Origin: a virus | IMG/VR virus record: IMGVR_UViG_3300023116_000275 | Location: 1 to 27,318 of that record | Direction: 5' to 3' (one strand) | Length of the DNA: 27,318 bases | Shown here: piece after piece, positions 1 to 27,318 of the stretch | How the letters are laid out: each line of letters begins with the position of its first letter | Position numbering within the stretch: the first letter of the stretch is position 1 | The notes under the pieces: generated by a model | The model's input: the letters and a program-made list of their open reading frames with translations, nothing else | The model's database searches: none | Told to the model about the DNA's origin: nothing | Position numbers and translations under genes: made by a program

Positions 1-521
1 TTGATAGTATACAGATACTTCCAAATATATCCATCACCACTAGTTCCAGCAGATCTTGGCTCTAAATCTGTAAAATTTGGTTCATCTAGTGAGGGTTTTC
101 CATTTGTATTTTCTGGATCCAATCCATTATTTAAACAAACATAAACCCTAAATTGACTATTAATTACATAAAAATTTGATGAATATAAACTTGTTTTGTT
201 GGACGGTCTAGAAAGATTTGTCCTAGAAATATCATGTCTGTATGAATCATAAATCGTTCCAGATTCCCATTGAATTTTTCTAACAACGAGTCTTATGTCA
301 TCTGGTGATATTTTTTTTAATGCTATTAATGATTCCCAATATGAATTATCTTCATCGAAACAGTCTTTTGGGGAAATTGGATTACTATCCCAAGAAGGAC
401 TTATAGAATCTGAATTTGGTAGTCCTACAAAAGTATAGTAAGACTGATTAGAATCTCGAATATCCTCCACAAAAGATTTGGCATTATTTATTCTCAAGTA
501 ATCAGTTATGATTGCAGCCAT
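1..521 (-). CDS. 8: gp8-like baseplate wedge protein, 3' part outside window
   Basis: The first 173 codons of a gene whose 3' end lies beyond position 1. It starts at the ATG at 521-519 (MAAIITDYLRINNAKSF). The N-terminus, the stretch QSYYTFVGLPN and the later GYIWKYLYTI resemble the gp8-type wedge proteins I recall from T4-like cyanophages. T4 gp8 joins gp6, gp7, gp10, gp11, gp25 and gp53 in the baseplate wedge. Position supports the call: gp25, gp6 and a gp7-position gene lie directly upstream in T4 order. The leader holds no strong Shine-Dalgarno sequence, and a variant late promoter overlaps the end of the preceding gene. The family assignment rests on recollection of motifs and on order, so the number 8 is likely rather than proven. 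Confidence 0.75.
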   Translation of the reverse strand, partial: MAAIITDYLRINNAKSFVEDIRDSNQSYYTFVGLPNSDSISPSWDSNPISPKDCFDEDNSYWESLIALKKISPDDIRLVVRKIQWESGTIYDSYRHDISRTNLSRPSNKTSLYSSNFYVINSQFRVYVCLNNGLDPENTNGKPSLDEPNFTDLEPRSAGTSGDGYIWKYLYTI

Positions 522-550
522 TTCTAGTATCTAACTAAGATTTGTTTATT

Positions 551-558
551 TATTTATC
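551..558 (-). promoter_or_regulatory. variant T4-type late promoter for gp8-like gene
   Basis: Minus-strand octamer GATAAATA, one mismatch from the T4 late consensus TATAAATA. It overlaps the last codons of the giant upstream gene and ends 29 bases before the gp8-like ATG, a geometry close to that in front of gp25. Placement is suggestive; activity is inferred. Confidence 0.4.
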
Positions 559-3500
559 AGACAAAATACCCATCATATTTTAGTGGGAGTTTCCTACGCA
601 AAATTGGGTTTGTTCCTATACCAGATTGATTTTCAGAGAATGCAGTAAATGGTTTTGCTCTAAGTCTTCTTGTTAAATCAACTTTACCCCAGACATAATT
701 ACCAAACAATTCTACACTATTAAAACCAGTATTACTTGGATTCTGCCCAGGAGCTAAATTTGACAGTATAACAATAACATTTTTAACTGTAGTTGTTATA
801 CCAACAGGTAATCCAGATATTCCAGATGGTATTGTAACTATTTTTTCTGACCAATCATAACATTGAACTACCATATCAGTAAAAATAGTTGATATTCCAA
901 CTGGATCTGGTAAAGGTCCAGTTTGTGCAGTAAATCCAGAAGGTAAAGAAACTCTACCTCCACTTGGATCTCCAAATACAGTATGTGTAATATTAAAATA
1001 ATCTCCTGTAGTTATACCAACATCATACACTCCATTCTTTCTTAAATCCGAATCCATAGGAATAAATAAATCTAGTCCAAGGAAATATTGATTTGTTGAT
1101 TCTGAAATTCTAGACGTGTCAAAACCAACTATTACTCCATAATCACCATAATAATTAACAAAAATTGATTCCTCAGTATTTCTCCATGGTGGTGCAATTA
1201 AAATTGGAGGTGGTTCAATTTCATTTACAATAAACTTTATAGAGTTTTCTAAAGGCCATCTTCTATAAGAACTTGCAAGACCAACGTTATCATAAACTTT
1301 AAGTTCTAATATATCACCAACAGAATAATTGACTCCCTTATCATTAATTGATGTTAATGATGTAATGGAAGTTTCTGAATTGACCGATATATCTACGGTT
1401 GCATTTCTTCCAACACCAGTTACCGTATGTAATTTTGCACTCGTCATTATGGTTTCGCCACCAAATAAAGGTGGAAATCCAGATCCTTGAGAGTAAATTG
1501 ATAGTGTCTTTATTGGTCCATTGTAATAATTTGTTCCCCCATAACTAACATTTACACTATTTACAGAAGATCCCGACATTAATGCAAAAGCAGTTGCTTG
1601 AGATCCATCTATAAATGGTTTTTGTATAGTTATTTCTGGTGCCGCTGTGTACCCAAATCCAGGATTTGTAACATTTATACTATCAATTGTACCATTTGTA
1701 TTTAAAACTACCTCTGCTTCTGCAGAAATGAGTTGATCTGTAGGTATAATCTCAATTCTTCTTTGTTCTGTTGGTTCTATACCTTCTCTTGAAATATTGA
1801 ACAGTGATGTATCAAAAACATAAACATGTTCTGATGTTATTGCAATACTATTGAGTATATTTGTAGTTGGATTTATTATTGGTTCATAATAAACTCTATC
1901 TTTACCAATAAAACTATTATCGATTATTATATCTTGTTCTTGCTTAATCCAACTAATAGGTCTCTCATATAATTCATCTAAAACAACACCAACATTTGCA
2001 TAATTATTAGTAATAATTGTATCAGCTGACTTCACATCTACAACAAGTCTTTCTTCTTGAGTAAGGTTGGAATCTACATCACTAAAAATCTGTACATTAT
2101 CTCCGACTTTTACTGAAGGTAAAACTCTTACAAGTCGAACATCAATTTCTGATGTTCCAGTATATGCTAAAATCTTTACAGTATCACCAACAGTACTAAA
2201 TCCAACTAATGGACCTTTAGGTGCTTCTGTAAATCTGATTCTACTTCCACCATTAAACTGATAACCTTCTCCTGGAGTTTGTAGTACATCATTTACAAAT
2301 ACCAATAGATTTGACTGTAAACTAATTCCAGAACTAGTTTTTGCATAGAATGATATATCTTCACCATCTATCTGTAATGGGAATAATCTTCTTATTCCAT
2401 TAAAATATTTGGAAATATCATCCAATACTATAAATTCACCAACGTTCCAACCAGAGAACTTTGATCTGAATACTTCTGTAACGTTTAATTCAAAATGTTC
2501 AAAATTTGATATGCCAGTTAATGTTGGTATGCCAACAGTTCCTCCAATAGAGACTGTAAGTAAATCATTTTCATTATATCCATATCCATAATTTTTAATC
2601 TCAAAAGAACGTATTGTTCCATCATTACTTGGAACCAAATCTACCGTTGCTTCTGTACCAATTCCACTAGAACCTTGTGAATATATTATTGGCAAATTTG
2701 TATAACTTAAAGGTGCATCAAAAATAACTTCTGGTGGATTTAATTGATCATATATTGCTGGTGGAGGATTAGTTATATTTACTGAAGTAACATACCCACT
2801 ATTGACTACAGCTTCTCCAAAGTACACAATTGTATCAGAATCTGTTCTTAAACCAACTTTTACTGTTTGTAAACCAGATCTATATCCAGATCCAGTGTTA
2901 CCAATAGCAACAGAGGTAAGAGCGCCTATCGGATTAATTATTGCTGTTCCACCAGCACTTACTAGTGGTTGATATCCAAATCCTTCTGTAGATCCTACGC
3001 TAACTATTATACCACCTTTTGGTAAACGATTTACATTTACATCCTTAGTTATTGTTGGGTCTGTTGGATTCAAGTTAAATCCTACTTTTAAATTTCCACC
3101 ATCAACAAAAAGTTTGTAGTCTCCATAAATGCTGTATTTTGGAGTGCTTATTCTTTGAGGTCCTTGGAATATACCATCAATTAAAAGAATTGTATTTGTG
3201 TAAGGGATATTTGTAATATTATTTCCCCCATAACTTAAATTGAATGTTGTTGATATACCATTAAATTGTGTAGTAATATCATCATAAACATAGTTATTAT
3301 CATATGCTTTGTCGAAATCGTTAGTGTATAAAAAGTTAAGTGCAGATCTTAAAAACACTCTCCCACTAAATTTTGAAGATGTGGTCAATCCAGTATAGTC
3401 AATTTCATTTGCAGATGTTGCAGTAGTTCCAAATCCTACAGGTATTTTGCCCCATATTGCCTCTGAGAAGTTTAAATTATTACCAACAATATTAAAATTA

Positions 3501-6500
3501 CCAGAAAGTTTTGATATTATCTGATTGGAATTGTGAGTATCCTCTTCTGTTCCAACTACCGATCTATCAACATTAATTTGATTGAGTGATTTATTTACAG
3601 ATTTTACCAACACAATTTCATTATCAATTTCTAGTAAATCTCCAGACTTAATAAAGTCGATAGTATTTACTGATATATTTGTATCACCAATTCCAATAGA
3701 ACTTGAAGTTGCTATAGTATATCCAGATCCAACAAGTGGTGATTGGATAGATCCATTTATTGTTATAAGTAGTCTATTATTTGCATCAATAGATCTAATT
3801 CTATGACTAACTCCAGCACCAACTCCTACAATATCTACTCTATTTGGATTAAACTGTAAAGAATCTCCTATTGTTGCTGCAATACTTATTTTTTGATTAT
3901 CTTCCTTAATAATATAGAATCTGGAAGGTAATCTTGATGTTATTCCTATTCCTGGCCAGTTAATTGGGGATATTTGTATTCCATTGTTTGGATCTTCATT
4001 ATGTGGTATATATTCAACTTCTTCACCACTAACAAAATAATGATTCCCCAAGTTTATATTGTTTTGGGATATAAGCACCACATTAGAGTCTGTGCCATCA
4101 AATTCAACCTCAAATATTGGATTATTCTTTTCAAAAAGCCCAAATGATTTAGTGTTAGAATCAAACTGATCACTAATATCATCTATAGTTAAAACTCTGT
4201 TACCTATAAATTCCCTATACTCTGCCAAAAACGGTAAATTAAAAAGTATCTCATTAGATACAAGAGATTCATCTACTTTAATACTCTTTTCTCTGGCAAT
4301 ATCAAAATCTTTAACTGCATTAAGATTCACTGATTCTGTGAGATCTGATATTGCAACAACAACGTTATCATCTTGTTCTGTTGGCATTCTATAAAGATCA
4401 TTATCAGATGGTTCCAAAATCAGATCACTGAATTTTTTAAATCCAACAGTATGTGTTAAATTACTAACCAGAGGATTCCAAACAGTAAAATCTAATGGAG
4501 ATTTTACTGAATATGAAAAATATTGATAATAATCATTGTCAGACAATCTTTGGAAAAATGTATTTAACTTACCAGTTTCTTTTTTCCATCCCTCTCTAAC
4601 TATACTGCTTGAAGATACTTTGTAATCTCCTTCAGATCCAAAGGATGATGATATTAGTGCCAGATTTTTTGAAGATTGACCATAAATTATATCTCCAGGT
4701 GAGAATTTTTTATTGGTTCTAATTTTTATATACTCATTGTTCTGGTCATATCTTTCCACAACTCCAACATTGTCTTCATATATGACCAATTCATTTTCAT
4801 TAAATGAACCCTTTTCTAGGGTAATATCAAAGATTGGAAAATATGATTCTGGTGTTGCTGTACCAAAAGATTCAAATTCATCATAAACTCCTGGAGATTC
4901 ACCAACTTTAAGTACATCCGATATATTATATACAATAGAAGGAAACTCGCCACCAATGTTTGGATCTGATTGCTTAACTTTAAATAGAGAATATCCATAT
5001 GATGAAGAGTTATAACCCTTTCCGCCAATATTTAAATCAATATTAGTATTTTCAATGATTACATTATCACCAACATTAAATGGAAAGTCTGAAGCATTTG
5101 CAAAAGTAACCGCAAATGCGACTGTAACATCATTAGTAATGCTATCAAACGTAATATTACTAATTCTAATTCCATTTGGATTATTTACTGGTAGTATTTT
5201 TGGTGTAACATTGTATAGCCCAGTAGTATTTCTAATAATAGTTACTTCAGTATCTCCAATATCATATCTAAGTCTTGCTTCAGTATTAACTCTTCCAGTG
5301 AATCCATCAATAACAACTAATTGTGGAGGTACAAAGTAATTTGTACCGAAAGATGATATTTTTATCTTTTTGAATTTTGATAACGGTTCTATTTTATATG
5401 TGCTTGGGAAAATTGCAGATGGTCTTAATGTTTTATCTGAAGGATAGTCTAATCCAAGATTTAATAATTTTATACTATCTATCTTACCAATTGACTTTGA
5501 AAATGGTAAGAAAATAGCTCCAGAACCCTGTGAAGATACTACTTTAGTAACATAGGGTAAAGTTCTATAGTTTCTTCCTTTTGATACTAAAGAAACTTCT
5601 GCTATTGGACCAGTACCATAAATGGTTTTGTATGAAATTATTCCATCATTTTCACTATATGAAGATTGTTCTGGATCAGAGTCTAGTGGTATTATAAAAG
5701 ATGTGGAGGTTATTCCAGATATATTTGATTTACCTGAATATACACTATCAAGAATTTGTATTGAACTGGAGTTTTTTATATTACTAAAATCTACCTTTAA
5801 ATTTAACTTTGTTACTGGAGTATTTGGTAGATTGATAGGAGTTAACTTATAGTAAAGTGTTTTTGGAGTATCGGAGTCTATTTTTATTTGAACATAAGCT
5901 CCATCAGAACCAATGTCCCCAACATAAGTTACATTGAAAGTCTCTGTTTTATCTGAAGAAGAATAATACTTATTTGTGAAGTTAACATCAGTATAAAATT
6001 CAAATTTAAAAGATGGGTCTTCATTATATTGCAATGATCTATCAGATAGATCAAATATTATATTTTCATTTTTATAAAATTTCAATTCTGGATTTATAAG
6101 AGATATTGATCCATCTTGTTGAGATCCAATATTTACTAATATTGAAGAATCTAACTCAGATATATCGGAATAATAATTTGTAGATAGTGCAATCGTATTA
6201 GAATTTATACTTATAATATAATAAATTCCAGAATTTATTAGTCCGATTGATGGACTTTCTGAATTATAAATTACCTTATCTCCAGTTTTAAATTGGTGGT
6301 TATTAATGGATATTGTATTTAAATCAATATCTACATCAGAAGAACTAAATTCAGTTTTATTAACTAAGATTCTATAAACTAAATTATCATAAGATACTTT
6401 TATTGTTCTAGTTTTATTGCTGGACAAAGACAAATCTATTTCATTTCCAGCAACTAATCCATGAGGTGATTTTGTTATTATATTAGCATATTTTTTTACA

Positions 6501-9500
6501 ATGCTAGATTGAATGACATCATCCCTATTTGTTTTTAGTTTTTGATTATTTCCTACTCCATAATCATTATATTTAATCAATTCAAAAATAGATTCAGATC
6601 CAATACCAACATACTGGTTTGTAGATCCTATAGAAACTTTTTGTGTTGATAAACCAATATAATTATTAGAATAAGGTACAACGTATAAAGAATCAACATC
6701 AGTAAGATCTTTTGTTGTTGCTGCATAAGATACATTTATTGGAGTATCTGTATCATTTATTATATAAGATACTTCATCATTCAATATAAATTTATGATTT
6801 GGTAAAAATATTGTATTTGGTATAGTATCTTTTGTTTTTACAAGATCCAGTTCTGGAACATTTACATACAATAGTCCACTCTTACCCTCCGAACGTTGAA
6901 GGGTGGAAGCATAATTTTCGTAGTAAAGACTTAAATTTTCTCTCTCAACTTGAGCTCCCCAAATATAAAATGTTGGAGTTGAATTTAGGGTAAATCCTGC
7001 TGGACCGTAAGTACCAACTCTAAAATTGTGTGTCCCCGAAGAAGTAAGTTGCTTAAATGTATATCTTCTATACGTATTTGTTAAAGTTACTAATTGACCA
7101 TAATATAAAATTCCATCATCAACTATTAAATAGACAGATTCTCCTCCTTCTTCACCCTTCAAAAATACCGAGAATACATTTTCTTCATTCGACAAGCTTA
7201 CTCCATTATATCCATATAAGAAATAATCAGAGTTTCCTGTAGTATTTGCGATACTAATTTTAGCTGCTTCTTTTTTATTTTCTATAGGAGATTCTTGTAA
7301 ATAATCAATAGATCCAGTGATATTGGCATCATCTTCCCAAGGAGTTCCTGGTAACTGTGATGATGAAATTGGATAAGAATATTCTAATAAATTCTCAGAA
7401 TCTATTATAATAGATTCTTTAGGATTAAAATAATATTCAGAATTTGTATTGTATGATTTATCTGTAGATAATCCAGTATTAACTATTACTTTTCTTGGTA
7501 ATTCCTCAATAATATCACCAGAAGAATGTGTAGTAGAAATTGATCCAGCATAAGATCTTTCTATCTTTACAGTATAATTTTTACTGTAAATATTCAAAAT
7601 TTTAAACAATTCTTCATTTGATTTATATATATCACCAATAGATATTACAGATGTTAAGTCTCCATTGACTTTTAAATATGTGACTATGCCAGTTTGTGAA
7701 GAATTTTCTAAATCATTTAAAATAGTTAATCTATTACTCTTCTGAATTTCTAATGATTTGACAGGACCAATAAATTTTGTTGATATTATATTACAATTAT
7801 CAATAATTGGTATATCCTGGTTTGTTATATCTATAAAGTGACTAGAAATTCCTAAGTAATTACCATTAGTGTCTAATCTAGAATATTCAAAATCTGGATA
7901 AGTATCTTCACTAAATGTAATAGTACCTATTTCCCTACCACTAACCGATTTTACAATGGCAAAGGCATTACTTCCAAAAGTTCCTTCATTATTAAAATAA
8001 ATTTCATCGCCTGCCGCATAATTTTTACCACCTGAGATAATATCTAGTTTATCTACAGAACCAGAACTAGTATTAGTTATTTTTGGAAGTACATTTTTAA
8101 ATGTTTCTGGACTTACCAACCCATCATAGAATGTATTATCTTTAGAAAATCCAAAAGATGATGTAAATCTAAACCAATTATCACTATCTACAGATTTTCT
8201 AGATAAATTTGAAAAATCTTCAAAATTATATGGTATTGGTTTTGAATTAAAAGAATTTCCAATTACATAAGGAAATATTGGTTTTAAAAATCCATTATAT
8301 GGACCACTAGACTCTTTAGTGGGATTAAAAGTTGAAAAATATGCATATACTCCGTTTGGAAACTCTGGAGTTTTACAAAATCTTCCGTTATTAATATCCA
8401 AATCTCCAGCATTAGTAAATACATAATCCTCAATAAAATATCCAGTTGGAAAAATGCTTACTGGTGGTCTATTCTCCACTATTGGTCTTAATTCATATCC
8501 ACTACTCAACTGTTTAATGGCACCACCTTCAATATTTTCATATCCATATGGACCATATATTGGATTTCCATCATATGCCCATCCAACTATGGGAGAGTGA
8601 TATTTGATTGTATCCGAATCGTTAAGTAAATCTTGTTTAAATATTGGATTTCCTTCATTATCTAAGGATGATGCCAAACACTGCTCTCTAATTCCTCTTG
8701 GAGTAAATCCATGACCATAAGATAATTCTTTGGTAATATCTTTTGATTCATATATTATTCCATCATCATCATTTATTGATGATGTACTGAAAAGTTTTTC
8801 GACCAAATTTAAAGTCCAAGATTGGATATTGACATCAAAAGATACTCCAAATCCATTAGAAATTACTTCTATGAAAGTATCTTTCGTATATCCAAAACCT
8901 CCATTCAGAATAGTAACTGATTGTATTCTTCCATTAATTATAACAGGAGTTAAAATTGCATTAAATCCATCACCATAAATCTTGATCTCTGGGGCAGAGT
9001 TATAATTTGAGCCACCATCAATAACTGTTACTTCAATAATTCTTCCATCACTGGAAATAGTTGGTAATAATTTTGCATTTTCTCCATTGTATACATTAAT
9101 AGTTGGTTTTCTATTATAATTGACAATAGAATTATCACCATATCCACTACCAGGATTTTTTACTGAAGTTGAAAAAATTTCTCCAGTAAAGATAGGATTT
9201 AATTTTCCAGTAAATGTTTGACTACTAACAGTGTTTATTCCTATAGGAGCTTCAACTTTTACTATTATTGGTGTATATGATACTCTGTGTTGACCACTTC
9301 CAAAATCTGAAAATGGAATACTTAATTTATTGTTGTAATTAAAGTCTTTATCAAAATCTGTTTGAAGTACTTCATATACTTTAAATTCATCATCATTTAC
9401 TCTTCTTACAAAGTATTCTGATGTTGATGATAATCCTGTAGGAAGAACACCATCACTATTAAAAATTACTACTTCCTTATCTAAAAATCCGTGATTTTTT

Positions 9501-12259
9501 ATTTTAATTGTATCAAAATTCTTATTAATATTGTTTGAATTAAAATATAAAATTTTATTTGTATAGTTTTGTCCAGAATCCAAAACATCAACAGAAGATA
9601 TACTGTTTTTTGCAGTTACTGATGTAATTTTATGGATACCATCTCCATAAGATGAAAATGTTATGGTGTTTATTCCAGAAACAGATTCTTCAAAACTATT
9701 ATACAATTTTGCGGTTATTCCATCATTTGAAGTAATGTAATATATTGATCCATCTACTAATCCACCAATAGCATCTTGATTTAGAGTGTTATAAATAACA
9801 GCTTCATAATTTTTAAATCTATTGAACTTTTTAAAGTCTATAGTGCCAGTAGATAGATTTAATTGATTATATAAGTTAGATGCGTTGAACAACACTTCAT
9901 TCTTTTTACTGGATAAATTGCATTTTACTTTTGCACCAAAACCATTTCCACCACTAATGGTAACAATTGGTTCTGATTCATATCCAAATCCAGGATCGAT
10001 TACATCAACTCTTTTTAGACCACCTCTAACATTAGCAGTTACCAGAGCGTCTGTCCCAAATCCAGAAGAACCTCCTTCCCCAACATTATCTACAATTTCT
10101 ATTTTGGGTGGATTTATAACATCATAATTAGAATCTCCTGGAGAAGATACAATAACTTCTACAATTTTCCCATAAAAAACTGTATCGGTAGATTTATAAT
10201 TTAATAATTCTATTCCATTTAAAAAGCACCCAGTAGACCCAGGACTTGTAATTTTCTCAGTATCTAGTGCTTCATTTGTTGGAGAATTGTATTTTCTTAT
10301 TATGTCTTGTGGGTATAAAGTTTTATTATAAAATTTTGTAAATATAAGCTTATTATTAGTTGCCGTTCCAAATAGACTTAAGAAATTTTCGGATCTAATA
10401 TTTGATCTACTGGAAGCTAATTTTATAGTGCTATCATTAACTCTCTTTATAAAATATTGACCTTCTGGTATGTTAAGTCCAGAATTTCCATCATAAGTGT
10501 AATATATAGAATCACCACTAAGAAATGGATGATTTCCAATTATTAATTCTTCAGTTGGGACTGGTAATACCTTTGAAAATTTTATTGTTAGTGTATTATC
10601 ACCAACATCTCTTGATAGATAACTTGGTAATTGTGAAGAAGTTATATAAGTCTCATCTTTATCAATATAAACATTTTGAATGTTACTAGAAACTATATTT
10701 AAGTTGGAATTGAAAAGAAATTTTGGTTTAGAAATATTTCTTTTGATAGTATATTTTTTATTTGTATCCAAAGAAGCAGTAATATTGATATCAAAAACTC
10801 TTTTATTTGAAAAACTTATAACAAAATTAGAATACTCTTCTCCAGAACTACTGTTTAATGTAAATATATCTCCTGCTCTAAAAAGATTATCATCAAAAGT
10901 TTCTACTCTATATTGAGAAATCCCATTTAATTTTTCCGATACTTTAAATAAAGACTTAACATTATATGTTGGACCAACATTTAAAAACCAAGTATTGTGG
11001 ATTTGTTTTGTACTTTCTTTCCCTAATGCTGTAATATTAACATTGTCATCTTCCTCATAAAAATAACTTTCTTCTCTATCATAACTAATATCTCCAAGAA
11101 CACCCCTTACCCTTACTGTTATTATCTCATCATCATCATTGAATGAATATGCAAAATGATTATCTAATATATTAGTACCAGATTTTATATCCACTGGTAA
11201 AGTTAAGTTAAAAAATTGATTATCATTTTTTCCATTATATTCTACTTTAGTTAAAACACCATTATCATAAAACTCAATAAAACCAGAGTCATCAAATCCT
11301 AAAGTAGAATCTACATCCAAATATGTTTGTCCAGCAACTGCATTATCAGTAACTTTTGTTTTGGCATGAACAGAAAAATTGAAGAATTCTATATCTGGAT
11401 TATAGTCTAATGTTAATGAATAAAATTCTGCACCTTCACTAATAACAAGCTCTGATGTTATGATAGTAGCAAAAGCACTTTTCTCTACACCATTAACGTC
11501 TTCGAACAAGGTTCTACCAGCAAGATCCAGAGGATCTCCCTCATAAGGTTCAACAACAATTTTTCTTGTTACTCTAAAGTCAGCATCTGATGATTGAATT
11601 AGATAATCTCTTGGTTTTATTATTTTACTTTCTACACCCCATACAATATTGAATAATATTTCAAATGATTTATCAGTTCCCCTTGAAGAATAAAAATCCT
11701 TAATTCTAGATACTAATATTTTTTCATTTAATTCTTGATAAAAATCAATTTCTTCAAATCCTGGTGTGTATTGTGATTTGAATTTTTTATATAACTCAAA
11801 TAAAAATAGAGCATTTAAATTATATACAACAGTGTTTGCTGTATGATCTTTTTTAAATGAAGTGGAAAATTTGAAATCGTCTTTGGTATATCCAGTTATA
11901 CCACTAAATCCTCTTTTACAACCTAAAAATTCAGTCTTTGTTTTTTTATCATAAAATATAATTTCATCATCAATTTTAATTAAACCATTTTTAAAAGGAA
12001 ATCCATCAGTATTTGTAACACTAATTGACTTTGAATTTGCAACAATATTAGAAGATAATTCAGTGTAAAATACAAGTTCAGATATATTCTCTAGCTTTGT
12101 GTAATCATTAATATTATTGAGAATATTTGTTGGACCACCAGAGAACTCTAAAGACTTATAATAATCCTTTAAGAGTTGTATGAAGTCCGAATAAGACTCT
12201 TTTACGTAAGATGGTTGCTGATCTGTGACTAAATTTTGAATTTGTACTCTATTTTTCAT
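557..12259 (-). CDS. 7: giant gp7-position baseplate/virion protein with YHYH domain
   Basis: One uninterrupted frame of 3,900 codons, starting at the ATG just 4 bases after the gp6 stop. The N-terminal 250 residues (SYVKESYSDFIQLLKDYY; FYSSRGTDKSFEILFNIVWG) resemble cyanophage baseplate proteins at the gp7 locus. A YHYH-type domain is visible near residues 1210-1310 (HSPIVGWAYDGNPIYGPYGY). A lectin-like beta module lies at about 1630-1790 (FYIWGAQVE). Many segments carry the motif G-x-G-Y followed by P-x-I, for example DPGFGYESEPIVTI and NPGFGYTAAPEITI, implying repeated beta folds. T4 gp7 is only about 1,030 residues, so this is nearly four times longer. It probably acts as the wedge organiser plus peripheral appendage domains. 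Expression probably depends on the gp25 late promoter and coupling to gp6. The gp7 label rests mainly on gene order; the domains beyond the N-terminus have no T4 counterpart I can name. Confidence 0.8.
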   Translation of the reverse strand: MKNRVQIQNLVTDQQPSYVKESYSDFIQLLKDYYKSLEFSGGPTNILNNINDYTKLENISELVFYTELSSNIVANSKSISVTNTDGFPFKNGLIKIDDEIIFYDKKTKTEFLGCKRGFSGITGYTKDDFKFSTSFKKDHTANTVVYNLNALFLFELYKKFKSQYTPGFEEIDFYQELNEKILVSRIKDFYSSRGTDKSFEILFNIVWGVESKIIKPRDYLIQSSDADFRVTRKIVVEPYEGDPLDLAGRTLFEDVNGVEKSAFATIITSELVISEGAEFYSLTLDYNPDIEFFNFSVHAKTKVTDNAVAGQTYLDVDSTLGFDDSGFIEFYDNGVLTKVEYNGKNDNQFFNLTLPVDIKSGTNILDNHFAYSFNDDDEIITVRVRGVLGDISYDREESYFYEEDDNVNITALGKESTKQIHNTWFLNVGPTYNVKSLFKVSEKLNGISQYRVETFDDNLFRAGDIFTLNSSSGEEYSNFVISFSNKRVFDINITASLDTNKKYTIKRNISKPKFLFNSNLNIVSSNIQNVYIDKDETYITSSQLPSYLSRDVGDNTLTIKFSKVLPVPTEELIIGNHPFLSGDSIYYTYDGNSGLNIPEGQYFIKRVNDSTIKLASSRSNIRSENFLSLFGTATNNKLIFTKFYNKTLYPQDIIRKYNSPTNEALDTEKITSPGSTGCFLNGIELLNYKSTDTVFYGKIVEVIVSSPGDSNYDVINPPKIEIVDNVGEGGSSGFGTDALVTANVRGGLKRVDVIDPGFGYESEPIVTISGGNGFGAKVKCNLSSKKNEVLFNASNLYNQLNLSTGTIDFKKFNRFKNYEAVIYNTLNQDAIGGLVDGSIYYITSNDGITAKLYNSFEESVSGINTITFSSYGDGIHKITSVTAKNSISSVDVLDSGQNYTNKILYFNSNNINKNFDTIKIKNHGFLDKEVVIFNSDGVLPTGLSSTSEYFVRRVNDDEFKVYEVLQTDFDKDFNYNNKLSIPFSDFGSGQHRVSYTPIIVKVEAPIGINTVSSQTFTGKLNPIFTGEIFSTSVKNPGSGYGDNSIVNYNRKPTINVYNGENAKLLPTISSDGRIIEVTVIDGGSNYNSAPEIKIYGDGFNAILTPVIINGRIQSVTILNGGFGYTKDTFIEVISNGFGVSFDVNIQSWTLNLVEKLFSTSSINDDDGIIYESKDITKELSYGHGFTPRGIREQCLASSLDNEGNPIFKQDLLNDSDTIKYHSPIVGWAYDGNPIYGPYGYENIEGGAIKQLSSGYELRPIVENRPPVSIFPTGYFIEDYVFTNAGDLDINNGRFCKTPEFPNGVYAYFSTFNPTKESSGPYNGFLKPIFPYVIGNSFNSKPIPYNFEDFSNLSRKSVDSDNWFRFTSSFGFSKDNTFYDGLVSPETFKNVLPKITNTSSGSVDKLDIISGGKNYAAGDEIYFNNEGTFGSNAFAIVKSVSGREIGTITFSEDTYPDFEYSRLDTNGNYLGISSHFIDITNQDIPIIDNCNIISTKFIGPVKSLEIQKSNRLTILNDLENSSQTGIVTYLKVNGDLTSVISIGDIYKSNEELFKILNIYSKNYTVKIERSYAGSISTTHSSGDIIEELPRKVIVNTGLSTDKSYNTNSEYYFNPKESIIIDSENLLEYSYPISSSQLPGTPWEDDANITGSIDYLQESPIENKKEAAKISIANTTGNSDYFLYGYNGVSLSNEENVFSVFLKGEEGGESVYLIVDDGILYYGQLVTLTNTYRRYTFKQLTSSGTHNFRVGTYGPAGFTLNSTPTFYIWGAQVERENLSLYYENYASTLQRSEGKSGLLYVNVPELDLVKTKDTIPNTIFLPNHKFILNDEVSYIINDTDTPINVSYAATTKDLTDVDSLYVVPYSNNYIGLSTQKVSIGSTNQYVGIGSESIFELIKYNDYGVGNNQKLKTNRDDVIQSSIVKKYANIITKSPHGLVAGNEIDLSLSSNKTRTIKVSYDNLVYRILVNKTEFSSSDVDIDLNTISINNHQFKTGDKVIYNSESPSIGLINSGIYYIISINSNTIALSTNYYSDISELDSSILVNIGSQQDGSISLINPELKFYKNENIIFDLSDRSLQYNEDPSFKFEFYTDVNFTNKYYSSSDKTETFNVTYVGDIGSDGAYVQIKIDSDTPKTLYYKLTPINLPNTPVTKLNLKVDFSNIKNSSSIQILDSVYSGKSNISGITSTSFIIPLDSDPEQSSYSENDGIISYKTIYGTGPIAEVSLVSKGRNYRTLPYVTKVVSSQGSGAIFLPFSKSIGKIDSIKLLNLGLDYPSDKTLRPSAIFPSTYKIEPLSKFKKIKISSFGTNYFVPPQLVVIDGFTGRVNTEARLRYDIGDTEVTIIRNTTGLYNVTPKILPVNNPNGIRISNITFDSITNDVTVAFAVTFANASDFPFNVGDNVIIENTNIDLNIGGKGYNSSSYGYSLFKVKQSDPNIGGEFPSIVYNISDVLKVGESPGVYDEFESFGTATPESYFPIFDITLEKGSFNENELVIYEDNVGVVERYDQNNEYIKIRTNKKFSPGDIIYGQSSKNLALISSSFGSEGDYKVSSSSIVREGWKKETGKLNTFFQRLSDNDYYQYFSYSVKSPLDFTVWNPLVSNLTHTVGFKKFSDLILEPSDNDLYRMPTEQDDNVVVAISDLTESVNLNAVKDFDIAREKSIKVDESLVSNEILFNLPFLAEYREFIGNRVLTIDDISDQFDSNTKSFGLFEKNNPIFEVEFDGTDSNVVLISQNNINLGNHYFVSGEEVEYIPHNEDPNNGIQISPINWPGIGITSRLPSRFYIIKEDNQKISIAATIGDSLQFNPNRVDIVGVGAGVSHRIRSIDANNRLLITINGSIQSPLVGSGYTIATSSSIGIGDTNISVNTIDFIKSGDLLEIDNEIVLVKSVNKSLNQINVDRSVVGTEEDTHNSNQIISKLSGNFNIVGNNLNFSEAIWGKIPVGFGTTATSANEIDYTGLTTSSKFSGRVFLRSALNFLYTNDFDKAYDNNYVYDDITTQFNGISTTFNLSYGGNNITNIPYTNTILLIDGIFQGPQRISTPKYSIYGDYKLFVDGGNLKVGFNLNPTDPTITKDVNVNRLPKGGIIVSVGSTEGFGYQPLVSAGGTAIINPIGALTSVAIGNTGSGYRSGLQTVKVGLRTDSDTIVYFGEAVVNSGYVTSVNITNPPPAIYDQLNPPEVIFDAPLSYTNLPIIYSQGSSGIGTEATVDLVPSNDGTIRSFEIKNYGYGYNENDLLTVSIGGTVGIPTLTGISNFEHFELNVTEVFRSKFSGWNVGEFIVLDDISKYFNGIRRLFPLQIDGEDISFYAKTSSGISLQSNLLVFVNDVLQTPGEGYQFNGGSRIRFTEAPKGPLVGFSTVGDTVKILAYTGTSEIDVRLVRVLPSVKVGDNVQIFSDVDSNLTQEERLVVDVKSADTIITNNYANVGVVLDELYERPISWIKQEQDIIIDNSFIGKDRVYYEPIINPTTNILNSIAITSEHVYVFDTSLFNISREGIEPTEQRRIEIIPTDQLISAEAEVVLNTNGTIDSINVTNPGFGYTAAPEITIQKPFIDGSQATAFALMSGSSVNSVNVSYGGTNYYNGPIKTLSIYSQGSGFPPLFGGETIMTSAKLHTVTGVGRNATVDISVNSETSITSLTSINDKGVNYSVGDILELKVYDNVGLASSYRRWPLENSIKFIVNEIEPPPILIAPPWRNTEESIFVNYYGDYGVIVGFDTSRISESTNQYFLGLDLFIPMDSDLRKNGVYDVGITTGDYFNITHTVFGDPSGGRVSLPSGFTAQTGPLPDPVGISTIFTDMVVQCYDWSEKIVTIPSGISGLPVGITTTVKNVIVILSNLAPGQNPSNTGFNSVELFGNYVWGKVDLTRRLRAKPFTAFSENQSGIGTNPILRRKLPLKYDGYFV

Positions 12260-12263
12260 GTCT

Positions 12264-14171
12264 TTATATTCTTACTAAGTCTTCGTTTAAGTAACTAGAT
12301 GTAACTATATATCCTGATCCAGAAAGATCAGTTCCTGAACTGATAGTATCGTTTATTAAATTTACAGTTGAAGATGTTGTATCTAACTGTAGGTATAGGT
12401 CTTGTTTTCCTATAACATCATTTGATTCTGGAGTGGCTGATATTTCTATTATTTTATCTCCAGCAACATTTAATTTTGTGGTTGAGATTATGTTTAAGTA
12501 ATTTAAATTAATCTCACCAGTTTTATAATTTATATTTCCTACCTTATTCTTTACTACTACTGGACTATTTTTTGACTGCAATTGGAATATAAAGAGATCC
12601 CCATTAACATCATCTATAGGTTTATCTGCCAAATACACCACTCCAGATATGTCACTGACAGTAAATCCACTTGATTTTATGTTATAACCCGTTTTTCTTT
12701 TTATATAGAAAGAATTACCAAAGCAAATTTCATACTGTGTAGTTGTACCTTCAGATATTTTTAGATCTCTTCTAATTAAAATTTTTGTAATATTTGATGT
12801 TATTGATTCTGACGTATCATCAATCAACTTTAAAAATTTACTGTATTTGAATCTAGATCCATAACTATTTAATTCTTTAGATTTTGAATATAATTCTAAG
12901 TTATTCTGTATCTTGTCCTTAATCGTGTTAGCATAACCTCGATTTATATTATAATAAACTGAAGAATTGTATTCAATATAAAGATATTTTAAATCAATAA
13001 ATTCTGGTATGATTCCAGCAACCGAATATTTTTTTAATTTTTGTTTTAATGAGTCTTTTAGTAAATTTGATAGATAAGTTCCATTTCTAGGTTTTACAGT
13101 AATAAAGACTTTTCCATATTGTGGAGGATTTAGTTCTTCTCCACCAAAAACAGCAACTGATTCTGTTTCTGGATAAATTAAAGGAACTATAGTTTCATAA
13201 TCTGACGCTGTTACTGCCCTATTTTGACTTGCATATAATCTAGGAGCGAATTTTTTTATTGATGATATTGATTCTATGGGTGATCCATAGTCACTAAATT
13301 CTATTGTTGTTAATATAGGAACATCGATATTAAGAGGATTTCCATTATTATCTGTTAATATTCCATTAAATTCAAAAGATCTAACTCCATTAGCAAGTTC
13401 TCCTTTAGTCTTAATATAAGACACTATAATAAAGTTTTTATCTGAAAGAGCACTGCCAAATGTCCCATCACCAAATATTAATTCATACTTACTATCTTCA
13501 ATTTCATTGATAAAGAATACTTTATCTGAAGATTTTACATTTGTAATATTATCTGCAAATTTATAAATTATAGAATTGCTGCTAGTCTTGCTATCCCTTA
13601 CAGTTACTCTTATTGTATTTGTATCTATGTTATTATTGGATAATATAAATCTTTGATTCTTACTTAATGAATCTACAGTAAAAGTCTCCTCAATATAGTT
13701 ACCTTCAAAAATATCAACATCTTTAAATTCTGCTAATTTTCCAGATACTCTAGATCTAATATCATCTGGAATTGAATATACAAAACTATTTAAAAGTGAT
13801 CCATCAGATGAAGAAGCTATAATTCCTTTTTTTACAACAACTGAAATCGGATTCTGATCATATTCTGTTAAATCGACATAAAAAGATACCCTTGCTTTAG
13901 AGCACCTAACGGATCTTGGCAAATAACCAATATTTCTTGCAATAGATACTACGTTTTCTCTTAAAGTTGCTCCGTCTAAGAATACTTCATTAGTCAACAT
14001 ATTAGCATTGTAAGAGCTAATATATGTGTTGTATGCTAAAGTATCTAAAAGAACTCTAAAATTAGATCCTTCAAAATCATAATCCGTAAATCTACCATCA
14101 GCTCTTAAAAAACTTTTGATAGATTCACGTATATCATTGAAGTCTAGTGATGATACGTTAACTAATGACAT
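12264..14171 (-). CDS. 6: gp6 baseplate wedge subunit
   Basis: 635 residues, close to the roughly 660 of T4 gp6. The N-terminal part (DTLAYNTYISSYNANMLTNE, then ENVVSIARNIGYLPRS at about 72-87) and the central stretch RAVTASDYETIVPLIYP followed by PQYGKVFITVKP are typical of the gp6/Baseplate_J-like family. gp6 dimers form the continuous ring linking wedges in the T4 baseplate. The gp25 stop TAA is immediately followed by this ATG (zero-base gap), and the next gene starts 4 bases after its stop, so the three genes are evidently co-transcribed and probably translationally coupled. There is no independent Shine-Dalgarno sequence. Low GC matches its neighbours. Confidence 0.93.
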   Translation of the reverse strand: MSLVNVSSLDFNDIRESIKSFLRADGRFTDYDFEGSNFRVLLDTLAYNTYISSYNANMLTNEVFLDGATLRENVVSIARNIGYLPRSVRCSKARVSFYVDLTEYDQNPISVVVKKGIIASSSDGSLLNSFVYSIPDDIRSRVSGKLAEFKDVDIFEGNYIEETFTVDSLSKNQRFILSNNNIDTNTIRVTVRDSKTSSNSIIYKFADNITNVKSSDKVFFINEIEDSKYELIFGDGTFGSALSDKNFIIVSYIKTKGELANGVRSFEFNGILTDNNGNPLNIDVPILTTIEFSDYGSPIESISSIKKFAPRLYASQNRAVTASDYETIVPLIYPETESVAVFGGEELNPPQYGKVFITVKPRNGTYLSNLLKDSLKQKLKKYSVAGIIPEFIDLKYLYIEYNSSVYYNINRGYANTIKDKIQNNLELYSKSKELNSYGSRFKYSKFLKLIDDTSESITSNITKILIRRDLKISEGTTTQYEICFGNSFYIKRKTGYNIKSSGFTVSDISGVVYLADKPIDDVNGDLFIFQLQSKNSPVVVKNKVGNINYKTGEINLNYLNIISTTKLNVAGDKIIEISATPESNDVIGKQDLYLQLDTTSSTVNLINDTISSGTDLSGSGYIVTSSYLNEDLVRI

Positions 14172-14573
14172 TTATCTTGTGGGTAGTAATATGAATGATA
14201 ACTGCTGAGGAGAAGATTCAATGCCAACAATTAAATATTCTATATCCACATTTAGTTGGTTTAAATCATAATCTGGTATTACAACTACATCTAAAAGTTT
14301 TACTCTAGGTTCGTTATTTTTTATAACAACTTCAATTTCTCTTTTTACATCATTAACTAGATCTTGTGAAATATTCTCAAATAGTAAACGACTCAATAAA
14401 GACCCTATTTCTGGTTCAAAAAACTTCTCACCCTTTGATGTGAATACTAAATTTTTAATAGAGCGTGCTATCGCATCTTGATTTCTCAATACAACAATGT
14501 CTTTTGTTAAAGGATTTCTTTTGAGAGAAAGGCTTATATCCTTAAACCCAGAACTGACACGCTCTATTGGCAT
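14172..14573 (-). CDS. 25: gp25 baseplate wedge subunit (GPW/gp25 family)
   Basis: 133 residues, essentially the length of T4 gp25 (132). The signature stretch GEKFFEPEIGSLLSRLLFE (about residues 48-66) is the conserved core of the GPW/gp25 family, followed by the expected helix and the EPRVKLLDVVV strand. gp25 is a sheath-proximal wedge component that contacts gp6 and helps start sheath assembly. It heads the baseplate operon and has an exact T4-type late octamer upstream. The stop codon abuts the gp6 start, as in other compact T4-like wedge operons. Confidence 0.95.
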   Translation of the reverse strand: MPIERVSSGFKDISLSLKRNPLTKDIVVLRNQDAIARSIKNLVFTSKGEKFFEPEIGSLLSRLLFENISQDLVNDVKREIEVVIKNNEPRVKLLDVVVIPDYDLNQLNVDIEYLIVGIESSPQQLSFILLPTR

Positions 14574-14595
14574 TGTAGTAGGTATAGTTATGCTT

Positions 14596-14603
14596 TATTT
14601 ATA
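14596..14603 (-). promoter_or_regulatory. T4-type late promoter upstream of gp25
   Basis: Minus-strand octamer TATAAATA, an exact match to the T4 late promoter recognised through gp55/gp33-type factors. It lies 22 bases upstream of the gp25 ATG, so transcription would start about 11 bases downstream of it and give a short leader. No -35 element is expected for this class. Confidence 0.85.
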
Positions 14604-14612
14604 CCTATTTTT

Positions 14613-14876
14613 TTACCATTCATGTCCCCAAGTAGGTTCTGTGCCATATGACCAATCATCATAGTCATTATCGTTACGAATTTTCTCATGAACTTCATTT
14701 TGATGTTCAAAGTCATGCTTTTTTGGAGTGATATCATCTTCAACTATCTCTCTAAGCATTCTTTTTTCCGTATTTGATTGCAATTTTTTTGCTAATGAAC
14801 CATAATCTGTTATTAATGCTTCGGTTCCCCACATTTCCATCATGTATTCTTGATTACGATCTGCTGGTTGTCCCAT
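14613..14876 (-). CDS. small acidic protein of unknown function
   Basis: 87 residues, starting MGQPADRNQEYMMEMWGTEA and ending in an acidic, Trp-rich tail (DDWSYGTEPTWGHEW). A good Shine-Dalgarno sequence (AGGAG, 6 bases before the ATG) supports the start. The middle is charged and probably helical. No catalytic motif, signal peptide or membrane segment is visible. It sits between the late gp25 operon and a small-gene cassette, and the gp25 late promoter begins about 10 bases past its stop. A small virion-associated or assembly role is possible from position only. Confidence 0.7.
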   Translation of the reverse strand: MGQPADRNQEYMMEMWGTEALITDYGSLAKKLQSNTEKRMLREIVEDDITPKKHDFEHQNEVHEKIRNDNDYDDWSYGTEPTWGHEW

Positions 14877-14930
14877 TTTTGCTCCTGATTGTTTAGATCA
14901 GAACTTTTTACGGGGTTGCTATCCCGTGAT

Positions 14931-15434
14931 TTATGTCCAGTGATTGTTTGGTTGTTCCCACCAGTAATGCAAATCTTCTATATTATCATTATAGTATAGT
15001 GAAACCATATCACTTTGGAATTTACTATTGATATTTTCACATAATGCGACTGTATAATAGTTTTTTTCAGTATATTTTTTCATTATCTCTGTAATCCAGG
15101 TATAAGTTCCACCTTTAATTACACCTGCTTCTATCAAAACAAAGTTTTGCCAGTCTAAAACCCATTCAATATAGTTTAATTCAAAATTAATTTGATATTT
15201 TTTGGGGTCTTCGTCTGGAAATGGTACGTTTACCGCTTCAATATGAAAAATCTCCCGCCCCATTGACAATGAGTGCGAGAGATGTTGAGTCACAATACTT
15301 GAATAATCAGGAGAAACGCACAAGAAGCAAGTTTTACTTGGATGAATGTCCCAGTTGGACATTTTAATCTTATACGTTAACTCCTGAATCAGTGCTAATT
15401 CTTTGTCTTGAGATATAAATTTCAAATTTTTCAT
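14931..15434 (-). CDS. unknown protein, possibly a degenerate phosphoribosyltransferase fold
   Basis: 167 residues from the ATG at 15434. After an N-terminal helix there is a strand-loop segment (KTCFLCVSPDYSSIVTQHL). Near residues 94-112 comes QNFVLIEAGVIKGGTYTWI, which has the layout of the PRPP-binding loop of type I phosphoribosyltransferases (hydrophobic strand, two acidic residues, TGGT). Here the acidic pair is E-A and the loop reads IKGGTY, so at most the fold remains and catalysis is doubtful. This likeness was judged by eye and may be coincidental. The gene has its own possible late-type octamer upstream. No homologue with known function is recognised. Confidence 0.7.
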   Translation of the reverse strand: MKNLKFISQDKELALIQELTYKIKMSNWDIHPSKTCFLCVSPDYSSIVTQHLSHSLSMGREIFHIEAVNVPFPDEDPKKYQINFELNYIEWVLDWQNFVLIEAGVIKGGTYTWITEIMKKYTEKNYYTVALCENINSKFQSDMVSLYYNDNIEDLHYWWEQPNNHWT

Positions 15435-15459
15435 TTTAATTTAACTCAAGACTATATTT

Positions 15460-15467
15460 TATTTATT
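15460..15467 (-). promoter_or_regulatory. possible variant late promoter
   Basis: Minus-strand AATAAATA, one mismatch from TATAAATA, ending 25 bases before the ATG at 15434. It overlaps the stop of the upstream 46-residue gene. In AT-rich DNA such an octamer can arise by chance. Confidence 0.3.
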
Positions 15468-15603
15468 TTCCTTGACCCCTATACCGTTTACGTGCTGCAT
15501 TACGGGATGATGCTGCATATTTGGTATGCTGCCCTTGCCCTTGACGAGTTTTTTTGGGTTTGGATTCAATTTTAGTGTTACCAGAAGTCCTACGAGTTGC
15601 CAT
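15463..15603 (-). CDS. 46-residue highly basic cyanophage protein
   Basis: The ATG at 15603 opens a 46-codon frame: MATRRTSGNTKIESKPKKTR, then QGQGQHTKYAASSRNAARKR, then YRGQGK. About a third of residues are Lys or Arg, with no acidic cluster and no hydrophobic core, so it is probably disordered and nucleic-acid-binding. I recall near-identical short basic proteins in other T4-like cyanophages, which supports it as a genuine gene. It begins 5 bases after the stop of the preceding gene and was probably transcribed with it. Its function is unknown; ribosome, RNA or DNA binding are all possible. Confidence 0.75.
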   Translation of the reverse strand: MATRRTSGNTKIESKPKKTRQGQGQHTKYAASSRNAARKRYRGQGK

Positions 15604-15608
15604 AATTT

Positions 15609-15776
15609 TTAATCAAATAAAGGATCAAGTTCAATAAGTTCAGGGTCAATGTCTGCACCTGAATAAAATTGCTCAGATAGGTCTTGTATTATATCCGAGC
15701 AATCGTCGAATGAGAGGTTTTTGTAAATTACTCGACCATTATAGCATAAGTTATAACGGCCTTGTGAATTACTCAT
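15609..15776 (-). CDS. 55-residue unknown cyanophage protein
   Basis: Starts at the ATG at 15776-15774 (MSNSQGRYNLCYNGRVIYKN), which overlaps the TGA of the glycosyltransferase gene by one base, implying coupled translation. A longer frame begins upstream at 15827, but it would sit inside the glycosyltransferase gene and is less likely. The N-terminal half looks like a small beta hairpin (GRYNLCYNGRVIYKNLSFDD) and the C-terminal half like an acidic helix ending in LIELDPLFD. Proteins of this pattern are familiar from cyanophages without known function. Confidence 0.7.
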   Translation of the reverse strand: MSNSQGRYNLCYNGRVIYKNLSFDDCSDIIQDLSEQFYSGADIDPELIELDPLFD

Positions 15777-16561
15777 CAAATTACGCGAGTCTTTTCGTGT
15801 CCAACACGAATACGAGGATCGCACCAAGTCTCAATACCTGCTTCCTTTGCATCCAGACAGAAGGACACGTCCTCTCCACACATATCCTGAACTGCTCCAG
15901 ATTCAAAGACTTGCATCTTAGGTGCGAACCAGGGGTACTCAAGACGCTCAAAGACGCCATGACGAATCATAACCCATCCAAAACCTGTATAATCAACTGT
16001 GAATGGTTTACGACGCTTCGAGATGCTCTCCACAGTCTCGTGATTCATCACCCCACCATTACGGCGGAAGTCCTCTTCGTCCAACCAGTGGGCAACCGAG
16101 GTGGTTTGCCCATCCTCAGTAGCATACCAACCAGCGACAATCTCTCGCTCATCCTGAGCATTACCGTCTTTATCTGGTCCAGGTACTGCAAGATCGCACA
16201 GTTGCCAGAACTTTTGACTATTAAAAACAATGTCATTATCAATCCAAAGTTGATAATCATACTTCAATTTGCCGTCCCAGGGAATTTGATTGGGTCCGCG
16301 CAACACGTTTGCACCAAGACACTTACAACGTGCAAAGTTAACCATCGATGAGTAGTCCTGTGAGATTTGGATACTCATGTTGTTTTGTACAAGGTCAAAG
16401 CATAGTTGCACAAAACTCTTTAGGAATGTATAAGAACAACCGCGCCCAGGCAGACAGAACACAATGCTCTTGCCTTGCATACGCTCTTTAATTGCATCAT
16501 AATCCCAGTCTTCCTTCGGCGCAGTCGGTGCTGCTGCCTTTACAGTAAATCCTTTTGCCAT
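15776..16561 (-). CDS. GT-A-type glycosyltransferase-like protein
   Basis: 261 residues. After a flexible N-terminus (to about residue 30) comes a Rossmann-like start, KSIVFCLPGRGCSYTFLKSF. A strand ending in WIDNDIVF (residues 107-114) carries a DxD-type metal/nucleotide-sugar motif. Further on are CGEDVSFCLDAKEAG (about 228-242), like the acceptor-side acidic ED motif of GT-A enzymes, and a late His (RVGHEKTRV). The arrangement resembles the Anp1/GT2-like cyanophage glycosyltransferases. The substrate cannot be read; virion proteins, DNA or host surface glycans are candidates. It has its own sigma70-like promoter with a leader of about 17 nt, so it is probably expressed early. GC is higher than in the baseplate genes. 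Confidence 0.75.
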   Translation of the reverse strand: MAKGFTVKAAAPTAPKEDWDYDAIKERMQGKSIVFCLPGRGCSYTFLKSFVQLCFDLVQNNMSIQISQDYSSMVNFARCKCLGANVLRGPNQIPWDGKLKYDYQLWIDNDIVFNSQKFWQLCDLAVPGPDKDGNAQDEREIVAGWYATEDGQTTSVAHWLDEEDFRRNGGVMNHETVESISKRRKPFTVDYTGFGWVMIRHGVFERLEYPWFAPKMQVFESGAVQDMCGEDVSFCLDAKEAGIETWCDPRIRVGHEKTRVI

Positions 16562-16584
16562 TTTAGAATAATTCTCTCAGATCA

Positions 16585-16613
16585 ATTTTAACAGTTTATA
16601 TGTAGCAAGTCAA
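16585..16613 (-). promoter_or_regulatory. sigma70-type promoter of the glycosyltransferase gene
   Basis: Minus strand: -35 TTGACT (16608-16613), 17-bp spacer, -10 TAAAAT (16585-16590). Each hexamer is one base off consensus. The predicted start gives a leader of about 17 nt. The -35 overlaps the stop codon of the upstream gene. Confidence 0.7.
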
Positions 16614-16777
16614 TATGAAGATTCTGCCACCATGTCCTTATTTAGTTCCAATCTCTCATACTCATAATTCTCATCATCTAGGTGATCCCACTTCTCACGG
16701 AATTCATCTTCAGTTAATACTGCATATAAACATTGATTCCTTTTATTGTAAATGTGGTAAACCGTTTGTGTTCTCAT
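16610..16777 (-). CDS. 55-residue unknown protein
   Basis: Starts at the ATG at 16777 (MRTQTVYHIYNKRNQCLYAV). A longer frame would need a TTG at 16828 that lies inside a strong promoter, so the internal ATG is preferred. The N-terminal part looks like a beta hairpin (TVYHIYNKRNQCLYAVLTED) and the rest is an acidic helix (EFREKWDHLDDENYEYERLE). It follows the small membrane-protein frame by 10 bases and has its own promoter with a leader of about 16 nt. No function is known; similar small proteins occur in cyanophages as far as I recall. Confidence 0.68.
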   Translation of the reverse strand: MRTQTVYHIYNKRNQCLYAVLTEDEFREKWDHLDDENYEYERLELNKDMVAESSY

Positions 16778-16787
16778 AAAAAGTTCT

Positions 16788-16931
16788 TTATCGGAACGTA
16801 TTATATATGACCATAATGAGAATTCCAATGCTAACTAAAAAACCCTTCGGGTGCTTCGCAATCCAATATGTAAAGATTACTCTCCACATGTTCCAATAAG
16901 GTCTTCGGCGGCGCATCATAAAAATTCTCAT
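16788..16931 (-). CDS. 47-residue Arg-rich small membrane protein (candidate)
   Basis: Frame from the ATG at 16931: MRIFMMRRRRPYWNMWRVIF, TYWIAKHPKGFLVSIGILIM, VIYNTFR. It has a cluster of four Arg, an aromatic amphipathic stretch and then one clear membrane segment (FLVSIGILIMVIYNTF), with the positive-inside pattern of a single-pass N-in protein. A consensus extended -10 promoter lies just upstream, so the real start may be Met5 or Met6. The stop lies 10 bases before the next ATG, and that gene's promoter is embedded in the 3' end of this frame. A 100-residue overlapping frame (16831-17133) competes for the same DNA but looks like random sequence. A weak hairpin plus T-run (ACCC-GAA-GGGT) inside the frame could instead mark a short RNA. 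Confidence 0.5.
   Translation of the reverse strand: MRIFMMRRRRPYWNMWRVIFTYWIAKHPKGFLVSIGILIMVIYNTFR
16800..16828 (-). promoter_or_regulatory. sigma70-type promoter of the 55-residue gene
   Basis: Minus strand: -35 TTGGAA (16823-16828), 17-bp spacer, perfect -10 TATAAT (16800-16805). The leader to the ATG at 16777 would be about 16 nt. The promoter lies inside the 3' end of the small membrane-protein frame. Confidence 0.7.
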
Positions 16932-16938
16932 CAACTCT

Positions 16939-16947
16939 ATTATAGCA
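16939..16947 (-). promoter_or_regulatory. extended -10 promoter
   Basis: Minus strand TGCTATAAT, a perfect extended -10 element, with no convincing -35. Transcription would start at about 16932, beside the first possible start codon of the 47-residue gene, so that message would be nearly leaderless or use Met5/Met6. Confidence 0.6.
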
Positions 16948-17134
16948 CCTTTTTACCCGAAAAATTTTCTGCGAGATTTTTTTATATACCTTATAACACA
17001 CACTCGAATTGTCACCTCTGTAGGTTAGAGGGACCCGCTCATTATAAACGCAGGGGGCCGCATTAGTATAACTTATCGATCGAATTAACTGCCATAAGGA
17101 ATGCTGATCAATGAAATGTGTCCGCACGAACATA
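16948..17134. other. non-coding stretch between terminator and promoter
   Basis: About 190 bases bounded by a minus-strand terminator (right) and an extended -10 promoter (left). A 100-codon minus frame crosses it, but it is rich in scattered Cys and Arg, spans the promoter and is out of frame with the better gene candidate. Minus-strand TATACT, TATAAT and GTGACA hexamers occur without good partners. I see no RNA gene. Confidence 0.4.
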
Positions 17135-17163
17135 TAAAAAACCCCCGCACGAATGAGGGGGTT
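17135..17163 (-). terminator. intrinsic terminator
   Basis: Minus strand: stem AACCCCC / GGGGGTT with a 10-base loop, running directly into T6. It ends the transcript coming from the 17.3-19.9 kb small-gene cassette. Read on the plus strand, no T-run follows. Confidence 0.85.
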
Positions 17164-17179
17164 AAGTATACCTAACTCA

Positions 17180-17267
17180 CGGGTCGCTGGGTATAAAGAA
17201 CTCAGCGACTCTAAGTGTTAGTCTCACGCATAAAAGGGTCGCTGAGTTCTTTATACCCAGCGACCCG
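17180..17267. repeat. 30-bp perfect inverted repeat with nested palindromes
   Basis: Arms at 17180-17209 and 17238-17267 are exact reverse complements over 30 bases, with a 28-base loop. Each arm is itself an imperfect palindrome, GTCGCTG - 13 bases - CAGCGAC, so the DNA or RNA can fold as one long hairpin or two short ones. The core of each arm contains TATAAAGA, close to a late octamer, pointing inward. It lies just past the stop of the gene at 17278 and before the terminator at 17135. Confidence 0.9.
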
Positions 17268-17277
17268 TTAAGTGTTG

Positions 17278-17460
17278 CTAATTCACGCAACCGTTAGCGT
17301 CACAAACACCAACGCTTAGATCGTAACCACGGCGAATTGGATAGATTCCGATATAGAATTTCCAGATACCTACAGCGAGCAACTCATCACCAACCCGTGC
17401 AGATGTATCAAGTCCGAAGTAGAAGAATTTCTGAAACTTGAAAGGGGTTTGAATACGCAT
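17278..17460 (-). CDS. 60-residue unknown protein
   Basis: Preferred start is the ATG at 17460 (MRIQTPFKFQKFFYFGLDTS), which follows an intergenic GC-rich hairpin as in neighbouring genes. The longer frame to 17568 would overlap the upstream gene by 56 bases and run through that hairpin. The protein is aromatic-rich with a probable amphipathic or membrane-associated stretch (AVGIWKFYIGIYPIRRGYDL) and ends SVGVCDANGCVN. I do not recognise the family. It is the last gene before the inverted repeat and terminator. Confidence 0.6.
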   Translation of the reverse strand: MRIQTPFKFQKFFYFGLDTSARVGDELLAVGIWKFYIGIYPIRRGYDLSVGVCDANGCVN

Positions 17461-17487
17461 GATCTGTGGTGATAGTGTGAACGTAGG

Positions 17488-17505
17488 GGGGGCATTTCTG
17501 CCCCC
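17488..17505. repeat. intergenic GC-rich hairpin
   Basis: GGGGGCA-TTTC-TGCCCCC, 7-bp stem, no T-run after it on either strand. It lies between two small genes and belongs to the serial hairpin family of 17.4-22.7 kb. Confidence 0.7.
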
Positions 17506-17512
17506 GACTGTT

Positions 17513-17758
17513 TCATTCAGCGGCGAGAATGTAGCGGAATCGATGAAGATCAGATTCCAGATTTTCACAATCGCAGTAGGGAAACCACTGCTCGTTGATC
17601 ATAATGTCAACAGAAATCGTATCAATTTCAGCATCTAAAAGTTGCTGGTTTGTAGAATAGAAATCAGCATAGAGTGTAGAACCCTCAGCATAGATTTCTA
17701 CTGCCTCATCGATCTTTCTGAAAGGTGCAATTTCGCGGAGCAGGGTGATGATTTCCAT
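17513..17758 (-). CDS. 81-residue acidic unknown protein
   Basis: Starts at the ATG at 17758 (MEIITLLREIAPFRKIDEAV) and is strongly acidic. Predicted layout is an N-terminal helix, a beta hairpin (VEIYAEGSTLYADFYS) and a helical end (CENLESDLHRFRYILAAE). Two Cys occur in PYCDCEN, too few for an obvious zinc site. A GC-rich hairpin precedes the leader. No known family is recognised. It is part of the hairpin-separated cassette of small genes. Confidence 0.65.
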   Translation of the reverse strand: MEIITLLREIAPFRKIDEAVEIYAEGSTLYADFYSTNQQLLDAEIDTISVDIMINEQWFPYCDCENLESDLHRFRYILAAE

Positions 17759-17792
17759 TGTTAGAATGCTGGTAGTTTGTGATCTTGGAGAT

Positions 17793-17810
17793 GGGGGGAT
17801 TTCTCCCCCC
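17793..17810. repeat. intergenic GC-rich hairpin
   Basis: GGGGGGA-TTTC-TCCCCCC, 7-bp stem with the same loop as the hairpin at 17488. It lies just below the stop of the 46-residue gene, without a T-run. Confidence 0.7.
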
Positions 17811-17817
17811 GATTGTG

Positions 17818-17958
17818 TCAGGAATTAGGACCGAAACCAGACTCTAATTGTGATCTTTCCAGATCCTCATCACCATAGAGTTCCTCCCAATCTTTTTGAG
17901 TGGGTATGTACTCCAGATCCTCAACCTGAGGGTCACAAACGAAAGGATCGAAAGTCAT
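17818..17958 (-). CDS. 46-residue acidic unknown protein
   Basis: Frame from the ATG at 17958: MTFDPFVCDPQVEDLEYIPT, QKDWEELYGDEDLERSQLES, GFGPNS. It fills the space between two intergenic hairpins, and codon composition matches neighbouring genes. It is very acidic, without a hydrophobic core, so it may be an extended peptide that binds a partner, as many phage takeover peptides do. That role is inference only. Confidence 0.6.
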   Translation of the reverse strand: MTFDPFVCDPQVEDLEYIPTQKDWEELYGDEDLERSQLESGFGPNS

Positions 17959-17975
17959 GTTCAGAAGTGGATTGT

Positions 17976-17990
17976 GCGGGTTTGTCCCGC
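17976..17990. repeat. intergenic hairpin
   Basis: GCGGG-TTTGT-CCCGC, 5-bp stem, upstream of the 46-residue gene. A near copy of its stem (GCGGG / CCCGC) recurs at 18341. Confidence 0.55.
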
Positions 17991-18011
17991 TTGAGAGAAT
18001 ACTAGATGATG

Positions 18012-18034
18012 GGGAGCACCCCTAAGGTGCTCCC
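18012..18034. repeat. intergenic hairpin
   Basis: GGGAGCACC-CCTAA-GGTGCTCCC, 9-bp stem, just past the stop of the winged-helix-like gene. No T-run on the minus strand, so it is not a typical terminator. Confidence 0.7.
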
Positions 18035-18045
18035 GCAACAATCGT

Positions 18046-18324
18046 TCACACAGCGAGGGCGAGCAACAGATCACGCTTACGGCGCTTGCTAGTCACAGAA
18101 AACCACAGGTTGCGCTTTCCAGTTTTCGGATTGCGGGTCGCCGCTAACTGTCCTCTGGTTTCCAGATCCACTAGCACGGCGTGGATGGTGCCCTTGTGGC
18201 GGCGGGGATCCAAACCCATGGCACGCACAAGTTCAGAACCCGTCAGCGGACCCTTGCGGATCAAGATGCTGCGGGCAGCATTCCTGATCAGGAAGTGAAA
18301 GGTGCGATCAATTGCGGTGAGCAT
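18046..18324 (-). CDS. winged-helix/HTH-like DNA-binding protein
   Basis: 92 basic residues from the ATG at 18324; AGGA lies 4 bases upstream. Residues 26-60 (PLTGSELVRAMGLDPRRHKG, then TIHAVLVDLETRGQL) have the pattern of a helix-turn-helix or winged helix: short helix, turn, recognition helix rich in Arg/Lys/His, then a wing-like strand pair (LAATRNPKTGKRNLWFSV). The tail KRRKRD adds positive charge. It may be a small phage regulator acting on promoters of this cassette, or a DNA-binding protein without regulatory function. No ligand-binding domain is present. This is among the higher-GC genes of the window, unlike the AT-rich baseplate genes. Confidence 0.72.
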   Translation of the reverse strand: MLTAIDRTFHFLIRNAARSILIRKGPLTGSELVRAMGLDPRRHKGTIHAVLVDLETRGQLAATRNPKTGKRNLWFSVTSKRRKRDLLLALAV

Positions 18325-18340
18325 TTTCCTAAGTGTGTGT

Positions 18341-18355
18341 GCGGGCGTGTCCCGC
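18341..18355. repeat. intergenic hairpin
   Basis: GCGGG-CGTGT-CCCGC, 5-bp stem in the leader of the winged-helix-like gene. It is preceded on the plus strand by CTAAGTGTG, a relative of the TAAGTGTT element next to other hairpins. Confidence 0.55.
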
Positions 18356-18373
18356 GTGATCTAATGGTAGCGA

Positions 18374-18538
18374 CTAGAAGGGTTCCCAGGTGGCAGGCGC
18401 AGCAGTTTCGTTACAATCCGAAATAATGAAAAGTTGTGAGAGAAAGTCTGCCCATTCAGCATCAGTTGGCACGACATAGTTCTTCTCATCCAGTTCGCGT
18501 TGTGCGCGTTTGGAAAGTTTCGTGCGGAGCGATTTCAT
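18374..18538 (-). CDS. 54-residue unknown protein
   Basis: Frame from the ATG at 18538: MKSLRTKLSKRAQRELDEKN, YVVPTDAEWADFLSQLFIIS, DCNETAAPATWEPF. It has a basic N-terminal helix, a hydrophobic helix (EWADFLSQLFII) and a Pro/Trp tail. It sits between two hairpin spacers and uses the same leader sequence type (CCAATTCTCTA before the ATG) as its neighbours, which supports expression. Function unknown. Confidence 0.6.
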   Translation of the reverse strand: MKSLRTKLSKRAQRELDEKNYVVPTDAEWADFLSQLFIISDCNETAAPATWEPF

Positions 18539-18549
18539 TGTTTTGAGAG

Positions 18550-18585
18550 TAGAGAATTGGAGGGGGATTGCTCCCCCTAAGTGTT
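18550..18585. repeat. 36-bp intergenic repeat, copy A (hairpin AGGGGGA-TTGC-TCCCCCT)
   Basis: A 36-base spacer nearly identical (one mismatch, in the loop) to 18788-18823. It comprises TAGAGAATTGG, a 7-bp-stem hairpin and TAAGTGTT on the plus strand. Stem 18561-18567 pairs with 18572-18578. Confidence 0.85.
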
Positions 18586-18587
18586 AA

Positions 18588-18770
18588 TCAGGCAGAGATC
18601 ATAGATTGCATCTCAACCTCACGAACATCCATCAGAGAGTAATCATAACCCTCCTTTTCTTCTAGATGGACAAGGTAAGCATTTGCGGTAGAGAAGCAGT
18701 CAAACAAGCGAAGGGATTTGAAGTCTTCACCTTCATAATCCCAACCACCGATAACAGCGTAGACTTTCAT
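18588..18770 (-). CDS. 60-residue small phage protein (DUF7336-like)
   Basis: Starts MKVYAVIGGWDYEGEDFKSL and continues with RLFDCFSTANAYLVHLEEKEGYD. The pattern 'xVYxVxGGxxYEGE ... lFds..tA..Y...l.e..Y' is a compact beta-alpha-beta family common in phages and, as I recall, named DUF7336. No catalytic residues are known. It is flanked by the two copies of the 36-bp hairpin spacer and lies in the minus-strand small-gene cassette. Recognition is good at family level; function is unknown. Confidence 0.75.
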   Translation of the reverse strand: MKVYAVIGGWDYEGEDFKSLRLFDCFSTANAYLVHLEEKEGYDYSLMDVREVEMQSMISA

Positions 18771-18787
18771 TTTCTTGAGGGGAAGTG

Positions 18788-18823
18788 TAGAGAATTGGAG
18801 GGGGATTTCTCCCCCTAAGTGTT
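18788..18823. repeat. 36-bp intergenic repeat, copy B (hairpin AGGGGGA-TTTC-TCCCCCT)
   Basis: Same 36-base spacer as copy A with one difference in the loop. It lies between the stop of the gene at 18829 and the start at 18770. Stem 18799-18805 pairs with 18810-18816; no T-run. Confidence 0.85.
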
Positions 18824-18828
18824 TCAGA

Positions 18829-19017
18829 TCAGCACTTCACAAACGTTAGCGGGTTCCAGTTAGGCGAACCTACTTTAAAGAGAAAGATAGGTTGCCCGTG
18901 CAGTACAACGCTGTAATCGTAAGCGTTATCGTACGCTCTGATGAGATCAGAATAGTATTCTGTATCAGGATGATCAGCGGCGATGGCAGGATCGTTTTGA
19001 GGTGAGATGGCGTACAT
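18829..19017 (-). CDS. 62-residue unknown protein
   Basis: Preferred start is the ATG at 19017 (MYAISPQNDPAIAADHPDTE), because the alternative ATG at 19062 lies inside the intergenic hairpin at 19057. The rest reads YYSDLIRAYDNAYDYSVVLH then GQPIFLFKVGSPNWNPLTFV. It probably forms a small alpha/beta domain with a conserved-looking C-terminal strand (QPIFLFKVG). There is no recognised motif. It belongs to the same run of hairpin-separated genes. Confidence 0.62.
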   Translation of the reverse strand: MYAISPQNDPAIAADHPDTEYYSDLIRAYDNAYDYSVVLHGQPIFLFKVGSPNWNPLTFVKC

Positions 19018-19056
19018 GGCGTTGCCTGTTGACGACTTGATAATGATAAAGGGTAT

Positions 19057-19075
19057 GAGCACCTATAAAGTGCTC
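19057..19075. repeat. intergenic hairpin
   Basis: GAGCAC-CTATAAA-GTGCTC, 6-bp stem, overlapping the stop region of the HicA-like gene. No T-run on the minus strand. Confidence 0.6.
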
Positions 19076-19284
19076 TACGGGTGCTTTTGCAACAAAGCGT
19101 AATGTTTAGAACGCGCTAGTGCAATTGTCCTTTTGATGTTTTCAATTGCGCGATAGTCGCTGATAGTTTTGGCGGTGACAATTTGCACCCCATTCTCATC
19201 ACGCCAGATGAGATGATTGGTTTGGCGATATAACGTGAAACCGTATGATTTCATCATCGCCTTTAACTTAGATTGTGTTTTCAT
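19075..19284 (-). CDS. HicA-like small protein without an antitoxin partner
   Basis: 69 residues from the ATG at 19284 (MKTQSKLKAMMKSYGFTLYR). An upstream in-frame start at 19305 would lie in the hairpin stem. The pattern 'KLKxxMKxYGFxxxRQTxHLIWRDENG ... ISDYRAIENIKRTI' resembles the dsRNA-binding-like fold of HicA/YcfA mRNA interferases: helix, strand with a conserved His (H24), strand, then a helix. In HicA the His within G-S-H acts in RNA cleavage; here the context is QTNH. No HicB-like gene is adjacent, so it may be a degenerate toxin, an RNA-binding protein or a counter to host toxin-antitoxin systems. The likeness was judged by eye. Confidence 0.65.
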   Translation of the reverse strand: MKTQSKLKAMMKSYGFTLYRQTNHLIWRDENGVQIVTAKTISDYRAIENIKRTIALARSKHYALLQKHP

Positions 19285-19295
19285 GATAAAGAATT

Positions 19296-19315
19296 GGGGG
19301 GGCAATTGCCCCCCC
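19296..19315. repeat. 20-bp perfect palindrome
   Basis: G7-CAATTG-C7-type perfect palindrome between the HicA-like gene and the gene at 19322. It is followed (minus strand) by CCAATTCT, shared with the 36-bp spacers. Confidence 0.75.
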
Positions 19316-19321
19316 TGTAGA

Positions 19322-19939
19322 TTAGATCAGACCTTTATGAATGCGGCGATAAGCGCACCACGTGATCGCTTGAACTTGCGATGCTAAGTGCATCTTACCT
19401 GTCACCTCAGAGATTAACTTAGCAGCGTCACGGTAAGCATCTTGAATCATACGGAAAGTCTTGTCTGACATAGCAGGAACCGCTTTCAAGTTAGAAACAC
19501 TTCCGTTCCAAATGTTGTAAGCGTGACCATCAATGCAGGGCGTGTCAGATTTCCCATCCTTTGCAATGCAATGATAGAAGGCAATTGTTTTGTTTCCCCG
19601 CAGAACTTTGCAGATCAACTCATCACTTTCTAGCATCAGTTCGATGATAGTGATTGCCTTATCTTTGTTTGCAGAGTATGAACAAACGCTCACACTTTCA
19701 AACGGGATTTCATAGCAATAGGCACGCAACATTGCCTCTGCATCTTCTACATTTCTCTCCCACTTATTGTTTGGAGAAAGTGCAGCGATCACACCTGCCA
19801 CAGTGTTAGGATTGAACCCATACTTTTCGCCCAAAGTGACACAAACGCTGTAGGCGTGGTGATACCACTGCGAACCTACTTCTCTGTCCAGAATGCTGCT
19901 CTGGAAATACATTGCAACGATCGAATCAGTGTGTGCCAT
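19322..19939 (-). CDS. phage protein with DNA-glycosylase-like (DUF7178-type) pattern
   Basis: 205 residues. Conserved-looking blocks: TVAGVIAALSPNNKWERN (46-63), YSANKDKA (88-95), CIDGHAYNIW (135-144) and a C-terminal helix QVQAITWCAYRR (188-199). The same order of blocks (VAGV-AALSP-W-N, N-K-A, D-H/R-A, Q-A-WR) occurs in a widespread phage family that I recall as DUF7178 and that has been likened to helix-hairpin-helix DNA glycosylases. The Asp of IDGHA would then be a candidate catalytic residue. It may remove modified or damaged bases from phage or host DNA, but this is inference. It begins the transcription unit ending at the 17135 terminator and has a promoter with a palindrome in its spacer. 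Confidence 0.75.
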   Translation of the reverse strand: MAHTDSIVAMYFQSSILDREVGSQWYHHAYSVCVTLGEKYGFNPNTVAGVIAALSPNNKWERNVEDAEAMLRAYCYEIPFESVSVCSYSANKDKAITIIELMLESDELICKVLRGNKTIAFYHCIAKDGKSDTPCIDGHAYNIWNGSVSNLKAVPAMSDKTFRMIQDAYRDAAKLISEVTGKMHLASQVQAITWCAYRRIHKGLI

Positions 19940-19965
19940 GTCGTGAAATGAATTTCGACCCTCAA

Positions 19966-19994
19966 AGTATTGCAGCGATCCGCTGCAAAGTCAA
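19966..19994 (-). promoter_or_regulatory. promoter with palindromic operator in the spacer
   Basis: Minus strand: -35 TTGACT (19989-19994), 17-bp spacer, -10 AATACT (19966-19971). A perfect inverted repeat TTGCAGCG-GAT-CGCTGCAA (19970-19988) fills the spacer and touches both hexamers, the classic place for a repressor. The ATG of the glycosylase-like gene is at 19939. Confidence 0.6.
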
Positions 19995-20059
19995 CAGGTT
20001 TTAGATCAGCAACGCTTATCAGTGACATCAGAAATACTTATAGCCCAGGGGTTGACTTT

Positions 20060-20076
20060 AGGGGCACACTGCCCCT
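20060..20076. repeat. hairpin in the 20.0-20.1 kb intergenic region
   Basis: AGGGGCA-CAC-TGCCCCT, 7-bp stem, in the roughly 265-base gap between the gene at 19939 and the one ending at 20206. The gap also holds a terminator and a promoter. Confidence 0.6.
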
Positions 20077-20117
20077 ACGCTAGAGGGCGGGAGGGGTGGG
20101 AAGCACAATAAAAAATA

Positions 20118-20147
20118 TAAAAAAATACCACGCCTTCGGCGTGGTAT
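20118..20147 (-). terminator. strong intrinsic terminator
   Basis: Minus strand: 10-bp stem ATACCACGCC / GGCGTGGTAT with a 3-base loop, then T7. It ends the transcript of the genes at 20206-22904. Confidence 0.92.
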
Positions 20148-20205
20148 GATACAACCCAATTCAACAAGTCAATCACAAACAAACTATACAATAGGCATTC
20201 TCCGT

Positions 20206-20394
20206 TTAGTTTAACATCCAATGGGGGTCATTGTTGACATTAACCCAGAAGAAGTTGCGATTGTTTGCACTTCTTAAGAATAGCATGTCGCCTTTAACCT
20301 GTTCAATGATACAGGTTCCGTCACATCCCATTAGATTAGCAAAACGGTTTTTTGCTTTGCTAGATTTTGGCGTGACGGTTGCCAGGGTGTCCAT
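20206..20394 (-). CDS. 62-residue unknown cyanophage protein
   Basis: Starts MDTLATVTPKSSKAKNRFAN and continues LMGCDGTCIIEQVKGDMLFL, then NNRNFFWVNVNNDPHWMLN. The C-terminal half looks like a small beta sheet (CIIEQVKGDMLFLRS, NFFWVNV) ending in NDPHW, a pattern I recall from other cyanophage small proteins without function. The ATG overlaps the upstream stop (TGATG), implying coupled translation. It is the last gene before the terminator at 20118. Confidence 0.7.
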   Translation of the reverse strand: MDTLATVTPKSSKAKNRFANLMGCDGTCIIEQVKGDMLFLRSANNRNFFWVNVNNDPHWMLN

Positions 20395-20567
20395 CAGAAT
20401 TCAATTGGTTGATCTGTTGGTTGAATTGTAGCACACTTTGTCATGTACTTATGAATCTTCTGATCCATTGATGGAGTCTCCTCAGAAGTAAGATTCTCAA
20501 GAATCCAGAGGATCTCAGAACCAGTTTGACCTTTCTTCAAAAGAGTAGTCATCATTTCAGTAGACAT
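20394..20567 (-). CDS. 57-residue unknown protein
   Basis: Frame from the ATG at 20567: MSTEMMTTLLKKGQTGSEIL, WILENLTSEETPSMDQKIHK, YMTKCATIQPTDQPIEF. AAGGA lies about 7 bases upstream, a proper ribosome-binding site. The motif LLKKGQTGSEILWILENL is a helical pattern I recall from cyanophages ('G-x-T-G-x-E-I-L-x-I-L'). Its stop overlaps the next start. Just upstream lie three CTCGTCGAG-type palindromes at 25-bp spacing, so expression may be controlled there. Confidence 0.7.
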   Translation of the reverse strand: MSTEMMTTLLKKGQTGSEILWILENLTSEETPSMDQKIHKYMTKCATIQPTDQPIEF

Positions 20568-20591
20568 AATTGAATCCTTAGATGACGTGAA

Positions 20592-20653
20592 TTTAGTCGA
20601 GATTAATTGATTGATACTCGACGAGATAATTTGATGATTACCTCGTCGAGATT
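20592..20653. repeat. three CTCGTCGAG-type palindromes, 24-25 bp apart
   Basis: Copies centred at 20646 (CTCGTCGAG, plus), 20621 (CTCGACGAG, minus orientation) and 20597 (degenerate, AGTCGAG). They lie between the stop of the KTSC-like gene and the start at 20567. Same family as 21957-21970 and 23504-23586. Confidence 0.75.
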
Positions 20654-20661
20654 TTCTACAC

Positions 20662-20922
20662 TCAGGCAGTCACGATTTGCAGAGTGCCATCCTTGATCTG
20701 GCAGTTGATGAAGGAACCAACGCTCTCACCCAGGCGGATCACCTCATTGGCATCCTGTTGGAAGCGAGCAGGATCCTGCACAGTGTAGTTGTAATTGCGT
20801 CCGCCCTTAAAGGTCACGGTCACGTTACCATCATCCATGATGCTCAGGGCATCAAGGGCAGAGGAGGTGAAGGTGGAGACTTCCAGAGCGGTAGGAGCAA
20901 CAGGGGTAGCAGTCATGATCAT
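20662..20922 (-). CDS. KTSC-like domain protein
   Basis: 86 residues from the ATG at 20922 (MIMTATPVAPTALEVSTFTS); Met3 at 20916 is an equally good start, and neither has a clear ribosome-binding site. After a flexible N-terminus the core reads VTVTFKGGRNYNYTVQDPAR then GESVGSFINCQIKDGTLQIV. The combination F-x-G-x-x-Y-x-Y and S-x-G-S-F-x-N-x-x-I is the signature of KTSC domains, found in small phage and bacterial proteins. KTSC proteins have no established function; links to RNA-binding partners have been suggested. A candidate extended -10 promoter (TGCTATACT) lies about 60 bases upstream. Confidence 0.75.
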   Translation of the reverse strand: MIMTATPVAPTALEVSTFTSSALDALSIMDDGNVTVTFKGGRNYNYTVQDPARFQQDANEVIRLGESVGSFINCQIKDGTLQIVTA

Positions 20923-20953
20923 AAAAAAATAAAGGTTTGAGTGAAGTGTTTTG

Positions 20954-21020
20954 AGCGGGATGCTTCACCCCCGCTGATGCAATCAGTATAGCATGGACTG
21001 GTTGGGGGGTGGAACCCCCC
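20954..21020 (-). promoter_or_regulatory. intergenic hairpins flanking a possible extended -10
   Basis: Minus strand TGCTATACT (20985-20993) matches an extended -10 with one base off, between two hairpins: AGCGGG/CCCGCT (20954-20975) and GGGGGG/CCCCCC (21004-21020). A similar TGCTACACTGATT follows the hairpin at 22704. The promoter call is weak. Confidence 0.35.
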
Positions 21021-21030
21021 TTGTGCCAGT

Positions 21031-21282
21031 TTAGAGATCGGTCAGCATCTCATCCAGGGCAGCGGTGTCGATGGTGGGATCCATCCAGCGAGCACCATCA
21101 GGAGTCATCTGACCCCACATGATTTCCAGACGGGGAATCAGGGAGTCGTAGGAGTCATAACGCTGAGCGACCCGATAGGTTTCGTAGTCGTTCTGAATCC
21201 AGAGGGACACGTTCCAGGTTGCCCAGTTCTTCCAACCGTTGAAGTCGGTGCGCTCAGGGATCAGAGAAGTGAGGCGGTCCAT
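21031..21282 (-). CDS. NWATWN-motif phage protein (DUF7249-like)
   Basis: 83 residues: MDRLTSLIPERTDFNGWKNW, then ATWNVSLWIQNDYETYRVAQ. The motif G-W-x-N-W-x-T-W-N-V-x-L-W-I-x-N-D marks a small phage family that I recall as DUF7249. It is found in many tailed phages, with no assigned activity. The rest is helical and acidic (PTIDTAALDEMLTDL). It lies in the hairpin-spaced cassette with higher GC than the baseplate genes. Confidence 0.75.
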   Translation of the reverse strand: MDRLTSLIPERTDFNGWKNWATWNVSLWIQNDYETYRVAQRYDSYDSLIPRLEIMWGQMTPDGARWMDPTIDTAALDEMLTDL

Positions 21283-21318
21283 GTGTTTGTTTGAACTGAG
21301 GTCACAATAGGACGGATG

Positions 21319-21337
21319 GGGGGCAGAGTCAACCCCC
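21319..21337. repeat. intergenic hairpin
   Basis: GGGGG / CCCCC stem with a 9-base loop, between the stop at 21345 and the start at 21282; no T-run. Confidence 0.5.
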
Positions 21338-21344
21338 TGACTGA

Positions 21345-21527
21345 TTAGTTTTCCTGATCCTCCAACAGTTCAGGATAATAATCTTTAATCTCAGTGATTA
21401 GTTCTTCTTGAGTGTAATCAGTGAGATTTTCTACCAATGTGTCATAAACAAAACATTCCATTGTTTTCATGTCCATGCTATCCAGCAGTTGCTGAGCATA
21501 GGAATGAATCAGATCTTCTTTGTTCAT
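21345..21527 (-). CDS. 60-residue acidic cyanophage protein
   Basis: Starts MNKEDLIHSYAQQLLDSMDM and continues KTMECFVYDTLVENLTDYTQ, ending EELITEIKDYYPELLEDQEN. It is entirely helical and very acidic. The phrase 'MDMKTMxxFVYDTLVxNLxxYxxEELITEI' is familiar to me from many T4-like cyanophages, always as a hypothetical protein. It starts one base after the stop of the upstream gene, so it is probably coupled to it. It may be a DNA-mimic-like or partner-binding acidic protein, but that is only inference. Confidence 0.78.
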   Translation of the reverse strand: MNKEDLIHSYAQQLLDSMDMKTMECFVYDTLVENLTDYTQEELITEIKDYYPELLEDQEN

Positions 21528-21528
21528 G

Positions 21529-21729
21529 TCAGAATGAGAGGTAGGGATGATCAGAGTCTAACTCCTGATTGGTGTCGGATGCGGTGAGAAGTGTTGTGAT
21601 GGGATAATACTCATCAGCATCTGGATCATACACCATAGGAGTGCAGTCTAGTTGCTCTGCTGTCATAGACTGTAACATGATCAAAAGATCTTTGTAAGTC
21701 TGACAACCGTAGGGTGCATTAGGTGTCAT
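21529..21729 (-). CDS. 66-residue unknown protein
   Basis: Preferred start is the ATG at 21729 (MTPNAPYGCQTYKDLLIMLQ), which overlaps the upstream stop as ATGA; the longer frame to 21768 would run into the upstream gene. It continues SMTAEQLDCTPMVYDPDADE, then YYPITTLLTASDTNQELDSD. The pattern 'T-Y-K-D-L-x-x-M-L-Q-x-M-T-x-E-Q-L-D-x-x-x-x-V-Y-D-P-x-x-x-E-Y-Y-P' is one I associate with small phage proteins whose genes accompany takeover cassettes. No function known. Confidence 0.72.
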   Translation of the reverse strand: MTPNAPYGCQTYKDLLIMLQSMTAEQLDCTPMVYDPDADEYYPITTLLTASDTNQELDSDHPYLSF

Positions 21730-21941
21730 TTGAGAATAATGCGATAATCTACAGATTTGACGCACCATCCTGATGCAGTGCTGATCTCATCCATGAGATC
21801 TTCTTCATCATCAGCATCCCAGAATTGACCGACATAAACATCACTAAGACGTTCTTCTGTCATGATCTGATCTGATTCTGACCAATCATCCTCACAATCG
21901 AGAGAACAATCGAATTGAATTGAAGTGATTTGATACTTCAT
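21726..21941 (-). CDS. 71-residue acidic unknown protein
   Basis: Preferred start is the ATG at 21941 (MKYQITSIQFDCSLDCEDDW), which overlaps the stop of the 44-residue gene (ATGA). The longer frame to 21980 would read through that gene. The acidic middle (DADDEEDLMDEISTASGW) is followed by CVKSVDYRIILK. The pattern 'MKYxITSIxFD ... WxADDxxDLxxEIxxxxGWCxKSxDYRxxLK' recalls a common cyanophage hypothetical protein. It is the second of four genes joined by stop/start contacts (22072 to 21345). Confidence 0.75.
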   Translation of the reverse strand: MKYQITSIQFDCSLDCEDDWSESDQIMTEERLSDVYVGQFWDADDEEDLMDEISTASGWCVKSVDYRIILK

Positions 21942-22072
21942 GATACTTGCGTGCGCGTCTCGTCGAGATTTTCTGAACAAAGAAATTCTAGCATGTAGTA
22001 ATCTACCGTGACTTCTTTCGCCGCGGCCAATTCCTCAAGAGCAGAGTCAAATGCAGCGTCAAGTTCGTTCAT
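21938..22072 (-). CDS. 44-residue acidic small protein
   Basis: Frame from the ATG at 22072: MNELDAAFDSALEELAAAKE, VTVDYYMLEFLCSENLDETR, TQVS. It has an acidic N-terminal helix and a hydrophobic middle. Its TGA overlaps the next ATG (ATGA). The last codons are formed by a copy of the CTCGTCGAG palindrome (ENLDE on this strand), so the repeat is partly coding here. It is small, but overlap coupling on its 3' side argues that it is translated. Confidence 0.6.
   Translation of the reverse strand: MNELDAAFDSALEELAAAKEVTVDYYMLEFLCSENLDETRTQVS
21957..21970. repeat. CTCGTCGAG-family palindrome inside a gene
   Basis: Copy GTCTCGTCGAGATT, preceded by GTGCGC exactly as in the copy at 23573. It falls in the 3' end of the 44-residue gene and just before the next start. 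Confidence 0.7.
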
Positions 22073-22103
22073 TGGAGTGGTGTGAACTGAAGTAATTATT
22101 GCA

Positions 22104-22125
22104 CCCCCCAGGTGGTTCTGGGGGG
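22104..22125. repeat. intergenic hairpin
   Basis: CCCCCCAG-GTGGTT-CTGGGGGG, 8-bp stem, between the stop at 22141 and the start at 22072; no T-run. It belongs to the serial hairpin family. Confidence 0.7.
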
Positions 22126-22140
22126 ATTGGTGGACAGTGC

Positions 22141-22662
22141 TCAGACCGTCACAAGAGATCCTTTGCCAACAGTCAGTGGTTCCTCTGTAAGGAAGTCATA
22201 CTCAGCGGTGTTAGTGTCACCCCATCCCAACTTCCAACACTGCCAACCATCACCAGGAGTGAACAGATAGCACCACTCTTCTCCACAATTACCACTGAGG
22301 AAGTCATCGAAGTCGCCAATCTTAGGGGGAGCATCCTCACCTCGCTCACTGTAATACAGGGGCGAAGGTGTTGCTTTCACTGGAGAATAGACCCAGTTGT
22401 CATCAGCATCACGCATGTAATCGACGGTCTTTGTACCATCAGCATGGTGAATTGTTTGCTTCAACGGTGCAGATTCCCACATGTGGGTAGAGTGAAGCGA
22501 GGACATATCGCCACCGTTGATGAGTTCTTCTACCTGTTCTTTATAAAGGTAGTTGTCAATTAGTTTGCGACCAGTATACTGAATGTAACCGTCATAATGA
22601 CAGTAAACACTGATGATCTGATCAGGACCGAGGGCAAGACCGATGCGAGAGCGAGTTCCCAT
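22141..22662 (-). CDS. MGTRSRIG-type phage protein
   Basis: 173 residues from the ATG at 22662 (MGTRSRIGLALGPDQIISVY). The longer frame to 22824 would overlap the upstream gene by about 90 bases. The start 'MGTRSRIG ... SVYCHxDGY ... GxxLxxxYxxxExVxxLIxxGDMSSL' marks a family found in many phages and some bacteria, with no activity assigned that I know. The later part carries DYMRDADDNWVYSP and EEWCYLFTPGDGWQCWKLGW, suggesting two beta-rich halves. It is the largest gene of its transcription unit. Confidence 0.8.
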   Translation of the reverse strand: MGTRSRIGLALGPDQIISVYCHYDGYIQYTGRKLIDNYLYKEQVEELINGGDMSSLHSTHMWESAPLKQTIHHADGTKTVDYMRDADDNWVYSPVKATPSPLYYSERGEDAPPKIGDFDDFLSGNCGEEWCYLFTPGDGWQCWKLGWGDTNTAEYDFLTEEPLTVGKGSLVTV

Positions 22663-22703
22663 GGGTTGTGAGTGGGGTGAACTGGAATCAGTGTAGCAGA
22701 TTT

Positions 22704-22722
22704 GGGGGTGGTGTCCACCCCC
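22704..22722. repeat. intergenic hairpin
   Basis: GGGGGTGG-TGT-CCACCCCC, 8-bp stem, between the stop at 22731 and the start at 22662, followed on the minus strand by TGCTACACTGATT. Confidence 0.7.
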
Positions 22723-22730
22723 TGAGAGAA

Positions 22731-22904
22731 TCAGTAGCGAGAATCCTCCAAGGTCTCCTTGAAGACCTGACTGACCTCCTCCCAGTGGTAGTCCTTCAGA
22801 GGACCGCACTGGTCTTCCATCCAATCATACACCATGCACCAGTCGGCGTCCATTTCTAGGACGAACTGAGGCAGGGACTGGAGAGCGGACTTAAAAGTGG
22901 TCAT
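22731..22904 (-). CDS. 57-residue acidic protein, paralogue of the gene at 25604
   Basis: Preferred start is the ATG at 22904 (MTTFKSALQSLPQFVLEMDA); the longer frame begins upstream of the likely promoter. The core DADWCMVYDWMEDQCGPLKD matches NADCDAAYDWVCDQCDLLSF of the gene at 25604-25870, including AD, YDW and DQC, and the FV eleven and ten residues earlier. The two appear to share one small helical domain; the conserved Cys could bind metal or form a disulfide. It heads the transcription unit that ends at the terminator at 20118. Confidence 0.7.
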   Translation of the reverse strand: MTTFKSALQSLPQFVLEMDADWCMVYDWMEDQCGPLKDYHWEEVSQVFKETLEDSRY

Positions 22905-22927
22905 GACCCGTTGGGTGAACTGCACAA

Positions 22928-22956
22928 ATATTACCAACCCCTCCAACCCCTGGCAA
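22928..22956 (-). promoter_or_regulatory. sigma70-type promoter of the 22.9-20.2 kb unit
   Basis: Minus strand: -35 TTGCCA (22951-22956), 17-bp spacer made of a repeated GGGGTTGGA element, -10 TAATAT (22928-22933). Leader to the ATG at 22904 is about 17 nt, as at the other sigma70-like promoters here. A second weaker set (TTGGTG / TATAAC) lies about 90 bases further upstream. Confidence 0.5.
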
Positions 22957-23112
22957 CCGCTTCCGAACCACCTCACAGACTGTCACAGGCACCTCTCACA
23001 GCGTTTTAAAAGTCGTTATAATCTATGGACAATCAGCACCAACGGCAGTGGGGTAACTGCCTGATCAATGCATCGTCACTCAACTTGCAATATTTTTTTA
23101 TAAAAAACATTA
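22957..23112. other. non-coding spacer
   Basis: No convincing gene. It contains a small inverted repeat (GGCAGT-GGGGTA-ACTGCC), a plus-strand TATAAT with no -35 and no extended element, and a 43-codon plus frame that runs through the terminator at 23113. Confidence 0.4.
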
Positions 23113-23162
23113 AGAAAAAACCCATTAATGTGTGCCATCCCACAAACACACACTAATGGGTT
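23113..23162 (-). terminator. intrinsic terminator with a 16-bp stem
   Basis: Minus strand: 16-base arms (23119-23134 and 23147-23162) with one mismatch, 12-base loop, followed by T6. It ends the single-gene transcript of 23200-23373. Confidence 0.9.
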
Positions 23163-23199
23163 ATTATAATATGTTAAGAAGTAGTTATGGTGTACCCAC

Positions 23200-23373
23200 T
23201 CACCAATTCGTAGCGTCTAGTTCTTCAACATATGCACTCACGGTCTCATCACCCTCCAGTTGGAACACGTCATCATAATTGATTTGATGAGCATCAAAAT
23301 CGTCACGAACTTCGAATTCTAAAGTAACACGAACTTTGCGCTTTTGTGCTGCGTGGTAAACTGAAGATGCCAT
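23200..23373 (-). CDS. 57-residue unknown protein under a strong promoter
   Basis: Frame from the ATG at 23373: MASSVYHAAQKRKVRVTLEF, EVRDDFDAHQINYDDVFQLE, GDETVSAYVEELDATNW. A short basic N-terminus precedes a beta strand and an acidic helical part (EELDATNW). It stands alone between a strong promoter (TTGACG-17-TATAAT) and its own terminator. This suggests high, independently controlled expression, as for an early takeover protein. The start context AGGTTCTCATGGCA recurs at 26562. The family is not recognised. Confidence 0.75.
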   Translation of the reverse strand: MASSVYHAAQKRKVRVTLEFEVRDDFDAHQINYDDVFQLEGDETVSAYVEELDATNW

Positions 23374-23397
23374 GAGAACCTTTGTGCGAACAGTGAT

Positions 23398-23426
23398 ATT
23401 ATACTATGAGATTTAATATCCGTCAA
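23398..23426 (-). promoter_or_regulatory. strong sigma70-type promoter
   Basis: Minus strand: -35 TTGACG (23421-23426), 17-bp spacer, perfect -10 TATAAT (23398-23403). The best sigma70 match in the window, about 25 bases before the ATG at 23373. Confidence 0.85.
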
Positions 23427-23474
23427 CGCATGAACGTGACAATCACGATGATATTTAGAATGTTATAATGATCT

Positions 23475-23586
23475 TATGATTGATATTATGATGATTCGCA
23501 CACATCTCGTCGAGATTTATATGATTGATATATGATTGATGACGCACATCTCGTCGAGATTGTCAAGTGCGCGTCTCGTCGAGATT
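23475..23586. repeat. array of CTCGTCGAG palindromes in 44-45 bp direct repeats
   Basis: Three copies of [AG]TCTCGTCGAGATT at 23504-23517, 23548-23561 and 23573-23586 (centres 44 and 25 bp apart). The first two sit in longer direct repeats that begin TATGATTGATAT and continue through ATGAT/GATGA, CGCACA and the palindrome. The array lies upstream of the strong promoter at 23398 and next to the DnaA-box region. Confidence 0.85.
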
Positions 23587-23620
23587 TGTGAGACCCCTCA
23601 TATATTTTTCTTCGCGGTTC

Positions 23621-23649
23621 TTGTATTTTTTTCGCGGTTGTGCTATAAT
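23621..23649 (+). promoter_or_regulatory. plus-strand extended -10 promoter aimed at the DnaA boxes
   Basis: -35-like TTGTAT (23621-23626), 17-bp spacer, extended -10 TGCTATAAT (23641-23649). TTCGCGGTT occurs twice, 20 bp apart (23611 and 23631). No plus-strand gene follows, so any transcript would run into the box array as a non-coding RNA or primer. Confidence 0.6.
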
Positions 23650-23701
23650 ACGCGGTCCAAGATCACAAGAATCTAGAAGATTTATAAGAGATTTTAGATC
23701 A

Positions 23702-23709
23702 TATTTATA
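23702..23709 (-). promoter_or_regulatory. exact T4-type late octamer
   Basis: Minus strand TATAAATA, exact match, with one-mismatch relatives at 23679-23686 (TATAAATC) and 23808-23815 (TATAAATG). No minus-strand gene begins within 300 bases downstream, so it may drive a non-coding late transcript or be part of an AT-rich unwinding element. Confidence 0.5.
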
Positions 23710-23712
23710 ACA

Positions 23713-23764
23713 TTATCCACAGTAATTCATACCTTTTCCACAGAATACGCAGAGTTTTCCACAG
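23713..23764 (+). other. three DnaA-box-like repeats with 21-bp period (origin-like element)
   Basis: TTATCCACAG at 23713-23722, TTTTCCACAG at 23734-23743 and TTTTCCACAG at 23755-23764, all in the same orientation and exactly 21 bp apart (two helical turns). TTATCCACA is the classic bacterial DnaA box, and TTTTCCACA is, as I recall, the cyanobacterial form. The flanks are very AT-rich with ATTTATAA three times (near 23680, 23703 and 23809). No gene covers the region. This is the signature of a DnaA-binding or iteron-type origin element, though protein binding is untested. Confidence 0.7.
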
Positions 23765-23876
23765 TATGTCAGCAAAAGAACAAACAACACATATACATTT
23801 ATTTTAACATTTATAAGTTAAAAAAGCATTAAAAACAGGTAATTTCAGGTTAAATCTGCATATTATCAAATAGAAT

Positions 23877-24071
23877 TTAAAATCCCTTATTCTTCTTACT
23901 CACTGGTTCAATCACTTCAATATGACTTAACCATTTTGACTCAGTAATAAACCAATGATTCTGAGTATCCTCCCAGTTATCAAAAACAACTTTTTTTCCA
24001 TTCTGATGAATTACCACATAATGATGGCGATCATACGGAAGATGACTTGTTTGCTCAAATACTTTAGTCAT
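23877..24071 (-). CDS. 64-residue cyanophage protein
   Basis: Starts MTKVFEQTSHLPYDRHHYVV, continues IHQNGKKVVFDNWEDTQNHW, then FITESKWLSHIEVIEPVSKK. The pattern 'LPYDRxHxVVIxxNGxxxxFDxWEDTQxxWF ... xxHIEVIxxxxKGF' is one I recall from many cyanophages without known function. It is the last gene of its transcript, 5 bases after the fucosyltransferase-like gene stop, and lies next to the DnaA-box region. There is no clear terminator between it and that region; the AT-rich flank may serve. Confidence 0.75.
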   Translation of the reverse strand: MTKVFEQTSHLPYDRHHYVVIHQNGKKVVFDNWEDTQNHWFITESKWLSHIEVIEPVSKKNKGF

Positions 24072-24076
24072 AACAA

Positions 24077-25087
24077 TTAAACAGTTACAATGTTTGCCGA
24101 TGCAGTGCCAATCTTCAATGCAGTCTCAGAGAATGCAGAGATTGCTGGTGCAGTAATTGGTTTTAAGATTAAAATCTCTCTACAGTATAATAACACAAAC
24201 CAATCAAGCATTTGGTATAGCATCTTATACTTCTTTGGTTTCTTTAGAATCTCATCACCATAATATCTTACAAAAATTTCTTTCACCTCGTCTATTATAT
24301 CACGGCGCGTAACTACTCGTCCAGGTAGAACACTCTTCCAATATTTGAGATAATATTTTTCTGGTAAATCAGTAGAGACATAAAACACTGTATCATGAGA
24401 GTATTTCTTCATCTCTTGAAGATACACATCATCTGGTATATACTTCCATGTATCAGATGTTGACTTCCATGGACAATACTTTATAAAATCTTCCTTTTGA
24501 CTTGGAGTTAAATGATTTAAATCATCCTCTGTCCATTTGATACCATAATATCTTCTAACATGTACTCCAACATACTTCTTAAATACATTCTCTAAATCAA
24601 CACGAAGACCATCATAATGTAATGTAATTAATGATAATGGATTCTTTCCATAAGGATAATAACCTGTTCCTATTGGCGCACTGTTGATGAACATTAAATC
24701 ACTTAACTCATATGATGCAAATTCACGATTTAATAACCGATTAAACATTCCATTATCAACATGCCTAAAATGACCAATTCCAGTGAGGAACTTCTCTTTA
24801 CTCATAAAATATGTTTTGGGGAATTTTAAAAAATATGTCTCTGGATATTGATCTAAACAATAAACAATCTTATAATTCCATCCAGTAAATCGACCAATTA
24901 AAAATCCATGATGCCAAAAGTGTAAACGACTTCCAAATCCTGTATCTTGTATATCATTCTGATTATGAGATTCTAAATTGCTAAATGGTGAATTTTGACA
25001 ATTATAAAATGAATAATTAGGAATCTTCCATGCTTCTGGCATACCAGAGAATTGATATAACTCCATTAAAAATCGAATCTGTTTCAT
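24077..25087 (-). CDS. fucosyltransferase-like glycosyltransferase (GT23/NodZ-type pattern)
   Basis: 336 residues. KYVGVHVRRYYG (171-182) carries the H-x-R-R motif that binds GDP-fucose in alpha-1,6-fucosyltransferases and related GT-B enzymes. VFYVSTD (234-240) matches the following strand with the conserved Asp, and DWFVLLYCREI (295-305) with SAFSETA (317-323) matches the C-terminal D-x-x-x-L and S-x-F-x-x-x-A motifs. The N-terminal half is AT-rich in codons and unrecognised. The product may modify virion or host surface glycans, but acceptor and sugar are inferred. A terminator lies upstream at 25127, so its own promoter should be in the roughly 40 bases between, where I see none convincing; readthrough is possible. 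Confidence 0.72.
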   Translation of the reverse strand: MKQIRFLMELYQFSGMPEAWKIPNYSFYNCQNSPFSNLESHNQNDIQDTGFGSRLHFWHHGFLIGRFTGWNYKIVYCLDQYPETYFLKFPKTYFMSKEKFLTGIGHFRHVDNGMFNRLLNREFASYELSDLMFINSAPIGTGYYPYGKNPLSLITLHYDGLRVDLENVFKKYVGVHVRRYYGIKWTEDDLNHLTPSQKEDFIKYCPWKSTSDTWKYIPDDVYLQEMKKYSHDTVFYVSTDLPEKYYLKYWKSVLPGRVVTRRDIIDEVKEIFVRYYGDEILKKPKKYKMLYQMLDWFVLLYCREILILKPITAPAISAFSETALKIGTASANIVTV

Positions 25088-25126
25088 TCAATCTATAACT
25101 TACCTACTTTTACATTATTTAAGCAC

Positions 25127-25157
25127 ATAAAAAAACTTCCCCATTGAAGAGGAAGTT
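25127..25157 (-). terminator. intrinsic terminator
   Basis: Minus strand: AACTTCC / GGAAGTT stem, 10-base loop, running into T7. It ends the cassette 26562-25161. Confidence 0.85.
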
Positions 25158-25160
25158 ATC

Positions 25161-25277
25161 TCATCTAGTTTGAATGAAAAGAACTGCTGCAATTACTAAA
25201 AATACAACTGCAATATCACCCAATAATCCTAGATGATGTAAAATCAAAAGAATCGCAAGAGTTATAACTAAGTTCAA
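25161..25277 (-). CDS. 38-residue two-segment membrane protein with TTG start
   Basis: Frame beginning at TTG (25277), which overlaps the upstream TGA as TTGA: (M)NLVITLAILLILHHLGLL, GDIAVVFLVIAAVLFIQTR. Almost wholly hydrophobic, it has two predicted membrane segments around a GLLGD turn and a C-terminal Arg. No ATG is available, but the coupling to the upstream stop and the match of the stop to the terminator just downstream argue for a real gene. Possible roles are a holin-like or membrane-stress peptide; nothing more specific can be seen. Confidence 0.55.
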   Translation of the reverse strand: MNLVITLAILLILHHLGLLGDIAVVFLVIAAVLFIQTR

Positions 25278-25420
25278 TTTGACATCACCTTCTCATATAA
25301 TGAATCAAATGCTTCTGCATCCATGTCATCAGGTGGATCACTCTCAAACATCCTCATTATCAGTTGCTCTAATACAACTAACTCATCCTCAGTAAAATGA
25401 AAGATATACTCATGCGCCAT
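25274..25420 (-). CDS. 48-residue acidic helical protein
   Basis: Preferred start is the ATG at 25420 (MAHEYIFHFTEDELVVLEQL), which overlaps the 3' end of the upstream gene by 11 bases; the longer frame to 25573 would lie inside that gene. It continues IMRMFESDPPDDMDAEAFDS and ends LYEKVMSN. It is a helical, acidic protein. Its stop overlaps the TTG start of the membrane peptide. Function unknown. Confidence 0.65.
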   Translation of the reverse strand: MAHEYIFHFTEDELVVLEQLIMRMFESDPPDDMDAEAFDSLYEKVMSN

Positions 25421-25607
25421 AGTCAAATCGCTCCTGCCATAATTCAGTAAGTTTTTCACGTACACTCTTGAGCGCACATACTTTGTCTGGATCTTCTTCA
25501 CGATAGTCGTAAAGTGCATAGTATGCATCCAACATTTGAACGACTGAAGAGATAAGAATTTCATGTTCTTCACATGTCATCTCAAGATTCATTTTATCTT
25601 CATTCAT
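25410..25607 (-). CDS. 65-residue acidic helical protein
   Basis: Preferred start is the ATG at 25607 (MNEDKMNLEMTCEEHEILIS), which overlaps the upstream stop as ATGA. It continues SVVQMLDAYYALYDYREEDP, then DKVCALKSVREKLTELWQER. The layout (helix, acidic loop, helix 'V-x-x-L-x-E-L') resembles the 48-residue gene downstream (ED-E-L-x-x-L), so the two may be diverged relatives. No function is recognised. Confidence 0.68.
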   Translation of the reverse strand: MNEDKMNLEMTCEEHEILISSVVQMLDAYYALYDYREEDPDKVCALKSVREKLTELWQERFDYGA

Positions 25608-25870
25608 GCTGCTACCTCCACAACATATGCACTCTCCCATACATTATAAAACATATCCCATGCCCATTCATCAGCAACAAAACTCAATAGATCACATTGA
25701 TCACATACCCAATCATAAGCAGCATCACAATCTGCATTGGTGTCTGCTACAAACTCATACAGTTGTGCAATCGTACTGCGGAACTTTGGATCCTCTACAT
25801 TGCTGATGAAGAACTTACCTTCATCCATCATGATGTGCTTACCAGTGATGCTGAATGATTTGGTGTACAT
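25604..25870 (-). CDS. 88-residue acidic protein, paralogue of the gene at 22731
   Basis: Starts MYTKSFSITGKHIMMDEGKF at 25870. An N-terminal beta part (about 30 residues) precedes the domain NADCDAAYDWVCDQCDLLSF, which aligns with DADWCMVYDWMEDQCGPLKD of the 57-residue gene at 22731. Here the shared domain is followed by an aromatic helix (EWAWDMFYNVWESAYV). It is the first of four genes joined by overlaps (25870 to 25161). The conserved Cys residues of YDWxxDQC invite a metal-binding guess, unproven. Confidence 0.7.
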   Translation of the reverse strand: MYTKSFSITGKHIMMDEGKFFISNVEDPKFRSTIAQLYEFVADTNADCDAAYDWVCDQCDLLSFVADEWAWDMFYNVWESAYVVEVAA

Positions 25871-25912
25871 GGTGTTTTTTGAAGAAGAGAACGTGTGTCC
25901 TGTACAAATGAA

Positions 25913-26134
25913 TTATAGAGTATCGAACAATGCTCGCAACTGCTCTTGTGCCACCTTGCTCGGTGGCATACGGTCGAACTTGCTCAACTGATACCCCTCC
26001 TTCAATGCTTGCAAAATAATGTTGTCATATGAATGAGAATGAAGAGGAATGTGACGATGATTCAAATAATCCTCACAATCCTCTGCAAGTTCCTCCTTTA
26101 ACTCATGTGACAGCAAATTTAAATTAATGTTCAT
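25913..26134 (-). CDS. 73-residue unknown protein
   Basis: Preferred start is the ATG at 26134 (MNINLNLLSHELKEELAEDC), overlapping the upstream stop as ATGA; an earlier TTG at 26152 is unlikely. It continues EDYLNHRHIPLHSHSYDNII, then LQALKEGYQLSKFDRMPPSK. It is mostly helical, His- and Glu-rich. No family is recognised. The 42 bases to the next start hold no clear promoter. Confidence 0.68.
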   Translation of the reverse strand: MNINLNLLSHELKEELAEDCEDYLNHRHIPLHSHSYDNIILQALKEGYQLSKFDRMPPSKVAQEQLRALFDTL

Positions 26135-26409
26135 AGTGACAATGATGCCCAACGATCAATGTTACTATTATAATACACATTGATGACATCTGTCACACAT
26201 TGGTTACATTCTGAATCACTAAATCCCCATTCACGATGATTCTCATACAAATAATTGTATGCATACTTCTGTGCAATGATGGGATTGTCGTGGCGATTCA
26301 AAATACACAACAAACGTGTATTCACACGATCAATCACTTTGTCAGGAGTGTCAGTGTAACACTCCCACTCACTGCGCTTGATGACCAGTTGCTTCTCAGA
26401 TACAATCAT
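26131..26409 (-). CDS. 92-residue unknown protein
   Basis: Starts MIVSEKQLVIKRSEWECYTD at 26409. It continues TPDKVIDRVNTRLLCILNRH, DNPIIAQKYAYNYLYENHRE and SECNQCVTDVINVYYNSNID. A short beta N-terminus is followed by helices. Cys in SECNQC could pair or bind metal with other Cys, but the set is incomplete. It lies 3 bases below the 49-residue gene. I do not recognise the family. Confidence 0.7.
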   Translation of the reverse strand: MIVSEKQLVIKRSEWECYTDTPDKVIDRVNTRLLCILNRHDNPIIAQKYAYNYLYENHREWGFSDSECNQCVTDVINVYYNSNIDRWASLSL

Positions 26410-26412
26410 GAC

Positions 26413-26562
26413 TCAAAACTCCCGAACAATCGAAGGCAGTTCTTCAGTGGGGAACTCACTGTCAATGTCCAGATCATTCCAATCCATAAAGTTTTCTTCC
26501 ATCAACTGCTGAAGTTTCCATTCGTTGTAACTGTCAGCACCATCAAACAAAAGAGTTGCCAT
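26413..26562 (-). CDS. 49-residue acidic protein, first gene of its cassette
   Basis: Preferred start is the ATG at 26562 (MATLLFDGADSYNEWKLQQL), because the longer frame to 26598 runs through the terminator stem. It ends MEENFMDWNDLDIDSEFPTE, ELPSIVREF. It is strongly acidic. The leader GAGGTTCTC-ATGGCA nearly repeats that of the gene at 23373. It begins directly after a terminator, so expression depends on readthrough or a weak promoter overlapping the terminator. Confidence 0.65.
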   Translation of the reverse strand: MATLLFDGADSYNEWKLQQLMEENFMDWNDLDIDSEFPTEELPSIVREF

Positions 26563-26573
26563 GAGAACCTCAA

Positions 26574-26603
26574 TAAAAAAGGTGTGTGGTCTTCCCACAC
26601 ACC
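26574..26603 (-). terminator. intrinsic terminator
   Basis: Minus strand: 9-bp stem GGTGTGTGG / CCACACACC, 5-base loop, then T6. It ends the GT11-like gene transcript. Confidence 0.88.
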
Positions 26604-26604
26604 T

Positions 26605-26633
26605 AATCTACATGCCACTCTCAACCCCATCAA
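26605..26633 (-). promoter_or_regulatory. possible promoter overlapping the terminator
   Basis: Minus strand TTGATG (26628-26633), 17-bp spacer, TAGATT (26605-26610), each 4 of 6 matches. Transcripts would start inside the terminator hairpin, so this is tentative. Confidence 0.25.
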
Positions 26634-26662
26634 CCAGTGCTGTGACACCTGATCAACTGTCC

Positions 26663-27318
26663 TTATTGTACAACCGTAATTGTTCGATCATCTGGATTCT
26701 CAACTGGATAATAATGATCTTGCCCCACAATTACCCCACAACCACTAAGTGTTTGATTAAAACCATTAAGATCTCTAAGAACATTTGGAATATCATCCTC
26801 TGGATGTCCTTGCATCCAGTACATTGGATAAATCACCTTTGTTGGATTTCCTAAAACTGTCGCCCACAAACTGTATGTACTATTACCCATAATAATATAC
26901 TCACACATTGACATTAAACAAAGATCATATGAATAATTATATTGTCCAGTTACAATCTTAGTTCTTGATGGTTCGTCCAAACTATTTAAAATTTTCTTTA
27001 ATTCCTCATTCAACTGTTCTTGACTTGGATTTGTAATATCTACTGAATTTAGATTATTAATTGCAGTATCTAGTAAAAATGCATTATAGTTGAATCGATA
27101 TGTTCCATCATAATCAAGTACCCTATCAATACTTTCCATCGTACTATCAAAACCTTGATTGTTTTGATAAATGTCCTTAATAATGGTAAATCTGGATCTA
27201 TCATAACTCAAATTATCTAAGATATACTCTGCTCTTTCTTTATTATTTGAAAATACTAGAACAGGTAGATCTTCTGGTAATTGTGCTAGAGCATTCTCAT
27301 AATAATCATAATTACATA
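26663..27318 (-). CDS. GT11-like fucosyltransferase, 5' end outside window
   Basis: An open frame that runs off the right edge; the visible 217 codons are the C-terminal part and have no start of their own. The first visible part reads YENALAQLPEDLPVLVFSNN, matching the F-S-x-D/N strand of alpha-1,2-fucosyltransferases. Later SYDLCLMSMCEYIIMGNSTY then SLWATVLGNPTKVIYP matches the GT11 signature D-x-x-L-M-S-x-C-x-x-x-I-x-x-N-S-x-x-S-x-W-x-A. A roughly 60-residue helical insert lies between these parts. The enzyme probably adds fucose or a related sugar to a glycan on the phage particle or host surface. The terminator at 26574 closes its transcript. Confidence 0.75.
   Translation of the reverse strand, partial: CNYDYYENALAQLPEDLPVLVFSNNKERAEYILDNLSYDRSRFTIIKDIYQNNQGFDSTMESIDRVLDYDGTYRFNYNAFLLDTAINNLNSVDITNPSQEQLNEELKKILNSLDEPSRTKIVTGQYNYSYDLCLMSMCEYIIMGNSTYSLWATVLGNPTKVIYPMYWMQGHPEDDIPNVLRDLNGFNQTLSGCGVIVGQDHYYPVENPDDRTITVVQ

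Follow-up and report, generated by a model that had tools for sequence, protein, structure and literature searches.

The window, that is, the whole 27,318-nt stretch of DNA analysed here, comes from a virus record belonging to a T4-like cyanophage, the gp6 of which is about 50% identical to Kyanoviridae baseplate wedge proteins. The region under study is the gap at 23374-23876, which holds no convincing gene and is flanked by two minus-strand genes, namely a 57-aa gene of unassigned function (23200-23373; phrog_12516), conserved beside the element in many Kyanoviridae, and, on the other flank, a 64-aa gene with a DUF7441 domain (23877-24071). Elsewhere in the window, a minus-strand protein of 336 aa (24077-25087), carried by only three near-identical contigs, was unmatched in the phage collection, Pfam and PHROGs, and a single minus-strand open frame of 3900 aa (557-12259), downstream of gp6 in the baseplate cluster, is unusually large for that place.

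Three sequence matches to the DnaA box lie on the plus strand of the gap: box 1, TTATCCACA, at 23713-23721, box 2, TTTTCCACA, at 23734-23742, and box 3, again TTTTCCACA, at 23755-23763. An earlier reading of the letters alone (hereafter, the sequence-only reading) had reported three direct copies starting at 23713, 23734 and 23755 in steps of 21 bp, and both positions and spacing proved exact; the three ATTTATAA elements that it listed were located at 23680, 23703 and 23809. Its identification of TTTTCCACA as the cyanobacterial DnaA box agrees with the literature (PMC4674748; PMC3480399). Its description of the region as gene-free and AT-rich stands as regards genes, and as regards composition it applies to the stretch just downstream of the boxes (77-79% A+T at 23764-23876), whereas the surroundings of the boxes are ordinary (67% versus 65% for the whole window). 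No further boxes were found in the gap when up to two mismatches were allowed, and the DnaA-trio, seen as ACTACTACTACTA in host oriC, was absent from the stretch in which it was looked for (23600-23877). The three boxes are the only TTWTCCACA matches in the 27-kb window. Since 0.96 matches are expected by chance and three or more appeared in 7 of 100 shuffles of the window, the box count alone is unremarkable; the same cannot be said of the phased cluster.

The boxes are embedded among several other elements. Specifically, the 57-aa gene is preceded by a putative early sigma70-type promoter on the minus strand (TTGACG-17-TATAAT, 23398-23426), and relatives carry a TTGACA-17-TATAAT-like sequence at the same position. 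Next to it, between 23505 and 23584, lie three copies of the palindrome TCTCGTCGAGA (starts at 23505, 23549 and 23574), a possible operator present in some relatives only. In the form (T)CTCGTCGAGA this palindrome occurs six times in the window (20616, 20641, 21958, 23505, 23549 and 23574) and also upstream of the small gene in L131, S-SRM01 (L137) and L172-L174, and it looks like an operator for some regulator. On the plus strand, directed against the surrounding genes, a predicted host-type promoter follows at 23621-23649, with a weak -35 (TTGTAT), a 17-bp spacer and an extended -10, TGCTATAAT; a promoter profile from which the window's twin contig was withheld gave its best window match at 23628-23682 (E 4.8e-7). 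Just past the expected transcription start, the conserved sequence CCAAGATCACAAG occupies 23657-23669 (+).

On the opposite strand, a perfect match to the T4-type late promoter, TATAAATA, lies at 23702-23709 inside the middle ATTTATAA, 3 bp from box 1, and the other two ATTTATAA elements (23680 and 23809) match the late promoter at 7 of 8 positions on the minus strand. Beyond the boxes, a conserved AT-rich block beginning with AAACAACACATATACATTTATTTTAACATTTATAAGTTAAAAAA extends over 23782-23835 (+) and represents a candidate DNA unwinding element; the best window match of the AT-rich profile, from which the twin contig had likewise been excluded, maps to 23783-23825 (E 3.7e-4), so that the matches of the two profiles flank the boxes. 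This block is the least stable 50-bp stretch of the gap. As an unwinding element it is strong in three of six complete genomes and moderate in the others: in S-SM2, P-TIM68 and SynMITS9220M01 it ranks among the 0.02-0.03% least stable 50-bp stretches, and in the window and in DSL-LC03 it falls in the lowest 1.6-1.7%, which is moderate only. The antisense promoter, the conserved AT-rich block and the other-strand late promoters had gone unmentioned in the sequence-only reading, as had the exchangeability of the box module described below.

An Rfam search of the window returned no matches. Because a direct DNA similarity search of the region against phage records returned nothing, the neighbouring small protein was taken as an anchor, and relatives were gathered through the 57-aa protein; removal of near copies left 82 upstream regions (41.3 kb). 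Having been collected in this way, the set is blind to the boxes. TTTTCCACA is present in 44 copies, distributed over 24 of the 82 regions, and TTATCCACA in six, compared with a mean of 0.55 occurrences and a maximum of 15 for 400 letter permutations of the 9-mer, and boxes are 29 times denser in the upstream regions than elsewhere in these loci. Among exact pairs, the distance is 21 bp in 12 same-strand cases and 42 bp in five, and 33 bp in three inverted cases; if the partner may carry one mismatch, inverted arrangements at 13-14, 24 and 33-35 bp are also prominent. Spacing by whole helical turns, found across diverged loci, is not the product of drift. The earlier remark that such phasing is hard to obtain by chance is borne out by these blindly chosen relatives, in which boxes and 21-bp phasing are far above chance. 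Conservation, which the same reading had proposed as a check, is partial: phasing is kept where there are several boxes, and exact boxes are absent from 58 of the 82 regions.

The other parts of the element recur as well. The antisense promoter consensus, GGTCTTGACATTTCTGCGAGTTNGTGATAGACTGCTCGCTAAGATCACAAGACC, with a -35 consensus of TTGACA, was found in 52 of the 82 relatives, and the conserved AT-rich block reads AACAACGCATATACATTTAAAAAACCTTTTTTAATATAAAAAA among them. On the plus strand of the window, the order of the parts is conserved promoter, box module and conserved AT-rich block. In many relatives, an inverted repeat, GTGAT...ATCAC, spans the -10 and the start site of the element promoter and is a possible operator.

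Pairs of TTTTCCACA no more than 60 bp apart occur in 5 of 18 complete Kyanoviridae genomes, where 0.08 genomes are expected by chance, and in all five the close pairs are confined to one place, about 2-8 kb upstream of gene 25. Specifically, S-SM2 carries a pair at 58064 and 58085, P-TIM68 an inverted pair at 58194 and 58208, S-PM2 boxes at 19231, 19244 and 19256, Syn9 a pair at 52565 and 52589, and DSL-LC03 boxes at 80123 and 80148 together with five at 80507-80571. A binomial test on this location is partly circular, because the elements of Syn9 and S-PM2, recognised by eye, were found through their boxes; the phages found via the promoter profile (S-SM2, P-TIM68, DSL-LC03, S-SCSM1 and S-8S55) show the same picture. 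The promoter is oriented opposite to gene 25 in all 11 phages matched by the profile, and in the four whole genomes matched there is a single significant place per genome. Neither the promoter nor the AT-rich profile matched in Syn9, S-PM2, P-SSM2, P-SSM4, S-RSM4 or S-CAM7. Part order varies: S-PM2, Syn9 and DSL-LC03 have their boxes past the AT-rich block, and P-TIM68 has them on the opposite side of the promoter. No close box pair was found in T4, in the Pelagibacter phage HTVC008M or in phiM12, and in six complete genomes, whose genes lie mostly on one strand, GC skew showed no turn at the element.

Two of these genomes deserve a separate description. In DSL-LC03, a single 600-bp gap holds two box clusters on either side of the antisense promoter (L309:3124-3157 and 3508-3580, corresponding to 80123-80156 and 80507-80579), with three boxes, one of them degenerate, and five boxes, respectively, the second cluster being spaced at 12-18 bp. 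In S-PM2, annotated tRNA-Asn and tRNA-Leu genes overlap the DnaA boxes (19177-19333; L308:7178-7334); ARAGORN predicts no tRNA in this stretch, so the annotation looks misplaced. A laboratory deletion of S-PM2 removed 5,799-15,339 (PMC4503421), and it is uninformative on essentiality because the element, at 19.2 kb, was spared.

The box pair was also considered as a specific marker in its own right and was rejected, as TTWTCCACAG-N11-TTWTCCACAG is found in over 120 viral contigs of diverse kinds, with the cyanophage promoter motif alongside it in about three among the matches listed. The contigs with 21-bp box pairs are L003-L122, notably L009, L013, L015, L036, L044, L049, L055, L073, L099 and L118. 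About 10 contigs have a more extensive array in common (box offsets 0, 21, 32 and 54), some of them with inverted boxes upstream. Phages may make wider use of host DnaA than thought.

Relatives without boxes often retain the promoter and the AT-rich block, with a different sequence between them. The commonest alternative module consists of 11-bp repeats (AGTAACTCCGA, AGACACCCCAG and ATACACCACTA), and the related sequences give an autocorrelation peak at lag 11. The exchange is evident on comparing L285, without boxes, and L305, with boxes: their AT-rich blocks are 99% identical, versus 49% for the modules. When mapped onto the small-gene tree, box presence is scattered like shuffled labels, with 21 changes for 23 carriers, a rough count because the gene is short and near copies were removed, and at least five changes are forced by well-supported branches. 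Alternation of a DnaA module with 11-bp iterons is the pattern that would be expected for initiator-binding sites. We tentatively propose one main origin with a T4-type promoter and unwinding element and an exchangeable initiator module, either host DnaA boxes or other iterons, swapped among close relatives like plasmid incompatibility types; on balance, we hold this full scheme to be somewhat less than an even prospect.

By comparing the element with known origins, several partial likenesses appear. In their minimal form, T4 oriF and oriG combine a promoter with an A+T-rich unwinding element (DUE) downstream of it, and their transcript forms an R-loop that primes leading-strand synthesis, until late transcription and UvsW shut them off (PMC3016281). 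Like T4 oriF (uvsY) and oriG (34), the cyanophage element has a promoter and a candidate AT-rich DUE, both conserved and here flanking the boxes; unlike them, it has a host-type promoter, with DnaA boxes or iterons placed between the two parts, and would be expected to have no MotA box, cyanophages being devoid of motA and of the MotA system (PMC2984593). Cyanophage early genes are thought to be transcribed by the host sigma70 polymerase, and the late promoters read NATAAATA (PMC2984593). Synteny with oriF through uvsY was considered and rejected, given that uvsY lies at least 36 kb from gene 25 in 17 of 17 genomes; the element is near gene 25 yet not beside uvsY, in which it differs from oriF. 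T4 oriE contains evenly spaced 12-nt iterons, kept at a syntenic place among related phages (PMC3016281). Evenly spaced direct repeats and retention of a syntenic place are shared with the cyanophage element, in which, unlike in oriE, relatives swap modules and one module type has host DnaA boxes as its repeats.

As to the host, cyanobacterial DnaA bound two neighbouring boxes rather than a single box (PMC4674748). The stretch upstream of dnaN in one Prochlorococcus genome contains three TTTTCCACA and one TTATCCACA, including two boxes with a 21-bp offset. In the corresponding stretch of two high-similarity Prochlorococcus genomes and one Cyanobium there are only boxes with one mismatch, so that support for the host consensus comes from the literature and from a single genome. 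The phage element shows oriC-type features, namely a regularly spaced cluster of host-type DnaA boxes and an adjacent AT-rich element, just as in cyanobacterial oriC TTTTCCACA boxes adjoin AT-rich DNA, with 21-bp offsets in that one Prochlorococcus genome. Unlike oriC, it has neither dnaN nor a DnaA-trio, it has an antisense promoter, and it belongs to a lytic phage with its own replisome. The iteron plasmid origins F, P1 and R6K also use DnaA, with DnaA boxes adjoining an AT-rich region; the phage element shares this arrangement and the exchangeable iterons, but a plasmid-type Rep gene was not seen beside it. DnaA titration sites of the datA type are clusters of strong DnaA boxes, as is the phage module, which differs in having few sites, linked to a promoter and to an AT-rich block.

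We consider it an evenly balanced call that this region serves T4-like cyanophages (Kyanoviridae) as an origin-like element, present in a single copy and acting in cis, and would give about the same credence to its being a replication origin that recruits host DnaA, in which a T4-type start is joined to DnaA. What the sequences show is the boxes and their phasing, the promoter-like and AT-rich parts, their conservation, the fixed genome place and the modular exchange; DnaA binding to the boxes, RNA priming and replication start at the element are inferred. In this scheme, unmodified host RNA polymerase would transcribe early from 23621-23649, against the neighbouring genes, with the antisense RNA expected to start near AAGATCAC and to pass the box module before entering the AT-rich block (23782-23835). 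RNA and easily opened DNA would then give an R-loop or bubble at which the phage replisome could start, as at T4 oriF and oriG. The module of the source phage would present three host-type DnaA boxes on one helix face, and the bound host DnaA might help to open the AT-rich block or time initiation; later, the other-strand late promoters could shut the element down. Counting against an origin are the missing GC-skew turn, the 58 of 82 regions without an exact box, the variable part order, the missing DnaA-trio, the weak -35 of the window promoter and the moderate AT-rich block of the window and DSL-LC03.

The main rival is a DnaA-controlled antisense promoter, which would look similar and which we regard as possible, if rather unlikely. 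DnaA bound downstream of the promoter would block or tune either a non-coding antisense RNA or the divergent early gene, making phage gene expression follow the host cell cycle with no replication start. The boxes indeed lie just downstream of the conserved promoter, in a roadblock position, early and late promoters are crowded in the region, antisense transcription has been reported in Kyanoviridae (PMC10976474) and GC skew does not mark an origin; such a switch, however, leaves unexplained the conserved AT-rich block beyond the boxes, the boxes past that block in S-PM2, Syn9 and DSL-LC03 and the alternation with an iteron module. It is doubtful that another protein, phage-encoded or a different host factor, binds the sites and happens to prefer TTTTCCACA: DnaA binding to the boxes is a prediction and the 11-bp iterons of the alternative module are without a known binder, but the 9-mer is the DnaA consensus of the host group, and 44 copies of TTTTCCACA versus six of TTATCCACA point to the cyanobacterial rather than the E. 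coli form.

The sequence-only reading had offered three roles, a phage origin, a DnaA sponge or the timing of expression; an element aimed at host DnaA, and an origin among these, is favoured, and a pure sponge is not. A sponge would titrate host DnaA as phage copies rise and thereby block new rounds of host replication, and exact, strong, host-type boxes, with two to eight sites multiplied by a high phage copy number, would suit that task. It fits poorly, and we judge it improbable, because the sites are few, confined to a single place per genome rather than spread, and tied to a promoter; in addition, the conserved AT-rich block accompanies the boxes and close relatives exchange the module for another iteron type. 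An origin or transcription-coupled control is preferred over a sponge because the boxes cluster at one place per genome, beside the antisense promoter and the AT-rich block. Chance, or simple-sequence drift in an AT-rich gap, could be entertained for the window alone, given the 7 of 100 shuffles with three matches; it is contradicted by the box counts of the relatives (44 versus 0.55 expected, plus the 21-bp phasing) and by the clustering of pairs in whole genomes (one syntenic place in five diverged genomes versus 0.08 genomes expected), and is extremely unlikely.

As for where T4-like cyanophages begin replication, all that we found in the open-access literature is the prediction of a single theta origin for Syn9, in a review that does not give its place (PMC2984593), and no open-access paper linking cyanophage genomes with DnaA boxes was found. 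Exact loci are now given in the cultured phages S-SM2, S-PM2, Syn9, P-TIM68 and DSL-LC03. If the proposed module swapping is true, the trading of initiator modules among close relatives would be a previously undescribed form of phage variation. In conclusion, a control element at one conserved spot, which often holds evenly spaced host start signals, suggests that T4-like cyanophages enlist host DnaA in starting or timing their DNA replication. If the element is indeed an origin, phages thought to be self-sufficient in replication would depend on, or listen to, the host initiator, and infection would be tied to the host cell cycle.
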